Notes under the pieces: generated by a model
What the model saw: the letters and a program-made list of their open reading frames with translations, nothing else
Told to the model about the DNA's origin: nothing
The model's database searches: none
Part shown: piece after piece, positions 1-64,000 of the stretch
Numbering within the stretch: position 1 is the stretch's first letter
Layout: each line of letters starts with the position of its first letter
Assembly (NCBI GenBank): GCA_017307505.1
Contig: JAFKEE010000055.1
Location: 1-64,000 of the forward strand
Direction of reading: 5' to 3'
Source of the DNA: Acidobacteriota bacterium
GTDB taxonomy: Bacteria; Acidobacteriota; Terriglobia; Bryobacterales; Bryobacteraceae
Length of the DNA stretch: 64,000 nucleotides
Translations under genes and position numbers: made by a program

Positions 1-801
1 CGTTTCATCTCAACAACCTCGTGCACGTCTTTTCCCCTCAACAGATCTCGGTACCTCCTCCTCTCAGAGTCGGTAACCGGCCTCAGTCCGTGTCAGGGGG
101 TGGGGAATTTTCGATCGGCACTATGGGGATTTTTGCACCGGCGCTGACAAGATCGCGGATACCTAGGTCGGGCCGATGGTTGGACAGGCAGTGCGAGTGA
201 TAAGCGGGAGACAAAGGGAGACACCCGTCCCACCAAGAATCACCGGCATCAGTTCTGCGGTTGAGGACCGAGTCGCACAGCCAAATCAGACTTGTCCCCT
301 TCCCTATCCCGAAGACCCCCGGGCCGCCTTTTACGGCGAACAGGCCGCAGGACGAGCGGGGTCTTCAATGGATGCCCTTCAGTCTGAACCGTCCCGCCCC
401 GAATCACCAAGAGCTGGTCGTCAATTGGGGGTAATCACCTAGGAACTCAGCCAAAGCCGCCCACTCCTTTATACGATTCCGACAATCCGTCACCACCGAA
501 CCCAGAACCGCGATCTCCGCCCTCCCTGCGGGCCGAATTCTGCGCTATACCCCACATAAAGTACAAAGCAGTAAGCAATAAGGAGGAGCAGAACCCCGTT
601 GGAATCGGTGCGACTGCCCCCTGCTCGCTTACCCGAGCCCCACCAGTTCTCAACGCCGCGCTGGTCCTGTCTTGGCCGTGCCAATCGCCTGGAATCACAA
701 TCGGAGAACCTCCCTCCGCTACCCCGGAAGCCGCTCCCATCAGCGTCCTCCCCCCACCTCGCCGCTACTTCTCCTCCGTTTCCCGCATGAAGTCATTTTC
801 A
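1..801. other. Leading stretch without a convincing gene
   Basis: I see no gene here that I can support. Short open frames exist on both strands, for example 176-442 on plus and 447-740 on minus, but none has a good ribosome binding site, a recognisable domain or the strong third-position GC bias of the genes that follow. The base composition is less GC-rich than the genic DNA downstream. No tRNA-like cloverleaf, rRNA segment or repeat was recognised. It may be a degraded genic region or a true intergenic spacer. Confidence 0.5.
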
Positions 802-830
802 TTCACAAGGGTTTGGAATATTTTTATCCT
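802..830 (+). promoter_or_regulatory. Possible sigma70-like promoter for the HGLTA-family gene
   Basis: TTCACA at 802-807 and TATCCT at 825-830 are separated by 17 bases, inside an AT-rich patch that contrasts with its surroundings. It lies about 115 bases before the start codon at 946, so a leader containing the hairpin at 899-921 would be transcribed. The hexamers are imperfect, so this is only a candidate. Confidence 0.3.
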
Positions 831-898
831 TTATTTTCAACACACCCTTCTCCAAAATTGCCTGTTCCCCCTTGACGCACCCCTTACCCTGGAATCGC

Positions 899-921
899 GC
901 CGGCTCCCATGCCGGCTTTTT
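899..921 (+). terminator. Terminator-like hairpin in the leader, just before the RBS
   Basis: GCCGGC at 899-904, a six-base loop, GCCGGC at 911-916 and then five T residues at 917-921 form a compact intrinsic-terminator-like structure. It sits only 8 bases before the AAGGAG at 930-935 that serves the gene starting at 946. It could end upstream transcription or act as an attenuator in the leader. I see no leader peptide or obvious competing antiterminator stem. Confidence 0.5.
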
Positions 922-945
922 CTATTTCTAAGGAGATTCGTCATC

Positions 946-1611
946 ATGGCTTCCGCTGCTCAAATCACCGCCAACCAGGCCAACGCTCAATTGTCCACCG
1001 GGCCCGTCACCTCCCAGGGCAAAACCCGTTCCGCCCAGAACGCCCGCCGCCACGGCCTCACCGCCCGCACTCCTCACATCCCGGAAGAAGACCGCGCCGA
1101 GTTCGCCGCCCTGGAAACCCGCCTCCGCCGCGAGACCCAGCCCAAGTCCTGCCTCGAGGAGGAGGTCTTCCACCGCATCCTCGCCCACACCTGGAACCTC
1201 CGCCGCATCGAAGCGTTCGAGTCCGCCATCCTCGCCGAAACGGACCCAATCGACTTCTCAGAGACCGACGCGGCCCGCCTGAACCACTTCGCCCGCTACC
1301 GCCGCGACCTCGAACGCTCGCTCTATCGCGCCATGAACGAACTCCGCAAACTCCAGACCGAGCGCGCCTTGCTCCAACTCCAGAGCCCCTTCGCCATCCA
1401 CGCCCTCACCGAAGCCGCACCCGTGGCCGAAGTTTCGAAACTCCAGCCGCGCATCAGCGAATACTTCATCGGTCACAACGCCGACCAGGTCCTGGTGCGA
1501 AGGCGGTTCACTTCCGGCCCGAAATCCGCCATCCAGTTCAGCAAATCCTGGACCGACGCCTGGCTCAAGGTCGCCGGCAAGGATCGGCTGGTGGCCGAAT
1601 CCGCCGCGTAA
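946..1611 (+). CDS. HGLTA-motif protein of unknown function (Acidobacteria-type family)
   Basis: This 221-residue protein has the N-terminal signature NAQLSTGP..GK..SAQNARRHGLTA at about residues 13-39, followed by a charged, probably mostly helical body rich in Arg and Glu. I recognise the signature from a family with many paralogues in Acidobacteria and some Planctomycetes, but no function is known to me. The ATG at 946 is chosen because AAGGAG (930-935) lies 10 bases upstream. The open frame extends back to 787 but that segment crosses the leader hairpin. There is no signal peptide or membrane segment. Neighbouring genes give no functional hint. Confidence 0.75.
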   Translation: MASAAQITANQANAQLSTGPVTSQGKTRSAQNARRHGLTARTPHIPEEDRAEFAALETRLRRETQPKSCLEEEVFHRILAHTWNLRRIEAFESAILAETDPIDFSETDAARLNHFARYRRDLERSLYRAMNELRKLQTERALLQLQSPFAIHALTEAAPVAEVSKLQPRISEYFIGHNADQVLVRRRFTSGPKSAIQFSKSWTDAWLKVAGKDRLVAESAA

Positions 1612-1808
1612 CCGCACTCAGCCGGTTTCGCCGAAACAAACCGAGTTTCCTGCTGGATGTCAACCGGGAGAGGTCAATGGCTGCTCGGACATGTCATGAG
1701 GGTAGAACTGGGCCGAGCGGATTTCCCGGCCCTGGCGTTACATCTATTGCAGAAACGACGCCTTTCCTGATTCCGACCGCCTTGTCTGCAACCGAGGTAG
1801 CCCCAACC

Positions 1809-4637
1809 ATGCGCTCCAGAATCACTTCCGCCGCTTTTGCCCTTGTTTCGACGGCCGCCCTGGCGGTCTCGTTGGCCCAGTCGCTGCCGCCCGGCGTCCA
1901 GAAGAAGGCTTCCGTGGGCGGTATCACCGAGTATGCGTATCCCAACGGGCTGCGCGTGCTGCTGTTCCCGAATCCGGCCAGCCCGAAGATTACGATCAAC
2001 GTGACTTACCTGGTGGGCTCGCGGCATGAAGGGTATGGCGAGACCGGCATGGCGCACCTGCTGGAGCACATGAACTTCATTGAGACGACGAACGGGCGGC
2101 AGATCAAGAATGAGATTGTCAGCCGGGGTGCGGCCTGGAATGGCACCACCTCCAACGACCGGACGAACTACTTCGAGACCGTGCCGGCTACGCCTGAGAA
2201 TCTCAAGTGGGCGTTGAGCCTGGAAGCCGACCGCATGGTGAACGTGAAGTTCACGAAGCAGATCCTCGATACAGAGATGACGGTCGTGCGGAATGAGTTT
2301 GAGCGCGGGGAGAACAGTCCGCAGAGCATCCTGCGCGAGCGGGTCGAGGCGACCGCTTACCTCTGGCACAACTATGGGAAGTCGACCATCGGCTCGAAGG
2401 ACGACCTGGAGAAGGTGCCCGTCGAGCGCCTGGCGGCGTTTTACCGCAAGTACTATCAGCCGGACAACGCGGTGCTGGTGATCACGGGCCGGCTGGATGA
2501 GGCGGCCACGCTGGCGGCTGTGAACGAGGCCTTCGGCCGGATCCCGCGGCCTGCGCGGGTGCTGGACCAGACCTATACGGTGGAGCCCGCGCAGGACGGC
2601 GAGCGGTTCGTGGAACTGCGCCGGGTGGGCGAGGGCCAGAGTGTCGTGATCGCCTATCATGGGCCGGCGGCCGGGCATCCGGATTCGGCGGCGCTGCAGG
2701 TGCTGGCGGGGATCATGAGCGGGGCCGGCGGACGGGGTCCGCGGGGCGGAGGCGGCAATGAGGGACGTCTGACGAAAGCGATTGTCGATACGCATAAGGC
2801 GGATTCGGCCGGGATGTTCGTCGCGCAGCTCTATGATCCGGGCCTGATCACGCTTTCGGCAGGTCTCAACAAAGATCAGTCTCTCGAAGAGGTCCGGAAG
2901 CTGCTGATCAGCACGGTGGAGGGGGTTGTCGCGAATCCGCCTACGAAGGAGGAGATCGAGCGGGTCACGACGCCGATGCTGCGCAACCTGGAGAACAGCC
3001 TGTCGGATCCGCAGTCGATTGCGACCGGGGCGTTGAACACGGCGATCTCCCAGGGCGACTGGCGGCTGATGTTCCTGCAGCACGACCGGTTGAAGGACAT
3101 CTCGGCCATGGATGTGGTTCGGGTCGCCAAAGCTTACTTGAAGGCGTCGAACCGGACGGTGGGCTATTTCATTCCCGAAGCGGCGCCGGACCGGACCGTG
3201 GTGCCGGCCACGCCCGACCTGTCGAGCATCCTGAAGGACTACAAGAGCACGATCCGCGTGGCGCAGGGTGAGGCCTTCGATCCGACTCCGGCGAATATTG
3301 AGAGCCGGGTGGCGCGGTCCAAGCTGCCCAATGGCATGAGGGTGGTGCTGCTGCCCAAGCAGACCGATGCGGGCATGGTGACGGGCATCATCGAGCTCCG
3401 CTTTGGAGACCAGGCGACACTGGCGGGCAGGAATGCCGCGGCGCAGTTTGCCGGGGCGCTGTTGAGCCGGGGGACGAAGTCGAAGAACCGGGAACAACTG
3501 GCGGATGCCATGCGTGTGCTGAACGCGCGCATCCAGGTGAGCGGCGGGGGCGGCGGCGGCATGGCCGGAGGACGGGGCCGCGGGCCCGCGGGTCCTACGA
3601 GCGCTCCGAATTCGGCGGTGGCCAGCATTACGGCTCCGGCGGACAAGTTCGTGGCGGCGCTGCGGCTGGCGGTGGAGATGCTGAAGGAGCCCGCGTTCGC
3701 GCAGGACGAGTTTGAGCGGCTCCGGCTGCCTCGCCTCAAGGCATTGGAAAATGTTCAGACCGAGCCGACGCAACTGGCCGCGGAGAATCTGCAGCGGCAC
3801 CTGACTCCCTGGAAAGTGGGGGATGTGTTGTATCCGATGACCCGGGAAGCGCAGTTGGCCGAGACGAACAAGGTGACGCTGGAGGATGTGAAGCAGTTCC
3901 ACGCCAAATACTACGGGGCGAACTATGGCGTGTTCGCCGTGACGGGTCCGGTGGACAAGGCCGCCGTGCTGGCGGCTGCCACGGAGCTGCTGGGGTCGTG
4001 GAACACGAGCATGGCCTATCAGCCGCTGAAGTCTTCGTTCCGGCCGGCGCCGCCATTGAATACGAAGATCGAGACGCCCGACAAGGCGAATGCGCAGTTC
4101 GAGGCAGGCCTGCGGTTCCGGTTGTCCGACAGCGATCCGGACTACCCGGCGATGCTGCTGGCCGGGTATATGTTCGGCGGTCCGATTACGTCGCACATCT
4201 CCGACCGGATCCGGAACCGGGAAGGGCTGAGCTATGGAGCGAACGCCCGGGTGGCGATTCCGGCCGAAGGGGATGCGGCGCTGCTATCCGGTACGGTGAG
4301 CCTGAATCCGGCCAATGGGCCCAAGGTGGAGTTCAGCTTCACGGATGAGCTGGCGCGGACGCTGAAGGAAGGGTTCACGGCCAAGGAAGTGGACGCCGCC
4401 AAGAAGGCGTATCTCGATGCGCGGCTGGTGAGCCGTTCGCAGGACGCGGCGCTGCTGGCCCTGCTGGCGAGTCATGAGCAGTTGGGCCGCACGATGAAGT
4501 GGGACGAGCAACTGGAGCAGAAGATCGCGAGCCTGACGCCGGAGCAGATCACGGCGGCGTTCCGGAAGCACATTCAGCCGGCGAGCCTGGCGATTGTGAA
4601 GGCCGGCGATTTCAAGGCGGCCGGTGTGTACCAGTAA
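1809..4637 (+). CDS. Secreted M16-family zinc metallopeptidase, two-module
   Basis: The 942-residue product begins with a Sec signal peptide (MRSRITSAAFALVSTAALAV). The inverted zinc motif HLLEH is at residues 83-87, and the expected third ligand is Glu163 in RNEFERG, 80 residues on, as in pitrilysin/insulinase peptidases. A second M16 repeat, without the zinc motif, starts near residue 500 (SKLPNGMRVVLLPK) and contains a glycine-rich insert (GGGGGGMAGGRGRG). Full-length bacterial M16B proteins of this fused type are usually 900-950 residues, so the gene looks intact. The open frame runs back to 909 but that part lies over the previous gene in another frame, so ATG 1809 is preferred. It probably degrades peptides in the periplasm. 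It converges with the next gene, 7 bases away. Confidence 0.9.
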   Translation: MRSRITSAAFALVSTAALAVSLAQSLPPGVQKKASVGGITEYAYPNGLRVLLFPNPASPKITINVTYLVGSRHEGYGETGMAHLLEHMNFIETTNGRQIKNEIVSRGAAWNGTTSNDRTNYFETVPATPENLKWALSLEADRMVNVKFTKQILDTEMTVVRNEFERGENSPQSILRERVEATAYLWHNYGKSTIGSKDDLEKVPVERLAAFYRKYYQPDNAVLVITGRLDEAATLAAVNEAFGRIPRPARVLDQTYTVEPAQDGERFVELRRVGEGQSVVIAYHGPAAGHPDSAALQVLAGIMSGAGGRGPRGGGGNEGRLTKAIVDTHKADSAGMFVAQLYDPGLITLSAGLNKDQSLEEVRKLLISTVEGVVANPPTKEEIERVTTPMLRNLENSLSDPQSIATGALNTAISQGDWRLMFLQHDRLKDISAMDVVRVAKAYLKASNRTVGYFIPEAAPDRTVVPATPDLSSILKDYKSTIRVAQGEAFDPTPANIESRVARSKLPNGMRVVLLPKQTDAGMVTGIIELRFGDQATLAGRNAAAQFAGALLSRGTKSKNREQLADAMRVLNARIQVSGGGGGGMAGGRGRGPAGPTSAPNSAVASITAPADKFVAALRLAVEMLKEPAFAQDEFERLRLPRLKALENVQTEPTQLAAENLQRHLTPWKVGDVLYPMTREAQLAETNKVTLEDVKQFHAKYYGANYGVFAVTGPVDKAAVLAAATELLGSWNTSMAYQPLKSSFRPAPPLNTKIETPDKANAQFEAGLRFRLSDSDPDYPAMLLAGYMFGGPITSHISDRIRNREGLSYGANARVAIPAEGDAALLSGTVSLNPANGPKVEFSFTDELARTLKEGFTAKEVDAAKKAYLDARLVSRSQDAALLALLASHEQLGRTMKWDEQLEQKIASLTPEQITAAFRKHIQPASLAIVKAGDFKAAGVYQ

Positions 4638-4644
4638 GAGCGGG

Positions 4645-5541
4645 TCAACTGAACTGGAAGAGCCGGGCGGCGTTGCGGCCCCGGATCTTCTCGCGATCGC
4701 CTGCTGAGACGAAGCTCCAGTGCTCCAGGAAAGTGCGCTCGGCGCCGGCATGGGCCTTGGCGTTCATGCCGAGGCCGCCCCATAGGATGCGGTCCGCTCC
4801 AAATTCCTGATGGGCCCGGCGGACGACCGGACCGACGGGCATGGCGGGATTGGTGAAGTAGCTCCAGCCGGAGTATTTGAAGTAGACCTTCGGGTATCGG
4901 GCCAGGGCCATGACCGAGTCGAGATCGGCCGCGGTGCCCATGCCGGTGCGGCCCATGTGGTCCAGCAGGACCGTGACCTGGGGGACGGCTTTGCAGAGGG
5001 CCGCGATCTCCGGCGCGTGATGCGGCAGGAAGTGCATCTGGATGGCGATATCGAGGTCGGCGGCTTTGCGCCAGACTTGTTGGATGCGCGGGTCGGAGAG
5101 GTCGCGGTTGCGGATGGGGCCGGTCTTCTCGGGCGCTGCGCCGGGTGCGTTCATGGCGTGGATGCGCAGGGCGACGATCCGGCGAGGGTGTGCCTTGACC
5201 AGTTCTTCCATGCGGGCCGGGGTCTTGGGATCGAGCGGATCCAGCAGAAGCGTCCCCTTGAAGAAGCCGCGGGGCGATTCGTTGTCGAAGCAGTGCCAGA
5301 GGAAGCGATGGTCGTCCTGGTAGGGTTCAGGGTGAACGAGGATGGAGTGCGAGATTCCGGCTGTCCTGGCGAAGGCGAGGTAGGGCGCCAGGGGCTCGGG
5401 TGGCGCCTGGTAAGTGCCCAGCGGGTGGTAAGGGAACGCCGCGGGTTCGAAGAGGTGGATGTGGGTGTCGATGAGGGGTGCGGAGGGAGCGCCCAGGGCC
5501 ACTCCAGCGGCGGACAGGGCGAGCAGTTCGCGGCGAGTCAT
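4645..5541 (-). CDS. Exported amidohydrolase (Amidohydro_2 family)
   Basis: This 298-residue TIM-barrel hydrolase has a twin-arginine-like leader (MTRRELLALSAAGVALGAPS), then the metal-binding motif DTHIHLF at residues 25-31. Later conserved His/Asp segments are MHFLPHH and LDHMGR, and WGGLG lies near the end. These are typical of the Amidohydro_2 group, which includes lactonases and decarboxylases of the 2-pyrone-4,6-dicarboxylate and ACMSD type. The substrate cannot be read from the sequence. It is convergent with the M16 gene and divergent from the ADOP permease, so it is probably a single-gene unit. Export of such an enzyme is common in Acidobacteria and Planctomycetes. Confidence 0.82.
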   Translation of the reverse strand: MTRRELLALSAAGVALGAPSAPLIDTHIHLFEPAAFPYHPLGTYQAPPEPLAPYLAFARTAGISHSILVHPEPYQDDHRFLWHCFDNESPRGFFKGTLLLDPLDPKTPARMEELVKAHPRRIVALRIHAMNAPGAAPEKTGPIRNRDLSDPRIQQVWRKAADLDIAIQMHFLPHHAPEIAALCKAVPQVTVLLDHMGRTGMGTAADLDSVMALARYPKVYFKYSGWSYFTNPAMPVGPVVRRAHQEFGADRILWGGLGMNAKAHAGAERTFLEHWSFVSAGDREKIRGRNAARLFQFS

Positions 5542-5658
5542 GATGGGACTGATTCTATCCCGGCTGCGGCTGGGAAGAGGCCTGGTACCCGGGGAACTCG
5601 GGGAATCTGCTCGTTTTGGCGCAGTTTCAACGGATAGCCTGAGGGCCGGGCGTCAGCG

Positions 5659-5690
5659 TCCGAATTCGGTCATTCCGCTCCGAAATCGGA
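5659..5690. promoter_or_regulatory. Tandem palindromic operator-like sites, 20 bp apart
   Basis: TCCGAATTCGGT at 5659-5670 and TCCGAAATCGGA at 5679-5690 are two near-identical palindromes (core CCGAAWTCGG). Their start positions are exactly 20 bases apart, about two helical turns, so a regulator could bind both on one DNA face. They lie in the 220-base divergent region between the amidohydrolase (minus) and the ADOP permease (plus), about 70 bases before the ADOP start. No regulator gene is adjacent. Confidence 0.5.
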
Positions 5691-5761
5691 CACAAAAACC
5701 GCGTTTTGGGCCTGTTTCTCGGGGAGTAAGGTTTGGCACGCCACGTGTATGTGTGTTTGCC

Positions 5762-8209
5762 ATGCATGCGGTACTCTCGGATCTTCGACACGGCTTTCGG
5801 ATTCTGCGGAATCATCCCGGCTTCACGTTTGTCGCGGTGTTGACGCTCGCGCTGGGCATCAGCGTGAACACGACGGTTTTCAGTTGGATCGACCACGTGC
5901 TGCTGCGGCCCTTCCCGGGCATCACGGGACCGGAGTCGCTGGCGCTGGTGGAAATGCACACCGCCAGCGGCGAGTTCCGCAACGGCATGTCGTTCCTTGA
6001 TTATCTGGACTACCGCGACCACGCCAAGCTGCTGAAGGGGCTGGCGGTGGCGCGCTTCACTCCGTTGAGCCTGGGTGGGGATGGCCGCCCGCGGCGCGCG
6101 TGGGGTGAGCTGGTGAGCGGGAACTACTTTGAAGTGCTGGGTGTGAAGCCGGCGCTGGGCCGGACGTTTACCCCGGAAGAGGGGCGGCGGGAGGCCGGCT
6201 CGGGTCCGGTGGTGGTGATCAGCCACTCATTATGGAAGAGCTATTTCCGCGAGGATCCCAACGTCCTGGGCAAGCGCCTGCGCGTGAACCGGCATGAACT
6301 GACGGTGGTGGGTGTGGCTCCTGCGGACTTCCTGGGTACGACGCCGGGGCTTGCGTATGATCTATGGGCTCCGCTGAACATGGCTACGGCCATGGGGACG
6401 GGCACCGGGACGCTGGGTTTCCGCGGCACGCGGGATCTGACGACAACCATTGCGCGGCTGCGTCCTGAGGTGAGCGTGGCCCAGGCGGGCGCGGAACTGT
6501 CGGCGTTGAGTGGCCGCATGGCGGCCGCGCATCCCGATACGAATCGGGGGATGACGGCACACCTGGTGCCCAGTTACTCCGGGCATGCCGGCGCGCAGCA
6601 ACTGCTGCAGGCACCGCTGCGGATACTGGCCGCGGTGAGCATCCTGCTGCTGCTCGTCGTCTGCGCCAATGTGGCGAATTTGCTGCTGGCCCGCGGCGTC
6701 GCGCGTCGCCGCGAGTTCGGCATCCGGCTGGCGATGGGCGCACGGCCCCAGCAGGTGCTGCGGCAGGTGTTCACCGAAACGCTGCTGCTGGCCACGATGG
6801 GCGCCTGCGCGGGCATCCTCATCTCGCCGTGGATGATGCAGATGCTGCGCGTCCTGCTGCCTCCGGTCGATGTGCCGCTGCGGTTTGAAACGGAGCTGGG
6901 CTGGCGGACTCTGATCTTCACGGCCCTGCTGTGTATTGCCGCCACGGTCGTTTGCGGGGTAGCTCCGGCATTGCTGGCGATCCGGACTTCGTTGCGGGAG
7001 AGCATGGAATCCAGCGGCCGCGGCGGGGCTTCCCGCTCGACGCATCATCTGCGGGCGGCGCTGGTCGTGTGTGAAGTGGCACTGGCGTCGGTGGCCCTGA
7101 TCGGCGCCGGCCTGTTCCTGCGCAGTTTCCGCAACGCGACCCAGATCAGCCCGGGCTTCGACACGCGGGACGTGAACGTGAGCCAGTTCTACCTGTCGGC
7201 CAGCGGGTACACCGGACCGGAGCAGCGGCAATTCTGCCGCTCGCTGCGGGAGCGGTTGGAGAGCGTCCCGGGCGTGGTAGGAGTCAGCTACGCGGACCAG
7301 GTGCCGATGAGCCTGGGGCCGATGCCGGTGCATCCGCTGACGATTCCGGGGTATGTGGCCCTGCCGGATGAGGACATGAATGTCAGCAGGATGTTCGTGG
7401 CTCCGGGGTTCACTTCCCTGTTAGGCATCGCATTGCGGGAAGGACGTGAGTTCCAGGAGTCGGACGATGAGAAGACGCCGCTGGTAATGCTTGTGAACGA
7501 GTCTTTCGTGCGGCGATACCTGCGCGGTGGGGCGGCGATCGGCGCCAGGGTGCAGGTGGAGAAAGCCTGGGCGACGGTGGTCGGGGTGGTGGCGGACTGC
7601 AAGTACAACAGCCTGACGGAGAGCGGCAAGCCGTTCTTCTATCTGCCCTTCCGGCAGAGATTTCAGCCGGGCCTGAACTTCAGCTTCTATGTGAAGACGG
7701 CGGGCAATCCGGCGGCCGTCGCGCAGGCGATGCAGCGCGAGGCGCTGAAGCTGAACCGGGATGCGATCTTCACGACGACTTCCCTGACGCAGGCGATTGA
7801 AGTCTCGCTGTACCCGCAGCGGGTGGCCGCGACGCTGCTGGGGTTCCTGGGCACGGTCTGCCTGCTGCTGGCGGGCATCGGCCTGTATAGCGTCATGAAC
7901 TATGCGGTCAGCCAGCGGACACGCGAGATGGGTATTCGCGTGGCGCTGGGGGCCCGGCCCACCCAGATCCTGGGCACCGTATTGAAGGAAGGACTCGCAT
8001 TGACGGCTGCCGGGCTCGCGCTGGGCGCCGGTTGTGCGCTGGTCTTTGCTCCGTGGGTGAGTTCGCTGCTGATCCGGATGACGGCCGTGGATCCTGCTAC
8101 TTTCGCGGCGGCGGCGGGCTTCCTGGCGGTTGTCGCCATGGCAGCCACCCTGCTGCCGGCGGGGCGGGCCGCGACGACGGCGCCGACCACCGCCTTACGG
8201 AGTGAGTGA
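5762..8209 (+). CDS. ADOP-type duplicated MacB/FtsX permease
   Basis: The 815-residue protein is a fused double permease of the acidobacterial duplicated orphan permease class. The N-terminus (RHGFRILRNHPGFTFVAVL) leads into transmembrane helix 1 near residues 22-40. A periplasmic MacB-like domain follows, with NYFEVLGVKPALGR at 121-134. A first FtsX core lies near 285-400 with RREFGIRLAMGA at 316-327. A second periplasmic domain and a second FtsX core follow, with TREMGIRVALGA near the C-terminus. No ATP-binding subunit is encoded nearby, which is the rule for this family and the reason for the name orphan. ATG 5762 is chosen because it gives the usual short cytoplasmic N-terminus. The role is probably export or envelope mechanotransmission; the substrate is unknown. 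Confidence 0.9.
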   Translation: MHAVLSDLRHGFRILRNHPGFTFVAVLTLALGISVNTTVFSWIDHVLLRPFPGITGPESLALVEMHTASGEFRNGMSFLDYLDYRDHAKLLKGLAVARFTPLSLGGDGRPRRAWGELVSGNYFEVLGVKPALGRTFTPEEGRREAGSGPVVVISHSLWKSYFREDPNVLGKRLRVNRHELTVVGVAPADFLGTTPGLAYDLWAPLNMATAMGTGTGTLGFRGTRDLTTTIARLRPEVSVAQAGAELSALSGRMAAAHPDTNRGMTAHLVPSYSGHAGAQQLLQAPLRILAAVSILLLLVVCANVANLLLARGVARRREFGIRLAMGARPQQVLRQVFTETLLLATMGACAGILISPWMMQMLRVLLPPVDVPLRFETELGWRTLIFTALLCIAATVVCGVAPALLAIRTSLRESMESSGRGGASRSTHHLRAALVVCEVALASVALIGAGLFLRSFRNATQISPGFDTRDVNVSQFYLSASGYTGPEQRQFCRSLRERLESVPGVVGVSYADQVPMSLGPMPVHPLTIPGYVALPDEDMNVSRMFVAPGFTSLLGIALREGREFQESDDEKTPLVMLVNESFVRRYLRGGAAIGARVQVEKAWATVVGVVADCKYNSLTESGKPFFYLPFRQRFQPGLNFSFYVKTAGNPAAVAQAMQREALKLNRDAIFTTTSLTQAIEVSLYPQRVAATLLGFLGTVCLLLAGIGLYSVMNYAVSQRTREMGIRVALGARPTQILGTVLKEGLALTAAGLALGAGCALVFAPWVSSLLIRMTAVDPATFAAAAGFLAVVAMAATLLPAGRAATTAPTTALRSE

Positions 8210-8533
8210 CGCCGCCGAAGAAAGGGCGGCGGTCCGGCAAAAACCGATTGCCGCTGTATGCATGCTCCAACGGTGGCACTTTTTGCCGCCAAAGCCGGAA
8301 CCTTTTACCAATGGTGAAGGCGACTCCGCTCCGGTCGGCTGCCCTTTCCATTGCATTGCGCGGCGAACAGGCCGGACGAGAGGCCGAGTGTTTTGTGACA
8401 TATAGTGGCGTCTTCGCAGCGAATAATCACACCTTGAATATTCCAGGAGATGGAGAAATAGAAATGGATTTGAGGCGGAAAAGCAGAGAAAGGCCGCAAA
8501 GCTGCAATGGTAGAGGCCATAAGGAGCTTTACC
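8210..8533. other. Intergenic spacer with a GC-rich hairpin
   Basis: A hairpin directly follows the ADOP stop codon: CGCCGCC at 8210-8216, an eight-base loop and GGCGGCG at 8225-8231. It has no T-tract, so it is at best a weak or factor-dependent terminator. The rest of the spacer turns AT-richer from about 8395 and presumably holds the promoter of the PRC-barrel gene, with TATAGT at 8401-8406 as a possible -10. A 35-codon frame from 8464 overlaps the next gene but shows no sign of being real. Confidence 0.4.
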
Positions 8534-8962
8534 ATGCAAGCAAGCAAAATCAAAAAGATCGATCCGGATAAGAAGTTTCGCCGAGTTCTGGCGGCCAGTA
8601 CGCTCGCCGGGAACAAGGTGCGGAACGCGGTTGGCGAAGACCTCGGCAAGATCGATGAAATCATGATCGATATCCCAACCGGGCGGGTGGCCTATGCTGT
8701 CCTGTCCTTCGGCGGAATCCTGCGCATGGGGAACAAACTGTTCGCGGTGCCGTGGAGCGCTCTGAGAGTGGACGAGGACGAGAAGTGCTTCATCATGGAT
8801 CTGGACAGCCAGACCCTGGAGAATGCACCAGGATTTGACAAGGACAACTGGCCCGACATGGCGGACATCACCTGGGGTGCTGAAGTCTTCAAGTACTACC
8901 GGGCCACGCCCTATTGGGATGACACCGAGACGAAGCAGTGGAGCGCTTCGAATAGGCGGTAA
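8534..8962 (+). CDS. PRC-barrel domain protein
   Basis: This 142-residue soluble protein has a PRC-barrel fold over about residues 15-90. The key segments are AASTLAGNKVRNAVGEDLGKI and IDIPTGRVAYAVLSFGG, followed by RMGNKLFAVPWSAL. PRC-barrel proteins of this size are often stress-associated sensors or RNA-processing-like scaffolds; the partner is not known. ATG 8534 has an excellent AAGGAG (8521-8526) 7 bases upstream, so it is preferred over the in-frame start at 8507. It is 2 bases from the next gene and forms a two-gene unit with it, ended by the terminator at 9445-9527. Confidence 0.85.
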   Translation: MQASKIKKIDPDKKFRRVLAASTLAGNKVRNAVGEDLGKIDEIMIDIPTGRVAYAVLSFGGILRMGNKLFAVPWSALRVDEDEKCFIMDLDSQTLENAPGFDKDNWPDMADITWGAEVFKYYRATPYWDDTETKQWSASNRR

Positions 8963-8964
8963 CC

Positions 8965-9417
8965 ATGCCTGCAAAGCGAGAATCGAAATCGGCCAAGAAA
9001 TCGCGATCGCCCTCCGCGAAAGCCGGTGAGTATGTGCGCGAGGAGATCGAGCACGTTCGCAAAGGCGAACACGGCGCGCGATCGGCCAAGCAGATTATCG
9101 CCATTGGGCTTTCCAGAGCCCGTAGGGCAGGTGTCGAAGTTCCACCGCCCCCGGGCAAGAAAGCAGCGAAGGCGACCAAGCGCAAGCCGAACCCGACACG
9201 GTCGAAAGCCACACAAGAGGCTTTGGAGCGTGAAGGGACGAGCTCGGGTTCCCATGAGGCACTGTCCAGGCACGCCCGTAGCAGCGCCAAGAGCAGAGGG
9301 CCCAAGAGCCTGAGCCGCGCTGCCGCCAAAGCCGTTCGCACGAAGGGCGCCAAAGGGCGTCACCAGGCGGCGGTAAAGGCAGCCAAGACAAGAGCCCGGC
9401 GCGCCGCCAGCAAGTAA
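8965..9417 (+). CDS. DUF6496-like basic protein
   Basis: The 150-residue product is strongly basic. Its central segment GEHGARSAKQIIAIGLSRAR (about residues 34-53) matches the DUF6496 pattern of small Lys/Arg/Ala-rich proteins. The C-terminal half is an Ala-Lys-Arg-Ser repeat-like tail resembling histone H1-like or nucleoid-binding tails (KAAKATKRK, RAAAKAVRTKGAKGR, KAAKTRARRAASK). DNA or RNA binding is therefore likely but inferred. It starts 2 bases after the PRC-barrel gene and is certainly co-transcribed with it. The pairing suggests a shared stress or nucleoid role. Confidence 0.8.
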   Translation: MPAKRESKSAKKSRSPSAKAGEYVREEIEHVRKGEHGARSAKQIIAIGLSRARRAGVEVPPPPGKKAAKATKRKPNPTRSKATQEALEREGTSSGSHEALSRHARSSAKSRGPKSLSRAAAKAVRTKGAKGRHQAAVKAAKTRARRAASK

Positions 9418-9444
9418 CTCACTCCCCAGAGGAACACTCATCGA

Positions 9445-9527
9445 CGAGCGGGTGGTGAGCCGAATCAGGAGACGCCTGCCCCATTTTGGGGCGGGGCGGC
9501 CTGACCGGCCCGCCACCCGCTCGTTTT
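9445..9527 (+). terminator. Branched intrinsic terminator of the PRC-barrel/DUF6496 unit
   Basis: An 11-base perfect stem (CGAGCGGGTGG at 9445-9455 with CCACCCGCTCG at 9513-9523) is followed by TTTT at 9524-9527. Between its arms is another perfect hairpin, GCCCC at 9478-9482 and GGGGC at 9488-9492 with loop ATTTT. A further GGCC-rich fold lies at 9499-9510. The outer stem plus T-run, 28 bases after the stop codon, fits a rho-independent terminator. The internal hairpins make it an unusually elaborate one. Confidence 0.7.
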
Positions 9528-9555
9528 GTTGATGGGGAAGCTGTAACATAGCCGG

Positions 9556-9741
9556 ATGGCGCACCAGGCAGGGCTGGCGATTGAAAATGCCCAGCTCACG
9601 AACAAGGTCGCCGAGAAAGCGGTGCAGCGGCGCGAACTGAAGATTGCCAAGGACGTGCAGGCTCCGCCGCAACACGACGACATCACACTGGTGGTGCTGC
9701 GGGTGGAGGGAGAAGCCGCGGCAGGGGCGCAGCAGGGATAA
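9556..9741 (+). pseudogene. Remnant of a GAF/SpoIIE-type (PP2C) phosphatase
   Basis: The 61-residue frame joins two non-adjacent parts of a known architecture. Residues 1-35 (HQAGLAIENAQL, then RRELKIAKDVQ) are the end of a GAF domain and the linker helix that precedes a RsbU/SpoIIE phosphatase domain. Residues 36-52 (PPQHDDITLVVLRV) are the extreme C-terminal strand of that same phosphatase domain. About 200 residues carrying the catalytic Asp/metal sites are missing at the junction near 9660/9661. The protein cannot be active. It is most simply an in-frame internal deletion product of a former sigma-factor-pathway phosphatase gene. Whether it is still expressed is unknown. Confidence 0.75.
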
Positions 9742-9814
9742 TGGGGGTTGATCCCTCTCCACATTGCAGGAGGAGATTGCGCAAGAAGGGTATGGAGCGC
9801 CAAGGAGGAGCCGG

Positions 9815-10648
9815 ATGAGTGCGGCGAAATCGGCTGCCAGTGCGCGGCGTCGGGCGAAGAAGTCCTATCTGTTCGAGAAGGTGGTTGACAGCTGGGAGGA
9901 CTTCCTCCAACTGGTGTCGGCTGATCCGTTCCGGCACTGGGCTTTCCGGGGCCAGCGGGATGCCAACTGGCAGGTCTGGTCCACCGTAAGCCGCGAGTTG
10001 CGAAGCCGGCGCGTGGCCTCGCGCTACTGGACTTCGCAGGAACACCGGCTGGTCTGGATCTTCCAGAGGAAGGCCAGCGGCTTCCTCGAGAATCTCCCCG
10101 CGGTGGCCGATACTCCGCACTGGATGGCGCTGATGCAGCACCACGGCGCACCGACGCGGCTGGTGGATTTCACGTGGTCGCCCTATGTTGCGGCGTTCTT
10201 CGCGCTGGAATCGAGCGTTGATGATGCGGCCGTGTGGGCGATCAATGCTCCGCAGTTGGGCACGTTCGCCTATGGGCCGGAGTACGCGACGGCGCAACGC
10301 CCGCCCAGCCCGCAGGATGTCCTGAACAGCATTGGTGTCCGGGGGAAGGATGCGGTCGCGATCGGCGAACCCTATTTCAAGAATCGCCGTGTCATTGCCC
10401 AGTCCGGCACGTTCGCCTTCCCGTGGGATATCGAGCGTCCCATTGACGAGATTCTGGCCAGCCAGGAGGGCGTGATCGCGAAATTCGTTCTGCGCGGCAG
10501 GGCTTTGCGCAAACGCGCGCTGGGCGAACTCTACCGGATGAACATCACGAATGCCACGCTGTTCCCAGACCTGGATGGCCTGGCGCGGTCACTTGCGTTC
10601 GAGTTGGAGTACCACTACGCTTACGATCCCACAGAGGGGGAAGCTTAG
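9815..10648 (+). CDS. FRG-domain protein
   Basis: This 277-residue protein carries an FRG domain: FRGQ at residues 44-47, the hallmark QHHGAPTRLVDFT at 108-120, then WSPYVAAFFAL. The N-terminal 20 residues are basic. The C-terminal part (about 150-277) has the family's usual run through FAFPWDIERPID and a final FPDLDGLARSL. FRG proteins are soluble and widely distributed in accessory DNA; their biochemical activity is not established to my knowledge. ATG 9815 is preferred over the earlier start at 9764 because AAGGAGG (9802-9808) lies 6 bases before it. Its stop codon overlaps that of the convergent GH79 gene. Confidence 0.85.
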   Translation: MSAAKSAASARRRAKKSYLFEKVVDSWEDFLQLVSADPFRHWAFRGQRDANWQVWSTVSRELRSRRVASRYWTSQEHRLVWIFQRKASGFLENLPAVADTPHWMALMQHHGAPTRLVDFTWSPYVAAFFALESSVDDAAVWAINAPQLGTFAYGPEYATAQRPPSPQDVLNSIGVRGKDAVAIGEPYFKNRRVIAQSGTFAFPWDIERPIDEILASQEGVIAKFVLRGRALRKRALGELYRMNITNATLFPDLDGLARSLAFELEYHYAYDPTEGEA

Positions 10649-12255
10649 CGGCAGCTCGGATTCGCGGCATTCGGGAACGCCAGGAACGTGATGCTCGCCG
10701 GAGCCAGACGGATCCTGCCGGCCGGGGCCGGTTGGCCTGTCATCTCGGGCAGGGCATCGCCACTGCCGAGTTTGAGCTCCTGTCCGTTGAGATTGACTGT
10801 AGTGCCAATCAGATCCGCCGCTGAGAGTTCATAGCGGCTGGATGGCATCGGCGACAGCAGTTCGAACGCGGCGGCACGGTCTGCATTGATAGCCAGCATC
10901 GCCACTCCGCCCGGCTGGCCTCGGAGACAGTGGCTATAGAGATGGACATCGGGCGAAGGCGATTTGCCGGCTTCGAGGACGGTGGTGCCCATGAGCTTGC
11001 GCCAGGCCAGGGCGCCCCAGTAGCTGGGCCGCGGAGTCATGGTGTCCTCGTCGATGAGTGCGTAGTCGCTGGCTGCGAGAGTATTGTGGGCTACCACCTG
11101 GACTCCGCGTTTGGCGAGGGTTCCCAACTGGTTCAGATAGCGGAAGGTATCGAGGAAGCTCGCGGCCCAGGGATTGCCGCCGCAGGCGGTCTCACCGGTT
11201 TCCGTGAGCCAGAGCGGTTTGCCGGGCTCGAAGACATCGCGCAGATTGGCATAGAAGACGGCCTCTCGATCCGCGCGGGACAACCACTCCTGTGAGAGCG
11301 CCGCTTCCGGGCTCGTCTGGGGCGCACCTTTCATCCCGCCGCATCTTCTCGAGACGCCGCCGTAGAAGTGATAGGAGAAGCCATCGACACCGCGGCCGGT
11401 GGCCTGAAGAATGTCCTTCGTGCTGAGGCCGGAGAAACCGGTAGCCGCGAGCGCTCCTTCTCCCACCGAACCGGGTCCCAGGATGAGCATGTCCGGCAGC
11501 GCCTCCCGGGCGAACGCTTTGAAGACAGCGAAGTCGCGGCCATAGGCCGCCGCGTCGTAGCCCTTCGGAGCTCCGCCCATGGCGGCGAAATTGGGCTCGT
11601 TGAACAGCTCGGCTGCGGCGATGACGCCCCCCGAGGCTTTGGTGAAGGCGGCGAGTCTGCGTGCCTGCTCAGAGGTCCACACTCCGTGGTTGTCGCGCAC
11701 GCCATCGCTGACGGCGAACGAGGTGATGAGCCGGGCATCTGTGGCGCGGGCGAAATCTATTACTCCTCGCCATTGCTGACGGGTGAGAACGCCGCCAAAG
11801 CCCGCGGGCGGCGTGGCCGGGGCAGGGGAGTCTGCGTCATGGAAGTAGGTGGAATTGGCCCAGGTGCCGCTGACCCGGACGTAGGACGGGCCGAGCGCCG
11901 CCGCCAGCTTCCGCAACCTGGGGGTGGATAGGTCGAGAGGCTGCCGCATGCGGAACGCATTGGGGTCGAGTCCGGGGACTGAAGGCGCTGCCGCGGCTGA
12001 TTCCGCCGGCGCACTGGTGGGTTTGCGGTAGGGCGCCCAGAAGCGTCCTCCGGTCACCTCCACCATCTCCACATTGAAGGACTGGAAGCGTTCGTCGACT
12101 GACCCTATGCGCTGCATCTTCGCGGGAGCGATGGCGATTGGATCCGCTGCTGGTAAGGGCAACGTTGAAATCACCAGCGCCCAAAAAGCCCATTTCGCGT
12201 GCCGCCAAATGGTGCCGCGTGCAACATCTACTGCGCTATGCACAATTTCCTCCAA
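10645..12255 (-). CDS. Secreted GH79-like glycosidase (heparanase / beta-glucuronidase type)
   Basis: The 536-residue protein has a Sec leader ending near residue 36 (ALVISTLPLPAA) and a TIM-barrel glycoside hydrolase. The acid/base candidate is Glu220 in ELFNEPNF. The nucleophile candidate is Glu355 in TETGETACGG. The following stretch (VVAHNTLAASDYALID, then PRPSYWGALAWRKLMG) mirrors heparanase-type enzymes, including the C-terminal beta-sandwich. GH79 members remove glucuronic acid or 4-O-methyl-glucuronic acid from glycans. The exact substrate is not visible. It is the last gene of a three-gene minus-strand unit (GH3, carboxylesterase, GH79), 22 bases after the esterase, so it is likely controlled from the element at 16255-16281. 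Confidence 0.82.
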   Translation of the reverse strand: MEEIVHSAVDVARGTIWRHAKWAFWALVISTLPLPAADPIAIAPAKMQRIGSVDERFQSFNVEMVEVTGGRFWAPYRKPTSAPAESAAAAPSVPGLDPNAFRMRQPLDLSTPRLRKLAAALGPSYVRVSGTWANSTYFHDADSPAPATPPAGFGGVLTRQQWRGVIDFARATDARLITSFAVSDGVRDNHGVWTSEQARRLAAFTKASGGVIAAAELFNEPNFAAMGGAPKGYDAAAYGRDFAVFKAFAREALPDMLILGPGSVGEGALAATGFSGLSTKDILQATGRGVDGFSYHFYGGVSRRCGGMKGAPQTSPEAALSQEWLSRADREAVFYANLRDVFEPGKPLWLTETGETACGGNPWAASFLDTFRYLNQLGTLAKRGVQVVAHNTLAASDYALIDEDTMTPRPSYWGALAWRKLMGTTVLEAGKSPSPDVHLYSHCLRGQPGGVAMLAINADRAAAFELLSPMPSSRYELSAADLIGTTVNLNGQELKLGSGDALPEMTGQPAPAGRIRLAPASITFLAFPNAANPSCR

Positions 12256-12277
12256 GTCTGAAGCCGCCGGCTGGCGT

Positions 12278-13837
12278 TTACTTCTTTTGCTGGGAGAGAC
12301 GCTCGATCAAATCGAGACGGGTCTTCAGAGGATCCGGTTTAGCCATCGGACCACCGATGGCGAAGTCCATCAACTGATCCGAATCCGGCTTGTAGGCGGG
12401 CCATTCCGGGAGTCCGGCACCATTGGGGTTACCTGTCTTGGCGAAGTTCACCCAATAGGTATTCGCCGCGCGAGCGATGGCCTGATCGGCGGGCGTCAGG
12501 TCCTTGCCGTAGCGGGCAGCGACGGTGTCGAACACAAAGGGGATTTCGGTGGCGTGCGGGGCGCCGCGCTTCCATTGGTTGCGCATCGACTCCGCCACAT
12601 AGGAGAAGCGGAATTCATAGGCCTTCTGGCCCGTCTGAACCAGCGACCGGACGGTGTAACGGGCGGGTTCTACCATCATCTGGTCGGCCGCCATCGAGAC
12701 GCCGACTTCCATCACTTTGCCCGTGCCATCCGGATCGTAGGCCGCTTTGGCCTTGGCACTGTCCGCGCCGAAGGGAGCGAAGAGGGCTTCCATGGTGCGC
12801 CCGCGAGGGAAGCCGATATCGGCACTGTTGGCGCCGGCCATGATGGGGATCTTCGCACCCCGGCCGCCCTCGTAGGCCGCGCCGGGCGACTCGACCACCA
12901 CTTTACCGTCGATCATGGGTCCCGCATAGGTAGGTGTGCCCATGGAGGCCATGTTCAGGCCCGCGACGATAGCATCGGCGGGGAGTTTCCGCAGTGCGGC
13001 CAGCGCGGCTGCGTCGCTGCCCTCAATGCCCGCGCTCTTGGCAAAGGCGAGGCCGACCGATTCGCCGGAGGGCATGCCGGTGGGTCCCTGGCGATCGACA
13101 TAGCGATCCCCCATCAGGGAGGAGCGGCCACCGCCGGATTCGATGACGGCCTTGTGAATCAGGCCCGCGGCGAGCGGCGACGTCATCATGGTGAGAACGG
13201 AGCCGCCTCCGGCCGACTCGCCGAAGAGAGTGACGTTGCCGGGATCACCACCGAAGGCGGCGGCGTTCCGGCGGACCCACTTCAGTGCGGCGATCTGGTC
13301 CATGTAGCCGTAGTTGCCCAGCGGCTCGTTGGGATTCTCCTTGCTCAACGCGGGGTGCGCAAAGAAGCCGAACCGGCCCAGGCGGTAGTTGAAGCTGATG
13401 AAGACCACCCCCTGCTTTGCGAATTGGGAGCCGTCGTAGACAGCAGGGGAACTGCCGCCATTCACAAACCCGCCGCCGTAGATCCAGACCATGACGGGCA
13501 TCTTCTTTGCAGCCGGTTTCTCGGGCCGCCACACATTCACGTACAAGCAGTCTTCGGCGGGCGTGACGCCTAACGGCGCAGCGTCCCCCGGGAAAGGCTT
13601 CTGCATGCAGTCGGCGCCGTACTCCACGGCGGGCCGGACTCCCGTCCAGCTCCTGGCCGGTTGGGGCGCACGCCAACGGAGATCGCCGACCGGCGGCGCG
13701 GCAAAGGGAATGCCCTTGAAGGAGGCGACGCCGTCTTTGACCGCACCTTTCAGCCGGCCTGTGTCGACCTTGACTTCGTCGGACGCGGCGAATGCGGCCG
13801 TCGAGGCCAGCAGAGAAATAACAAGCAGTGAACGCAT
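12278..13837 (-). CDS. Secreted type-B carboxylesterase
   Basis: The 519-residue alpha/beta hydrolase has a clear signal peptide (MRSLLVISLLASTAAFAA). Conserved landmarks of the COesterase family follow: GIPFAAPPVGDLRW, EDCLYVNVWRP, oxyanion loop YGGGFVNGG, and the nucleophile elbow GESAGG with Ser208. Family members hydrolyse carboxylic esters, including phenolic, para-nitrobenzyl or acyl-sugar esters. The specificity is unknown. It lies 38 bases after the GH3 gene and 22 bases before GH79 on the same strand. Together the three would remove glycosyl and acyl groups from an extracellular substrate. Confidence 0.9.
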   Translation of the reverse strand: MRSLLVISLLASTAAFAASDEVKVDTGRLKGAVKDGVASFKGIPFAAPPVGDLRWRAPQPARSWTGVRPAVEYGADCMQKPFPGDAAPLGVTPAEDCLYVNVWRPEKPAAKKMPVMVWIYGGGFVNGGSSPAVYDGSQFAKQGVVFISFNYRLGRFGFFAHPALSKENPNEPLGNYGYMDQIAALKWVRRNAAAFGGDPGNVTLFGESAGGGSVLTMMTSPLAAGLIHKAVIESGGGRSSLMGDRYVDRQGPTGMPSGESVGLAFAKSAGIEGSDAAALAALRKLPADAIVAGLNMASMGTPTYAGPMIDGKVVVESPGAAYEGGRGAKIPIMAGANSADIGFPRGRTMEALFAPFGADSAKAKAAYDPDGTGKVMEVGVSMAADQMMVEPARYTVRSLVQTGQKAYEFRFSYVAESMRNQWKRGAPHATEIPFVFDTVAARYGKDLTPADQAIARAANTYWVNFAKTGNPNGAGLPEWPAYKPDSDQLMDFAIGGPMAKPDPLKTRLDLIERLSQQKK

Positions 13838-13875
13838 CTTCGGAATACCTTTCCAGGGATCTGCAGATCGAGGGA

Positions 13876-16155
13876 CTACGGCTGAATCGTGAACTCGGTG
13901 TGCAAGGTGGCGGAGGCGTCCTGACCCACCCAGACGTCGAAGCTTTCGGCGTCCAGCACCCAGCCTTTGGAAGCGGAGTTCCAGTAGCTGAGTTCGGATT
14001 TGCCGAGCGAAAAGCGGACGGTCTTCTTCTCGCCCGGTTTCAGGGAGACCTTTTCAAAGCCCTTCAGTTCACGCACGGGCCGCGAAGCGCCGCCGGCGCG
14101 CTGGTGGATGTAGAGCTGAACCACTTCCGTGCCTGCCCGCGAGCCCGTGTTCTCGACGTCCGCGGAGACTTCCACCGGCGAGCCGGACTTCACCTGGGCG
14201 CTGGCGAGCTTCAGGTTGGACACGGTGAAGTTCGTATAGCTTAAGCCGTGGCCGAACGGATAGAGAGGAGCGCCGGTCTGGTCCCAGTAGCGGGAGGAGA
14301 AGCCCCGGCTGCCTTCGGGCTGGTGAGTCAGGTTGTGGGCATAGTAGATGGGAATCTGGCCGACATTGCGCGGCCAGGTGATGGGCAGTTTGCCGCTGGG
14401 ATTGGCGTCGCCGAAGAGCAGATCGGCAATGCCGTTGCCACCTTCGTTGCCGGGATGCCAGGCTTCCAGGATGGCCGGGATGTGCGTCGATGCCCAGGTG
14501 AGGTTCAGCGGGCGGCCATTGATCAGGACCAGTGCCACGGGTTTCCCGGTGGCGGCAATGGCCTGCATGAGTTCCTGCTGCCGGCCGGGCAGGTCGAGCG
14601 AGGCCTGCGAGGCGAGTTCGCCGCTCATCAGCGCGGCTTCTCCCATGACGAGGACGACCATGTCTGAACGCTTCGCCAGCTCGACCGCTTTGGTGAACTC
14701 CTGCTGCGACTGCGCCTCCGTCCAGGGTTCCACTTTCTTCATGCCGAGGAGGTCCTCGAACATGGAGCGGTACTGTTTGGCGATCTGCACACCCTCGGCG
14801 TGCTCCACGCGTGCGCCGGATCCCAGTTTGTTGCGGATGCCCTGGAGCACCGTCACCGTGGTGCTGGTATCCACGTCGAACCCGCTCCACATGGTCAGCA
14901 TGTCGCGCCTGGCGTCGGCCAAAGGACCGATGACGGCGATGGACTTTCCGGCATCCTTGGCCAGCGGGAGCAGGCCGCCCTCGTTTCGCAACAGGACCGC
15001 GGTGCGCTGCGCGGCCTCTCGCGCAAGCGGCAAATACTCCGGCGCGCCGATGACCGACTTCGATCTTGCCTCGTCGACGTAGGGATGTTCGAACAGGCCG
15101 AGTTGGTATTTCGCCGCCAGGATGGGCCGCACCGCGTTCTCGATTTGAGCTTCGGAGATCCTGCCTGCCTTCACCAGCGCGAGCAGGTTCTCGTTGTAGG
15201 TCCCGCTGGCCATGTCCATGTCGACGCCGGCGGTGAACGCGCGGAAGGCTGCGTCTTTGCGGTCGCGGGCGAAGCCATGCGTCACGAGGTCGCCGATGGA
15301 GTTGGCGTCGCTTACGACGAAGCCCTGGAACTTCCAGGTCTTTCGCAGCACGTCCTGCAGCAGGAACGAGTTGCCGGTGGCCGGAACATCGTTGAGATCC
15401 ATGTAGGCGCTCATGAAGGTGGAGACACCGGCGTCGAGGGCCGCGCGGAAGGGCGGGAAGTAGACGTTCCAGAGCTCGGAATCGGAGATGTAGGACGAAT
15501 CATAGTCACGGCCGCCATCGGCAGCGCCGTAGCCGGCGAAGTGCTTGGCACAGGCCAGGATGTGCTCGGGGCTGCTGAGGTCGTTCCCCTGGAAGCCGCG
15601 AACCTGGGCCCGGGCGACCATGGCTCCGAGGACCGGGTCCTCGCCGGCGCCTTCAATCATGCGACCCCAGCGGGGATCGCGAGCGATATCCAGCATGGGC
15701 GCAAAGGTCCAGGTGATGCCCGCGGCGCGCGCTTCTTTGGCTGCCACGCCGTGGACCCGTTCAATCAGTGCTCCATCCCACGAAGCGGCCAAGGCCAGGG
15801 GCATCGGGAATACGGTCTTAAAGCCGTGAATGACGTCGAGGCCGAAGATGAGCGGGATGCGGAGGCGGGTCTCCTCCATGGCCACCTTTTGCAGCCGGTT
15901 GATATCCGCTGGTTTCGAGATCCAGAGGATCGACCCGGCCTGTCCCTTGCGGATTGCGTCCTCGGGCTTGGGGGAGCCGGGAATGAAGGCAACACCGCCG
16001 ATCTGGGCGAGTTGGCCGATTTTCTCCTCCAGCGTCATCCGGCCGAGGAGTGCATTCGCCTTGGCCGTGAAATTGGCCGTGCCGGCGGGTTGCGCCTGCG
16101 CCGTGCCGGCCAGGCACGCTGCCGTGAGGGCGATTCCTGCGATGAGGTACTTCAT
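13876..16155 (-). CDS. bglX: Periplasmic beta-glucosidase, GH3 (BglX-like)
   Basis: The 759-residue enzyme matches BglX length and architecture. It has a signal peptide (MKYLIAGIALTAACLAGTAQA), the GH3 N-terminal barrel with GLDVIHGFKTVFP, and the nucleophile Asp283 in FVVSDANS (family SDH/SDx position). The GH3 C-terminal sandwich and a C-terminal fibronectin-III-like domain (VENTGSRAGTEVVQLYI) follow. It hydrolyses terminal beta-glucosides or related residues. ATG 16155 is chosen over an upstream in-frame codon because it begins the signal peptide and has a GGAG 8 bases ahead. It leads the GH3-esterase-GH79 unit, and the LysR-type element at 16255-16281 lies 99 bases upstream. Confidence 0.93.
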   Translation of the reverse strand: MKYLIAGIALTAACLAGTAQAQPAGTANFTAKANALLGRMTLEEKIGQLAQIGGVAFIPGSPKPEDAIRKGQAGSILWISKPADINRLQKVAMEETRLRIPLIFGLDVIHGFKTVFPMPLALAASWDGALIERVHGVAAKEARAAGITWTFAPMLDIARDPRWGRMIEGAGEDPVLGAMVARAQVRGFQGNDLSSPEHILACAKHFAGYGAADGGRDYDSSYISDSELWNVYFPPFRAALDAGVSTFMSAYMDLNDVPATGNSFLLQDVLRKTWKFQGFVVSDANSIGDLVTHGFARDRKDAAFRAFTAGVDMDMASGTYNENLLALVKAGRISEAQIENAVRPILAAKYQLGLFEHPYVDEARSKSVIGAPEYLPLAREAAQRTAVLLRNEGGLLPLAKDAGKSIAVIGPLADARRDMLTMWSGFDVDTSTTVTVLQGIRNKLGSGARVEHAEGVQIAKQYRSMFEDLLGMKKVEPWTEAQSQQEFTKAVELAKRSDMVVLVMGEAALMSGELASQASLDLPGRQQELMQAIAATGKPVALVLINGRPLNLTWASTHIPAILEAWHPGNEGGNGIADLLFGDANPSGKLPITWPRNVGQIPIYYAHNLTHQPEGSRGFSSRYWDQTGAPLYPFGHGLSYTNFTVSNLKLASAQVKSGSPVEVSADVENTGSRAGTEVVQLYIHQRAGGASRPVRELKGFEKVSLKPGEKKTVRFSLGKSELSYWNSASKGWVLDAESFDVWVGQDASATLHTEFTIQP

Positions 16156-16254
16156 AGAACTGCTCCAGATCAAGGTTGAGCCGGCTGTGCCGGCGGTGGG
16201 GCCGGGCTGCGCCCGCATGCGCGTTCCGATAATACTCTCCGGCGGTTAGTCCGG

Positions 16255-16281
16255 CAATTGAATCAATCGAATAATAGTAAT
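16255..16281 (-). promoter_or_regulatory. LysR-type regulon element, copy 3 (before bglX unit)
   Basis: Read on the minus strand this is ATTACT-N15-CAATTG, with the 3' part ATTCAATTG. It shares 20 of 27 positions with copies at 20652-20678 and 21645-21671, with exactly the same spacing. It contains ATT-N11-ATT, which satisfies the LysR T-N11-A rule. It points toward the GH3 gene on the same strand, and the surrounding DNA (16255-16300) is strikingly AT-rich, as expected of a promoter region. Confidence 0.75.
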
Positions 16282-16318
16282 AATCTGCGCGGAATAATCC
16301 CCCGAAGCCGGCGGCGAT

Positions 16319-17617
16319 TCACAGGGGAAAGACTCCTAACGCGACACAGGCAATCGTCATCAAAACCGACGCGCCCAAGAGTAGCGGCGCCGTGAAGCGC
16401 TGGTGCTCCGCCAGATCCACTTCGGCCAGGCCGACGATGAGGAACGTGGCCGGCGTGAGTGGGCTGACGGGGAATCCGGTGGTCATCTGCCCCAATAGGG
16501 CGGCCTGGGCGACATGGACCGGAGCCACGCCCAGCATCCTGCCGGCATCGGCGATGACAGGCATCACCCCGAAGTAGAACGAATCCGGATCGAAGAGCAG
16601 GCTCAAGGGCATGGAAAGGATGCCGAGTACCGCCGGGATATGCCGGGCCATCCCGGGCGTGACCAGCCCGACCGAGACCTTCGCCATTGCCGAGAGCATG
16701 CCCGATTCCTTCAGAATGCCCGTGAACACGCCCGCCGCGAACAGAATCCCGGCCATCATGAAAGCGGTTTTCGCGTGTGCTTCCACGCGGGAGCGTTGGG
16801 CTTCGATGCCCGGGTAGTTCAGCACCAGGGCAAGCGAGGCTCCAAGCATGAAGACCACGACAGGCGGCAGCGCGCCGCTAATCATGGTTCCGATCAGGCT
16901 GAGGGTCAGGCCCGCGTTGAGCCAGACTTTTCCGGGTCTGCGAAGCGCCTGTTCCTCCACGGAGAGTTCGCGGCGGAGGACGATGACAGAGGCGACGGTC
17001 GAGTCGATGCGCAGGCGGCGCTCTTCCCGGACTCCCAGGATCCAGGCGACCACGAAGACATAGAGGAGGCCGATGGCCTGGACGGGGATCAGTGGATTGA
17101 AGAGATCCGTGACCGGAACCTGCAGGGCCGCCGAGGCGCGCAAGGTGGGTCCGGTCCAGGGCAGGAAGTTGACTCCGGCGGCCAACGAGGCCGCGCAGGC
17201 GAGAATCCGCAGGTCGATGCCGACTCGTTTGTAGAGAGGAAGCATGACGGGGATCGTGACGAGGAACGTCACGGCGCCGGAGCCATCCAGGTGCACCAGC
17301 AGGGCGAGCAATGCCGTGCCCGGGACGATCAGAGACGGCCTGCTCCCAACCGTCTGCAGGATGCGGTCGATGACCGGATCGATCATTCCGGCGTCCGTCA
17401 TGATGCCGAAATAGAGAATCGCGAACAGGAACATACCGGCGACAGGCGCAACGTTCTGGATGCCCTTCAGGATGAAGGGGCCGGTCTGCAGGCCAAATCC
17501 GTTCAGCAGCGCCGCGGCCACCGGGACAAGAATCAATGCCACCAGGGGCGACATGCGCCTGCTGATAATGAGCGCGAGCAGAACGAGGATGGTGAGCAGA
17601 CCGGACAAGGCAAGCAT
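16319..17617 (-). CDS. CitMHS-family organic-acid (citrate-type) transporter
   Basis: This 432-residue inner-membrane protein is almost entirely hydrophobic with about 12 predicted helices. It begins [17 protein letters not shown] and contains the family-typical [14 protein letters not shown] and [15 protein letters not shown] segments, then [13 protein letters not shown]. CitMHS members import metal-complexed citrate or related di/tricarboxylates using protons. Its ATG overlaps the CoA-transferase stop (TGATG, one shared base), so the two are translationally coupled. In this operon it would bring in the acid that the CoA-transferase activates. The actual acid is unknown. Confidence 0.85.
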
Positions 17618-18870
17618 CAGGGATGTGCTTCCGGCGCGCCGTCCGGGCTCGCTGAATAAATAATGTGGTCGGCGGCGAGGGCCTCGATTTCGCCTTGAGA
17701 CAATTCGAGAACGTCAGCCAGGACCGCGGCGCTGTGCTCTCCCAAGCCCGGCGCGGGCTCGCTTACCCGCGCCGGAGTTGCCGACAGCTTGACGGGCGGG
17801 CCGGTTACCCGTTGAGCGCCCGCCTTCGGGCAATCCACAACGGGAAACATGCCGCGCAGGGCCGCCTGCGGATCCTGAGACACCTCCAGAAAATTGCGGA
17901 CGGGCGAGCAGGGGATTCCTACGGAATGCAGAAGGGAGACCCAGTGGGCCGCATCCTGCTCGCGAAAGATGGCCGCCAGGATTGATTCCAGCGCATGACG
18001 GTTGTCCACCCGGCGCGCGTTCGTGCAGTAGTCGGGATGGCCCTCCAGATCCTGCCGGCCGATGACCTGGCAGAAGGCGGTCCAAAGCTTCGGGCTGCCG
18101 ACCGCAACGGAGAAGGCGCGGTCTTGTGCCTGGAACACACGGTAGGGCACTACTGTTGGGAATCCGCTGCCCAGGGGCACAGGGATCCTTCCCGAGCCCA
18201 GGAACGACATGTAGTTCGAGCTCATGGCCGAGATCATCGAGTCCAGCATGGATACATCGACATACTGGCCGCGGCCTGTCTGTTCCCGCGCCCTCAGGGC
18301 CATGAGTATCCCGATGACCGAGAAGAGCCCGGCGTTGATGTCGGCGACGGCGTAGCCGCTGCGGACCTGCTCGCCGTCTTCGGTGCCGGTGATGCTGAGG
18401 AAGCCGCTGGAACACTCCACGATGAGATCCATGGCGGCTTCGTCGCGAGACGGGCCAGCCTGGCCGTAACCGGAGATGGAGCAATAGACCAATCGGGGGT
18501 TGCGAAGGGCAACAGTCTGGTAACCGAGGCCGAGCCGTTCCATGGTGCCGGGCCGGAAGTTCTCGATCAGGACGTCCATCCTGTCGATCAGCCGGCGGCA
18601 GAGTTCCAGGCCCTTCGGGCGTTTGAGATCGATGGAGATGCCGCGTTTGCCCCGGTTGAGGCCGAAGAAGAAGGACGAGTCGGTGCCGGCGAAGGGTGGA
18701 CCCCAACCACGGCCCATGTCTCCGCCCGATGGGCTCTCCAGTTTGTAGACCTCGGCGCCGAAGTCGGCCAGAAGCAAGGTGCAGTAGGGGCCGGCCAGGG
18801 CGTGGGAAAAATCGAGCACGCGAATGCCCTGCAGGGCGGCGATGGGCGAAGCGGCCGGTTTATCGGGCAT
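17617..18870 (-). CDS. Family III CoA-transferase (CaiB/BaiF)
   Basis: The 417-residue protein shows the family hallmarks: [19 protein letters not shown] at the N-terminus, [37 protein letters not shown], and GYGQAGP followed by the catalytic Asp148 in [11 protein letters not shown]. Such enzymes move CoA between carboxylic acids, for example succinyl-CoA to an incoming acid. It is the third gene of the minus-strand operon, after AtuA and the AtuA-like small protein (20-base gap), and overlaps the transporter gene. The context suggests it activates the imported acid. Confidence 0.92.
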
Positions 18871-18890
18871 GGCTGGGCAGGCGCTCCTGG

Positions 18891-19208
18891 TTACGGGACA
18901 TCGATCTCCATTCGCAGCAGCGCCGCGCTGTATGTCTTTCCTTGCGCATCGGTCCTCAGGGAAACGGTGCCGCCGCCATCCAGAGACTGGTGCAGCAGGA
19001 AGTTTAACGCGTGCAGTTTGGGCAACTCAAAGCGCTCCACTGGTCCATGGCACAACTCCCGGAAATGCTCCTTCACACGGCCGGCTGTGACCTGTTCCAC
19101 GAGCAGCGGGTAGAGCTCCGGCCGCAGCGCGATCAGCCCGATATTGGCGCAGTCGCCCTTGTCGCCTGAGCGGGCGTGGGCCACCTCCAGCAGGCATACT
19201 CTAGGCAT
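18891..19208 (-). CDS. AtuA-like small C-terminal-domain protein
   Basis: This 105-residue protein resembles the stand-alone domain that elsewhere forms the C-terminus of AtuA-type proteins: [19 protein letters not shown] at the N-terminus, then [21 protein letters not shown]. It overlaps the end of the AtuA gene by 8 bases, so the two halves appear to be made as separate, coupled polypeptides of one enzyme. Its own catalytic role is not known. It is soluble, with no signal peptide. Confidence 0.8.
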
Positions 19209-20580
19209 CGACTTCCCTCATGACGACGTTCCAGGAGACTTCGGATTTCGGAATGAGTGCCGGCCAATAGGCGACCACCTCTTCCACCTTGGGCCGGCCG
19301 CCGACATAGGTCACGACGGGCGGTCCGTTGAGGGCCAGAGGAGCGATCTCGCGGGTGAAGCGCTCCACCGCTTTGCGATCGTTGCCGCGCACGCCGACGC
19401 GCAGGGCGACTTCCGGCGTATCGGGGTGGAAGGGGCCGGACAGGGCATCGCCATGGCAGGCGTTGGCTCCAATGTACTCGGCGTGGATGGCGTCGAAGGT
19501 GAGGCCGAGGTGGTTGAGCCTGGCTCGCAGGATCTGCTCCGCCTTGCGTGCCTTTCTGGCTGCGTCGGGCCAGCCGTAGACGAGCAGGCCGATGGCCCGG
19601 AAGCCACTGCTGTAGCTGATGGAGACCTTGTAGAAGTCTGTGGCCGGGCGGCCGCCCACGCCGCTGAGACGAACGCGATCGAGGCCATCCTGTGTGAGAT
19701 CGATAGAGGTGAAGTCGGCAATCACGTCGGGTGTGATGTAGGTGCTGGGGTCGCCGATCTCATAGAGCAGTTGCTCGGTGACGCCCGGGACGTTGACTCT
19801 TCCGCCCGTGCCCTCGTGTTTGGTGATGACGACGTCGCCGGTCCGTCCGATCTCCGCGATGGGGTAGCCGATGTTGTCGAAGTCCGGAATGGACTCCCAG
19901 TCGTACTGGCAGTTACCGCCGGTGGACTGGGTCCCGCACTCGATGGCGTGTCCGGCCACGGTGCCGGCGGCGAGGCGGGTCCAGTCGTCCATGCGCCAGC
20001 CGAACTCGTGGATGGCCGGACCCAGGGTGAGTGCTGCGTCGGCACAACGGCCGGTGATGACGATTTGGGCGCCTTGGTCGAGCGCCTCCGCGACGGGCGC
20101 TGCGCCCAGATACACATTCGCGCTCTGCACCCGGGACCGGATGGCAGAGAGGGGTTCGCCGGTATCCATGTTGGAGAGGGGGACGCCGCGTTCGAGCAGT
20201 TCGTCCAGCCGGGGCAGGATGTCGTCACCGAGAACCACCCCGATTTTGAGGCCCTTGGAGATGCCCGCCCGCTGCAACGCCAAGGCGGTGGCCTCCGCAC
20301 AGGCTATTGGATGGACCCCTCCGGCATTGGCCACCACCTTGATGCCGCGCTCGACGATATCGCAAGCGCCGCGCCCGATCATCTCGACGAAGTCCCGTGC
20401 GTATCCTGCATTCCCGTCCCGCGCGCGCTGCTTCTGGAGGATGGACATCGTGACCTCGGCCAGGTAGTCGAGAGTCAGGTAGTCGATGGGACCCTGCCGC
20501 ATCTGGAGCAGAGGAGCCTCCAGCGAGTCGCCCCAGAAGCCCTGGGCATTGGCCACACGGATTCTGTCCGCACCGGTCAT
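19201..20580 (-). CDS. AtuA-family acyclic-terpene-utilisation-like protein (DUF1446)
   Basis: The roughly 459-residue cytosolic protein begins with the family signature [13 protein letters not shown] and continues with [27 protein letters not shown] and [14 protein letters not shown]. It is the AtuA/DUF1446 core, known from citronellol/geraniol catabolic clusters but also found in other acid-degradation operons. The precise reaction is not established. I use ATG 20580; an in-frame GTG at 20589 is also possible. It is the first gene of the operon AtuA, AtuA-like, CaiB, CitMHS. The regulatory element at 20652-20678 lies 71 bases upstream. Confidence 0.85.
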
Positions 20581-20651
20581 TGCCCGCACCCAGCGTCATG
20601 GCCGCGTCGAAAACGCATAAGCTCCAACATAGTGCGGGCACGGCCTTATAA

Positions 20652-20678
20652 CAATTGAATTATTCCTATCCCAGTAAT
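20652..20678 (-). promoter_or_regulatory. LysR-type regulon element, copy 2 (before AtuA operon)
   Basis: On the minus strand this reads ATTACT-N15-CAATTG with the conserved 3' ATTCAATTG and a central ATT-N11-AAT. It lies between the stop of lysR (20695) and the AtuA start (20580), in the only AT-rich patch there, and points toward AtuA. Spacing and 20 of 27 bases match the other two copies. Confidence 0.78.
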
Positions 20679-20694
20679 CCAGGCTGGTTATGAA

Positions 20695-21627
20695 TCATGC
20701 TGGATCTGTGCGGCGTGGCAGGGACGCCGGCCGCATCGCTTTGCAGACGGCGATCAGGGCTCGCAGAAAGGCCGCGGCCGCGGGCGAGAGGGTCCGGCCC
20801 GACTTCTGGATGGCGACGATGCGCCTTGTCAGTCCGGGCTCCTTCAGGATGCGCGAGCCCAGTCCGCCCAGTTCAGAGGCCTCGAAGGCGGAGGTGGGCA
20901 GAAAGGTGATCCCGAGTCCCGCTTTCACCATGCCGATGGCGGTGGACATGTAGGTCGCCTCATAGGCCGGGACGGGAAAGTGGCCCAGGGACTGGAAGGC
21001 ACGGTCTACCAGGATGCGCACGCTGCTTTGCTGGCTCATGAGGATCATCGGCTCGGCGATGAGTTGCTTGAGTTGGATGGAGCGCCGCCTGGCCAGTGGC
21101 GAGTGTGGCGGGAAGACGACACGCATCTGGTCGTTGAACAGCGGGACCACCTGAACGGCCGGTTCCGCATCGGCGAAGCTGCCGATGCCGAAGTCCACCT
21201 CCTCATTTTTGACCTGCGCCAGCACCACCTGCGCGACGGCATCGCGCAGCGAGACCGTGATGCCCGGTTGCTGCTGGCGGAACTCCGCGATGATTCGCGG
21301 CAGGATGGTGGAGCAGACGGAGGGTAGCCCGGTCACGCTGACTGAACCGCGATCGCCGGTGGCGAGTTCGCGCGCGTTGAGAATCACGGAGTCGATCTCG
21401 CGCAGCAGGCGCTGGATGACGGGAGAAAGCTGCTGGCCGATGCGTGTCAGCTTGACGGACCGGGTATTGCGATCGAGCAGGCGAACCCCAATCGTCTCCT
21501 CCAGTTGGCGGATCTGGACGGTCAAGGCGGGCTGCGAGACGTGCAGAGACTGGGCCGCGCGGGTGAAGTTGCCGGCGGCGGCGATGGCGGCGAACGCCTC
21601 GAAGTGACGGAGGTTGAGGTTCGTCAT
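20695..21627 (-). CDS. LysR-family transcriptional regulator
   Basis: The 310-residue protein has the N-terminal LysR winged helix-turn-helix (residues about 5-65: LRHFEAFAAIAAAGNFTRAA, then SLHVSQPALTVQIRQLEE and LLDRNTRSVKLT). A type-2 periplasmic-binding-like effector domain follows (about 90-295). It is encoded just upstream of, and in the same direction as, the AtuA operon, and divergently from the exported hydrolase at 21704. Three copies of one element with a T-N11-A core flank it, including one 17 bases before its own ATG, so autoregulation and control of the neighbouring units are expected. The inducer is unknown but is probably the acid handled by the operon. Confidence 0.93.
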   Translation of the reverse strand: MTNLNLRHFEAFAAIAAAGNFTRAAQSLHVSQPALTVQIRQLEETIGVRLLDRNTRSVKLTRIGQQLSPVIQRLLREIDSVILNARELATGDRGSVSVTGLPSVCSTILPRIIAEFRQQQPGITVSLRDAVAQVVLAQVKNEEVDFGIGSFADAEPAVQVVPLFNDQMRVVFPPHSPLARRRSIQLKQLIAEPMILMSQQSSVRILVDRAFQSLGHFPVPAYEATYMSTAIGMVKAGLGITFLPTSAFEASELGGLGSRILKEPGLTRRIVAIQKSGRTLSPAAAAFLRALIAVCKAMRPASLPRRTDPA

Positions 21628-21644
21628 GGCAATCAGCCTACATT

Positions 21645-21671
21645 ATTACTGCCATCTGAATTATTCAATTG
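21645..21671 (+). promoter_or_regulatory. LysR-type regulon element, copy 1 (lysR / hydrolase divergent region)
   Basis: ATTACT at 21645-21650 and CAATTG at 21666-21671 are separated by 15 bases, with ATTCAATTG at the 3' end and ATT-N11-AAT inside. It occupies most of the 76-base divergent region, pointing toward the hydrolase start at 21704 and abutting the lysR ATG. This is the usual arrangement for a LysR protein that activates one side and represses itself on the other. Confidence 0.8.
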
Positions 21672-21703
21672 CCTCATCGGCCGTGCTGAGATACTGTGCG
21701 GGG

Positions 21704-23746
21704 ATGGTGCGATTCCTGCATTTCCGGTTCGAGGTCCTGGTTGCTGTCTTTCTGTTGGCTCTGGCTGCGCCGGCGGATGCGAAGATCGTACGCATCACTA
21801 TCGAGGAGCGGGAATCTCCGGCCTATGCGGGCAAGGACTTCGGGGCAGGCCCTTATGAGCGCCTCTCGGGGCACGTCTTCGGCGAGTTGGATCCGTCCGA
21901 TCCAAAGAATGCGATCATCACCGACCTGCAGTTCGCGCCGCGCAATGCGCGGGGCATGGTGGAGTACTCGGCGACTTTCCTGCTGCTCAGACCCATCGAC
22001 GCGGCCAAGGCAAGCGGGGTCCTGATCTACGACGTTCCGAATCGCGGCAGCCGCCTGTTGCTGGGCGCGCTGCAGGGCGGGGAACCCGGAGATGGCTTTC
22101 TCTTCCGCCGCGGGCACGCCATTCTGGCCAGCGGCTGGCAGGGCGACGTTCTGCCCAGGCCGGGTGTCCAGAGCCTGCTTGCGCCGGTGGCGAAGAACCC
22201 CGACGGGTCGAGCATTACCGGTCCGGTGCTGGTTCGCTACAGCGACCTGCCGGCCGGCACGGCGAGTATGCCAGTGACGGGGTTGCTGCCCCGGCGCCCT
22301 TACCTCGCCGCCAGTCTGGACACCTCCAAAGCCCTGCTGACGAAGCGCGCCACGGAAGAAGGCGCGGTGATTCCGGTGGCGCCTTCGGAGTGGGCCTTCG
22401 CGAATTGTGCTGCCCAGCCGTTTCCAGGAGTGCCGGACCCCGGCTTCGTCTGCCTGAAGCAGGGGTTTGAACCCGGCCTGCTCTACGAACTCACCTACAC
22501 GGCGAAAGACCCGCTGGTTCTCGGCACCGGCTTCGCGGCTACTCGCGACACGGTGTCGTTCTTCCGCCGGGAGACTGCCGATGCCGCTGGCACAGCAAAT
22601 CCCATGGCTGGCCGGATCCGGAACGTGGTGTCGCTGGGCATCTCGCAGTCGGGCAATTTCGTGAAGTCGTTTATCCACCTGGGCTTCAACGAGGATGAGC
22701 AGGGCCGGCGGGTCTGGGACGGCGCGGACGACCACATTGCCGCCCGACAGACTCCGATGAACTTCCGGTTCGCGGTGCCGGGCGGGTCGGCTGGAATGTA
22801 CGAGCCGGGCAGCGAGGCGGTGCTGTGGTGGGCCGATGCGCCGGATCCCGTGCGCGGCCGGAAGACGGATGGAATGCTCCATCGCTGCGGGCTGACCGGC
22901 AGTTGCCCGAAGATCTTTGAGACGTTCGGTGCGGCGGAATTCTGGGGCCTGAAGATGTCGCCCGGGCTGGTGGGCACAGCGGCGAAGGCAGACATTCCCC
23001 TGCCGCCCCAGGTACGGCGCTACTATTTCCCGGGGACGACGCACGGCGGGGGGCGTGGCGGGTTGAATGTGCAGATCCCGTCCGGTGCAGGCCGATGCGT
23101 GCTGCCCGAGAATCCCAATCCGCAGTCGGACTCGATGCGCGCTCTGCTTGATGCCCTGGTGGACTGGGTGGCCAAGGATGTGGAGCCTCCGCCCAGCAAA
23201 TACCCAAAGTTGGAGCAGGGACAACTCGTGCGCGCCGAGCACGGTGCCATGGGCTTTCCGGTGATTCCCGGGCGCCCGCTGCCGGACCAGTTGCTCAACA
23301 CGTTCTACGAGTATGACTTCGGCCCGCAGTTCAACTACAACGACCTCTCCGGAGTGATTACGGTTCAACCTCCCGTCAGGAAGCAGATCATTCCGGGGCT
23401 GGTGCCCAAGGTGGATGCGGATGGAAATGAAGTGGGCGGCGTACCGTCGGTGCAGCATCAGGCGCCGCTGGGCACGTACCTGGGCTGGAACGTGACCGCG
23501 AGCGGATTCTACAAAGGACGGGGCTGCGGCTTTGTGGGCGGCTTCATTCCGTTTGCGGCGACTCGGGCTGAGCGATTGGCCTCCGGAGATCCGCGCCCCT
23601 CATTGGAAGAGCGTTATCCCACGCATGAGGCCTTTGTCGAGGCTGTGCGCGCAGCCGCGGCGAGGCTGGTGCGCGACCGCTTCCTGCTTAAGGAGGATGC
23701 GGACCGGCTGATGCGGGAGGCGGCAACGAGCAACGTCCGGCAATGA
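21704..23746 (+). CDS. Exported alpha/beta-hydrolase-domain protein (Abhydrolase_10 type)
   Basis: The 680-residue protein has a Sec leader (RFEVLVAVFLLALAAPADA). A long N-terminal beta-rich segment follows (ITIEERESPAYAGKDFG, then YERLSGHVFGELDP). The hydrolase elbow GISQSG lies in VSLGISQSGNFVKSF, and the end is helical. This layout is that of the alpha/beta hydrolase domain-containing family seen in many soil bacteria, probably carboxylesterases. ATG 21704 is chosen because it begins the signal peptide; the open frame reaches 21614 but crosses the regulatory element. It diverges from lysR and shares its control region, so an ester or lactone linked to the regulon substrate is plausible. 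Confidence 0.8.
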   Translation: MVRFLHFRFEVLVAVFLLALAAPADAKIVRITIEERESPAYAGKDFGAGPYERLSGHVFGELDPSDPKNAIITDLQFAPRNARGMVEYSATFLLLRPIDAAKASGVLIYDVPNRGSRLLLGALQGGEPGDGFLFRRGHAILASGWQGDVLPRPGVQSLLAPVAKNPDGSSITGPVLVRYSDLPAGTASMPVTGLLPRRPYLAASLDTSKALLTKRATEEGAVIPVAPSEWAFANCAAQPFPGVPDPGFVCLKQGFEPGLLYELTYTAKDPLVLGTGFAATRDTVSFFRRETADAAGTANPMAGRIRNVVSLGISQSGNFVKSFIHLGFNEDEQGRRVWDGADDHIAARQTPMNFRFAVPGGSAGMYEPGSEAVLWWADAPDPVRGRKTDGMLHRCGLTGSCPKIFETFGAAEFWGLKMSPGLVGTAAKADIPLPPQVRRYYFPGTTHGGGRGGLNVQIPSGAGRCVLPENPNPQSDSMRALLDALVDWVAKDVEPPPSKYPKLEQGQLVRAEHGAMGFPVIPGRPLPDQLLNTFYEYDFGPQFNYNDLSGVITVQPPVRKQIIPGLVPKVDADGNEVGGVPSVQHQAPLGTYLGWNVTASGFYKGRGCGFVGGFIPFAATRAERLASGDPRPSLEERYPTHEAFVEAVRAAAARLVRDRFLLKEDADRLMREAATSNVRQ

Positions 23747-23769
23747 GTCTACGGGCCGTGGCCCGGCGG

Positions 23770-26232
23770 TCAGGCTTTGCCGGACTCCTCCCTGATCCAC
23801 ACGATCGACGTAGGCTCCGGCGGGGGCGGACGATGCCCGCTGGCGTCGGGCCGGGGCTCTTCCGGAGGCAGCGGCAAGCCGGGTTCCCGGTTCTTGCGGG
23901 CGAAGTTCGGGATCGCCAGCATGGGGCTGCCGTCGGCGAACTTTCCATTCAGCACGACAATCCCGCCGAGCAGGTCGGCCTTCCACTCCGGGGTGAGGGG
24001 TGATGCGGGGCTCAGCCGTTTGGTGATGTCCTGGTCGTTCCGTTCGATGTTGTAGATGAGCGGTCCGTAGCGAAGCGCCACCTTGCCGCGCGTGGCCGCA
24101 ATCTTCTCGATGGCCTTGACGCGCTGTGGCTTCAAGGGCAGTTCCAGTTCGATTCTGTCACCGGCTTTCCAGGTCCGGGCAATCACGGCATAGCCCTTCT
24201 CGGAGGCAGCCTTCACTGCCTTTCCGTTGACCAGGATCGATCTGATTCCGTTCGAGTCCGGTGAGGGCTTGTAGAGTTCACTCACGCCCCGGTCGGGCAT
24301 GCGGATGCGTACACTGAACTGCTTCGACTCCTTGGGATTCACCGTGATGGCCACCTTGCCATTCCACGGATAGTTGGTCTCCTGCACCATCTCCACGTCG
24401 GTGCCGGCGACTTTCTCCAGAACGATGGAACTGCCGACGAAGAGGTTGACGTAGACGGAATCGGGCGTCCTGGAATATGTCCAGGTGGGCAGCATCAGCA
24501 GCGTGCGCGGGATGTTGCCGACGCAGCAGGGGCAGACGTGCCACGCGTATCGGGGAACGACTTCATCGAGCGGGTTGTCGTAGTAGAAGTACTTGCCCGA
24601 GAGATCGACCGAGCCCAGCAGGGCGTTGTAGAGCGTGTCTTCATAGACGTCGACATACTTCGCCTCGTGATAGGCGAGGTGCATCTTCCAGTGGAAGAAG
24701 ATCGCGCCGCAACTGGAACAGGCTTCGCAGTAGCCCTCCTGCCGCAGAGAGTAGTTGGGGCCGAAGCCCTCGTCGGTCTCACCGCTGCCGATGCCGCCGG
24801 TCAGATAGTATTTGCGGTTCACCAGGTTGTGCCAGAGCGACTTGACGGCGCTCTGGTAGTCCGGATCGTGTGTCTCCACGGCGACATCCGCCATGCCCGA
24901 GTACGTGTAGGCTGCTCGCACCGCATGACCCACGGCTTCGTACTGCTGGGTCACCGGCAGATGGCTCTGGTCATATTCCTGCTGCTCGCGCGGGCCGGTG
25001 GCGGTGGTGTACCGCGAATCCAGGAGGAACTTCGCGAGTTGGATGTAGTTGTCGCCTTTGCCGCCGCCTTCCATGTCGTTGACGAAGCGGCCAAAGCGGA
25101 CCAGGCCCTGCTCGATCTGCTGATGGCCGTCGAACCAGGGTTTCTTCGGCGCGGGTCCCAGGTTGTTGTACCAGCAATCGGCCAGTTTCTTGGCGGCGTT
25201 GTACAGGCGGGCGTCCTTCCGCTCCGTCATCAGGTAGTGGTTGATGGCCGATTCCAGGAAGTAGCCGGCGACATAGCCTTCATGGTCGCCGCGGTGTTTG
25301 GGGTCCCAGTGTTTGAACCCGGTGGTGTCGATGACCTTGCCATCCCGGCCTTCCCTCGACAGCGTGAAGGCCGTCTGCAGGTAGCCGTCGGGCTCCTGGG
25401 CGGCAAGGATCTTGGGAATCCAGTCATCCAGCGTAGCGCGCATCTTTTTGTGCGCCGCGAGGATCTCGGCGTCTCCCTGTGGATCCACCATCAGGGCGAT
25501 GCTCATCGCTTCCACGGTCTGGTGGACCCAGGCGTTGGAGAAGACGTAGCCCTTGTGCAGCCCGTGCGGCTCTCCACGCAAGGCTTTGCCGGCTTCCACG
25601 AAATTGTCGATCCCGCCCGGTCCCACCTTGATGTCGGTGCGATTGATCTGATCGATGCAGTGCGGGATCCAGTTGACGATCAGTGCTTTTGCCCGCGCGT
25701 TCCACAGCGGACTGGAGATTTTGAAGTTGCGGGTATAGACAGCGCCCAACTGCTGCGCCGGAGGCGGCGTCTCCACCAGGACATGCAGGGTGGAGACGGA
25801 CTGTGCCTGGCCGTTGTTGGCCGTCAGCTTCAGGACATAGGCGCCGGGCGTGGTGAAGGTAGCCGTGGTGATGGGCGCCTTGGCATCTGCAAACGATACG
25901 GAGCCGGGACCCGACTCCTTGCTCCAGAGAGTTGTGACCGGAGGACCCGTGGGCGCGGGCGGAGGCGGTGGAGCGCCGCGCCGGACCGGCCGGCCGGGAT
26001 GGGGAACAGGACCATAGCCGGCCCAACCGCGGAGGTAAGTTTTGCCGGGGAGGATCGCTACCCGGTCCAGACCGGCTTCGATGTTCAGGGCCGGAGCATC
26101 GGCGGCGGCCGCACACGAGACGATGGCCGAATTCAGGACTGGGGCGAGGACCGCACCGGCTACGGCGGTCCTGCCCGCGTCACTGAGAAGAGTCCTGCGC
26201 GTCATGCGATTTCCGGACGGGTTGCCTGTCAT
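23770..26232 (-). CDS. Exported GH127 beta-L-arabinofuranosidase-like enzyme
   Basis: The 820-residue protein has a twin-arginine leader (MTRRTLLSDAGRTAVAG, offset by nine residues from the start). An extra N-terminal PKD/Ig-like module spans about residues 50-155 and includes a proline-rich loop (PPPPPAPTGPP). The alpha/alpha-barrel of GH127 (formerly DUF1680) follows. Zinc/active-site residues are recognisable: Glu503 and Cys505 in YCEACSS, and the cysteine pair Cys569/Cys570 in CPCCVGN, where the family's catalytic nucleophile Cys sits. GH127 enzymes release beta-L-arabinofuranose from plant glycoproteins and related glycans. ATG 26232 is preferred over 26205 because GGAGG lies 9 bases before it. 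It is 73 bases downstream of the E1 gene. Confidence 0.85.
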   Translation of the reverse strand: MTGNPSGNRMTRRTLLSDAGRTAVAGAVLAPVLNSAIVSCAAAADAPALNIEAGLDRVAILPGKTYLRGWAGYGPVPHPGRPVRRGAPPPPPAPTGPPVTTLWSKESGPGSVSFADAKAPITTATFTTPGAYVLKLTANNGQAQSVSTLHVLVETPPPAQQLGAVYTRNFKISSPLWNARAKALIVNWIPHCIDQINRTDIKVGPGGIDNFVEAGKALRGEPHGLHKGYVFSNAWVHQTVEAMSIALMVDPQGDAEILAAHKKMRATLDDWIPKILAAQEPDGYLQTAFTLSREGRDGKVIDTTGFKHWDPKHRGDHEGYVAGYFLESAINHYLMTERKDARLYNAAKKLADCWYNNLGPAPKKPWFDGHQQIEQGLVRFGRFVNDMEGGGKGDNYIQLAKFLLDSRYTTATGPREQQEYDQSHLPVTQQYEAVGHAVRAAYTYSGMADVAVETHDPDYQSAVKSLWHNLVNRKYYLTGGIGSGETDEGFGPNYSLRQEGYCEACSSCGAIFFHWKMHLAYHEAKYVDVYEDTLYNALLGSVDLSGKYFYYDNPLDEVVPRYAWHVCPCCVGNIPRTLLMLPTWTYSRTPDSVYVNLFVGSSIVLEKVAGTDVEMVQETNYPWNGKVAITVNPKESKQFSVRIRMPDRGVSELYKPSPDSNGIRSILVNGKAVKAASEKGYAVIARTWKAGDRIELELPLKPQRVKAIEKIAATRGKVALRYGPLIYNIERNDQDITKRLSPASPLTPEWKADLLGGIVVLNGKFADGSPMLAIPNFARKNREPGLPLPPEEPRPDASGHRPPPPEPTSIVWIREESGKA

Positions 26233-26305
26233 TCGTTGGCGCCTCCAGAATCAGCTTACACGCAATCCGGCCACATTCAGCGCGGCCCCACGTCATGCCT
26301 CGCCG

Positions 26306-28321
26306 TCAGTAGCGCAGCACTTTCTCCACGGCATTGCGAAGGTCCTGAACGCTGGGCAAAGCCATCAGTTCCAACTCTGAGGCTGAGGGCACAAACATGT
26401 CCTTGGCCGCGACGCGCACTACCGGCGCATCCAGCGAATCCAGCACGTTTTCGGCGATTCGTGCCACGATCTCGCCGCCGAAGCCGCCGGTGAGCGAGTC
26501 CTCGTGCGCGACCACGACGCGGCTGGTTTTCCTGACGCTGCGATAGACCAGCTCTTCGTCAAACGGAGCGATGGTCCGCAGATCCAAGACCTCCAGCGAC
26601 ACGCCTTCGCTCTCCATCTGCCGGGCCAATTCCAGCGCCTGGTAGACAGTGCTGCCCCACGTGACGATGGTCAGATCGCGGCCTTCTCTGCGGATGCGGC
26701 CCTGGCCGAAGGGGATGGCATAGTTGGCGTCCGGCTCCAGGGCTTTTGCCTGCATCTTCCGGTAGAGCCCCTTGTGCTCCAGGAAGAGCACGGGGTCGCC
26801 GCAGCGCATGGCGGTCTTGAGCAGGCCCTTGGCGTCGTCGGCCGAACTGGGGAAGACCACGCGCCAACCTGGAATGTGGGCGAAGGTCGCCTCAATGCAG
26901 GCTGAGTGCCACGGACCGCCCTTGATATAGCCGCCCGACGCCACGCGGACGACCATCGGATTGGCCCAATGGCCCTGGCTGCGCCAGCGGACTGTGGCCA
27001 CCTCGTTCCGCATCTGCATCATCGCGGGCCAGATGTAGTCGGCGAACTGGATCTCCACCACGGGTACAAAGCCGCGCATGGCCATCCCGCTGGCCACTCC
27101 GACGATGCTCGCCTCGGCCAATGGAGAGTTCTCGACGCGTCCCGGGAAAGCACTGGCCAGGCCGCGCGTGACTCCGAAGACGCCGCCCTTGGGATCGGCA
27201 ATGTCTTCGCCAAACATGACGATGCGCGGATTCGCGGCCATCTCTTCGCGCAGCGCGTGGTTGATGGCGTCGATCATCGCTACCGGCTCGGCTGAGATCG
27301 GCTGGGGCGGGGCGGGTACCGGAGCCGCTACCGGTGAATAAATATGGGCCATCAGGTCGTCGCCGGAGGGTTGCGGGGCGGCGTCCGCTTCCAGGGCGGC
27401 GCGGTTCACTTCCTCACGGATCGACTCGCGCTGCTGCTCCATCTCTTCGCGGGTCATTACACCGTGGCGCAGGAGGTACTGTTCGGTGCGCTGGATCGGG
27501 TCGCGTTCCTGCATCGCAGCCAAATCCCCTTCGTCGCGGTATTTCCGGTGATCGTCGGAAGAGGAATGGGGGTCCAGGCGGACCACGTTCGCTTCAATCA
27601 GGATGGGGCCGGCGCCCTGCCGCATCTGGCGGATCGCAGGCGGAAGATCGCGGTACATCTCTTCAAACCAGGTGCCGTCGACCTGGAAGGTCTTTACCCC
27701 GAAGCCACGGGCGATCTGGCTCACTGAGGATCCGGTCTGGACCTCCTGCCTGGTACTGATCGCAAAGCCGTTGTTCTGAATCGTAAAGATGACCGGAAGA
27801 CTCTCGCGCGATGCCCAGTTCAGGGCCTCGAAGAACTCGCCTTCGCTTGTCGCGCCTTCCCCGGAAGAGACGTGCACCACCTGATCGGAACCGTCCAACT
27901 GGAGGGACCGCGCCAGCCCGACGGCCGGCAAGTACTGGCTGCCCGTCACCGCTGTCTGCGCGACCAGGTGGAGTGCCGGATTGCTGAAGTGCTCAGGCAT
28001 ATTCCGGCCGTTCGAATTCGGGTCTCCGCTGCGGCTCAGCATCGCCAGGAAAACATCCTTCAAGGGGACGCCGAGACCGATGGCCAGCGCCTTTGACCGG
28101 TAATACGGAAAGAACCAGTCGTGGCCTGGCTGCAACAGCATGGTCATGCCAACCTGCAACTTCTCATGACCCCTGGTTGAGGCCTGGAAGGTGCATTTGC
28201 CTTGTTTTGCAAAGACTTTGAGCCGTTCTTCCACCAGCGATACGGTAAGCATGCGGCGGTACAGCTCGAGGGTGACGTCGTGGGGAACGATCACCGGGAG
28301 GGAATCTACTCTGGCTGCCAT
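26306..28321 (-). CDS. Fused alpha/beta 2-oxoacid dehydrogenase E1
   Basis: The 671-residue protein joins both halves of the branched-chain-type E1. Residues 1 to about 320 are the alpha subunit, with the thiamine-diphosphate motif GEGATSEGE (154-162) ending at Asn183-Asn184. A Pro/Ala linker (VAAPVPAPPQPIS) precedes the beta subunit from about residue 345 (MIDAINHALREEMAANPRIV, then GEDIADPKGGVFGVTRGL). It would decarboxylate a 2-oxoacid and pass the acyl group to an E2 lipoyl protein, but no E2 or E3 gene is nearby. Single-chain E1 proteins are known in Acidobacteria and Bacteroidetes. Minus strand, with a short AT-rich upstream region at 28322-28384. Confidence 0.9.
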   Translation of the reverse strand: MAARVDSLPVIVPHDVTLELYRRMLTVSLVEERLKVFAKQGKCTFQASTRGHEKLQVGMTMLLQPGHDWFFPYYRSKALAIGLGVPLKDVFLAMLSRSGDPNSNGRNMPEHFSNPALHLVAQTAVTGSQYLPAVGLARSLQLDGSDQVVHVSSGEGATSEGEFFEALNWASRESLPVIFTIQNNGFAISTRQEVQTGSSVSQIARGFGVKTFQVDGTWFEEMYRDLPPAIRQMRQGAGPILIEANVVRLDPHSSSDDHRKYRDEGDLAAMQERDPIQRTEQYLLRHGVMTREEMEQQRESIREEVNRAALEADAAPQPSGDDLMAHIYSPVAAPVPAPPQPISAEPVAMIDAINHALREEMAANPRIVMFGEDIADPKGGVFGVTRGLASAFPGRVENSPLAEASIVGVASGMAMRGFVPVVEIQFADYIWPAMMQMRNEVATVRWRSQGHWANPMVVRVASGGYIKGGPWHSACIEATFAHIPGWRVVFPSSADDAKGLLKTAMRCGDPVLFLEHKGLYRKMQAKALEPDANYAIPFGQGRIRREGRDLTIVTWGSTVYQALELARQMESEGVSLEVLDLRTIAPFDEELVYRSVRKTSRVVVAHEDSLTGGFGGEIVARIAENVLDSLDAPVVRVAAKDMFVPSASELELMALPSVQDLRNAVEKVLRY

Positions 28322-28384
28322 ACTTACTATTTTTATCCAGATTTCAGGCGCAGGAATAGGACTTATGTCACAATGCCTGGCCGG

Positions 28385-28613
28385 CTAGTCCAGAGGCAGG
28401 CAGATGTCTGTGATCAAACGCTCAGGCGGCGTGGTGCGGGGATCGTTCCGGTAGTACTCGAAGGACGCGGTCCAGGCGGCTTCGCGGCCGCTTTGAGGCG
28501 ATGGCGTCCTGGAATTCCGGTCCGCCTGGTTGCCCTTGACCGGTGATGGAGAGGTAGTGCGTGGCTGGAATCTCGACGATACTGGGCTTTTTAGAGCAAT
28601 TCAGCTTTGCCAT
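28385..28613 (-). pseudogene. GyrI-like effector-domain remnant (deleted and frameshifted)
   Basis: Reading from ATG 28613, the first 40 residues (KKPSIVEIPATHYLSITGQG, then GGPEFQDAIAS) are the N-terminus of a GyrI-like small-molecule-binding protein. The frame then degenerates. In another frame the DNA down to the stop at 28385 encodes EAAWTASFEYY and then NDPRTTPPERLITDICLPLD, the unmistakable C-terminal end of a GyrI/AraC-effector domain. About 100 central residues and the reading frame have been lost. It is therefore a decayed gene, not a short peptide gene. Confidence 0.75.
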
Positions 28614-28677
28614 GCATTCACGATACGGCCTTGCTGCACCGGTGTCTTGACCGATCTTGCTGAAATGCGGTGCGGAC

Positions 28678-29592
28678 TCAACGGAACGCTCTGCCTGGAT
28701 TGTCTACGAGCAGGATCCTCCACAGCTCCGGCCGCAAGAGCGGAAGGAATCCGCTGTAGAGGAAGGTGTATCCGCGATATGCGCCGCCGTCCTTCTCGCC
28801 CACGTGATACCACCCGGCATCCTGCGAGAGGAGCACTTGTTTCAGCAAGCCCAGTCCGCGCATCGATTCAACACATTCCCGATGCCACTGAGCGGACGAT
28901 TCGCTGATGCCGTCGAACTCCACCCACGCGCCGGCCCGGGCGATGGAGTGGTGGAACTTGTGGTCTTTCTCGCTCTGTGCGTGCACCCAGATGAACTTGG
29001 AGGCGGGGCATTGCAGTCCGCTCAGAATCTCAAGCTGTGCTTCCGCGGCAGGCCCGCCGCCGTTGGTGTGGGAAGCGATGGGGAGTCCTGTCTCCAGGGA
29101 CGCCATCGCCGCGGCCTCCACCAGTTTCCGGTCCAGCGGCTCCAGCGGGAACCCGTTCACAGCGGTCTTGATGAAGCGCGGTTTCTGCCCGTCGATCCCG
29201 TTCTTCCACTCCGCGATGTACCGGCTCGCGAGTTGACGCGCTGACTCCTGTTTCGCAAACTCGGGCACACCCGAACGGTTGGCGGCGCCATAGATTCCGG
29301 TGTTCGTCCAGATCTCGATGCCGGTGGCCTGCTGCAATCGCGCGCACAACCGGGCATCACGGCCCAGATAGTTGGGTGTGCACTCGTGGAGCCGCACACA
29401 TCCGAAGGCTTTCAATTCCTCCAGTTTCGCCCGGGCAATGCCGAAGACTTCGTCCGCGTTGTAGCGGGAAGGAGAAGCCTTGGCCGCGCCGGCGAAATCG
29501 ACGAGGATGTGCTCATGGACCAGAATGCTGCCTGGGACCGCCGGCGCCGCCTGGACTGCGAGGGCCCCCAGAACGAACTCTCTCCGCCGCAT
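28678..29592 (-). CDS. Exported phosphotriesterase-family hydrolase
   Basis: The 304-residue protein has a twin-arginine-type start (MRRREFVLGALAVQAAP) and the amidohydrolase metal centre of the phosphotriesterase family: HEH at residues 26-28, the carboxylated-lysine candidate Lys142 in FIKTAVNG, His175 in SHTNGG, His204 in VHAQSEKD and Asp258 in QDAGW. The C-terminal LVDNPGRAF is also family-typical. Members are lactonases or organophosphate hydrolases; the natural substrate is unknown. I place the start at 29592 because the upstream in-frame part (to 29724) lies inside the methyltransferase gene. It follows that gene by 16 bases and is probably co-transcribed with it. Confidence 0.88.
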   Translation of the reverse strand: MRRREFVLGALAVQAAPAVPGSILVHEHILVDFAGAAKASPSRYNADEVFGIARAKLEELKAFGCVRLHECTPNYLGRDARLCARLQQATGIEIWTNTGIYGAANRSGVPEFAKQESARQLASRYIAEWKNGIDGQKPRFIKTAVNGFPLEPLDRKLVEAAAMASLETGLPIASHTNGGGPAAEAQLEILSGLQCPASKFIWVHAQSEKDHKFHHSIARAGAWVEFDGISESSAQWHRECVESMRGLGLLKQVLLSQDAGWYHVGEKDGGAYRGYTFLYSGFLPLLRPELWRILLVDNPGRAFR

Positions 29593-29608
29593 GCGGCGAT
29601 TGTACCGC

Positions 29609-30637
29609 CTATCGTGCGATACCGGTGACCACCGTGTGCGGCGAATGCGGTACGGGGTGCGCCTCAATCCGGGTGAAGCCCGCGGCGCGGTGCATCGCTT
29701 CGTACTCGGCGAACGTATACGCATCGCCGGCGGGCGTGGAGACCAGCATGGTCATGCTGAAGGCGGCAGGCATCGGTGGCGAGACCCGGTCTTCATTCGG
29801 CACGAACTCCAGCGTTGCCGAGACACCGCCTGGACTCAGCGCGGCTCGCACTTTCCTGAGCAGTTCCGTGCAGGTGGGGGTGTCGAAGTGATGCAGGAAA
29901 TTCGTGAGGAGAACCGCGTCGTAAGGTCCACCGAAGTCCACCTCGAACGCGCTGCCCGGCAGCCGTTTAAACTGGTGGGCCACGCCGGCCTTCCGCGCAT
30001 TCTCTTCCGCGACGTCGAGCACCTTGGGCCAGTCGCAGGCGACGATCTTTGCTTCGGGGTGTTTTTTCGCGATCTCGATGCCGAAGAGGCCGTGGCCCGC
30101 GGCGATGTCCAGGACTTTCAAGGGACCTGTGCGCCCATTGAGCACAACCGTCCCCAGCGGACCGGCCAGCGGCGCCATCATCGGCGCCATGCTGTGCGCG
30201 AATTCCACCCACACAGGATTGTCCGGTTCCACGGTGCCCTGGCCGGGCAGCGTGGTCCGGCCGGTGCGCACGATCTCCGTGAGATTGTCATAGGACGCTT
30301 TCATCTCGGAGAGCCCAAGAAAGCGTGCCGTGGAATGCAGGGACGTAGGCGAGTTGGGATCCAGGAAAAGGGCGCTGGTCGGGGTGTGGCTGTAGAGGCC
30401 GTCAGACTTCTGGAGCAGGCCCATGATGACCAGAAAGTCGCAGAGGATGCGCATGCCGCGTGGTGAGGCGGAGCACCGGCCCGCCAGCGTGAGCGCATCG
30501 GCCGGCCCCTGGCCGACGGCGCGGAACAGATCCAGTTCTATGGCCGTACGCAATGCCGCCGAGCGTTGGTGCGCATTCAGGTTCTCGAAAATCAGCCCCG
30601 GATTCGGAGCGGGATCCATGGCCATCCCAGGTTGCAT
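29609..30637 (-). CDS. SAM-dependent O-methyltransferase with dimerisation domain
   Basis: The 342-residue enzyme has an N-terminal winged-helix dimerisation domain (residues about 20-95: LRTAIELDLFRAVGQGPADA and then LAGRCSASPRGMRILCDFLV). A Rossmann methyltransferase domain follows with the SAM-binding loop LDIAAGHGLFG near residue 177, the acidic VACDWP and LTNFLHHFD. This is the layout of plant-type caffeate and bacterial polyketide or hydroxyneurosporene O-methyltransferases. The acceptor is unknown. Its Shine-Dalgarno GGAGG lies at 30644-30648 and is also part of a small hairpin. It is followed closely by the phosphotriesterase gene. Confidence 0.88.
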   Translation of the reverse strand: MQPGMAMDPAPNPGLIFENLNAHQRSAALRTAIELDLFRAVGQGPADALTLAGRCSASPRGMRILCDFLVIMGLLQKSDGLYSHTPTSALFLDPNSPTSLHSTARFLGLSEMKASYDNLTEIVRTGRTTLPGQGTVEPDNPVWVEFAHSMAPMMAPLAGPLGTVVLNGRTGPLKVLDIAAGHGLFGIEIAKKHPEAKIVACDWPKVLDVAEENARKAGVAHQFKRLPGSAFEVDFGGPYDAVLLTNFLHHFDTPTCTELLRKVRAALSPGGVSATLEFVPNEDRVSPPMPAAFSMTMLVSTPAGDAYTFAEYEAMHRAAGFTRIEAHPVPHSPHTVVTGIAR

Positions 30638-30643
30638 GGCAAG

Positions 30644-30658
30644 CCTCCTCTATGGAGG
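30644..30658 (-). promoter_or_regulatory. Shine-Dalgarno held in a small hairpin (methyltransferase)
   Basis: On the minus strand CCTCC (30658-30654), a five-base loop and GGAGG (30648-30644) form a perfect 5-bp stem. The GGAGG is the ribosome binding site 6 bases before the ATG at 30637. Its sequestration could lower or condition translation. A short stem like this may also be chance. Confidence 0.35.
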
Positions 30659-30698
30659 ACAGGATAGCGCCACGGATCCCTTACTTTCCAAGAATTCT

Positions 30699-32033
30699 TT
30701 ACTGTTTGATAACTGTTCCGTCGCGGCGCCGGACTTCGCCCCAGCCGCCGTTCATCCTCTGCCGTTCGCCGCGTTCGCCGTAGCCGAAGGGATACTTCTT
30801 CGCCGCGGTTTCGTTGACTTCGATGCCCCAGCCTGGGGCCTCGGTGATGTAGTAGTAACCGTTGCGGATCTCGGGGCAGCCCGAGAAGACTTCCTTCACG
30901 CGCTCGGGGAACTCATAGCTCTCCTGGATGCCGAAGTTCTGGCACACCAGGTCGAGAGTAATGTTCGCCGCGTGGCCGATGGGGGAGACGTCGCCCGGGC
31001 CGTGCCAGGCCGTTTTGACGCCCATCATTTCGCCCATTGCTGCAATTTTGCGGCAAGGGGTCAGGCCGCCGGCCTGAGTGACATGGATGCGGATGAAGTC
31101 GATGAGGCGCTCCGCGATGAGCGGTGTCCACTCGTGCGGGCTATTGAAGAGTTCGCCCATGGCGAGCGGCGTGGAGCACTGCTGGCGGATCTGGCGGAAC
31201 CAGACGATGTCCTCCGGAGACAGGGCGTCTTCGAGGAAGAACAGGCGGAACTTTTCCACTTCTTTTGCGAGACGCACGGCCTGGATGGGTGAGATCCGTT
31301 CATGCACGTCGTGCAGCAGTTCGACCTCGTCGCCCAGTTCCTTGCGGCAGTACTCGAACATCTTGAGGGCGCGGCGGATGTAGTCTTCGGGCTCGAAGAC
31401 CGGCTTGTCGTGGAGTTTCTCGACTTTTACGTCACCGGCTCCGGAGCCGTAACCGGCCTGGCCGGGGACGCCGATCTGGACCCGGATGTGCCGGAAGCCG
31501 CGATCCATGAACTTCCTGGCGTTGGCAACCAACTGGGGGAAGTCCGCTCCGGAGGCGTGCCCGTAGCAGTCCACCGCTTCGCGACACTTGCCGCCCAGCA
31601 ACTGATACACGGGCATCCCGGCCTGGCGGCCCTTGATGTCCCACAGTGCCTGGTCGACGCCGCTGATGGCGTTGTTCAGCACGGGGCCGTTGCGCCAGTA
31701 GCTGGAGTTATACATCGCCTGCCAGAGGTCGTCGATGCGATCGGCCTTCTGGCCAATGAGGAAGGGTTTCAGATAGCGCTCGACGGCGCTGACCACCAGA
31801 TCTGCCCGCTGGGTATACGTCCCGCAGCCGTAGCCATAGAGGCCGTCCTGGTCGGTAATGACCTTTACGACAACCAGGCGCAGGCCCACCGGAGCGGTGG
31901 CGATCACCTGGACGTCCTTGATCTTGGGCGAGGGGGTGGCTCGTGTAGCGCGCGCAACAGTTTCCTGCGCGGCCATTTCGCGGGCTGTCAGGGCCCCCGC
32001 GCCTACCATCTGCAGCAGGCTGCGGCGATTCAT
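30699..32033 (-). CDS. ManD-like enolase-superfamily dehydratase with an export leader
   Basis: The 444-residue protein is a close match to the ManD (D-mannonate / D-gluconate dehydratase) group of the enolase superfamily. Metal ligands are Asp242 in LLHDVHER, Glu268 in FFLEDALSP and Glu294 in AMGELFN. His244 and His344 (TAWHGPGD) are in the catalytic positions. Unusually it starts with a twin-arginine-like leader (MNRRSLLQMVGAGALTAREMA), while characterised ManD enzymes are cytosolic. It begins 4 bases after ccmD ends, so it may be transcribed with the cytochrome maturation operon even though it has no obvious part in it. Confidence 0.87.
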   Translation of the reverse strand: MNRRSLLQMVGAGALTAREMAAQETVARATRATPSPKIKDVQVIATAPVGLRLVVVKVITDQDGLYGYGCGTYTQRADLVVSAVERYLKPFLIGQKADRIDDLWQAMYNSSYWRNGPVLNNAISGVDQALWDIKGRQAGMPVYQLLGGKCREAVDCYGHASGADFPQLVANARKFMDRGFRHIRVQIGVPGQAGYGSGAGDVKVEKLHDKPVFEPEDYIRRALKMFEYCRKELGDEVELLHDVHERISPIQAVRLAKEVEKFRLFFLEDALSPEDIVWFRQIRQQCSTPLAMGELFNSPHEWTPLIAERLIDFIRIHVTQAGGLTPCRKIAAMGEMMGVKTAWHGPGDVSPIGHAANITLDLVCQNFGIQESYEFPERVKEVFSGCPEIRNGYYYITEAPGWGIEVNETAAKKYPFGYGERGERQRMNGGWGEVRRRDGTVIKQ

Positions 32034-32037
32034 TGGG

Positions 32038-32202
32038 TTAATGTTTCTCCTTGTCCTCGAGCATTCTCTGCAGGCTCTCCATCTGGCGGCGAATCCGGCC
32101 TTCGCGGCTGACGAGAGTCAGCACATAGACCACCAGGACGAGCCAAGCGGTAATCAGCCCATAGGCAAGGTATTCAAAATTGCGAGCAGCGGCGTCGTTC
32201 AT
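32038..32202 (-). CDS. ccmD: CcmD-like small membrane protein
   Basis: I translated this 54-residue gene directly. It starts MNDAAARNFEYLAYGLITAW, has one hydrophobic helix at about residues 12-31 and ends in a charged helix (REGRIRRQMESLQRMLEDKEK). One helix followed by a basic/acidic tail, placed directly after ccmC (14-base gap), is diagnostic of CcmD, the small subunit that helps release holo-CcmE from the CcmABC haem exporter. Sequence alone would be too short to call; position makes it convincing. Confidence 0.8.
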   Translation of the reverse strand: MNDAAARNFEYLAYGLITAWLVLVVYVLTLVSREGRIRRQMESLQRMLEDKEKH

Positions 32203-32216
32203 GGTGAGCTAATCTC

Positions 32217-32894
32217 CTAGAAGGCGTGCGCCGAACGGCGCAGCGCATCCACTTCGCGCTGCCGCCGCTCCTGCATCATGCGGACGGCGACAAGCACAAT
32301 GGCGATCATCAAAATCGGAACCCAGTTTCCAAACAGCATGGCGCGGTAACCCGAATCCATCTTGCCCTCGCCATAGAGCACCGGCTGCGGGTGCTGCGTG
32401 CGGAACCACTTGATGGAGAAGAAGACGAACGGCACGACGGAGAAGCTGAGGATGGACATGACGGCCGACAGGCGGGCGCGTTCCGTGGGTTCTTCGATCG
32501 CGCGGCGCAACACCAGATAGCCGCCGTAAAGCAGCCAGCAGATGAGCATCGAGGTGAGGCGCCAGTCCCAGGTCCACCAGATGCCCCAGATGATGCGCGC
32601 CCAGATCATGCCGGTGAGAAGATTCGCGGCGCCGAAGGCCAGGCCTACCTCTGTGGTGGAGACGCCCAGCGCGTCCCATTTCAGATCTCTTGTTTTCAGG
32701 TACGAGATGCCCGCAATGAGGGAAACCAGGAAGCACGTGAAGCAAGTGAACGCGGCTGGTACGTGAAAGAAGATGATGCGGAAGATGGCGCCCTGAAATG
32801 CCTCATCCGGGAGATTGACCAGCATCTTCCAGATATTGTGGGTGAGCAAGGCTATGGCCAGTGCCCCCAGGCCGTACAGAGTCTTTTCTCTCAT
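32217..32894 (-). CDS. ccmC: Haem-handling protein CcmC
   Basis: The 225-residue inner-membrane protein has six predicted helices and the tryptophan-rich WWD motif WGIWWTWDWR at residues 103-112. Histidines His44 and His168 sit in the two periplasmic loops that flank it, as expected for haem axial ligands. CcmC loads haem onto CcmE in the System I cytochrome c maturation pathway. It lies between ccmB (10-base gap) and ccmD in the minus-strand operon. Confidence 0.95.
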   Translation of the reverse strand: MREKTLYGLGALAIALLTHNIWKMLVNLPDEAFQGAIFRIIFFHVPAAFTCFTCFLVSLIAGISYLKTRDLKWDALGVSTTEVGLAFGAANLLTGMIWARIIWGIWWTWDWRLTSMLICWLLYGGYLVLRRAIEEPTERARLSAVMSILSFSVVPFVFFSIKWFRTQHPQPVLYGEGKMDSGYRAMLFGNWVPILMIAIVLVAVRMMQERRQREVDALRRSAHAF

Positions 32895-32904
32895 GGCTCT
32901 CCTG

Positions 32905-33588
32905 CTATCCGATCAGGACGGTGTCGATGAGGACCACCGCCAGTGAAGTAAAGATGATATCGAAGCCGACGAGCAGACGCAGCCACGCGAACAGATCCCC
33001 TTCGATGGGCTGTCCGGCCAGCAAAGGCGTGGTAAGCATCATCGCGGCCATCAGGCACGGGATCAGCATGGGGTATACCAGCATCGGCAGCATCAGCTCG
33101 CGCAGCCGTAGATTGACGGTCAGCGCCGAGAAAATTGTGCCCACGACACAGACGCCCCAGGTGGCCAGAATCAACACCAGGGCCAGCCAGAGCGGCTGCT
33201 GCGCCCAGCGCACGTTGTAGAACACCCCGAAGATGGGCAGGCAGACCACTTCGATGCCGAGCAGCAGCACATAGTTTGCCAGCACTTTGCCGAGGAATAA
33301 GGCCGCCCCGGGTACCGGCGACGAGATCAACGCATCCAGGCAGTCGTTGACGAGCTCCCGGGCGAAGCTTCGATTCAGGATCAGCGCGCCGGCGAAGGCG
33401 AAAGCCAGCCAGAGCAGGCCGCCCGAAATCTCGCGCATCATCTCAGGATTGGCATCGAACGCAAAGCTGAAAAGGAGGAGGATCACCAGGGCAAACGCGA
33501 GCGAAGCGTTCAGAGCTTCCTTGGTGCGCAATTCACTCCGCAGATCTTTCGCGGTGATCGTAAGAACCTGGCGCAGGAACAGCATCAC
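32905..33588 (-). CDS. ccmB: Haem exporter permease CcmB
   Basis: The 227-residue protein has six hydrophobic helices and the CcmB pattern: DLRSELRTKEALNASLAFAL at the start, LNRSFARELVNDCLDALISS in the first loop and a C-terminal DIIFTSLAVVLIDTVL. It is the membrane partner of CcmA. Its start overlaps the ccmA stop by 4 bases (33585-33588), so the two are translationally coupled. Confidence 0.95.
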   Translation of the reverse strand: MMLFLRQVLTITAKDLRSELRTKEALNASLAFALVILLLFSFAFDANPEMMREISGGLLWLAFAFAGALILNRSFARELVNDCLDALISSPVPGAALFLGKVLANYVLLLGIEVVCLPIFGVFYNVRWAQQPLWLALVLILATWGVCVVGTIFSALTVNLRLRELMLPMLVYPMLIPCLMAAMMLTTPLLAGQPIEGDLFAWLRLLVGFDIIFTSLAVVLIDTVLIG

Positions 33589-34283
33589 GCCTCTCCGTAC
33601 GTGCGATAGAGATAGCCCGGATCGTCCAGCATCTCCTGGGTCCGCACCCCACGGTGCGCCAGCTTCCCGCGATTGATCAGGACGACGTGAGTCGCCAGTT
33701 CCAGCGCCTCGCGCAACTGATGAGTGGACATCAGCACGGTCCGGCCTTCGCTCAGTGCATCGCGCAGCAGGTTCTGCAGCAACGCGATGGCCCGGTCGTC
33801 CAAAGCCGTGAACGGCTCGTCCAGCAGCAGCATCTGCGGGTTGTGCAGGAACGCCCTTGCCACCGCCAGCCTCTGCCGCATACCGCGGGAAAACTCACGG
33901 ACCAGGCTGTCTTTCACCCGGTCGAGGCCGGTGCGCTCCAGCCAGTGATTCGCGGCAGAATCCGGCTTCTCCAGACCATAGAGGGAAGCGAACAGCCGCA
34001 GGTTCTCATAGGCCGAGAGTTCGTCGTAGATGGCGATGCCGTGGCCCAGAATCCCGATGCGGTTGCGCGTCGTCCTGTTCTGGAAGTCGGTGTCGAACAC
34101 TTTAACGACGCCGCGGGACGGGCGCGACAGGCCGGCCAGGATACGGATGAGCGTCGTCTTGCCGGCGCCATTCCTGCCCAACAGAGCCGTGCACTGCCCG
34201 GGCTCTATTTCGAACGAGACTTCACGAAGGGCCGCGTAGTCGCCGTAGAACTTCCAGACCCCTTCGACGGCCAGCGCCTTCAT
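33585..34283 (-). CDS. ccmA: Haem exporter ATP-binding protein CcmA
   Basis: The 232-residue ABC ATPase has Walker A GRNGAGKTT at residues 36-44, signature FSRGMRQRL at 131-139, Walker B LLLDEP at 152-157 and an H-loop His in MSTHQL. It powers release of holo-CcmE together with CcmBCD. ATG 34283 overlaps the upstream gene's TGA (ATGA), which supports this start over the longer open frame to 34388. Confidence 0.95.
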   Translation of the reverse strand: MKALAVEGVWKFYGDYAALREVSFEIEPGQCTALLGRNGAGKTTLIRILAGLSRPSRGVVKVFDTDFQNRTTRNRIGILGHGIAIYDELSAYENLRLFASLYGLEKPDSAANHWLERTGLDRVKDSLVREFSRGMRQRLAVARAFLHNPQMLLLDEPFTALDDRAIALLQNLLRDALSEGRTVLMSTHQLREALELATHVVLINRGKLAHRGVRTQEMLDDPGYLYRTYGEA

Positions 34284-35302
34284 GCCTTGGGCTTGCCCCC
34301 GGCGGAAGAGGCGGGCGCCGATTTCATGTACTGCGCCGCAAAACTCAGGGCAAGGATGGCCAGAATCAGCCCCAGCGCCCATTTCCACTCCCGTTCATAG
34401 CCGGGCGGCATGATCTGCTGCATGCGCGGCCCGTCCTCTTCGCGGTCGGTCGCTTCGGGTGCTGTCCCCGATGCCTGCGACTCCGATTCCGAAGAGCGCA
34501 GCGTGCCTGCTCCGCTGATCTTCACGGCATACGTGTTGCCCTTGATGTCATAGATCGCGGCGCCGCTGCGCGGCTCATTCCCCAGCGAAGTGAGGCCGTC
34601 GCCTTCCACAGTAATTCCCTTGGGTGCAATCAGCCGTACCGGACCGGGATCGTGCAGGATGCGGCCGCTGAGGACCATCGGCTCCTTCACCGGCAGCTTG
34701 TAGCTGATGTCGAACCTGGTCTCGCCCGGCTTCACCGGGAAGTCGATCGCATACTCGCCCTTGCCGCCCATCGGCTTCGGATCCCGTTCCACCGGCATGC
34801 CGCCCGGGGCGATTACCCGCGCCTTCACGTCCTTGCCGGCTTCCGGCGGAGCGGTGAAGTGGAGCGTACCCGCCTTCGGGTCGTACCAGGTTGTCTGGCT
34901 GTCGTTCTGGAAGATGACGGTCTCGTTGACCACCAGTTCCTTGCCGTCGGATTCCACCAGGATCATATGCTGCGACATGTCGATGGCGCTCAACTTCGGC
35001 AGCGTGTCGAACACCTGCACCTGCAGGCCGGTGGTCGGCGCGTTGGGCTGCAACTGCATGTTGTAGGCAACACCCTGATACATCGCCTGCAGAAGATGCA
35101 CGGATCCCGCGGGGGCGTCGATTGAGAACTTGCCGTCCGGTCCGGACTTGGCGGAACCGGCAGGCTCCATGCCGTTCTGGCCCAGCCTGGTAAGAGTCAC
35201 GGTGACGCCGGGCTGCGGCTGGCCGGTCGTCTTGTTGACGACGGTCCCGTCGATGGCCGCCAGCAGCGGAAGTGCAGTCAGGAAAAGCAGGAGGGATTTC
35301 AT
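34280..35302 (-). CDS. Secreted, C-terminally anchored carboxypeptidase-regulatory-like protein in the ccm operon
   Basis: The 340-residue protein has a signal peptide (MKSLLLFLTALPLLA) and a transthyretin-like/carboxypeptidase-regulatory domain at about 17-85 (IDGTVVNKTTGQPQPGVTVT). Beta-rich domains with repeated proline-glycine turns occupy about 100-260. An acidic spacer and one C-terminal helix (WKWALGLILAILALSFAAQY) end the protein. It is inserted between the zinc-ribbon CcmI-like gene and ccmA with 4-base overlaps on both sides, so it is an integral part of this operon. I do not know a classical Ccm component of this shape. A periplasmic scaffold for apocytochromes or haem is possible but only inferred from location. 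Confidence 0.75.
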   Translation of the reverse strand: MKSLLLFLTALPLLAAIDGTVVNKTTGQPQPGVTVTLTRLGQNGMEPAGSAKSGPDGKFSIDAPAGSVHLLQAMYQGVAYNMQLQPNAPTTGLQVQVFDTLPKLSAIDMSQHMILVESDGKELVVNETVIFQNDSQTTWYDPKAGTLHFTAPPEAGKDVKARVIAPGGMPVERDPKPMGGKGEYAIDFPVKPGETRFDISYKLPVKEPMVLSGRILHDPGPVRLIAPKGITVEGDGLTSLGNEPRSGAAIYDIKGNTYAVKISGAGTLRSSESESQASGTAPEATDREEDGPRMQQIMPPGYEREWKWALGLILAILALSFAAQYMKSAPASSAGGKPKA

Positions 35303-35763
35303 TCGGCGGCCCCCACCATGGATTTGCCGCATTCTCCGCAGAACTTCATGGGCTTGTCGAATTTCGCACCGCAGTGCGGGCAGACCAGCGGCCCGGCGGC
35401 TTCATCCTGTGCGGCTGCTACGGGAGCGGGCTGGACAGGCTTCACGGCCGGGGCTGGGGTATTGGCCGGTTTGGCGGCGGCTGGGGCCGCCTTTCCACCC
35501 TTCAGGACCCGGTCGATTTCCGCTAGCACGGCAGCCAGTTCGTTCTGCAGTGTCAGCTTGGTTTTGTTGTAATCCGCCTCGGAGAGCTTTCCGAGCCGGT
35601 ACTCAAAGTTCAGATCGCGCAGGTTGTCGTAGATGACGGCCTTGCGGTCTTCCAGATGTTGGATGGGCGAGGCGGCTTCGGGTTCGGGCAGGTCTTGAGG
35701 CCGGACGAACAATACGAAAGCGAGAACACCCACAGTAAGCAGGATAGAGGCGGCGAAAATCAT
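35299..35763 (-). CDS. CcmI-like membrane protein with C-terminal zinc ribbon
   Basis: The 154-residue protein has one N-terminal helix (IFAASILLTVGVLAFVLFV). A CcmI-like segment follows (HLEDRKAVIYDNLRDLNFEY, then RLGKLSEADY), with an Ala/Pro linker. The C-terminal zinc ribbon has Cys128, Cys131, Cys142 and Cys145 in CPHCGAKF and FCGECGKSM. The middle part matches the N-terminal domain of CcmI (CycH), but the TPR apocytochrome-binding domain is replaced by the zinc ribbon. It sits between ccmH (15-base gap) and the secreted protein, which it overlaps by 4 bases. Confidence 0.75.
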   Translation of the reverse strand: MIFAASILLTVGVLAFVLFVRPQDLPEPEAASPIQHLEDRKAVIYDNLRDLNFEYRLGKLSEADYNKTKLTLQNELAAVLAEIDRVLKGGKAAPAAAKPANTPAPAVKPVQPAPVAAAQDEAAGPLVCPHCGAKFDKPMKFCGECGKSMVGAAE

Positions 35764-35778
35764 GAGCCGTGGACCACG

Positions 35779-36270
35779 TTATTCCAAGTCCGAGAGATCC
35801 TTGTCAATGCGATCGCGATAGCGGGCCAGGTCGGCCGATTCTACAACGATCTGCCCGGGGCCCTCGGCGGCCGGGCGCTTCTTCAGATAACTGCGCAAAA
35901 CGAGATAGATCGCACCCAGCCCGCCGCTGATCCACACAAAAGGCATCAGCCAGCTCAGAAGGTAGAAGCCCTCGGCCGGCGGTTTCAGCAGGATGTCCTT
36001 GCCGTACGCGGCGACCATGTCGGCGATGATGGCGTCGTCGCTCTTGCCTTCGTCCACCAGCTTCAGCAACTGCGTGCGCACAGGATCGGAAAAGTGGCAG
36101 TTGATCATGTTGCAGCCGGTGATGCTGGCATAGCAGCCGCACTTGCACTGCATCTGATCGCCCAGGCGGCGCACGCGCTCGTTCGTCAGGGGCACAGTGC
36201 CCTGTACCAGCGCGGCGCTCAACGCCAGCCCAAGAACGATCTTATTTCGTAGGTTGAGCTTGTTTCGCAT
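35779..36270 (-). CDS. ccmH: CcmH-like apocytochrome thiol-handling protein, variant motif
   Basis: The 163-residue protein has a signal-like first helix (KIVLGLALSAALVQG), then a cysteine-rich head (MQCKCGCYASITGCNMINC, cysteines at residues 42, 44, 46, 53 and 58). A CcmH three-helix region follows (LLKLVDEGKSDDAIIADMVA) and a C-terminal membrane helix. Classical CcmH has LRCxxCQ; here a CxCxC pair of motifs replaces it. ATG 36270 is used, with an in-frame GTG at 36276 as an alternative. The gene overlaps the end of ccmF by 29 bases. Confidence 0.82.
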   Translation of the reverse strand: MRNKLNLRNKIVLGLALSAALVQGTVPLTNERVRRLGDQMQCKCGCYASITGCNMINCHFSDPVRTQLLKLVDEGKSDDAIIADMVAAYGKDILLKPPAEGFYLLSWLMPFVWISGGLGAIYLVLRSYLKKRPAAEGPGQIVVESADLARYRDRIDKDLSDLE

Positions 36271-38257
36271 AAACACCCACTACTTCCGTACGAGCGTAGG
36301 AATACTTCACCTTGCTCGGCACCAGGCAGATCAGCGTGCCGAACAGCAGCACGTAGAAACCGACCCAGATGCAGCTCACCAGGGGGAAGATGTACACCTG
36401 GATGATTGCCGCCGACGGGTCCGTCTGGCTCATACTCGCGAAATTCAGATAGAGGTCCTCGTGCAGCCGCCGGCGGATCGAGACCTGGGAAGTCGGCTGC
36501 TGGCTCGAAACATAGACCCGGCGCTCCGGCGTCATGTCTTCCAGGAACGTCCCGTTCTTCGACGCGCCAATCACGGCCCGCTGCCAGGAATAATTCGGAT
36601 TGTCGCCATCCACCACCTGCTTCACCTGCAGGTCGTAGTTCCCGAGCTGGATGTGCTCGCCGATCTTCACTTCCTTCGTCGTGTCCTTGTTGAATGCCGC
36701 ACCGGTGAAGCCGATGAACATGATCACGATGCCCATGTGCACCAGGTATCCGCCGTAGCGCCGGGTGTTGCGGTGTGTCAGTTCCACCATGGCGCGCAGC
36801 AGGTTCATCTGGTTCTTTATGGCGATCGCGCGCGACCCCTTGAAGAACTCCATCACAATAGTGACCGTGACGAAGGCGCACAGCCCGAAGCTGATCAGCG
36901 CATAGACGTGATAGACCCCCGCCGCCACCAGCCCCACGATCGTTAGCGCGAAGAACACAGTGGGCCAGCGGAAGGCGCGCTTCAGGCTCTCCCAGGAGCT
37001 GCGCCGCCAGGCGATCAGCGGTCCGACGCCGGTCAACAGCAGCAGGAACAGCCCGATCGGGATGTTCACCTTGTTGAAGAACGGTGCGCCGACCGTGATC
37101 TTCTCGCCCATCACCGCTTCCGTCAGCACGGGGAACAGAGTGCCCCACAGCACGGCAAAGCTCGACGCCAGCAGGATCAGGTTGTTGAACAGGAAGCTGG
37201 ACTCGCGGCTCAGCACGCTCTCGAGGTGCGCTTCGGACTTCAGATAGTCCAGCCGCTTGATGATCATGAAAGTCGTGACGCCCACCGCAATCGACAGGAA
37301 GCCCAGGAACCAGGACCCGAGTGAGCTCTGCGCAAAGGCGTGCACGCTGGACACGACACCCGACCGCGTCAGGAACGTGCCGAAGATGCAAAGGAAGAAC
37401 GTGGCGGAGATCAACACCATGTTCCAGACCTTCATCATGCCCTTCTTTTCCTGCATCATCACCGAGTGCAGGAAGGCCGTAGCCGTGATCCAGGGCAGCA
37501 GCGAAGCGTTTTCCACCGGGTCCCAACCCCAGTAGCCGCCCCAACCCAGCACCGCATACGCCCAGCCGGCGCCTAGCAGGATGCCCGTGGATTGGAACGC
37601 CCAGGTGATAAGCGACCAGCGCCGCGTGGTTGCGATCCAGGCCTCGCCCGGTTGTTTTGTCACCAGCGAAGCGAACGCAAACGCGAAGGGTACGATAAAC
37701 CCGACATAGCCCAGGTACAACATCGGCGGGTGAATGGCCATCGCCGGATGCTGCAACAGAGGATTCAAGCCATTGCCGTCCGCGACGGCTTGCACGCCTT
37801 TGCCCACAGCCAGCACCTGGAAGGGCGGCTCAATGAAGGCGTTCAGGGTGCAGAAGAAGATCTGCGTGAAGCTGAGCACCGCGATGACGTAGGGCATCAT
37901 GTCGCGGAACTTGCGGCGGTTCGTCCACAGAACCATGACCGAGAAAGTGGACAGCAGCCACGACCACAGCAGCAGCGAGCCTTCCTGACCACCCCACCAG
38001 GCGGCGAACTTGTAGACCATCGGCATGGCCCGGTTTGAGCGGGCCGCCACATAGGCCAACCGGAAGTCGCTGGTCATCAGGGAGTACACCAGGATGCCCG
38101 CGGCCGTGGTCATCAGCACCCACACGGCATAGACGGCACGCTCGCCACTCACAATCAGGAAGGCCCGTTTCCGGATCGAACCTACCAGTGAGGCGGAGAA
38201 GGCGTAGATGGCAAGACAAAAGGCCAGTAGGATGGCGAATGCGCCGAGAGTCTCCAT
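36242..38257 (-). CDS. ccmF: Cytochrome c haem lyase subunit CcmF
   Basis: The 671-residue multi-spanning protein carries the WWD haem-binding motif WGGYWGWDPVEN at residues 239-250 and the conserved periplasmic histidines at His170 and His176 (LLQHPAMAIHPP). The family-typical LTRSGVVSSVHAFAQS and a large periplasmic domain before the last helix are also present. CcmF attaches haem from CcmE to apocytochrome c. Its size matches complete CcmF proteins. It lies 26 bases after ccmE and overlaps ccmH. Confidence 0.96.
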   Translation of the reverse strand: METLGAFAILLAFCLAIYAFSASLVGSIRKRAFLIVSGERAVYAVWVLMTTAAGILVYSLMTSDFRLAYVAARSNRAMPMVYKFAAWWGGQEGSLLLWSWLLSTFSVMVLWTNRRKFRDMMPYVIAVLSFTQIFFCTLNAFIEPPFQVLAVGKGVQAVADGNGLNPLLQHPAMAIHPPMLYLGYVGFIVPFAFAFASLVTKQPGEAWIATTRRWSLITWAFQSTGILLGAGWAYAVLGWGGYWGWDPVENASLLPWITATAFLHSVMMQEKKGMMKVWNMVLISATFFLCIFGTFLTRSGVVSSVHAFAQSSLGSWFLGFLSIAVGVTTFMIIKRLDYLKSEAHLESVLSRESSFLFNNLILLASSFAVLWGTLFPVLTEAVMGEKITVGAPFFNKVNIPIGLFLLLLTGVGPLIAWRRSSWESLKRAFRWPTVFFALTIVGLVAAGVYHVYALISFGLCAFVTVTIVMEFFKGSRAIAIKNQMNLLRAMVELTHRNTRRYGGYLVHMGIVIMFIGFTGAAFNKDTTKEVKIGEHIQLGNYDLQVKQVVDGDNPNYSWQRAVIGASKNGTFLEDMTPERRVYVSSQQPTSQVSIRRRLHEDLYLNFASMSQTDPSAAIIQVYIFPLVSCIWVGFYVLLFGTLICLVPSKVKYSYARTEVVGVYAKQAQPTK

Positions 38258-38283
38258 GAAGTGCGCTCCCTTTTAATTGTGTG

Positions 38284-38733
38284 CTACGACATTGACGGCG
38301 GCTTGGCGCCATTCAGGGGCTGCGCTGCCGGCTTACCGCCAGGCGCGGCCTCATACTTAGAGGGGCACTTGGCGGCAATGGAACTCGCCTGGAAGCTGCC
38401 ATCGGCCTGCAACTTGCCGTCGGCCATCGCCTGGGCATTGTCTCGGAAGGTATCGGGCAGGGGATCCTTACCCGTGTACACGACGTTCAGAATCTGGGGG
38501 TGACCCTTCTCCGCGATCTGGAAATGGACACGCTCGCCATCCCGCTTGATGGAGCCAGGGACTACATCGCCGGTAACGCGGACCCGCTTCGTGGCCTCAC
38601 CACCCGGCAGTTGCTTCAATTCGGAGATCGTTTTGTAGTAGGTCTTCGATTCGTTAATCCCGCTGGCCGCCAACCAGGCCAACGTGCCAACAATCGCAAC
38701 CACGAGAAGAGTAAACCTAGCGTAGGTCTTCAT
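38284..38733 (-). CDS. ccmE: Haem chaperone CcmE, CXXXY variant
   Basis: The 149-residue protein has an N-terminal anchor (FTLLVVAIVGTLAWLAASG) and the OB-fold of CcmE (RVRVTGDVVPGSIKRDG, VHFQIAEKG, VVYTGKDPLPDTFRDN). The haem-binding motif is Cys123-P-S-K-Tyr127 in place of the usual HXXXY. A Cys variant of this kind is established for some deltaproteobacteria and archaea. It is the first gene of the operon ccmE-F-H-I(like)-X-A-B-C-D. Its promoter should lie in 38734-38878, but I cannot pick convincing hexamers. Confidence 0.93.
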   Translation of the reverse strand: MKTYARFTLLVVAIVGTLAWLAASGINESKTYYKTISELKQLPGGEATKRVRVTGDVVPGSIKRDGERVHFQIAEKGHPQILNVVYTGKDPLPDTFRDNAQAMADGKLQADGSFQASSIAAKCPSKYEAAPGGKPAAQPLNGAKPPSMS

Positions 38734-38878
38734 GCGTCACCTTGCCCCCAGTATACGGCAATCCGTTCACGAATGTCGCTAATACGTTGATATGAAGTAA
38801 GAAAAGCCGCTCGGGGGAGGGTCCCAAAAGCCTCCAAACGGGCTATATCGGACTAATAAGTCCTATTTTGGCAATGGG

Positions 38879-40306
38879 TTACCGCGTGGACGGTTCCAGC
38901 CAGAAAGATAGGTTATTACCCGCCCCCCGGACGGCCTGCACCGACACTCTCCATTGGCCGGGTTCCGGCGTCTCGATGCGCACTGCCTCTGATTCCGGGC
39001 GGTAGGTGTGCCCGCTGGGGCTCACCACATACAGGTCGAAGTCGGTCGCCTGGTCGTCCCAACCAAGTTTGACCTCCAAGGCTTTCGCCCCGCGCGGCAC
39101 CGGCAGAATGCGGGTCCACCACTCGGCGAAGCCCAGTTCTCCATTCCAGCGAGGCTTCGTTACGGGCGCCTTGGCTGCCTGCACCTTGCCCGGAGTCACT
39201 ACCTTGGTGAGAACAGAGGACTTCTCCTCAAACCGGAACGGAATGCTCTGCGCCGAGATCGACGCCGATTTCGTCACGTGAACGTGGACATGCCGGCCGA
39301 ACGAGTATCCGCTCGTCCCCACCTCCGCCAGCACGTCGCCGGCGTCCACCCGTTGGCCCGAACGGACCCGGAAGGTCCCCGTCTTCAAATGGGCATAGTG
39401 GGAGAACTCGCCGTCATCGTGTTGAATCGTAATGTAGTTGCCGAAGATCCGCAGGTTGGGTGTCTGGCCGTAGCCCAAGTCGTGCGCCGACACTACGCCG
39501 CCGCGCATGGCCGTTACAAACCGGGCATCCACCGGCGCAATGTCATAGGCATGGATGCTGCGTCCCCAGTGGGAATACGACCCGTAGGGCCGTTGGGAGA
39601 TCCGCCAGTGCTCGTTGGCGAGCGTCGGCATGGCGTAGCCACCGCCGGTCGAAACAACAAACCGCGAGGGCGGACTCTGGCTCCCGTCCGGATTCTTGAG
39701 AATCACCAGGTACTCCGCCGCGTCGAGCTTCGGAATCGGGGCCGTGATCCGGTTGCCATCCTGCCGTTCCGCCAGCAACGGAGCAATGTACTGCCAGCCG
39801 CCGGAAGGCGAATAACGGGCGATATTGATCGAGGTGTCGGAGGTCGCACCTGTGGCGTCGATCACCAGTTCCCGGTCCGTCACCCGAACTACCCGTGCCG
39901 CCAGGGAGGTCGCCGCCCCCTGGACTTCGAAGCGCGTCTGCTGGATCACTGCTTCATTGACCACCACCCTCACTGTCCATAGCCCCGGCTGAGTCGCCGG
40001 TTCGAACCCGCCGATCGGCAGGGCACTCAGGAAGCAAAGGTTGGCCGCCGCCGGTAGCGTGTCGTAGGAAACGGTGGAAGAAACCTGCCCGGCTGGATTC
40101 ACCCAGTCGATCCGCATCCGGTCGCCGGACCTTACTCCACGAGCCACGAACTGCACGAAGGCCTGTTCGGAATCCGCTGTAAACCGGGCCGACGCCCGGG
40201 TAATCGCACACGACGACTCGCTGGCCGCCGAGCCCAGGCGCAAGTCGCCGACCGTCGCCGCTCCCACCGGCAGGGAGAGCAGCAGCGCGAAAAGAACGAT
40301 CCTCAC
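38879..40306 (-). CDS. Secreted M23-family metallopeptidase with beta-rich flanking domains
   Basis: The roughly 475-residue protein has a lysostaphin-type catalytic core: HAYDIAPVDA (first zinc His and Asp), GNYITIQHDDGEFSHYAHLK, VDAGDVLAEVGTSG and the HXH pair in GRHVHVHV. It is preceded by two Ig-like beta domains and followed by a C-terminal pre-peptidase-like sandwich (WDDQATDFDLYVVSPSGHTY). The start is uncertain. The open frame begins at 40384, but a GTG at 40306 directly begins a typical signal peptide (RIVLFALLLSLPVGAA) and is my choice. It probably cleaves peptidoglycan cross-links or secreted peptides. It diverges from the NagA gene. Confidence 0.83.
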   Translation of the reverse strand: MRIVLFALLLSLPVGAATVGDLRLGSAASESSCAITRASARFTADSEQAFVQFVARGVRSGDRMRIDWVNPAGQVSSTVSYDTLPAAANLCFLSALPIGGFEPATQPGLWTVRVVVNEAVIQQTRFEVQGAATSLAARVVRVTDRELVIDATGATSDTSINIARYSPSGGWQYIAPLLAERQDGNRITAPIPKLDAAEYLVILKNPDGSQSPPSRFVVSTGGGYAMPTLANEHWRISQRPYGSYSHWGRSIHAYDIAPVDARFVTAMRGGVVSAHDLGYGQTPNLRIFGNYITIQHDDGEFSHYAHLKTGTFRVRSGQRVDAGDVLAEVGTSGYSFGRHVHVHVTKSASISAQSIPFRFEEKSSVLTKVVTPGKVQAAKAPVTKPRWNGELGFAEWWTRILPVPRGAKALEVKLGWDDQATDFDLYVVSPSGHTYRPESEAVRIETPEPGQWRVSVQAVRGAGNNLSFWLEPSTR

Positions 40307-40483
40307 TCCCCTGTTATCGGCAGGACGATGGCCGATCTTGAGAGTCAGCGCGCCCGGCGGAGGGCCAGGCCGCTTCCCCCTCAAATACCCGGGCAGAGCG
40401 CCCTCTTCATCCGTCCGATTGTGGTGTGCTCACAGCGGGGTGTATCGTGGATTTTGGGGTTAACCCACGGGAGAAATGGATCT

Positions 40484-41506
40484 GTGAATGCTCGATGCTA
40501 CCCCGCGTCCCTGCAAGTGAACGGGGGGCCGATTTTCCACGACGGTGCCTGGTCTGGATTTGTTGCTTTCGACACGCCCGGCCTGACACTCGATCAGCTC
40601 AAAACAGTCACTGAGTACTACTACGGTCTGGGCTACGGCTACGTTTGTCCGACTCTGGTCACGGCCAGCGCCGAAGCCTACCAGACCAACCTGCCGGTGA
40701 TCCGGAAGGCGCGCGACTTCGAGTGGGGGCAGGGCATCCTGCCGCCACATCTCGAGGGCCCGTTCCTGGCGCCCGAGTGTATCGGCGCTCACAACCCGGC
40801 GCTCCGCCAGGATCCCACGGTGGAGTTTGCCGCCCGGTTGCTGGAGTGGTCCGGCGGTTTCATCGGCTGGCTGACGATGGCCTCCGAGCGGCCCGGCGCG
40901 CCAGAGGTCATCCGTTACCTTGCCGACCATGGCGTCAGCGTCAGCCTCGGCCACCAGAATCCGGGTGTCGAACAGATTCAGGCCGGACTCGCGGCCGGCG
41001 CCACCGGTTTCACGCATGTCCTGAACGCGGCCACCCGCGACAAGTTCGGCGCCAAGGATCTCCGCATCGTCGCGCAGTTCACAGACCGGCGCGCCTGGTC
41101 CATGATCATTCCCGATGCGATCCACGTTCCGGAATACGCCGTCCAATTGATGAGCCAGGCCAAAGGGCCCGACAAGGTCATCTTCGTGGCCGACGAAAGC
41201 CCGCTCATCGGCGCGCCCGTGCCCACCACCGCGCAACTCTGGGGCCGCACCTTCGAAGTCCGGCTGGACGAAGCGGGCCGCGTGCGCTCCTACGATCTCA
41301 GTGGTTCGTGCACCTCTCTCATCGAGTGCATGAACATCGCCCTCGGCTGGGGCATCCCGCGCGACACAGTGGAGCGCGCCGTCACCACCAATGCGGCGGC
41401 GTTCCTCAAGCCCGCGCTCGACCGTTTGGGCATCCGTATGGACATAACTCCTACGCACTGCCCCGGCGTGGTCTTTCAGGACGGCGCCTACATACCCGCT
41501 CAATAG
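40484..41506 (+). CDS. nagA: N-acetylglucosamine-6-phosphate deacetylase-like protein
   Basis: The 340-residue amidohydrolase matches NagA: HLEGPFLAP with metal ligand Glu91, LGHQNP with His157, GFTHVLNA with His178, a DAIHV segment with His214 where DGxH is usual, and Asp237 in VADESP as catalytic acid/base. The first beta-sandwich strand set is short, so the protein is about 40 residues smaller than typical NagA. The GTG at 40484 has GGGAG 10 bases upstream; the longer frame to 40328 would cross the divergent promoter region. It is followed 13 bases later by a ROK-like kinase gene, which supports a role in amino-sugar catabolism. Confidence 0.82.
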   Translation: MNARCYPASLQVNGGPIFHDGAWSGFVAFDTPGLTLDQLKTVTEYYYGLGYGYVCPTLVTASAEAYQTNLPVIRKARDFEWGQGILPPHLEGPFLAPECIGAHNPALRQDPTVEFAARLLEWSGGFIGWLTMASERPGAPEVIRYLADHGVSVSLGHQNPGVEQIQAGLAAGATGFTHVLNAATRDKFGAKDLRIVAQFTDRRAWSMIIPDAIHVPEYAVQLMSQAKGPDKVIFVADESPLIGAPVPTTAQLWGRTFEVRLDEAGRVRSYDLSGSCTSLIECMNIALGWGIPRDTVERAVTTNAAAFLKPALDRLGIRMDITPTHCPGVVFQDGAYIPAQ

Positions 41507-41519
41507 TCTGGAGGAGTGA

Positions 41520-42911
41520 ATGGAACTCATCGTTCCGCAAGTGAAGCCGGTTCTGGATTCGGATTTCCGCCCGGCCGCCCTGGCCTGGCGTGCCTTTGCG
41601 AACCACATCGCCGGCCAGTCCCTGCCCATCCGCATTGCCGTCGAACAGGGCAACGGCTCGACCTATGTCTTCGAACGGGCGATCGCCCGCGACACCAGCA
41701 GCGCCGCCACCGCTGTGAATCTGCGGTTCCTGGAGCGCGAGTTGAAGTGCCTGCTCTGGGCCGTCGGAGGCTGCCGCATCCATATCGACGCCCCTGAACT
41801 GCTGGTCGGCCTGCTGCGCGATTACATCTACCGCTACTCGCCCAACCGCCTGTTCGATGTCGACATCATGGGGCCGCTCATTTACGGGAAGCCCTTCGAG
41901 ATCCTCCACGCTTCCGGCTCCGCTTTTCCCCAGGCCTCACACGTCACCCTGCCCCTCGGCCGCCACACCGGTGGCTGCCGCGTTGCCATCGACAAGGGCG
42001 CGTCGGATATCAAGGCCTATGCGGAAATGGACGGCCAGAAGACCTTCGCCTCGGAGTTCAAGTGGGACCCGAAACCGCAAAGCGATCCGGCCTACCACTA
42101 CGAGCACATCCTTCATGCGTTGAAGGCCGCCGCCGCCACGCTGCCGCGCGTCGACGCCATCGGCGTCAGCTCGGCCGGGGTCTATGTGGACAACGAAGCA
42201 CGCGTTGCCTCGCTCTTCCGCGGTGTGCCGCGCGATAAGTTCCAGAGCGACATCGTGCCCATGTATCACCGGATCAAGAAAGAGTTCGGCGGTATCCCGG
42301 TGGTGGTGGCGAACGACGGCTCTGTCTCCGCTCTGGCCGGATCGATGTCGCTGAATCGCAATCGTGTGCTGGGTGTGGCCTTCGGCAGCAGCCTGGCCGC
42401 GGGCTATGTGGATGGCACGGGCAATATCACCACCTGGCTGGACGAACTCGCGTTCGTGCCGGTAGACATGAATCCGCTGGCGCCGGCGGACGAGTGGTCC
42501 GGCGACCGCGGCTGCGGCGTGCAGTACCTCTCCCAACAGGCTGTCAACCGCCTGCTGGGCCCAGCGGGTATCGAATTCCCCGCGGAAATGGGCGTTCCGG
42601 AGCGGCTGGAGCAGGTCCAGGCCCTCATGAAGCAAGGCGACCCGCGCCCGCCGAAGATCTACCAGACCATCGGTTCCTACTTCGGCTATGCGCTGGCGCA
42701 CTACGCCAACTACTACGACATCGGCACCGTGCTCGTCATGGGCCGGGTCACCACGGGCGAGGGCGGCGACATCATTCTCCAGGTTGCAAACGAAGTCCTG
42801 GCGCGTGAGTTCCCGCATCTCAGCATCGACGTCCGTCTGCCCGACGAAGCCAGCCGGCGCGTGGGCCAGGCGGCAGCCGCTGCCTCCCTGCCGCAGATCG
42901 GCCCGGCTTAA
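41520..42911 (+). CDS. ROK-like sugar kinase-fold protein
   Basis: The 463-residue protein has an ASKHA (hexokinase/ROK) fold from about residue 150. The phosphate-1-like strand is CRVAIDKGASDIKAYAEMDG, a second motif is AIGVSSAGVYVDN, an adenosine-type motif is VVVANDGSVSALAGSMSL, and GVAFGSSLAAGYVD follows. The ROK zinc-binding cysteine cluster is absent. The N-terminal 150 residues are an additional, unrecognised domain. It starts with an excellent GGAGGAG 13 bases after the NagA gene. A kinase for an amino sugar or related ligand is the simplest role. Confidence 0.75.
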   Translation: MELIVPQVKPVLDSDFRPAALAWRAFANHIAGQSLPIRIAVEQGNGSTYVFERAIARDTSSAATAVNLRFLERELKCLLWAVGGCRIHIDAPELLVGLLRDYIYRYSPNRLFDVDIMGPLIYGKPFEILHASGSAFPQASHVTLPLGRHTGGCRVAIDKGASDIKAYAEMDGQKTFASEFKWDPKPQSDPAYHYEHILHALKAAAATLPRVDAIGVSSAGVYVDNEARVASLFRGVPRDKFQSDIVPMYHRIKKEFGGIPVVVANDGSVSALAGSMSLNRNRVLGVAFGSSLAAGYVDGTGNITTWLDELAFVPVDMNPLAPADEWSGDRGCGVQYLSQQAVNRLLGPAGIEFPAEMGVPERLEQVQALMKQGDPRPPKIYQTIGSYFGYALAHYANYYDIGTVLVMGRVTTGEGGDIILQVANEVLAREFPHLSIDVRLPDEASRRVGQAAAAASLPQIGPA

Positions 42912-43108
42912 CCGGCAACTCCTCAACCACTGGTGCGGTCCCTGCCCGAGACGGCTCGGACCGCGCCGCGTTCCCTCCGCCCGCGCAGTATTCAAAGAGT
43001 CCGCCAGCATCTCGCCCTCTTCCCACGGAAGCGTTGCGCCCGCGTTTCAGGCGTGTTCAGCCGCAGCAAACTTGAATCGTGGCACCCTCTCCATGTCATC
43101 CTCGATGC

Positions 43109-43768
43109 ATGACCGCAGCGCCGAGACCGCCCGGTGGGCATCCCACGCCCACCCTGCTCGAGCAGTTTGGGCAGATCGATATTTACCTTTTTGACCAGCT
43201 GTTGCGCGGCCGCATTGCGCCGGGCGACGTGATCTTCGATGCCGGCTGCGGAGGTGGGCGCAACCTGTTTCACCTGCTGCGCGAAGGCTACGAAGTCTTT
43301 GCCATGGATACCGACGCCGGTGCCGTCGAGAGTGTGCGCCGGCTGGCTGCGCAGCTGGCTCCGCATCTGCCGCCCGAGAACTTCCGGGTCGGCGATCTCG
43401 AACGCATGACCTGGCCGGCCGCCTTCGCCGATGTGGTCATCAGCAGCGCCGTGCTGCATTTCGCCCGCGACGAGCAGCACTTTCACGACATGCTCCACGG
43501 CACCTGGCAGGCCCTCAAGCCCGGGGGGATGCTCTTCTGCCGCCTGGCGTCTTCCATTGGGATGGAGTCGGAAGTTCAGGCACTGGGCCGGCGCCGGTAT
43601 CTGTTGCCCGATGGGTCGGAACGGTTCCTGGTCGACGAGCCGATGCTTGTCCAACTCACCTCGGGCCTGGGCGGGCAGCTGCTGGATCCCATCAAGACGA
43701 CGGTGGTGCAGAACCAGCGCTGCATGACCACCTGGGTAGTGCGCAAAAACAACACTCTGCCGGTTTGA
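43109..43768 (+). CDS. Class I SAM-dependent methyltransferase
   Basis: The 219-residue protein has the SAM-binding motif DAGCGGGRN at residues 44-52, the acidic MDTDAG loop, and motif IV ADVVISSAVLHFARD. A C-terminal strand region (GGMLFCRLAS) follows. It resembles TehB-like and small-molecule methyltransferases but lacks features that fix a substrate. ATG 43109 gives the usual N-terminus; the open frame can start at a GTG at 43079. It stands alone after a 197-base spacer (42912-43108) in which I see nothing, and converges with the DUF5990 gene. Confidence 0.82.
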   Translation: MTAAPRPPGGHPTPTLLEQFGQIDIYLFDQLLRGRIAPGDVIFDAGCGGGRNLFHLLREGYEVFAMDTDAGAVESVRRLAAQLAPHLPPENFRVGDLERMTWPAAFADVVISSAVLHFARDEQHFHDMLHGTWQALKPGGMLFCRLASSIGMESEVQALGRRRYLLPDGSERFLVDEPMLVQLTSGLGGQLLDPIKTTVVQNQRCMTTWVVRKNNTLPV

Positions 43769-43774
43769 CGCAGT

Positions 43775-44218
43775 CTATTTCGGGACCGGCACCCAGCCGA
43801 CGAACGTCTTCACCGAGCCGCAGGTGGGCCCGCCATCGCGGGCGGTGCCGGGAATCCGGGTCTCCAGGACGGTAGCCGGGTTGGCGGCGCACCGGTCCAG
43901 GGCGACCTTCGTGAAACCGCGCAATGGAACCTTCAGGCGGCGGCTCCAGAGAGAATCCACCTGCCCGGCGTAGGTCCCGATGTCGAGGTAGAGGAAGCGC
44001 GCTCCCCGGGGACCCTGCACGATCGGGCCGGCGAAATCAGGCTCGCCAGGAAGCGAGCCCGGCTTCAGGTCTACCGTGAACTCGAAAGCGAGGTCGCCGC
44101 CGATCGACCGCTGTTTCGCGATCGTCTCATAGGCGCCCCCGCGGCCCTTCTGTACCCCGAAATCCACGCCCGCCGGCGGGTTCAGCAGCACGATTCGCAA
44201 GTTCAGCGTCTGTTGCAT
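43775..44218 (-). CDS. DUF5990-family protein
   Basis: The 147-residue protein matches DUF5990: LRIVLLNPPAGVDFGVQKG at the start, a beta-rich middle, and FAGPIVQGPRGARFLYLDIG followed by TYAGQ and WSRRLKVPL. It has no signal peptide or catalytic motif I recognise. The family is often found beside AHSA1/SRPBCC and ArsR genes, as here, with the SRPBCC gene 80 bases upstream on the same strand. Function is unknown. Confidence 0.8.
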   Translation of the reverse strand: MQQTLNLRIVLLNPPAGVDFGVQKGRGGAYETIAKQRSIGGDLAFEFTVDLKPGSLPGEPDFAGPIVQGPRGARFLYLDIGTYAGQVDSLWSRRLKVPLRGFTKVALDRCAANPATVLETRIPGTARDGGPTCGSVKTFVGWVPVPK

Positions 44219-44298
44219 GGGGCCTTCCTGTCAGGCCTGCGCCGCATCGACGATACGACGGCATCCCGTAGGCCCACCGTAACATGACGGGTTGGTCC

Positions 44299-45120
44299 TC
44301 AGCACACCGGGCTGCCGTCCGGCGGCGGAAACAGCGTGCCGAACCACCGCTGCCAGTGCGGTTCGTTCGCCGCGGCACGGGCCGGCGCGTCTTCCCCATA
44401 GAGATACATGCTCAGGCAAACAACCACCATGCCGCCCATCGGCATCGTGAACAGGTGTGCGATGCCGGGCCCCGGTGCATCCAGGCGAAGCAGCGCCTGG
44501 TGCGGATGGCCTGCCCCCGCCGGCGTTTCCAGGACACCCTCCAACGCTGGGGCGTCCTGCGGAGCGCTCCGCCGTTCGCCAGGAGCCGCGCCGGCCAGCC
44601 CAAGCCCGCCTGCCACTTTGGCCCAGACCGCGTCCACCGGCTCCGGGCTCATCCCCATCGCGCGGAACATGGAGCCCCGCTGCCCCCGGAAGTGCGTCAG
44701 ATAGAGCCCCAGGATGCGGAAGAATGACGGCCAGCCGGATTCGATGCTGTTCAACTGGTTGTCCCAGTCGTCGTTGTCGGCAAAGAGGCTGTGTACTACC
44801 CGCACGATGCAGGTCCCGCCTGCCTTCGCTTCCACCGTCCACTCCGTAGCCAGCTTCGGCGCATTCGGGCCCAGGTCCCCACTTTCGGCCGCGAAGCGCT
44901 GCATGGGCTCCCAGGCGGTCACCGTGGCCACCGAGTCCATGCCCGGGCCAAAGTGGGTCGTCACCGTTGCGCCCACCTCGCCGCCGCCTTCACAGGGGAC
45001 AAACCACGAGCTCACTCCGGGTCCCGTGGCGATCGCTGTCCAGACCTCCTCGACTGATCCTGGAACTTCCACCTCGGCCTGCACAAAACGGCGGCCTGTC
45101 GCATCTTTCTTCACGCTCAT
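44299..45120 (-). CDS. SRPBCC / AHSA1-type START-like protein
   Basis: The 273-residue protein begins with an AHSA1-like helix-grip domain (VEVPGSVEEVWTAIATGPGV, then SSWFVPCEGGGEVGATV). A C-terminal extension contains a short hydrophobic patch (LFTMPMGGMVVVCLSMYLYG). The domain binds hydrophobic ligands; no enzyme activity can be read. It lies 29 bases after the frameshifted VOC gene and on the same strand as the ArsR gene. ArsR plus SRPBCC is a recurrent pair in which ArsR controls the START-like gene. Confidence 0.82.
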   Translation of the reverse strand: MSVKKDATGRRFVQAEVEVPGSVEEVWTAIATGPGVSSWFVPCEGGGEVGATVTTHFGPGMDSVATVTAWEPMQRFAAESGDLGPNAPKLATEWTVEAKAGGTCIVRVVHSLFADNDDWDNQLNSIESGWPSFFRILGLYLTHFRGQRGSMFRAMGMSPEPVDAVWAKVAGGLGLAGAAPGERRSAPQDAPALEGVLETPAGAGHPHQALLRLDAPGPGIAHLFTMPMGGMVVVCLSMYLYGEDAPARAAANEPHWQRWFGTLFPPPDGSPVC

Positions 45121-45149
45121 ACTGGCTCCTGATTCTTGGGTCTGGGACT

Positions 45150-45613
45150 CTACACCTGGAAAAGCAGAATGAAATTGCCGCAGGTATCGTCCAGGACGGC
45201 TGCGGTACTGGCGCCCCGCTTGCCGGCTTTGTCCGGAAGACGACGCCCAGCTTCAGCAGCCGTTCGTATTCCTCCTGAACATCGTCGACCTGGAACGTAG
45301 CGATTGGAATGCCCTGCGCCTTCAAAGCCTGCTTGAAGGTCTGGGTAGCCGGATTGTTGCTGGGTTCCAGCAGCAACTGGGTGCCATTTGGCTCCCGGGC
45401 GGAGACCACGGTCAGCCATTTGAATTCGCCTAAGGGGAAATCGTGCTTCTTCACGAAGCCCAGGATCTCCGTGTAGAACTTCAATGCCTTGTCCTGGTCA
45501 TCCACAAGCACGCTGGTCAACGAAATGCGAATGCTGGAGCGGCCGCCGGACTGAGCAAGCAGCGGAAGGCCGGCCGCGGCGGGCGCCCGTTTTACGAAAC
45601 TGCGACGGTTCAT
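45150..45613 (-). pseudogene. Exported VOC (glyoxalase-like) protein gene with a frameshift
   Basis: Residues 1-130 are a VOC-family protein with a twin-arginine-like leader (MNRRSFVKRAPAAAG), then ISLTSVLVDDQDKALKFY and LLLEPSNNPATQTFKQAL, ending at GVVFRTKP. After that, around 45223, the correct continuation (KRGASTAAVLDDTCGNFILL, then FQV and a stop at 45150) is in another frame. The frame without correction runs on as nonsense to 44990 across the start of the SRPBCC gene. One missing base explains it. It is either a recent pseudogene or a sequencing error. With the frame restored it would be a complete 154-residue protein. Confidence 0.8.
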
Positions 45614-45640
45614 AGAGGAATCTCCTTGCGTCTGCGGAAG

Positions 45641-46243
45641 TCAGGACGGCTTCGGCGCGACTGTTTCCACGGGTAAGGGGTGGGCCAGGATGAGCACCCG
45701 GTGAGGGCGCCCTCCCGGAGCCGTTGGGTCGTGATAGCGGGCCGCCAGTGCGGTCACAAAGGTGGTGAGTTCCCGGGTGAAATTCGCCCGGTCGGCGGGC
45801 GATGAAAAACGGATTTCCGTATCGACAGAGAGGCTTGCCAGGCGTTTTTCTTCTTCCCTGGACCGGCGCAGCAGCGTGCTCACTTCGCGGATGGCCCGCG
45901 CGGCGAGAGCAATGAGATACGAAGCGGAAAGACGGTCGGCTGAGCGGGCCGGGTCGGCCGCCACCGGGCCCATGGCTGCGGGCGAAACAACATAACTGGC
46001 GGCGGTCGCCACCATGCGGCGCTCCGTCAGCCCGCCCCACTGGCGCCTGTCGGCCACTTCGATCAGGTTGTGGGCTTCCAAAGCATGCAGGTGATAGTTG
46101 ATCTTCTGGCGCGCAATCCCCATCCGGGAGGACAGCGCCGCAGCCGAGGCCGGCTCCGCCAACTCCGCCAGCAGACGGCTCCGGACGGGGCCCAGGGCCA
46201 CAGCCGCGGCCGCCGGGTCATCAATGACTGCCACGTCAAGCAT
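45641..46243 (-). CDS. ArsR-type helix-turn-helix regulator
   Basis: The 200-residue protein has an N-terminal winged helix (LGPVRSRLLAELAEPASAAA, then LSSRMGIARQKINYHLHALE and LIEVADRRQWGG). A longer C-terminal domain than minimal ArsR proteins follows, with no cysteine metal motif. Such ArsR-like proteins pair with AHSA1 genes and are probably not metal sensors. It is the first gene of a unit continuing with the VOC and SRPBCC genes. An 8-base perfect inverted repeat directly upstream, overlapping a promoter, is the likely autoregulatory operator. Confidence 0.88.
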   Translation of the reverse strand: MLDVAVIDDPAAAAVALGPVRSRLLAELAEPASAAALSSRMGIARQKINYHLHALEAHNLIEVADRRQWGGLTERRMVATAASYVVSPAAMGPVAADPARSADRLSASYLIALAARAIREVSTLLRRSREEEKRLASLSVDTEIRFSSPADRANFTRELTTFVTALAARYHDPTAPGGRPHRVLILAHPLPVETVAPKPS

Positions 46244-46248
46244 GCAGC

Positions 46249-46279
46249 CATTGAACCATTGACAACTTTTCTTGTCAAT
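46249..46279 (-). promoter_or_regulatory. ArsR operator over a promoter (possibly leaderless)
   Basis: ATTGACAA at 46258-46265 and TTGTCAAT at 46272-46279 form a perfect inverted repeat with a six-base centre. On the minus strand the distal arm supplies a -35-like TTGACA, followed after 17 bases by TTCAAT at 46254-46249, only 5 bases from the ATG at 46243. A regulator bound here would block the promoter. The spacing implies a leaderless or nearly leaderless message. Confidence 0.65.
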
Positions 46280-46326
46280 AGAAGAACAGTGTGATTCTGA
46301 CGAGACTCCCGCCGCCCAATCTCCTG

Positions 46327-46971
46327 TTATCGAGTGCCGTCCGGGAAGTCGGGCTGCGCCAGCCAGGGCTCCGAATCCGACCTCAGCTTCCGGACATAGA
46401 CCTGTGCTGAATTCCGGATCTCCGCGCCGTCATGGAACAGCCACAAGCGCGTGGCCAGGTAATCGATGCGCAACTCGCGTCCGGCCCCGGCAATCCCCTG
46501 CGGATTCTGCTCGAAGATGTCCAACATGAGCGCGTGAAGGATCTCGTGGACGCAGGTGTTCACGGAAACCAGCGGGATCAGGTGCCCGTGCGCCCGGTAG
46601 AGCGAGACCATGCAAAGGTGCCGGCCCCGGTAGCGCAGCGTCATCCCGCTCAGAGACCGGCCGCTGTCCCACTCCATCGGGACGGTGCCCGTCAGCACGA
46701 CGTTCAGTCTCGCCGGGTCCAGCCCCGAGACTACGGGTTGCCGGCCCGGCGGTCGCAGCACCTCGCCCGCCACGGTCCTGCAATCCAGACGGATTCCGCC
46801 GGCAGCGAAATCCCGCACCGCCTGCGGCCACAAGCTCGACCAGAAGGCTTGCTTCACCTCCGGTGTGAGCTTGGCCTTGCTGTCCAACACCAGCGAGACC
46901 GGCACCACGACCGGCGCCGGAGCCGCCGCCAGAACTGCCGGCGCAAGCGCGCAAAAGGACCGTCGAGTCAT
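46327..46971 (-). CDS. Exported protein with an HEXXH motif (putative metallopeptidase)
   Basis: The 214-residue protein has a leader (MTRRSFCALAPAVLAAAPAP), a beta-rich middle and the zinc-protease signature HEILH at residues 142-146 within VNTCVHEILHALMLDIFEQN. I do not recognise a named peptidase family, and the third ligand is not obvious. Glu/Asp/His candidates follow within 30 residues. The hydrophobic residues around the motif fit a true active-site helix. It is preceded by an operator-like inverted repeat (46995-47022). Confidence 0.65.
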   Translation of the reverse strand: MTRRSFCALAPAVLAAAPAPVVVPVSLVLDSKAKLTPEVKQAFWSSLWPQAVRDFAAGGIRLDCRTVAGEVLRPPGRQPVVSGLDPARLNVVLTGTVPMEWDSGRSLSGMTLRYRGRHLCMVSLYRAHGHLIPLVSVNTCVHEILHALMLDIFEQNPQGIAGAGRELRIDYLATRLWLFHDGAEIRNSAQVYVRKLRSDSEPWLAQPDFPDGTR

Positions 46972-46994
46972 ATGCCCCGCCTTGGTAGGCTGGT

Positions 46995-47022
46995 TTAGTG
47001 TATTATTTAACTAGTACACTAA
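46995..47022. promoter_or_regulatory. Operator-like inverted repeat upstream of the HEXXH gene
   Basis: TTAGTGTA at 46995-47002 and TACACTAA at 47015-47022 are perfect complements separated by 12 AT-rich bases. On the minus strand a TTGATT ending in the outer arm and a TACACT inside the other arm are 18 bases apart, so the repeat covers a likely promoter of the gene starting at 46971. The form suits a MarR, TetR or HxlR-type dimer. No such regulator is encoded next to it. Confidence 0.5.
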
Positions 47023-47050
47023 TCAAGTGAAATCTGACGGTCCTGCCCCT

Positions 47051-47623
47051 TCATGCGGCGTAGGGCTGCTTCGACTTCGCATCCCGCAAGGCGCGGCCCC
47101 ACCAGACCAGTTCGTTCAGCATCTTTGTGGCGGTCCGGCTGGCCTGGTCGGGATGCACGAGTCCGCCATCCGGTTTGAAAAGCGTCCACACTCCGGCGAA
47201 GCTGACGCTGTCCCGTACCGTCATCGCATGGAGTTCCGCGAAGATCTGGCGGAGCTGCTCCACCGCCCGCAGGCCGCCGGAGATTCCACCGTACGAAACG
47301 AACCCGATCGGCTTGGCGTGCCATTCCTGGGAGTGCCAGTCGATTAGCGTCTTGAGCGGAGCAGGAAAGCTGTGGTTGTACTCAGGCGTAACGATGGTGA
47401 AGGCGTCGGCTCGCAACAGCCGGGCGGAGACCCTCGAGACCGCCTCAGTCCGCTGATCCGAAAGGATATCGGGCAGTCGTTCCTCCGCCAGGTCGATGAG
47501 GTCCACCGTCAGGTCGTCGCGCTTGGCGGCCTCGGCGGCAAACCACCGGGCCACCGTCGGAGCAAACCGTCCCTGGCGCGTACTCGCAATGATCAGGGCA
47601 AGTCGGATTGGTTTTTCCTGCAT
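47051..47623 (-). CDS. NADPH-dependent FMN reductase family protein
   Basis: The 190-residue flavodoxin-like reductase has the family landmarks IRLALIIASTRQGRFAPTVA at the N-terminus, VTPEYNHSFPAPLKTLIDW in the middle and the GFVSYGGISGGLRAVEQLRQ loop. It reduces FMN or quinone-like compounds using NADPH. The start could be ATG 47623 (GAGAGG 8 bases upstream) or ATG 47632, which overlaps the preceding gene's stop in an ATGA. I use 47623. It is co-transcribed with the monooxygenase gene and probably controlled by SoxR. Confidence 0.9.
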   Translation of the reverse strand: MQEKPIRLALIIASTRQGRFAPTVARWFAAEAAKRDDLTVDLIDLAEERLPDILSDQRTEAVSRVSARLLRADAFTIVTPEYNHSFPAPLKTLIDWHSQEWHAKPIGFVSYGGISGGLRAVEQLRQIFAELHAMTVRDSVSFAGVWTLFKPDGGLVHPDQASRTATKMLNELVWWGRALRDAKSKQPYAA

Positions 47624-47628
47624 GGGGG

Positions 47629-48339
47629 TCATCCTCTCGGCTGCGTCAGCAGCAGGGCCGGCGCATACCGCCGGAACCGGGCAGCCTTGAGTCCGGGGAA
47701 ACCGTTCACCGCCTCCCAGCCCGGACCGCTGCCGATGCGGCCTTGTCCTGTTCCATCGACCGCCCGGCGGTGGTCCTCCTCCGTCGCCCATTCCGCGTAG
47801 TTCAGCACCCGCAAGGCATCCGTGCTGATGTGGAAGTGCCCGCCCAGTGCGCCGGGCGGCTGTTCCAGCGTCGCGTCCACGGTTCGAAACACGGTGCTGA
47901 TGAAGCTCTTCTGCCGTTCACTGTCCGGGTTCTCGAACTCGAAAGTAATCAGTACGATACATCCAGGAAAGATCGAGGTGTCCCGGATCCGGCTGCGGTG
48001 GAGGTGAAAGAAATCCGGCGCCTGGCGGTGGATGCCGGGAACGGCGCGATCCACCTCGGCCAGCCGCGGCCGGATATGGCTCTCGATCGCAGCGTAGTAG
48101 TGTGCCTCCGAAATCCACTGCCCGTACACCACGATTTCCCGGCCGTCGTTACTCCTCAACAGGTTGCAGGTAAGCAGTCCCGCGGGCCACGTGCCGCTGT
48201 CCCAGGCTTCGGCGTACGCCTCAACCGTGCTGGACTGGCGCTCCGGCGACTCGACATTCCACTCGCTGACGACAACAACCCCACACTCCGGCCGCATCAG
48301 ATTGGGGCGGGTTCGGACGGGGGTGACTTGTGTAGGCAT
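47629..48339 (-). CDS. Tandem antibiotic-biosynthesis-monooxygenase (ABM) domain protein
   Basis: The 236-residue soluble protein has two ABM-like ferredoxin-fold halves. The first is about 17-110 (GVVVVSEWNVESPERQ and then EIVVYGQWISEAHYYA); the second is about 128-230 (CIVLITFEFENPDSERQ and then VLNYAEWATEEDHRRAV). Small ABM proteins oxidise quinone-like aromatics without a metal or cofactor. It is the first gene of a two-gene unit with the FMN reductase and diverges from soxR across a SoxR-type promoter. A later in-frame ATG at 48297 is an alternative start. Confidence 0.82.
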   Translation of the reverse strand: MPTQVTPVRTRPNLMRPECGVVVVSEWNVESPERQSSTVEAYAEAWDSGTWPAGLLTCNLLRSNDGREIVVYGQWISEAHYYAAIESHIRPRLAEVDRAVPGIHRQAPDFFHLHRSRIRDTSIFPGCIVLITFEFENPDSERQKSFISTVFRTVDATLEQPPGALGGHFHISTDALRVLNYAEWATEEDHRRAVDGTGQGRIGSGPGWEAVNGFPGLKAARFRRYAPALLLTQPRG

Positions 48340-48347
48340 GTGAGTTC

Positions 48348-48378
48348 AGCGTAAAAGTTCAAGTACACTTGAAGTCAA
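48348..48378 (-). promoter_or_regulatory. SoxR box inside a 19-bp-spacer promoter
   Basis: On the minus strand TTGACT (48378-48373) and TACGCT (48353-48348) are 19 bases apart, the over-long spacer typical of MerR/SoxR-activated promoters. Within the spacer is the palindrome TTCAAGT-AC-ACTTGAA at 48358-48373, closely matching the enteric SoxR box core CTCAAGT-TA-ACTTGAG. It faces the monooxygenase gene, whose ATG is 8 bases beyond the -10, and lies 19 bases before the soxR start on the other strand. Confidence 0.82.
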
Positions 48379-48392
48379 GAGGAAAAAAGGCC

Positions 48393-48869
48393 ATGTTGAC
48401 GATTGGAGATCTGGCGCGGCGGAGCGGCGTGGCCACCTCAGCCTTGCGCTACTACGAAGAACTCGGCCTGATCCAGGCGGAGCGGAACCAGTCCGGGCAT
48501 CGCCGCTACCTGCTGGCCACCTTACGCCGCGTCGCCTTCATTGTCTTCGCCCAGCGTGTCGGCTTGACGTTGGAGGAAGTGGGCCGGGAGCTGGCGAAGC
48601 TGCCGAACAACCGTGTGCCGGAACGGGCCGACTGGGCCCAGCTCTCCAGCACCTGGACGCAGCGCATCGACGACCGCATCGCCGAACTCCAGAAAATGAG
48701 GGCCGGGATGACCCAGTGCATCGGCTGCGGATGCCTCTCCTTTGACCACTGCAAATTCGCCAATCCCGACGATCGAGCCGGCTTACGCGGCTCGGGTCCG
48801 CGTTACTGGCTGGACGCGGAGAGCACCCGTGACGGCCCAGCCCCAGATTGCCCTGGAACCGCCGTGTAG
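48393..48869 (+). CDS. soxR: Redox-sensing MerR-family activator SoxR
   Basis: The 158-residue protein has a MerR winged helix (LTIGDLARRSGVATSALRYY, then GLIQAERNQSGHRRY), a coiled dimerisation helix, and the [2Fe-2S] cluster motif with Cys109, Cys112, Cys114 and Cys120 in CIGCGCLSFDHC. That spacing is diagnostic of SoxR. It senses redox-cycling compounds. ATG 48393 begins the conserved domain and has a GAGG-like site upstream. It diverges from the monooxygenase/FMN-reductase unit, with a SoxR box between them, which fits the direct small SoxR regulons of non-enteric bacteria. Confidence 0.93.
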   Translation: MLTIGDLARRSGVATSALRYYEELGLIQAERNQSGHRRYLLATLRRVAFIVFAQRVGLTLEEVGRELAKLPNNRVPERADWAQLSSTWTQRIDDRIAELQKMRAGMTQCIGCGCLSFDHCKFANPDDRAGLRGSGPRYWLDAESTRDGPAPDCPGTAV

Positions 48870-48900
48870 TCTCCAGTCGAAGCGTCCGATAGGTCTAGTG

Positions 48901-49467
48901 ATGAGCACTCCGACAGCCGTGAAGTTTCAGGATCATTACATGGTGCTGGGGGTCCAGCGGAAGTCGACGACGGAAGAGGTTTTCCAGGCCTACAGCAAAC
49001 TGGCGGCGAAGTACCATCCCTCCAACCGGGAAACCCGGGACCAGGAGATGTTCAACGCCGTCAACCGGGCCTATGAAGTGCTGTCGGATCCCGAGAGCCG
49101 CAAGGCGTTTGAGGCGAGCCTCCCGCAAGGGCAGGTGATGGACAGTCCGGAATTCAAGAGCGACGAGTTCTTTGCGGCTATCCGGGGCGAGAGCGCCCGG
49201 CGCATGGCGATCCTCTGCCTGCTGTACGATCGCCGCAGGCTGCGGCCGGCCGTGCCCGGAGTCTCTGTGCGCGAGATCGAACGCACCACGGCCATCAGCA
49301 CCGATGAGATGTTCTTCTGCATCTGGTACCTGAAGCAGCGCAACCTGATCATCTCCGACGACAAGAGCAACATCCAGATCACGGTCGACGGAATGGACTA
49401 CCTGGAAAACCACACGCCGACGCCGGAGACGATCCTGCCTCTGCTGAACCTGCCGGCGAAAGCCTGA
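48901..49467 (+). CDS. J-domain-like protein with HPD replaced by HPS
   Basis: The 188-residue protein starts with a J-like domain (residues about 10-75: DHYMVLGVQRKSTTEEVFQA, KLAAKYHPSNRE, AVNRAYEVLSDPESRKAFEA). The HPD tripeptide needed to stimulate Hsp70 is HPS at 39-41. The C-terminal half (about 95-185) looks like a winged-helix or ARM-like helical module (VREIERTTAISTDEMFFCIW, then YLKQRNLIISDDKSNIQITV). It may therefore be a regulator or adaptor instead of a co-chaperone. It follows soxR by 31 bases on the same strand, and its stop is 2 bases from that of the convergent FGE-like gene. Confidence 0.78.
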   Translation: MSTPTAVKFQDHYMVLGVQRKSTTEEVFQAYSKLAAKYHPSNRETRDQEMFNAVNRAYEVLSDPESRKAFEASLPQGQVMDSPEFKSDEFFAAIRGESARRMAILCLLYDRRRLRPAVPGVSVREIERTTAISTDEMFFCIWYLKQRNLIISDDKSNIQITVDGMDYLENHTPTPETILPLLNLPAKA

Positions 49468-49469
49468 CC

Positions 49470-50354
49470 TTAGGGCTCGCGCACCGCGCGGAAACCGATC
49501 ATGCGGTGGGCCTGGAACGAAGGCCAGGCGGCGGAGCGGGCATAGGAGTGCAAGTCCGGCGCCTCCACGAAGAAAGAGCCCCCGCGCACCACTCGAAATG
49601 CCCCCGTGTCCGGTCCCTTCGGATTCCGTTTGGGCGACTCGGAGTAATACGTCCGGCCGTACCAGTCGCTGCACCACTCCATGACGTTGCCGGCCATGTC
49701 CAGCACTCCGTAAGGCGAAGCGTTGCTCTTCGTCTGTTGGGCGCCGCGCAGGCTGCCGTCGTAGAAGCCGGCGAGCTGTACGGTGTCGTATTTCTGCGCC
49801 CCAACGTAATTGGCCCGGTCGCGCCCGATGTCGTTGCCCCAGGGATACCTGGTCTGGCGAGTGCCCCGGGCGGCCTTCTCCCATTCGGCTTCGGTCGGCA
49901 GCCTGTACTTGCGGCCCGTCCTGGCGCTCAGCCAGTTGCAGTACGCCGTGGCGGAGTCCCAGTTCACGCCAATCACCGGATAACCGCCGCTGTCCGGAGT
50001 GCCGCCGCCATGATTCTGGGCCTGATTCCAGAAGGGCACCTGATCCTTGGGCACCACGCGCCCGGCCGGCCAGTATTTGGGATCGTCATAGCCGGCATCA
50101 TTGCGGAAGCGAGTCCACTCCGAATTGGTGACCTCCAGTTTCCCGATGTAGTAGGCATCCAGATACACCACGTGGACCGGCCGCTCGCGCGCCTCGCCGT
50201 CCCCGAAGTTGTCGCCCATGGGGAAGTTGCCGGCCGGGACCAGAACGAAGTCGCCGTAACCGTCATTCACGGAGGCAGGCTGCGAGCCGGAACCCTGAGG
50301 CCATGCCGTCGCCGCCAGTCCGGTCAGGATGCAGACAAGGAAGAGTCCGCGCAT
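49470..50354 (-). CDS. Secreted formylglycine-generating-enzyme-like (SUMF1) domain protein
   Basis: The 294-residue protein has a signal peptide (MRGLFLVCILTGLAATAWPQ) and one full FGE-sulfatase domain: LVPAGNFPMGDNFGDGE, VYLDAYYIGKLEVTNSEW, YPVIGVNWDSATAYCNWLSA, YRLPTEAEWEKAARGT, YGVLDMAGNVMEWCSDWYG, and FRVVRGGSF. Most such bacterial proteins are not true sulfatase activators. They may be ligand-binding or iron-type hydroxylase relatives. No sulfatase is adjacent. ATG 50354 starts the signal peptide and lies 2 bases after the esterase stop, so the two are co-transcribed. Confidence 0.86.
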   Translation of the reverse strand: MRGLFLVCILTGLAATAWPQGSGSQPASVNDGYGDFVLVPAGNFPMGDNFGDGEARERPVHVVYLDAYYIGKLEVTNSEWTRFRNDAGYDDPKYWPAGRVVPKDQVPFWNQAQNHGGGTPDSGGYPVIGVNWDSATAYCNWLSARTGRKYRLPTEAEWEKAARGTRQTRYPWGNDIGRDRANYVGAQKYDTVQLAGFYDGSLRGAQQTKSNASPYGVLDMAGNVMEWCSDWYGRTYYSESPKRNPKGPDTGAFRVVRGGSFFVEAPDLHSYARSAAWPSFQAHRMIGFRAVREP

Positions 50355-50356
50355 GA

Positions 50357-51196
50357 TCAATGAGCCTCCTGTTCGAAGCCGCCCTGCTTCAGGAAATGGC
50401 GCAGGGTGTCCATCCACAGCGAGAACTCCGGGCTGCGGTAGGCCGCGCCAAATCCATGGCGGCCTTTCTGATAGAGGTGCAGTTCGGCGGTGGCTCCGGC
50501 TTTGTTGAGATCGATGAAGAGCTGGGCGGAGGCGTCAGCGGCCATGCGGTCGGCCGCAGCCGCGGTGAGATAGGTGGGCGGGAAGTCCTTGAGTTGCTCG
50601 CCGGGCGTGGCGCGTCCGGGTCCATAAACCAGCACGAGGAAGTCCGGTCTCGTGCTCTGGCGGGCAATCGGATCCGGATCGTCCGGTTTGCCCGGGCCGG
50701 CGGAGGCCGCCATGATCCGGCCGAGCATGGAGCCGGCCGAGAAGCCCGCGAAGCCGATCCGGTGCGGGTCGAGTTTCCATTCCGGTGCTCGCGCCCGAAT
50801 GATCTGCACCGCCCGGTGTGCATCGGCGATCCGGGCCGCGTCGTTGTAGCGGGGCGACAGCCGGTAGGTCAGGACAAACGCCGCGTAGCCCCATTCGTTG
50901 AACCGTTCCGCGATCTCCATGCCCTCCGCCCCATACATCAGCATGATGTTGGCGCCGCCCGGAGCGACGACCACCGCGCCTCCGTGCCCTTTGCCTGGCG
51001 GCGGCAGGAAAACCGTCAGCAGAGGCTTGTCCAGCGGACCGGTGCCCAGGGCGAGCGGCACTTTGCCTTCCTCCCAGAGCGGGATGTTGAAGTTGTCGGC
51101 CCAGCGGCCAGGGGCCGGCTTCGAGTCGGCGGCGCAGACGCAGGAAGCCGTCAAGACTAGGGCGAGAATCTTGGCCAAATTGTGCATGCTCATCAT
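50357..51196 (-). CDS. Secreted alpha/beta hydrolase (acetyl-esterase-like)
   Basis: The 279-residue protein has a signal peptide (LAKILALVLTASCVCAA). The fold is of the acetyl/xylan-esterase or BD-FAE type: oxyanion VVVAPGG, TYRLSPRYNDAARIADAHRA, nucleophile elbow GFSAGS with Ser153, and C-terminal His in KGRHGFG. It probably removes acyl groups from sugars or aromatics. The ATG at 51196 has AGGGA 8 bases upstream, while the open frame continues upstream without a signal peptide. It precedes the FGE-like gene. Confidence 0.83.
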   Translation of the reverse strand: MMSMHNLAKILALVLTASCVCAADSKPAPGRWADNFNIPLWEEGKVPLALGTGPLDKPLLTVFLPPPGKGHGGAVVVAPGGANIMLMYGAEGMEIAERFNEWGYAAFVLTYRLSPRYNDAARIADAHRAVQIIRARAPEWKLDPHRIGFAGFSAGSMLGRIMAASAGPGKPDDPDPIARQSTRPDFLVLVYGPGRATPGEQLKDFPPTYLTAAAADRMAADASAQLFIDLNKAGATAELHLYQKGRHGFGAAYRSPEFSLWMDTLRHFLKQGGFEQEAH

Positions 51197-51420
51197 TTGA
51201 ATGTTCCCTGGTCGGGACGTCCCGCCGCCCGCGCGGCCTCCGGAGTCCTGTCTGGATATGGGTATCACCTGGTCCCTCCGGCCGCAAGCATTACTTCGTT
51301 CATCCCGACGGACCAGGAATCGGGTAACCGGACACAGTCTGCGAAGTAAATACAAATATTTCATGCAACCGCTCAACACTTTTATTCGTCACGGCGTCTA
51401 ACGAAAGAGCACAGGTCCAG
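51197..51420. promoter_or_regulatory. Divergent control region between the esterase and efflux units
   Basis: The 224-base spacer separates the minus-strand esterase/FGE unit from the plus-strand efflux unit. It holds a perfect 12-base palindrome, CGGGACGTCCCG at 51213-51224, 17 bases before the esterase start. An AT-rich patch near 51345-51365 could hold the efflux promoter. I cannot assign hexamers with confidence. Confidence 0.4.
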
Positions 51421-52467
51421 ATGTTTCGAATTCTGACGGCAGTTGCCGCCTCTCTGATTTTGGCCGCGTGCAACCGGCAACCGGTCGCCCCGGCCGTTGT
51501 CGCAGCGTCCACATCTTCCGCCCCAACTGAATCGACATTAGCGTCCGGTGAAATCCGTGCCACGGGCAAGGTGAAGGCCGTGCGCGAATTCACTGTGCAG
51601 GTGCCGCAGATTGCCGGGCTCACCGGCCAGTCGAGCCGCCTCACCGTGACCAAGATCATCGCCAGCGGCAGCAAAGTGGAGGCTGGCGACATCCTGGCGG
51701 AATTCGACCAGACCCAGCAACTGGATAACGCGCGCGAGGCCCAGGCCAAACTGGACGACCTGAATCACCAGATCGCGCAGAAGCAGGCGGAGAACCGCGC
51801 CAACGCGGAAACACGCGCTTCCGAAAAGCAGCAGGCTTCCGCTGATCTGGCCAAAGCGCAGATTCAACTTCGCCGCAACGAAACTTTGAGCGACATTGAA
51901 CGCGCCAAGAATGAAGAGAAAGCCGCAGCCGCCCTGCTGAAAATTGACTCATTGAAGAAGTCGCATGAGTTTCGGGCGAAGGCGGATGTGGCCGCGGTCC
52001 GCATTCTTGAATTGAAACGGGATCGCCAGGCTGTTTCCCTAAAACGCGCCGAGACAAATGTAAACAAATTAGCGATTAAAGCTCCTCATGCCGGGATGGT
52101 TGCCTTGGAGGCAATCTGGCGCGGCGACTCCCGCGGTCCTGCCCAGGAAGGCGACCAGGTCTATCCAGGCCAGCCGCTGGTCCGGCTGTTTGATCCGACT
52201 GAGATGGAAGTCCACACGTCGGTGGGCGAACCGGATGGCGCCGTGCTCGGGCCGGACGCGCGGGCCTATGTCCGTCTGGACGCCTACCCGGACCTGGTCT
52301 TTCCCGCGCGCTTCCTGACGGCCAGCCCCGTAGCGACCGCGGACCTTGGCAGCCCCATCAAGCGCTTTTCCGCACGGTTCCTCATCGAGAAGGGCGACTC
52401 GCATTTGCTGCCGGATCTCTCGGCGGCTGTTGTTATCACAGGCCGGAAACCGGGAACGAATCCATGA
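51421..52467 (+). CDS. HlyD-family periplasmic adaptor lipoprotein
   Basis: The 348-residue protein has a lipobox LAAC (Cys17), an N-terminal biotinyl-lipoyl half (GEIRATGKVKAVREFTVQVP), a long alpha-helical coiled coil (about 95-215, rich in Ala, Glu, Lys and Gln), the second lipoyl half and a beta-barrel region. This is the membrane-fusion subunit of a MacAB-type or RND-type efflux system. It is the first gene of four that overlap by 4 bases each, so they form one operon with two further adaptors and a permease. Confidence 0.88.
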   Translation: MFRILTAVAASLILAACNRQPVAPAVVAASTSSAPTESTLASGEIRATGKVKAVREFTVQVPQIAGLTGQSSRLTVTKIIASGSKVEAGDILAEFDQTQQLDNAREAQAKLDDLNHQIAQKQAENRANAETRASEKQQASADLAKAQIQLRRNETLSDIERAKNEEKAAAALLKIDSLKKSHEFRAKADVAAVRILELKRDRQAVSLKRAETNVNKLAIKAPHAGMVALEAIWRGDSRGPAQEGDQVYPGQPLVRLFDPTEMEVHTSVGEPDGAVLGPDARAYVRLDAYPDLVFPARFLTASPVATADLGSPIKRFSARFLIEKGDSHLLPDLSAAVVITGRKPGTNP

Positions 52468-53729
52468 AACTGAAACGCGTTCTGAAGTGGGCCGGCGCAC
52501 TGCTGTTCAGTGCCACGGCTGTAGTGGCTGTGCTGCGCCTGCGGGAAGTGCGGGCGGCTACCGCGCTGCCTACGGCGCAGGTACGCAAAGGCGAGTTCCT
52601 GGTGATCACGCGTTGCCGCGGCGAATTGCGGGCGCGTCGCTCGGTTTCGATCACGGCTCCGCAGAACGTACCGGATCTCCGCATAGTGTGGCTGGCTGCG
52701 CAGAACTCCCTGGTCAAGGAAGGTGACGTTGTCATCCGCTTCGACCAGAGCAGCGCGAAGCAGCAACTGCAGGAAAAAGAAGCCGCGCTGCGCCAGGCGC
52801 AGGCCACGCTGGACCAGGCCGTGGCGGAAGCCCGCATCACGGCCGAAGCAGATCGCCTGGCCCTCTCGGCGGCCAGGTATGAAGTGGAGAAGGCCAAACT
52901 GGAGGTGAGCCGGCAGGAACTGCTGAGTGTCCTCGACGCCGAAACCGCCAAGGTCAATCTCGAGTCCGCCCAGCAGAAAGAGAGCACGCAGAAGGCCACG
53001 GTCGGCCTGCATGAGGCGTCTGCCAAGTCGAAGACCTCTTCGCTCACACGCGTGCTTGAGCAGGCTCAGTACGAGGTGGATCTCACCAAAAGCCGACTGT
53101 CGAAGATGGAAGTGCGATCCCCGCTCAGCGGTGTGATCGTGTGCCAGCCAAACTACTCGCAGGGCTGGATGAACGCCAAGCCGTTCAAGGTGGGAGACCA
53201 GGCCTGGCCGGGCGCCACCATCGCCGTGATCCCCGATCTGAAGACGCTCGAGATGGAAGGCAAGGTGGAAGAGATCGACCGCGGCCGCATCGAGGCCGGC
53301 AATGATGTAAAGATCCGGCTGGATTCCCTGCCGGAACTCACGCTGCCCGGCAAACTGGCCGAGATGTCGACCATGGCCCAGGTCTCGTTTGAGTGGCCCC
53401 CCAGCTACAGCTTCCGGGCGTACGCCAAACTCGACAGCGCCGACACGCGGCTGCGGCCGGAGATGAACGGTTCGATGGATGTCATCGTCAACCGCCTGAA
53501 GGACGCCATCAGCGTTCCGGCCAAGGCGGTGTTCACGAAGAACGGGAAGCCGATTGTGTACCTCGCTTCAGCGGGCGGCTACCGGCCTCACCATGTGGAA
53601 GTGCTGGCGCGCAATCCGGATGAGGTCGCGTTGAAAGGGCTGGATGCCGGCTCTGAGGTGACACTGGTGGAACCCGAAGCGGACGACGCCGCTCCGGTGG
53701 CCGGCGTGAAGAAAGAGGCCAGGAAATGA
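52464..53729 (+). CDS. HlyD-family adaptor protein (second)
   Basis: The 421-residue protein has an N-terminal membrane anchor (VLKWAGALLFSATAVVAVLR), lipoyl segments (ATALPTAQVRKGEFLVITRC), a coiled-coil hairpin (about 95-200) and a C-terminal beta-barrel and membrane-proximal domain (VPAKAVFTKNGKPIVYL). It overlaps its neighbours by 4 bases on both sides. Three different adaptors in one operon are unusual. They may form a mixed hexamer or serve different outer-membrane partners. Confidence 0.87.
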   Translation: MKLKRVLKWAGALLFSATAVVAVLRLREVRAATALPTAQVRKGEFLVITRCRGELRARRSVSITAPQNVPDLRIVWLAAQNSLVKEGDVVIRFDQSSAKQQLQEKEAALRQAQATLDQAVAEARITAEADRLALSAARYEVEKAKLEVSRQELLSVLDAETAKVNLESAQQKESTQKATVGLHEASAKSKTSSLTRVLEQAQYEVDLTKSRLSKMEVRSPLSGVIVCQPNYSQGWMNAKPFKVGDQAWPGATIAVIPDLKTLEMEGKVEEIDRGRIEAGNDVKIRLDSLPELTLPGKLAEMSTMAQVSFEWPPSYSFRAYAKLDSADTRLRPEMNGSMDVIVNRLKDAISVPAKAVFTKNGKPIVYLASAGGYRPHHVEVLARNPDEVALKGLDAGSEVTLVEPEADDAAPVAGVKKEARK

Positions 53730-55051
53730 AGCGCTCCGCATGGCTGACCGGGGCCGTCATGACGGTGCCCGCGCTCGGTGTTCTGATCGCAGTGACCAGC
53801 GGCGCCGCCTCCAACTGGCCCTCCTGGTCCAAGCCCGAGGCTGCGGGAACCGCGGCCGCCCCATTGAACTTACCCAGCACCACGGTCAAGCGCGGCGAGG
53901 TCCAGTTCACCGTCAGCGCGCGCGGCGAATTGCAGGGCAGCAACTCCGAGATGATGGTGGCGCCCATGACGGGGGCGCGCGAACTCATCATCACTTACCT
54001 GCGCGAGCCGGGCGAACTGGTGAAGAAGGGCGATACCGTCGTCGAATTCGATACGACGGAACAGGAGTTTGCCCTGGCCGAGGCGGAAGCAGACCTGGCG
54101 GAGGCCGGGCAGCAGGTGGCGCAGGCGGAAGCCGAAACCGCGGCCAAGGAAGAAGAGACCCGGGCGCTGCTGCTGCAGGCGAAGTCCGACCTGAAAGTGG
54201 CGGAACTGGAGGCGAGGAAGAATCCCTTGCTGGCCGCCATCCTGGCCCGGCAGAATACGCTCGCGGTGGAGGCCGCGCGGGACCACCTGCGCCAGTTGGA
54301 GCAGGACATTGCAAACCGTGGGGCATCCTCCCGAGCAGCCATCATGATCCAGGAAGCAGCCCGCAATAAGGCGCAAGTGAAGGCCCAGACCGCCCGCAAG
54401 AACATCGACTCGATGAAGCTCGTGGCGAAGTCGGGCGGCTATGTGAACGTGCAACAGAACACGAACGGCAACTTCATGTTCTGGGGCATGCAACTGCCTG
54501 CCTTCAAGCTGGGTGATACAGCGCGTGCGGGCATGGCCGTGGCCCAGATTCCCGATCTCGCCTCCTGGGAGGTCAGGGCCCAGATCGCGGAATTGGACCG
54601 GGGGCATCTGGCCGCCGGACAGCCCGCGGAGGTCACCGTGGTGGCTATGCCGGCGAAGAAATTCAAGGCCCACATCAAGAGCATCGGCGGGACGAATGGT
54701 TCTCCCTGGGAGCGGCGCTTTGAGTGCGTCTTTGCCCTTGACGATCCTCTGCCGGAGCTGCGCCCCGGCATGAGCGCCCGCATCACGGTGACCACCGATA
54801 CCATCAAGGACGCCCTCTGGCTGCCTTCGCAGGCGTTGTTTGAGAGCGACGGCCGAACATTCGTCTACGCACAGGCCGGACAGAGTTTCTCCCCGCTGGA
54901 CGTGAAGCTGGTGCAGCGCAGCGAGAGCCGCGTTGTCATCACCGGACTGAAGGAAGGCCAGGTTGTGGCGATGGCCAGCCCCGAATCCATGCAGAAGAAG
55001 AAGGGCGAGGGTTCCGGGAACGGAGCTCTGAAAGCATTGAAGGGCACATGA
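53726..55051 (+). CDS. HlyD-family adaptor protein (third)
   Basis: The 441-residue protein has an N-terminal anchor (SAWLTGAVMTVPALGVLIAV), a lipoyl half (TTVKRGEVQFTVSARGELQG), an Ala/Glu-rich coiled coil (about 110-225) and a C-terminal barrel (PSQALFESDGRTFVYAQAGQ). It overlaps the second adaptor and the permease by 4 bases each. Sequence differs clearly from the other two, so these are not recent duplicates. Confidence 0.87.
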   Translation: MKRSAWLTGAVMTVPALGVLIAVTSGAASNWPSWSKPEAAGTAAAPLNLPSTTVKRGEVQFTVSARGELQGSNSEMMVAPMTGARELIITYLREPGELVKKGDTVVEFDTTEQEFALAEAEADLAEAGQQVAQAEAETAAKEEETRALLLQAKSDLKVAELEARKNPLLAAILARQNTLAVEAARDHLRQLEQDIANRGASSRAAIMIQEAARNKAQVKAQTARKNIDSMKLVAKSGGYVNVQQNTNGNFMFWGMQLPAFKLGDTARAGMAVAQIPDLASWEVRAQIAELDRGHLAAGQPAEVTVVAMPAKKFKAHIKSIGGTNGSPWERRFECVFALDDPLPELRPGMSARITVTTDTIKDALWLPSQALFESDGRTFVYAQAGQSFSPLDVKLVQRSESRVVITGLKEGQVVAMASPESMQKKKGEGSGNGALKALKGT

Positions 55052-56298
55052 GAATCCCACGCATCTTTTCCGACATAGCCGTTTCGTTCTCGAATCTGCG
55101 GGCCCAGAAGACCCGTACGTTCCTGACGGCGCTGGGCATTGTCTTCGGGGTGGGTTCGGTGATCGGCATGCTCGCGATTGGGGAAGGCGCGAAGGAAGAG
55201 TCCCTGCGCTTTATTGAACAATTGGGCGTCCGCAACATCCTCATCGAGTCGCGGCCTGCCATGAGCGCCGAGGAATTCCAGCAGCGGCGCCGCAATTCAC
55301 CGGGCCTGACGGAACGCGATGTCCGCATCGTGGAGACGAATCTGGAGTCGCTCGAAACCCTCTCCCCGCGCCGGACCCTCCACCCCCAGCGGGTCGTGCC
55401 CAAACCCTCGGGCGATGTACCCGAACTCTATGGAGTCCGCGCGGCCTATGCCCCCATTCACAGCCTGAAGCTGATCGAAGGCCGGTTCTTCTCGGCAGTG
55501 CACGACGAGCAGAGCGCGGCCGTCTGTGTCCTGGGAGAGAAGGCCAAAGTAAGCCTGCTCGGCTATGGCAAAGCTGTCGGGCAGTTCGTGAAGGTCAACG
55601 ACACCTGGCTGGAAGTGGTGGGTGTCATCGGGGAACGCGTGGCCGCTTCGCAGGCTGGCGGCGCCGGGGCCCACGACATCAACAATGTCGTCTACATCCC
55701 CCTGAACACGTTCCAATACCGCTACTGGGATCGCACCAGCAATATGCGCGACGACCTGGACGGGATCGACATCCGCCTCAAGCCAGCTGCGGATAGCATC
55801 GAGTCTTCCAAGATCGTGAACGCAATTCTGAATTCGACCCACCACAACACCCAGGACTTCACCGTGACGATTCCCGCGGCCCTGCTGGCCCAGCAACAGC
55901 AGACGCAGCGGATCTTCACCTATGTGATGGTCGCCATCGCCGCCATCTCCCTGTTGGTGGGCGGCATCGGCATCATGAACATCGTGCTCGCCACTGTGCT
56001 GGAACGCACGCGCGAAATCGGCATCCGCCGCGCGACCGGTGCCCGGCGGGTCGATATCGTACGGCAGTTCCTGATGGAATCCGTGCTCATCTCCGTGGGC
56101 GGCGGTCTGCTGGGCATCGCCTTTGGCTTCGGGCTATCGCACTCGATTGCCCGGTTCGCCGAATGGAAGACCATCGTCACCAGTGCGTCGGTGGTTATCG
56201 CGTTTGGGGTCTCTGTCGCTGTCGGCGTGGTATTTGGGATCTATCCCGCCATGAAGGCCGCAAGGATTAATCCGATCGAAGCGCTGCGGTACGAGTGA
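55048..56298 (+). CDS. MacB-type ABC transporter permease without ATPase domain
   Basis: The 416-residue protein has one N-terminal helix (TFLTALGIVFGVGSVIGMLA), a periplasmic MacB_PCD domain (about 50-285) and an FtsX core with three helices (VMVAIAAISLLVGGIGIMNI, then LERTREIGIRRATGARRVD). The C-terminus is IYPAMKAARINPIEALRYE. It should work with an ATP-binding subunit to drive export or envelope signalling. None is encoded in the operon, so the ATPase is either shared from elsewhere or missing. A decayed second copy of its 3' end lies at 57254-57508. Confidence 0.9.
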   Translation: MRIPRIFSDIAVSFSNLRAQKTRTFLTALGIVFGVGSVIGMLAIGEGAKEESLRFIEQLGVRNILIESRPAMSAEEFQQRRRNSPGLTERDVRIVETNLESLETLSPRRTLHPQRVVPKPSGDVPELYGVRAAYAPIHSLKLIEGRFFSAVHDEQSAAVCVLGEKAKVSLLGYGKAVGQFVKVNDTWLEVVGVIGERVAASQAGGAGAHDINNVVYIPLNTFQYRYWDRTSNMRDDLDGIDIRLKPAADSIESSKIVNAILNSTHHNTQDFTVTIPAALLAQQQQTQRIFTYVMVAIAAISLLVGGIGIMNIVLATVLERTREIGIRRATGARRVDIVRQFLMESVLISVGGGLLGIAFGFGLSHSIARFAEWKTIVTSASVVIAFGVSVAVGVVFGIYPAMKAARINPIEALRYE

Positions 56299-56421
56299 TT
56301 TCAACTCCAAACACATCAGGGCTCGTTGTATTCAGGGGTTGCGTTTTCCTTGCCTGATTGCGCGGGTGAAACGCTGTGGAGGCACTACGTCGAATCGCAA
56401 TCCTGCCGCTAGTAGGATTGA

Positions 56422-57114
56422 CTAGTTAAGACAACAAATACAAGTTCCATTTGCGCTGTTGCAGCAAGCGAAGTACTTTCCCGAGCACGTGACTGTGCAG
56501 TTGAATGGAACTCCAGAACCACACTGCGTAGCTCCTTCGCCGCCAGATGAGCAGGATGTACAGGCAGGCACATTCATGGGGGATGCTTCAGATGAGTTGC
56601 TCCGCCCTGACCCTGGTTTGGGGCTAATTGCGCTGCACATGGCAGTCGCTTTGAGCATCGCGACTTGCTCCGAAGTGAGTGGCGTCGTCTGTCCATGCAC
56701 GCCGATTCCAACTATTTCGAGTGCGTCGTCGCGCGTGAACATGCGCTGCATGGATGCGGGGATTTGACGTTCCGGGAACTTGAATAAGCGTTTCGACCCA
56801 TCCTCTCCAATCACTGCGAATACACCGTCCGAGAGCAATATCCTGCCCGTTCCCGACCACTCGGACACAGAAGGGTTGCTCGTCGCTGGGTACTGCAATA
56901 TGAACACAATCGGTGAAGATTTGCGCTCACTCTGCGGCGTAATCGCGACTACTGCCGCCGAGTGTGTCAGGTTGTGTGCAATCTCAATTTGGCCCGAAAT
57001 CCCAGTGACTGACGGCTGCTGCTGCGGCTCCTTAGTCTGAGCGGATACGAACGCCACAATGAAAGGGAGTACCAAGACGAGGTGCAGTTTAGAGAAAGGT
57101 GACTTCGACCTCAT
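56422..57114 (-). CDS. Secreted cysteine-rich protein of unknown function
   Basis: The 230-residue protein has a signal peptide (HLVLVLPFIVAFVSAQ), a mostly polar beta-rich region (about 30-150) and a remarkable last 46 residues with 10 cysteines (CTSC, QCGSG, NCTVTCSG, FACC, CICCLN). The cysteines could form disulfides or bind metal. I do not recognise the family. The DNA is visibly less GC-rich than its flanks and the gene is reversed relative to the efflux operon and the permease remnant, consistent with a later insertion. A sigma70-like promoter lies just upstream. Confidence 0.7.
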   Translation of the reverse strand: MRSKSPFSKLHLVLVLPFIVAFVSAQTKEPQQQPSVTGISGQIEIAHNLTHSAAVVAITPQSERKSSPIVFILQYPATSNPSVSEWSGTGRILLSDGVFAVIGEDGSKRLFKFPERQIPASMQRMFTRDDALEIVGIGVHGQTTPLTSEQVAMLKATAMCSAISPKPGSGRSNSSEASPMNVPACTSCSSGGEGATQCGSGVPFNCTVTCSGKYFACCNSANGTCICCLN

Positions 57115-57120
57115 GTGGCC

Positions 57121-57149
57121 ACCGTAGCATGCGTGGTTTAGGGTGTCAA
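57121..57149 (-). promoter_or_regulatory. Sigma70-like promoter of the Cys-rich gene (leaderless spacing)
   Basis: On the minus strand a perfect TTGACA (57149-57144) is followed after exactly 17 bases by TACGGT (57126-57121). The -10 ends 6 bases before the ATG at 57114, so the transcript would begin at or next to the start codon. No ribosome binding site is present, which fits a leaderless message. Confidence 0.6.
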
Positions 57150-57253
57150 TATCTGAAATTGATTAAGAAATGGAGCGTTCTCTTGTTAAACGACGATTTA
57201 TTGTGGTTTATTCCGCTAACCGCCTGGTTCTTCGTCTCTCGCACAGAACGCTC

Positions 57254-57508
57254 CGCCGCGTCGATATAGTGCGCCCGTTGCTCATCGAGTCGGTGCTGAT
57301 CTCAGTCGGCGGCGGGCTGCGGGGCATAGCCTTCGGCTTCGGGTTCTCCCCCTCCATTGCCCGCTTCGCCGAATGGAAGACCATCGTCCCCAGTGCCTCA
57401 GTGGTCATCGCCTTTGGCGTCTCTATCGCGGTGGGCCTCGTCTTCGGGATCTATCCGGCCATGAAGGCCGCACGGATCAATCCGGGCGAAGCTCTGCACT
57501 ACGAATAG
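57254..57508 (+). pseudogene. 3' fragment of a MacB-type permease gene
   Basis: The 84 codons from RRVDIVRP to ALHYE closely follow the last 84 codons of the permease at 55048-56298 (shared runs such as ARFAEWKTIV, SASVVIAFGVS and FGIYPAMKAARINP) but with many synonymous and some non-synonymous changes. It is therefore the end of a diverged paralogue whose 5' part is gone. The frame upstream of 57254 is unrelated. The Cys-rich gene islet lies between the intact gene and this remnant. Confidence 0.82.
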
Positions 57509-57520
57509 TCGCCTCGGTAC

Positions 57521-58450
57521 TCAACTAGTGGCGCCGCCCGAGTTGTCGGGTTTGTTGGCCAGCAGCGGCTTCAGGCTGCTCAACGACTTCAGCACGTTGT
57601 ACCAGAACGGGGCGCCCAGGCTCAGCAGCGCGATGGTGAACAATACGCCCAGCAGGTGGCGGCGTCCCTCATAGGTGGAGTACCACGGCTTCGGGTAGGG
57701 CGAGGGGATCAGGTTCAACCGCGTGGCATCCAGGCTCGACTTGATCTCCCGGGCCTGCTGCGCCAGGTTTTCCAGGGCGACTTTCTCATCGGCGGTTTGA
57801 GCCGGTTGCTGCGCCTTCGCGCTGAGCGTCGAGGAGGCGGCGACGAGGCCAGCCCGCAACTCCGCATCCGAAGACAGCTGAGTGTAGAGCTGCAGACTAT
57901 CCAGGTGGAGCGCCAGGCAAAGTGCCACCGCGAACAGGATCGTCCAGACACGCATATGCAGGCGGAACCGCTGCGCCGTGCGCCCCATCGCCGTTTCAAA
58001 CCAGAACTGAAACTCCTCGGCGACGCCTGGCACCGCCGGGGCATTGGCACCCGGTTGAGGCTGGGCGTGCTGCACGATGTTGTGCATCGCCGTCTTCAGG
58101 TCTCCGGCACCGGTCTGCACCGTGATGCGTTCCAGGATCCGGACAAACTCCGCAACGGTGACGTGGTTGGCCAGTTGCCACCGCTGCAGCAGCGGTACCT
58201 TCTGGCGAATGATGGACAGGGACGAATCGGAAATCAGCGGATGCCGCAGTACAGCCTCCGCGATGTCGTGGGCATGCTTCCTGGAATCCGGGTAGATGTT
58301 TTCGATCAGCGCCTTCAGGCCCCACCTCAGGTTGGTGCCTCGCAGCCCGAGGAAAGCCGAGACCATCTGGGTGAGTGTCGTGATGAGCAGGCTGACTCCC
58401 AGCATCACGGTGGCAAAGGCAATGAGCGTGTCCAGGTGCTCCAGGGACAT
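57521..58450 (-). CDS. Membrane protein of unknown function, three helices
   Basis: The 309-residue protein has hydrophobic helices at about 8-36 (LIAFATVMLGVSLLITTLTQ), 168-186 (VWTILFAVALCLALHL) and 266-286 (LLGVLFTIALLSLGAPF). A long cytoplasmic or periplasmic helical region lies between the first two, and a coiled coil (TADEKVALENLAQQAREIKS) lies before the third. I recognise no family. The Shine-Dalgarno GGAGGAG lies inside a small hairpin at 58455-58470. It is convergent with the permease remnant. Confidence 0.7.
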   Translation of the reverse strand: MSLEHLDTLIAFATVMLGVSLLITTLTQMVSAFLGLRGTNLRWGLKALIENIYPDSRKHAHDIAEAVLRHPLISDSSLSIIRQKVPLLQRWQLANHVTVAEFVRILERITVQTGAGDLKTAMHNIVQHAQPQPGANAPAVPGVAEEFQFWFETAMGRTAQRFRLHMRVWTILFAVALCLALHLDSLQLYTQLSSDAELRAGLVAASSTLSAKAQQPAQTADEKVALENLAQQAREIKSSLDATRLNLIPSPYPKPWYSTYEGRRHLLGVLFTIALLSLGAPFWYNVLKSLSSLKPLLANKPDNSGGATS

Positions 58451-58454
58451 GGGC

Positions 58455-58470
58455 GTACTCCTCCGAGTAC
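58455..58470 (-). promoter_or_regulatory. Shine-Dalgarno inside a hairpin loop (membrane protein gene)
   Basis: GTACTC at 58455-58460, a four-base loop and GAGTAC at 58465-58470 form a perfect 6-bp stem. On the minus strand the loop and proximal arm contain GGAGGAG, the ribosome binding site 7 bases before the ATG at 58450. Presenting or hiding the site in this way could tune translation, but chance is possible. Confidence 0.35.
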
Positions 58471-58516
58471 TTGATGACTACACCTTCCCGGTGCGGAACT
58501 CAATGAAAAAAACCGT

Positions 58517-59539
58517 TCAGTTGGCAGGCGCGGCGGGTTTCTTCGCCTCGCGGACCGAACGTTCCACCATGTCGTGCACGTCCGTCGAGACCGGCTGGTC
58601 CCGCCACAGCCAGCGCATCATCTCGGGCAGGATGGGGCCGCCCATCTTCTGCCCGTGCCGGTTGACGCCCCAGGTGTAGTTCACGTCGTAGCCCTTTGCG
58701 GTGAGAGCCTTCATCATCCGCACATTCTGGTAGAACCAGTCGCGCTTCTCGTCGTAGGTCCCATCCTGGCGCAGGCCCCGGTTGTCGTTCCGCCCATCCT
58801 GCAGGAAGATGCGGATCGGCTTCTTCTCCGCCTTCATGATCAGGTCCGGATAAACGTGCCCGCCGCGCAGGTTGACGAAACTGCCCACCACGCTCAGCAC
58901 CTTGTGGAACTCGTTCGGACGCTCCCAGGCGACCGTGAAGGCGGCGATAGCGCCCGAGCTCGCTCCGCCGATACCGCGCTGCTCGGGATCTTTCGAGATG
59001 TTGTAGCTCTTGTTCAACACCGGCAGCAATTCATCCACGATCACCCGCGCATACTTGTCGTCCAGCGTGTTGTATTCCGTGGGACGGTTCGTGGTGCGGT
59101 CGCCCCATTCCTTGGCGTTGGGCTCCGGTTGATCCGGCCGGCGGCCCGGATTGATGAACACGCCGATCATTACCGGTATTTCACGACGGAATATCAAATT
59201 GTCCATGACATTTTGTGCACGAGCATCCCCCTCAGCGTTCATGAACGCCTGCCCGTCGTTGAACACCATCAAACTCGCGGGCACGGCCGGATCATACTGC
59301 GCCGGAACGTAGACCCAGTAAGTGTGCTGAGTGCCCGGATAGGCCTCGCTCGGCAAGGTGAACGGCCCGCGGATTTCACCCTTCGGAACGCCCTCCTGGG
59401 GCAGGGAATCGGGGCCCAGATGGTAATAAACATCGGGGTTCGGAGCCTGGTTCGCGGCAGGTGCATTGCCCTGCGCCAGTGCGATTCCAGGAATCCCCGC
59501 TACGAGGAGGGAGAAAAGAAGGACGGGTGTTCGGTTCAT
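58517..59539 (-). CDS. Secreted esterase-D / enterochelin-esterase-like hydrolase
   Basis: The 340-residue protein has a signal peptide ([19 protein letters not shown]). Its alpha/beta hydrolase fold is of the esterase-D type: [32 protein letters not shown], and the nucleophile elbow GGASSGA with Ser194. Asp in LQDGRND and His in GVNRHGQ complete the triad. Relatives cleave siderophore, feruloyl or acetyl esters. It diverges from the DUF1592 gene with a 110-base spacer between them. Confidence 0.85.
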
Positions 59540-59649
59540 GTTGGCAGGTCAGAGATTGAAATTGGGCTACTTGCGTGTCAAGATTATCATGCCTCGCAAG
59601 TCTATCCGTAGTAACTTGTCAAGCTTGGAATTCGCCTACCAGAGGGGGT

Positions 59650-62031
59650 ATGCGTATCACCACTCACCGCTTTGCCATCGCCGTCTCTGTCGCCGGCCTG
59701 CTCGCCGCGGCGCAGTTGCCCGGGCCTGCCAAAAAGCCCGCCGCGCCTGCCGCGAACCCGGTGGCGGCGGCCGGTGCTCCGGCGCCCACCTTCGAGAAGA
59801 CTGTCGCGCCGGTGCTGACCAAAACCTGCTCACCCTGCCACAACAGCCAGCTGGCCTCCGGCGGCTTTGATGCCGACCACTTCCTGAACCACTCCTCCAT
59901 CTCCACCCAGCGCGACGGCTGGGACCGCATCCTGATGAAGTTGCGGAACGGAGAGATGCCGCCCAAAGGGATGCCGAAATCCCAGCCCGCCATCGACTCG
60001 CTGATCCACTATGTCCAGGGTGAGGTCGACAAAATCGACCGCAACGCCAAACCCGACCCCGGCCGCGTCGTCGCCCACCGGTTAAACCGCACCGAGTACG
60101 CCAACACCATCCGCGACCTGCTCGGCCTCGAGTTCCGCGCCCAGAAGGATTTCCCCACCGACGATTCCGGCGAGGGCTTCGACAACATCGCCGACATCCT
60201 CACCATCTCCCCGGTGCTGATGGAGAAATACCTGGCCGCCGCCGAGCGCATCGCCTCCCGTGCCTTGGCTGCCGATCCGCTGCCGAAACCCATCCAGGTG
60301 GACTACGCCAACAAGGACAAGCGCATCCGCCGCGTGGATCCCAGCACCATTGAAGCCACCCACCGCGTCGAGTTCGATGGCGATTACACCGTTCGGTTCG
60401 CCCTGCCGGGCGAGCGGCCCAAGGATGCCAAACCGGTCCAACTCGCCTTCTGGATGGACGGCAAGCTGCTGGCCACCAAGCTGGTCGAAACGAAGCCCTC
60501 CGGGCTGGTCTACTTCGACCCCTACTCCGAAGAGGAGATGCGGCTGTTTCTGCCCGAAGGCGACCACGTCTTCCGCGCCGGCTTCCTGAATGACGATTTC
60601 GTGAAGGGTCTCGGACCTAAGGAAATCTACAAGCGGAAGTCGAACAAGTACCTCGACGGGATGCTGTTCATCGGGCCCTTCAAGCCTGAGAATCCCCCAC
60701 CCAGCCGCGCCAAAGTCCTGATTTGCGACCCGAATTCGGGACCGGCCTGCGTGGACAGGATTGTGACCAACCTGGCCCGCCGGGCCTACCGCCGCCCGGT
60801 CACCCGCAATGAAGTGGCCTCCCTGCTCAAGTTCGTGACCCTCGCGAAAGCCCACGGGCAGTCCACCGAGCAGGGCATCCAGTTGGCCCTCCAGGCGATC
60901 CTGGTCTCGCCCAACTTCCTTTTCCACATCGAGCGCGATCCCAACCCGACTGACCCCGGCTCGGTCCATCCGGTCAGCGGCGTCGAACTCGCCTCGCGGC
61001 TCAGCTACTTTCTCTGGAGCTCCATGCCGGATGACGAACTTCTGGCCCTGGGTGAATCCGGAAAGCTGAGGACGCCCGCGGTCCTGGATGCCCAGGTCAA
61101 ACGCCTGCTGGCCGATCCGCGCTCCGCTGCCCTGGCCGACAGCTTCGCCGCCCAGTGGCTGGAGATCCGGAATCTGGATGTGGTGAAACCCGATCCGCAG
61201 AAGTTCCCCGACTGGAATCCCGAACTGCGTGACGCCATGCGCATGGAGACCAGCTTGTTCTTTGACCACGTCCTGCGGCAGAACTGCCCGATGGCCGACT
61301 TCCTGGATGCCAGGTACACGTTCCTCAATGAGCGGCTGGCGAAACACTATGGCATCGAAGGCGTTTCGGGCCCGGAGTTCCGCCGCGTCGAGCTCACCAG
61401 CGACCAGCGCGGCGGCATCCTCAGCCAGGCGAGTGTCCTCACGGTGTCCAGTTACCCCACGCGCACCTCCGTGGTGATCCGCGGCAAGTATGTTCTGCAG
61501 GAGATCCTCGGCGCTCCGCCGCCCCCGCCGCCGCCGGACGTCCCGCCGCTGGACGAAGCAGCCGTGGGCACTTCGCTCTCGCTGCGCCAGCAGATGGAGA
61601 AGCACCGTTCGAACGCCGTTTGCGCGTCCTGCCATTCCAAGATGGATCCGCTCGGCTTCGGCCTGGAGAATTACGACGGCATCGGCAAGTGGCGCACCAT
61701 GGACGGCAAATTCCCTGTCGACTCCAGCGGAGTTCTGCCGAACGGGCAGTCCTTCACGACTCCGGCCGAGATGCGCGCCGTGCTCAAATCGCAGCTCCCG
61801 CAGTTTGCCCGTTGCGTCATCGAAAAGCTGATGATCTACGGGCTCGGACGGGGCATGGCGACGCCCGACCGGCGGGTGATCGACGAGATCGGCAAGAAGC
61901 TGGCAGCGGATGGTTACCCCTTCCAGACGGCGATCTTTGAAGTAGTGAAAAGCATGCCGTTCCAGATGCGGCGCGGTGAATTCGTGAGCAGCGACAAACA
62001 GGCGAAACCCAAGGAGGTTGCCCAGAGATGA
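59650..62031 (+). CDS. DUF1592-family multi-domain protein with two c-type haem motifs
   Basis: The 793-residue exported protein has a leader (FAIAVSVAGLLAAAQ), a cytochrome-like CSPCH at residues 60-64, and then the planctomycete/acidobacterial domain set. DUF1587 is NRTEYANTIRDLLGLEFRAQ, DUF1595 is LARRAYRRPVTRNEVASLL, DUF1592 is ELASRLSYFLWSSMPDDELL, DUF1588 is RGGILSQASVLTVSSYPTRT and DUF1585 is DPLGFGLENYDGIGKWRT. A second CASCH lies shortly before the end. The presence of c-type haems links it to the ccm operon in this window. It overlaps the DUF1552 gene by 4 bases; the pair is a known unit of unknown function. Confidence 0.92.
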   Translation: MRITTHRFAIAVSVAGLLAAAQLPGPAKKPAAPAANPVAAAGAPAPTFEKTVAPVLTKTCSPCHNSQLASGGFDADHFLNHSSISTQRDGWDRILMKLRNGEMPPKGMPKSQPAIDSLIHYVQGEVDKIDRNAKPDPGRVVAHRLNRTEYANTIRDLLGLEFRAQKDFPTDDSGEGFDNIADILTISPVLMEKYLAAAERIASRALAADPLPKPIQVDYANKDKRIRRVDPSTIEATHRVEFDGDYTVRFALPGERPKDAKPVQLAFWMDGKLLATKLVETKPSGLVYFDPYSEEEMRLFLPEGDHVFRAGFLNDDFVKGLGPKEIYKRKSNKYLDGMLFIGPFKPENPPPSRAKVLICDPNSGPACVDRIVTNLARRAYRRPVTRNEVASLLKFVTLAKAHGQSTEQGIQLALQAILVSPNFLFHIERDPNPTDPGSVHPVSGVELASRLSYFLWSSMPDDELLALGESGKLRTPAVLDAQVKRLLADPRSAALADSFAAQWLEIRNLDVVKPDPQKFPDWNPELRDAMRMETSLFFDHVLRQNCPMADFLDARYTFLNERLAKHYGIEGVSGPEFRRVELTSDQRGGILSQASVLTVSSYPTRTSVVIRGKYVLQEILGAPPPPPPPDVPPLDEAAVGTSLSLRQQMEKHRSNAVCASCHSKMDPLGFGLENYDGIGKWRTMDGKFPVDSSGVLPNGQSFTTPAEMRAVLKSQLPQFARCVIEKLMIYGLGRGMATPDRRVIDEIGKKLAADGYPFQTAIFEVVKSMPFQMRRGEFVSSDKQAKPKEVAQR

Positions 62032-63380
62032 AGATCACGCGGAAAGCCCTTCCCCGAAGAACGATCCTGCGCGGCATGGGTGCCGCCGTGGGCTTGCCCT
62101 TCCTGGATGCCATGCTCCCGGCGATGGCAACGCCGGCGCAGGCCGCGGTCGCCAAGGCTCCGGTTCGCCTCGCGTTTGCCTACGTGCCCAACGGCATCAT
62201 CATGAACCACTGGAACCCTTCCTATGAGGGCCAGTTGGGCGAACTGCCGCGCATCCTCAAGGCGATGGAGCCGCATCGCGACGACATCCTCATGCTCGGC
62301 AACCTGACGCACAATACAGGCCGCGCGCTGCTGGATGGAGCGGGCGACCACGGGCGCTGTTCCGGCTCCTATCTCACCGGCATCCAGGTGAAGAAGACGA
62401 TGGTCGACATCAAGGCCGGTGTCTCGTGCGATCAGATCGTCGCCAAACATCTGGGCGAGCAGACCCGCTTCCCCTCGCTGGAAGTCGGCATGGAAGACGC
62501 GCGCCAGGCCGGCGATTGCGACTCCGGCTACTCCTGCGCTTACACCAACAACCTTGCGTGGAAGAGCGAGACTCAGCCGCTACCGCCGCTGCTCGACCCG
62601 CGCGCGATGTTTGAACGCCTGTTCGGCACCGGAGCCGTCCGCAGCCCCGAAGCCAAGGCGCGCCAGGCCGACTACCGCCGCAGCATCCTCGATTTCGTCA
62701 ACGCCGAGACCGGCCAGCTGAAGGCCACCCTGGGCCCCTCTGACAATCGCAAACTCGACGAGTACCTCACCTCCATTCGCGAAGTGGAGCGCCAGATCGA
62801 CCGCGCCGAAAAGACCAACGCCCAGATCGATCCCAAAATGGAGAAGCCCTACGGCGTGCCGGCCGACTTCTCTGAGCACTTCAAGCTCATGACCGACATG
62901 ATCACCATCGCGTTCCAGGCCGACCTGACCCGCGTCGTGACATTCCTCATGACGCGCGAAGGCACCTCCCGCCCCTATCGCGAACTCGACATCGCCGACG
63001 GCCACCACCCCTGCACCCACCATATGAATAAGCCGGATCTCATCGAGAAGGTGATCCGCATCAATACCTACCATGTGGCCCAGATGGCCGGCTGGGTAGA
63101 GAAGCTCAAGACGACGAAGGAGTCCACCGGCAGCCTGCTGGACAACATGATGCTGGTCTACGGAGCGGGCCTGTCGGACGGCAACCGCCACCTGCACGAA
63201 GACCTGCCGACAATTCTCATCGGCAAGGGCGGCAATACCATCAAACCGGGCAGGCGCATTGTATTCCGTCGGGAGACCCCCATGTGCAACATGCACCTTG
63301 CGCTGATGGAGCGCATGGGCGTTCATATGGAACACTTCGGCGACGCCACCGGGCAGTTGAATCTGGCTGAACTCTCCTAG
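62028..63380 (+). CDS. DUF1552-family exported protein
   Basis: The 450-residue protein has a twin-arginine leader (PRRTILRGMGAAVGLPFLDA). The DUF1552 core follows, with RLAFAYVPNGIIMNHWNP, LGNLTHNTGRALLDGAGDH, and C-terminal TTKESTGSLLDNMMLVYGAG and HEDLPTILIGKGG. It is related to sulfatase/phosphatase-like alkaline-phosphatase folds such as DUF1501. It is always paired with DUF1592 proteins and probably forms an exported enzyme complex with them. The start overlaps the preceding stop (ATGA). Confidence 0.92.
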   Translation: MKITRKALPRRTILRGMGAAVGLPFLDAMLPAMATPAQAAVAKAPVRLAFAYVPNGIIMNHWNPSYEGQLGELPRILKAMEPHRDDILMLGNLTHNTGRALLDGAGDHGRCSGSYLTGIQVKKTMVDIKAGVSCDQIVAKHLGEQTRFPSLEVGMEDARQAGDCDSGYSCAYTNNLAWKSETQPLPPLLDPRAMFERLFGTGAVRSPEAKARQADYRRSILDFVNAETGQLKATLGPSDNRKLDEYLTSIREVERQIDRAEKTNAQIDPKMEKPYGVPADFSEHFKLMTDMITIAFQADLTRVVTFLMTREGTSRPYRELDIADGHHPCTHHMNKPDLIEKVIRINTYHVAQMAGWVEKLKTTKESTGSLLDNMMLVYGAGLSDGNRHLHEDLPTILIGKGGNTIKPGRRIVFRRETPMCNMHLALMERMGVHMEHFGDATGQLNLAELS

Positions 63381-63387
63381 TGCCGTT

Positions 63388-64000
63388 ATGCAGTTTTCCG
63401 GTCTAACGAAGCCGCCCATCGGGGTCGTGTTCGACTCCGCGCTGGGCGATGGAATCGACGATGTGCTGGCGCTGGCGCTGCTCTATGCGCTGGAAGGCAA
63501 AAGCGAAACGCGCGTGGTCTCCACCAGTACCACGAAGTCCACGCTGCGGTCGGCCATGTTCGCCGAAGCGCTGACGAAGTTCCTGATGGGCCCTCCTCCG
63601 CCCAGGCCCGCCCCCGGCGTCTTCGCCGGCTTCCAGCGGCCCGTCCCGGCCATCGGCATGGCCGACAACGGGAAACTCGCTCAGGACACGCCGGTCCTTC
63701 GCGCCGTGCTGGATCGGAAGAACGATCAGGGCGAGCCTCTGTACCCGCGGGCCATCACCAGGCTCAACGAAACGGCCGATCCTGCAGCGCTCATCCGCAA
63801 CGCCCTCACGGCCCAAAACGACGAGAACTGCCTGGTTCTGCTCGCCGGGCCTGCCACCAATCTCGCCGCCATGATGGCGCTGCGCGGTTCGATGGAATTG
63901 ATTCGCGCCAAGGTGAAAGTGCTCATGCTGGCCTGGGGCAGTTACCCTGAAGGCGCGGCCGATCCCAACGTCAAAGCCGATCTCGCCGCCGCCCGGCAGC
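63388..64000 (+). CDS. Nucleoside-hydrolase-like protein (partial, cut by window end)
   Basis: I translated 204 residues from ATG 63388 to the window end without a stop. The start has the IUNH metal site in variant form (VVFDSALGDGIDDVLALALL), followed by STSTTKSTLRSAMFAEALTK. VPAIGMADNGKL and VLLAGPATNLAAMMAL then match the inosine/uridine nucleoside hydrolase fold. No signal peptide is visible. It follows the DUF1552 gene by 7 bases and is likely part of the same transcript. Function in that context is unclear. Confidence 0.75.
   Translation, partial: MQFSGLTKPPIGVVFDSALGDGIDDVLALALLYALEGKSETRVVSTSTTKSTLRSAMFAEALTKFLMGPPPPRPAPGVFAGFQRPVPAIGMADNGKLAQDTPVLRAVLDRKNDQGEPLYPRAITRLNETADPAALIRNALTAQNDENCLVLLAGPATNLAAMMALRGSMELIRAKVKVLMLAWGSYPEGAADPNVKADLAAARQ

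What the first reader, a model, noticed from the sequence alone, without database searches (positions are those of the whole stretch)
16255..21671. Three-copy 27-bp element defines an undescribed LysR regulon
ATTACT-N12-ATTCAATTG occurs at 16255-16281, 20652-20678 and 21645-21671 with identical spacing and 20 of 27 identical positions. Each copy points toward a different structural unit (GH3-esterase-GH79; AtuA-AtuA'-CaiB-CitMHS; exported hydrolase), contains T-N11-A, and one abuts the lysR start. Three independent matches of 15 contiguous-class bases in a GC-rich genome are very unlikely by chance.
Basis: partly seen in the sequence, partly recalled or inferred. Interest (0 to 1): 0.85.

Follow-up and report, generated by a model that had tools for sequence, protein, structure and literature searches.

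The report
LysR operator shared by three promoters
A 27-base DNA switch found only three times in this 9.4-million-base genome sits in front of three neighbouring gene groups for breaking down plant-type sugars and esters, and the same switch accompanies related copies of the nearby LysR regulator gene even in a very different group of bacteria, so it is very probably that regulator's docking site.

Summary
In the 9.39-Mb genome no other copy exists at 0 or 1 mismatch (0.0009 exact copies expected). A sister species keeps all three in synteny. The decisive test leaves the window out: LysR relatives of 40-46% identity, in two distant families of the phylum and 14 Acetobacteraceae, carry the same two blocks in the same register beside lysR. 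A model from those 16 sites reports only sites 3 and 2 in the window's genome and only the three sites in the sister. The target genes are linked with AtuA elsewhere and lack the element where this LysR is missing. New anatomy: the element's last TTG opens a predicted -35, with TANNNT 17 nt further on in 3 of 3 sites, and a T-N11-A kept in 22 of 22 aligned sites then centres at -65, where LysR-type recognition sites usually lie. It reaches 12 bp upstream of the reported element. Binding is inferred; activation or repression is untested. A new regulon of a known kind.

The parts
16255..16281 (-). Element copy 1 (ATTACTATTATTCGATTGATTCAATTG), between citMHS stop and GH3 start, pointing at GH3-esterase-GH79
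   Evidence: 26/27 kept in G145; weakest of the three in the held-out PWM (21.2; next window hit 14.6); not reported by model R1 in G000
20652..20678 (-). Element copy 2 (ATTACTGGGATAGGAATAATTCAATTG), between lysR stop and atuA start
   Evidence: held-out model E 0.032 genome-wide
21645..21671 (+). Element copy 3 (ATTACTGCCATCTGAATTATTCAATTG), between lysR start and hydrolase start
   Evidence: held-out model's best match of the genome, E 0.0015
16281..16293 (-). T-N11-A of site 1, predicted centre -65 (candidate LTTR recognition site)
   Evidence: aligned T-N11-A in 22 of 22 sites; role inferred
20678..20690 (-). T-N11-A of site 2, predicted centre -65
   Evidence: role inferred
21633..21645 (+). 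T-N11-A of site 3, predicted centre -65
   Evidence: role inferred
16252..16257 (-). Predicted -35 of the GH3 operon (TTGCCG); its first three bases are the end of the element
   Evidence: 17-nt spacing to TATTAT; inferred
16229..16234 (-). Predicted -10 of the GH3 operon (TATTAT)
   Evidence: offset 20 after element, identical in G145; inferred
20649..20654 (-). Predicted -35 of the atuA operon (TTGTTA)
   Evidence: inferred
20626..20631 (-). Predicted -10 of the atuA operon (TATGTT; TATGGT in G145)
   Evidence: offset 20; inferred
21669..21674 (+). Predicted -35 of the hydrolase gene (TTGCCT)
   Evidence: inferred
21692..21697 (+). Predicted -10 of the hydrolase gene (TACTGT), 6 nt before its ATG, so a leaderless mRNA is predicted
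   Evidence: offset 20; identical in G145; inferred
21640..21668 (-). Possible core promoter of lysR inside element 3: TTGAAT-N17-TAATGT
   Evidence: TTG-N20-TA in 15 of 18 lysR-adjacent sites, but also in 2 of 4 sites not adjacent to lysR; inferred
20695..21627 (-). lysR, LysR-type regulator, 310 aa, the presumed binder
   Evidence: PF00126 + PF03466; P0001
19201..20580 (-). atuA (PF07287)
18891..19208 (-). atuA' (AtuA ferredoxin-like domain, PF23544)
   Evidence: queried 18897-19208; stop codon read
17617..18870 (-). CaiB-type CoA-transferase (PF02515)
   Evidence: none of 7 NCBIfam families reaches its cut-off
16319..17617 (-). CitMHS carboxylate transporter
   Evidence: PF03600, TIGR00784 above cut-off
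13876..16155 (-). GH3 glycosidase (BglX-like)
12278..13837 (-). carboxylesterase (PF00135)
10645..12255 (-). GH79-like protein (true start perhaps the GTG at 12243)
   Evidence: PF03662 22.8 bits, just under the 23.1 cut-off; start read
21704..23746 (+). alpha/beta hydrolase (PF20091), probably exported
   Evidence: hydrophobic N-terminus, export inferred

Best explanation
The 27-bp element is the core of the operator of the adjacent LysR-type regulator, and its three copies make one small regulon: GH3-esterase-GH79, AtuA-AtuA'-CaiB-CitMHS, and the PF20091 hydrolase, plus probably lysR itself. Anatomy: with the predicted promoters, a T-N11-A lies centred at -65 (a recognition site), its final A being the first base of ATNACT, and the TCAATTG block runs into the -35 (an activation site), the layout usual for LysR-type activators. 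A LysR tetramer would hold both parts and touch RNA polymerase. CAATTG is palindromic: read the other way it starts TTGAAT-N17-TAATGT, a possible lysR promoter inside element 3, so the bound protein could block its own gene. Likely logic: an organic acid released by the secreted glycosidases and esterases and imported by CitMHS is the co-inducer that makes LysR activate the three units. Shown: sequence, uniqueness, conservation, co-occurrence with LysR, held-out recovery. Inferred: binding, promoter positions, activation, autorepression, inducer.
For: Only 3 copies at <=1 mismatch in the own genome and in G145, where they are syntenic. Element 78 of 81 bases kept, intergenic flanks 222 of 272, one-sided Fisher p 3.5e-4. 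LysR relatives: 14 of 14 Acetobacteraceae loci have the element in the same register, its ATNACT end 11 nt from the lysR ATG; G167 and G413 have it too: 18 of 19 LysR genes counted (for the exception). Model R1 from the 16 outside sites, E<=10: own genome 2 matches = sites 3 and 2; G145 3 = its three sites; G100, G127 none. Held-out PWM ranks the three sites 1-3 in the window. G167: one element between lysR and thiolase-CoA transferase-CitMHS-AtuA-AtuA'-PF20091 hydrolase. L068: a gene separates lysR from tctC-atuA and each side has an element. Homologous units in LysR-less G047 and G100 have none. TANNNT at offset 20 in 3 of 3 window sites (background 0.0022 per position), in the 3 G145 sites and in G413. 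T-N11-A at -11/+1 in 22 of 22 sites. LTTR layout: passages of PMC8407307.
Against: No binding or expression data. G123 has a 42%-identical LysR (HTH 69%) with no element upstream. Site 1 was not reported for G000 by R1 at E<=10 (only 150 of 1117 first-look candidates scored). Single Acetobacteraceae sites are uneven: 9 of 14 beat all 500 shuffles, L075 is matched by 98 of 500. TANNNT at offset 20 is absent from G167 and from 15 of 15 Acetobacteraceae sites, so the target promoter rests on the window, G145 and G413. In the 14 Acetobacteraceae and G167 the T of the T-N11-A is part of the lysR start codon, so its invariance there is not independent. G413 has a different divergent gene, an adenylate kinase. 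Chance look-alikes at <=1 mismatch occur in other genomes of the phylum (49 of 396 have a match, three of them with this LysR).
Confidence: 0.86

Rival explanations
1. The element is the operator of a different, unseen regulator of the AtuA pathway, and lysR is merely one of its targets.
For: Binding is unproven; two of three copies are not at the lysR start; G123 keeps a LysR relative without the element.
Against: The relatives were found by LysR alone and 16 of 17 outside the genus carry the element next to lysR; the AtuA unit of G047, without the LysR, lacks it; in G413 the element is next to lysR although no homologue of the other nine window proteins was found on that 11.5-kb contig.
Confidence: 0.08
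2. LysR binds the element but chiefly represses the three units, the co-inducer relieving the block.
For: The element overlaps the predicted -35 boxes, which is also what a repressor needs.
Against: The predicted -35 boxes are poor (TTGCCG, TTGTTA, TTGCCT; consensus TTGACA recalled), as at promoters that need an activator; a T-N11-A centred at -65 with a second block at the -35 is the layout described for LysR-type activators.
Confidence: 0.25
3. The three copies are recent duplications of one promoter stretch and carry no regulator-specific information.
For: Same register in three neighbouring gaps; in L068 a gap does seem to have been copied.
Against: Flanks look unrelated and the N12 spacers differ at 7 positions while the two blocks agree; the blocks recur in Acetobacteraceae and change less than flanks in G145.
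Confidence: 0.03
4. Chance similarity or a generic LTTR box found at many LysR-type genes.
For: AT-rich words may be commoner in intergenic DNA than composition suggests; T-N11-A is generic (44% of window 27-mers).
Against: Only three copies at <=1 mismatch in a genome with 29 first-look candidates for this LysR; of 12 Acetobacteraceae genomes scanned with R1 at E<=1, 10 show one match and 2 show two, one extra being the second L068 site (at most 150 candidates a genome were scored).
Confidence: 0.02

Closest known systems
Classical divergent LTTR regulons (general description in PMC8407307, passages seen)
   Same: Regulator gene divergent from a target; T-N11-A centred, by prediction, at -65; second block at the -35; autoregulation expected; small catabolic regulon.
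   Different: Operator sequence; three separate units, with glycosidases and esterases among the targets. My searches listed no description of this regulon.
LysR-TctC-AtuA-AtuA' loci of Pseudoroseomonas/Roseomonas and relatives (L064-L077)
   Same: LysR (40-46%), AtuA and AtuA', element in the same register next to lysR. L069 also has a CaiB-type CoA-transferase and a lipase-like hydrolase nearby.
   Different: TctC beside lysR instead of CitMHS; one R1 match in 10 of 12 genomes scanned. Only some genes of L065, L069 and L068 were annotated with Pfam.
acyclic terpene utilisation (atu) cluster of Pseudomonas (recalled)
   Same: AtuA family protein.
   Different: The Pfam families of the window's operon show no carboxylase or other atu enzyme; CitMHS, CaiB and the hydrolases are not part of the atu cluster as I recall it.
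DUF1446 gene beside methylaspartate ammonia-lyase and an LTTR gene in enterobacteria (PMC4682846, passages seen)
   Same: A DUF1446 gene (the older name of the AtuA family, recalled) in a cluster with a putative LTTR gene; C5-dicarboxylate context.
   Different: The figure legend seen names no CaiB, CitMHS or glycosidase and calls the DUF1446 protein of unknown function.

Membership tests
LysR-type transcriptional regulator (protein) | N-terminal HTH_1 and C-terminal LysR_substrate domains | tested here: met
   PF00126 and PF03466 above cut-off
Described LTTR subfamily (NCBIfam models such as CynR, GltC, AlsR) | Score above the curated cut-off | tested here: not met
   Best CynR 171.5 bits, cut-off 277; none of the 25 shown of 55 families reaches its cut-off, 30 were not shown
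LTTR regulon | Target divergent from lysR with a shared intergenic operator | tested here: met
   Element 3 between lysR and the hydrolase gene; element between lysR and a divergent operon in G167 and between lysR and tctC in 13 of 14 Acetobacteraceae, L068 having a gene in between
LTTR regulon | Operator recurs at the predicted targets and not elsewhere | tested here: met
   but R1 did not report site 1 in G000
LTTR regulon | Conserved T-N11-A near -65 | tested here: met
   Aligned T-N11-A at element positions -11/+1 in 22 of 22 sites, centred at -65 by the predicted promoters; in 15 lysR-adjacent sites the T is part of the start codon, so only the window, G145 and G413 sites are independent of that
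LTTR regulon | Dyad symmetry of the recognition site | tested here: inconclusive
   TCAT-N11-ATGA in most of the Acetobacteraceae, partial only in the window sites
LTTR regulon | Regulator binds the operator and responds to a co-inducer | not testable with these tools
   needs protein and DNA
atu (citronellol) catabolism | AtuA together with the atu carboxylase and other atu enzymes | not tested
   Only Pfam content of the window genes was read

The most novel reading that the evidence does not exclude
One box is a two-way promoter switch: its CAATTG palindrome supplies the start of the -35 of both the target promoter and the oppositely directed lysR promoter, and the whole lysR core promoter, leaderless in most relatives, lies inside the operator. 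One bound LysR would shut its own gene and open the target, and the box has spread as a movable unit to new operons while being kept with its LysR between the window's phylum and Acetobacteraceae.
Probability: 0.3. Interest if true: 0.6.

Novelty: new member of a known kind. Interest (0 to 1): 0.5.

Why it matters
As far as I recall, few regulators of this bacterial group have a known operator, and AtuA-family proteins have no settled function. A defined operator, regulator and gene set ties glycoside and ester hydrolases to an AtuA-CaiB-CitMHS pathway and makes the inducer, hence perhaps the AtuA substrate, findable by a simple reporter screen. Retention of the operator with a 40-46% identical regulator in distant lineages also gives a clean case of a conserved LTTR-DNA code.

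Tried and rejected
Generic LTTR box: rejected. Duplicated promoter stretch: rejected. The T-N11-A inside the element: dropped as evidence; replaced by the one at -11/+1. The reversed-pattern control (12 matches, 30 for the true pattern, up to 3 mismatches) was not used as a fair control, since the reversed word holds more of the rare TA steps (my reading); I used composition instead. A first register search in the Acetobacteraceae regions missed most sites because of a flank limit in my script; corrected. In one search the G167 AtuA was queried in a wrong frame and gave nothing; in the right frame it is AtuA. G123 look-alikes near a sugar-isomerase-like gene and a TonB-type receptor were left as an unexplained lead. 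Of the 15 loci, L078 (27% identity) was dropped from all counts; its lysR upstream region shows only an 11/15 match. Of the matches, 30 loci of about 3 kb were checked and none has a homologue of the ten window proteins at E<=1e-5; the other look-alikes were not checked. Ten literature searches (two were on LTTR sites in general and on a genus name) listed no paper on this operator or gene set; I saw listings only, save passages of PMC8407307 and PMC4682846.
Full report
OBSERVATION. The pattern ATTACT-N12-ATTCAATTG occurs at 16255-16281 (-), 20652-20678 (-) and 21645-21671 (+) with no mismatch, and nowhere else in the window at up to three. The three copies agree at 20 of 27 positions. Each lies in an intergenic gap: between the CitMHS stop and the GH3 start, between the lysR stop and the atuA start, and between the divergent lysR and hydrolase starts. 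In the own genome (9,385,101 bases) there are 3 exact copies, 0 with one mismatch, 2 with two and 25 with three; base composition predicts 0.0009, 0.05, 1.5 and 26.4 for up to 0, 1, 2 and 3. So three real copies stand on an ordinary background, all within 5.4 kb.

SISTER SPECIES. Of 9 genomes of the genus, 2 have this LysR at E<=1e-40, G000 and G145. G145 keeps the gene order and all three elements (0, 0 and 1 mismatch), with no other copy at one mismatch or less. Elements keep 78 of 81 bases, intergenic flanks 222 of 272 (one-sided Fisher p 3.5e-4); the flanks of sites 2 and 3 are themselves well kept (87 and 90%).

DISTANT RELATIVES. LysR was used alone as a query. In named genomes it found 15 loci; 14 are Acetobacteraceae, 40-46% identical in the alignment, and L078 (27%) was dropped. 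All 14 have AtuA and AtuA' within about 4 kb and a TctC gene on the side facing lysR (in L068 one gene lies between). All 14 have the element's two blocks in the window's register, with the ATNACT end exactly 11 nt before the lysR ATG; 9 to 13 of the 15 fixed bases match; 9 of 14 beat all 500 shuffles, and the weakest (L075) is matched by 98 of 500. In the window's phylum, 3 of 396 sampled genomes have the LysR at E<=1e-55: G000, G167 and G413. Both others carry the element near the lysR start, with one and no mismatch. In the family, 3 of 150 sampled genomes have it at E<=1e-60: G000, G145 and G123; G123 shows no element upstream of its lysR (best 8 of 15). So 18 of 19 LysR genes counted have the element next to the gene. 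The converse is looser: at one mismatch, 49 of 396 phylum genomes hold a match somewhere; 30 such loci, many of low G+C, had no homologue of the window's proteins within their 3 kb.

HELD-OUT TEST. A sequence-only model (R1) was built from those 16 outside sites. In the whole own genome it reports two matches at E<=10: site 3 (0.0015) and site 2 (0.032). In G145 it reports three, its three sites (0.006, 0.25, 2.1). G100 and G127 have none, G047 (2.3) and G123 (0.12) one each. Site 1 was not reported in the own genome; at most 150 first-look candidates a genome were scored (of 1117 in G000). A simple PWM from the same 16 sites ranks the three sites first in the window, 33.4, 31.4 and 21.2, the next being 14.6. 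Of 14 Acetobacteraceae genomes, 12 are held: 10 have one match at E<=1 and two have two (the lysR-side matches are training data). In one of those two, L068, a short-chain dehydrogenase gene lies between lysR and tctC-atuA, and a second element, not in the training set, stands before tctC.

THE GENES BELONG TOGETHER. In G167 one element separates lysR from a single run of thiolase, CoA-transferase, CitMHS (59%), AtuA (40%), AtuA' (42%) and a PF20091 hydrolase (57%): two of the window's units in one run. In G047 a tannase-type esterase, AtuA, AtuA', CaiB and the window's carboxylesterase (74%) form one run: the link between units 1 and 2. G047 and G100 lack this LysR; their homologous units carry no element (best 11 of 15, about 5 kb from the run, in G047; nothing at 11 or above in the two G100 stretches).

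MECHANISM. In all three window sites a TANNNT hexamer (TATTAT, TATGTT, TACTGT) begins exactly 20 nt after the element; the background rate is 0.0022 per position, so the same offset three times among 40 offsets has a chance of roughly 4e-7 (my product; higher if intergenic DNA is richer in TANNNT). The hexamer recurs at that offset in the 3 G145 sites and in G413, but not in G167 or in 15 Acetobacteraceae sites. With a 17-nt spacer the -35 begins at the TTG that ends the element. Counting from there, a T-N11-A present in 22 of 22 aligned sites at element positions -11 and +1 is centred at -65. LTTRs commonly have a T-N11-A recognition site around -65 and an activation site at the -35 (PMC8407307, passages). 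The caveat is that in G167 and the 14 Acetobacteraceae the T belongs to the lysR start codon; the window, G145 and G413 sites are free of that. On the other strand the element reads TTGAAT-N17-TAATGT toward lysR. TTG-N20-TA is found in 15 of 18 lysR-adjacent sites, and in 16 of 18 (14 Acetobacteraceae, G167, G145) an ATG follows the hexamer after exactly 6 nt, a leaderless arrangement; but of 4 sites not adjacent to lysR, 2 also have TTG-N20-TA and the other 2 also have an ATG at that distance, so this geometry is not specific. In the window the triplet at that place is ATT and the first ATG comes 6 nt later. The hydrolase ATG also follows its -10 after 6 nt. I infer that LysR bound here contacts polymerase at the target promoter and may block its own.

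WHAT IT RESPONDS TO is guesswork: glycosidases and esterases, a carboxylate transporter and CoA-transferases suggest an organic acid released from plant glycosides or esters.

NOVELTY. LysR-type regulons are a known kind. No NCBIfam cut-off is reached among the 25 of 55 families shown, and ten literature searches listed no paper on this operator or gene set; only open-licence papers were searchable.

Noticed in passing
window 21628-21640 and L079: Where 14 Acetobacteraceae, G167 and G145 have an ATG 6 nt after the possible lysR -10, the window has ATT; its first ATG is 6 nt further on.
   Followed up: partly
L068:8882-8908 and 9960-9986: A short-chain dehydrogenase gene between lysR and tctC-atuA is flanked by two copies of the element, as if the intergenic stretch had been copied with the insertion.
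   Followed up: partly
L130 about 3427-3459; L131 about 8176: In G123, whose LysR has no element upstream, element-like sites (ATAACT-N12-TTTCAATTG) lie before a sugar-isomerase-like gene and upstream of a TonB-type receptor; perhaps a rewired regulon.
   Followed up: partly
L138 (G000:C23:72325-73638): A second AtuA (58%) elsewhere in the own genome; an AtuA of similar identity in G100 (L148) lies next to a carboxyl transferase gene.
   Followed up: no
L146:6615-12565: G047 combines tannase, AtuA, AtuA', CaiB and carboxylesterase genes in one run, hinting at plant-ester breakdown as the AtuA context.
   Followed up: partly
window 23770-26232: GH127 beta-L-arabinofuranosidase-like protein with a weak PKD match next to the regulon; no element match near it.
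   Followed up: no
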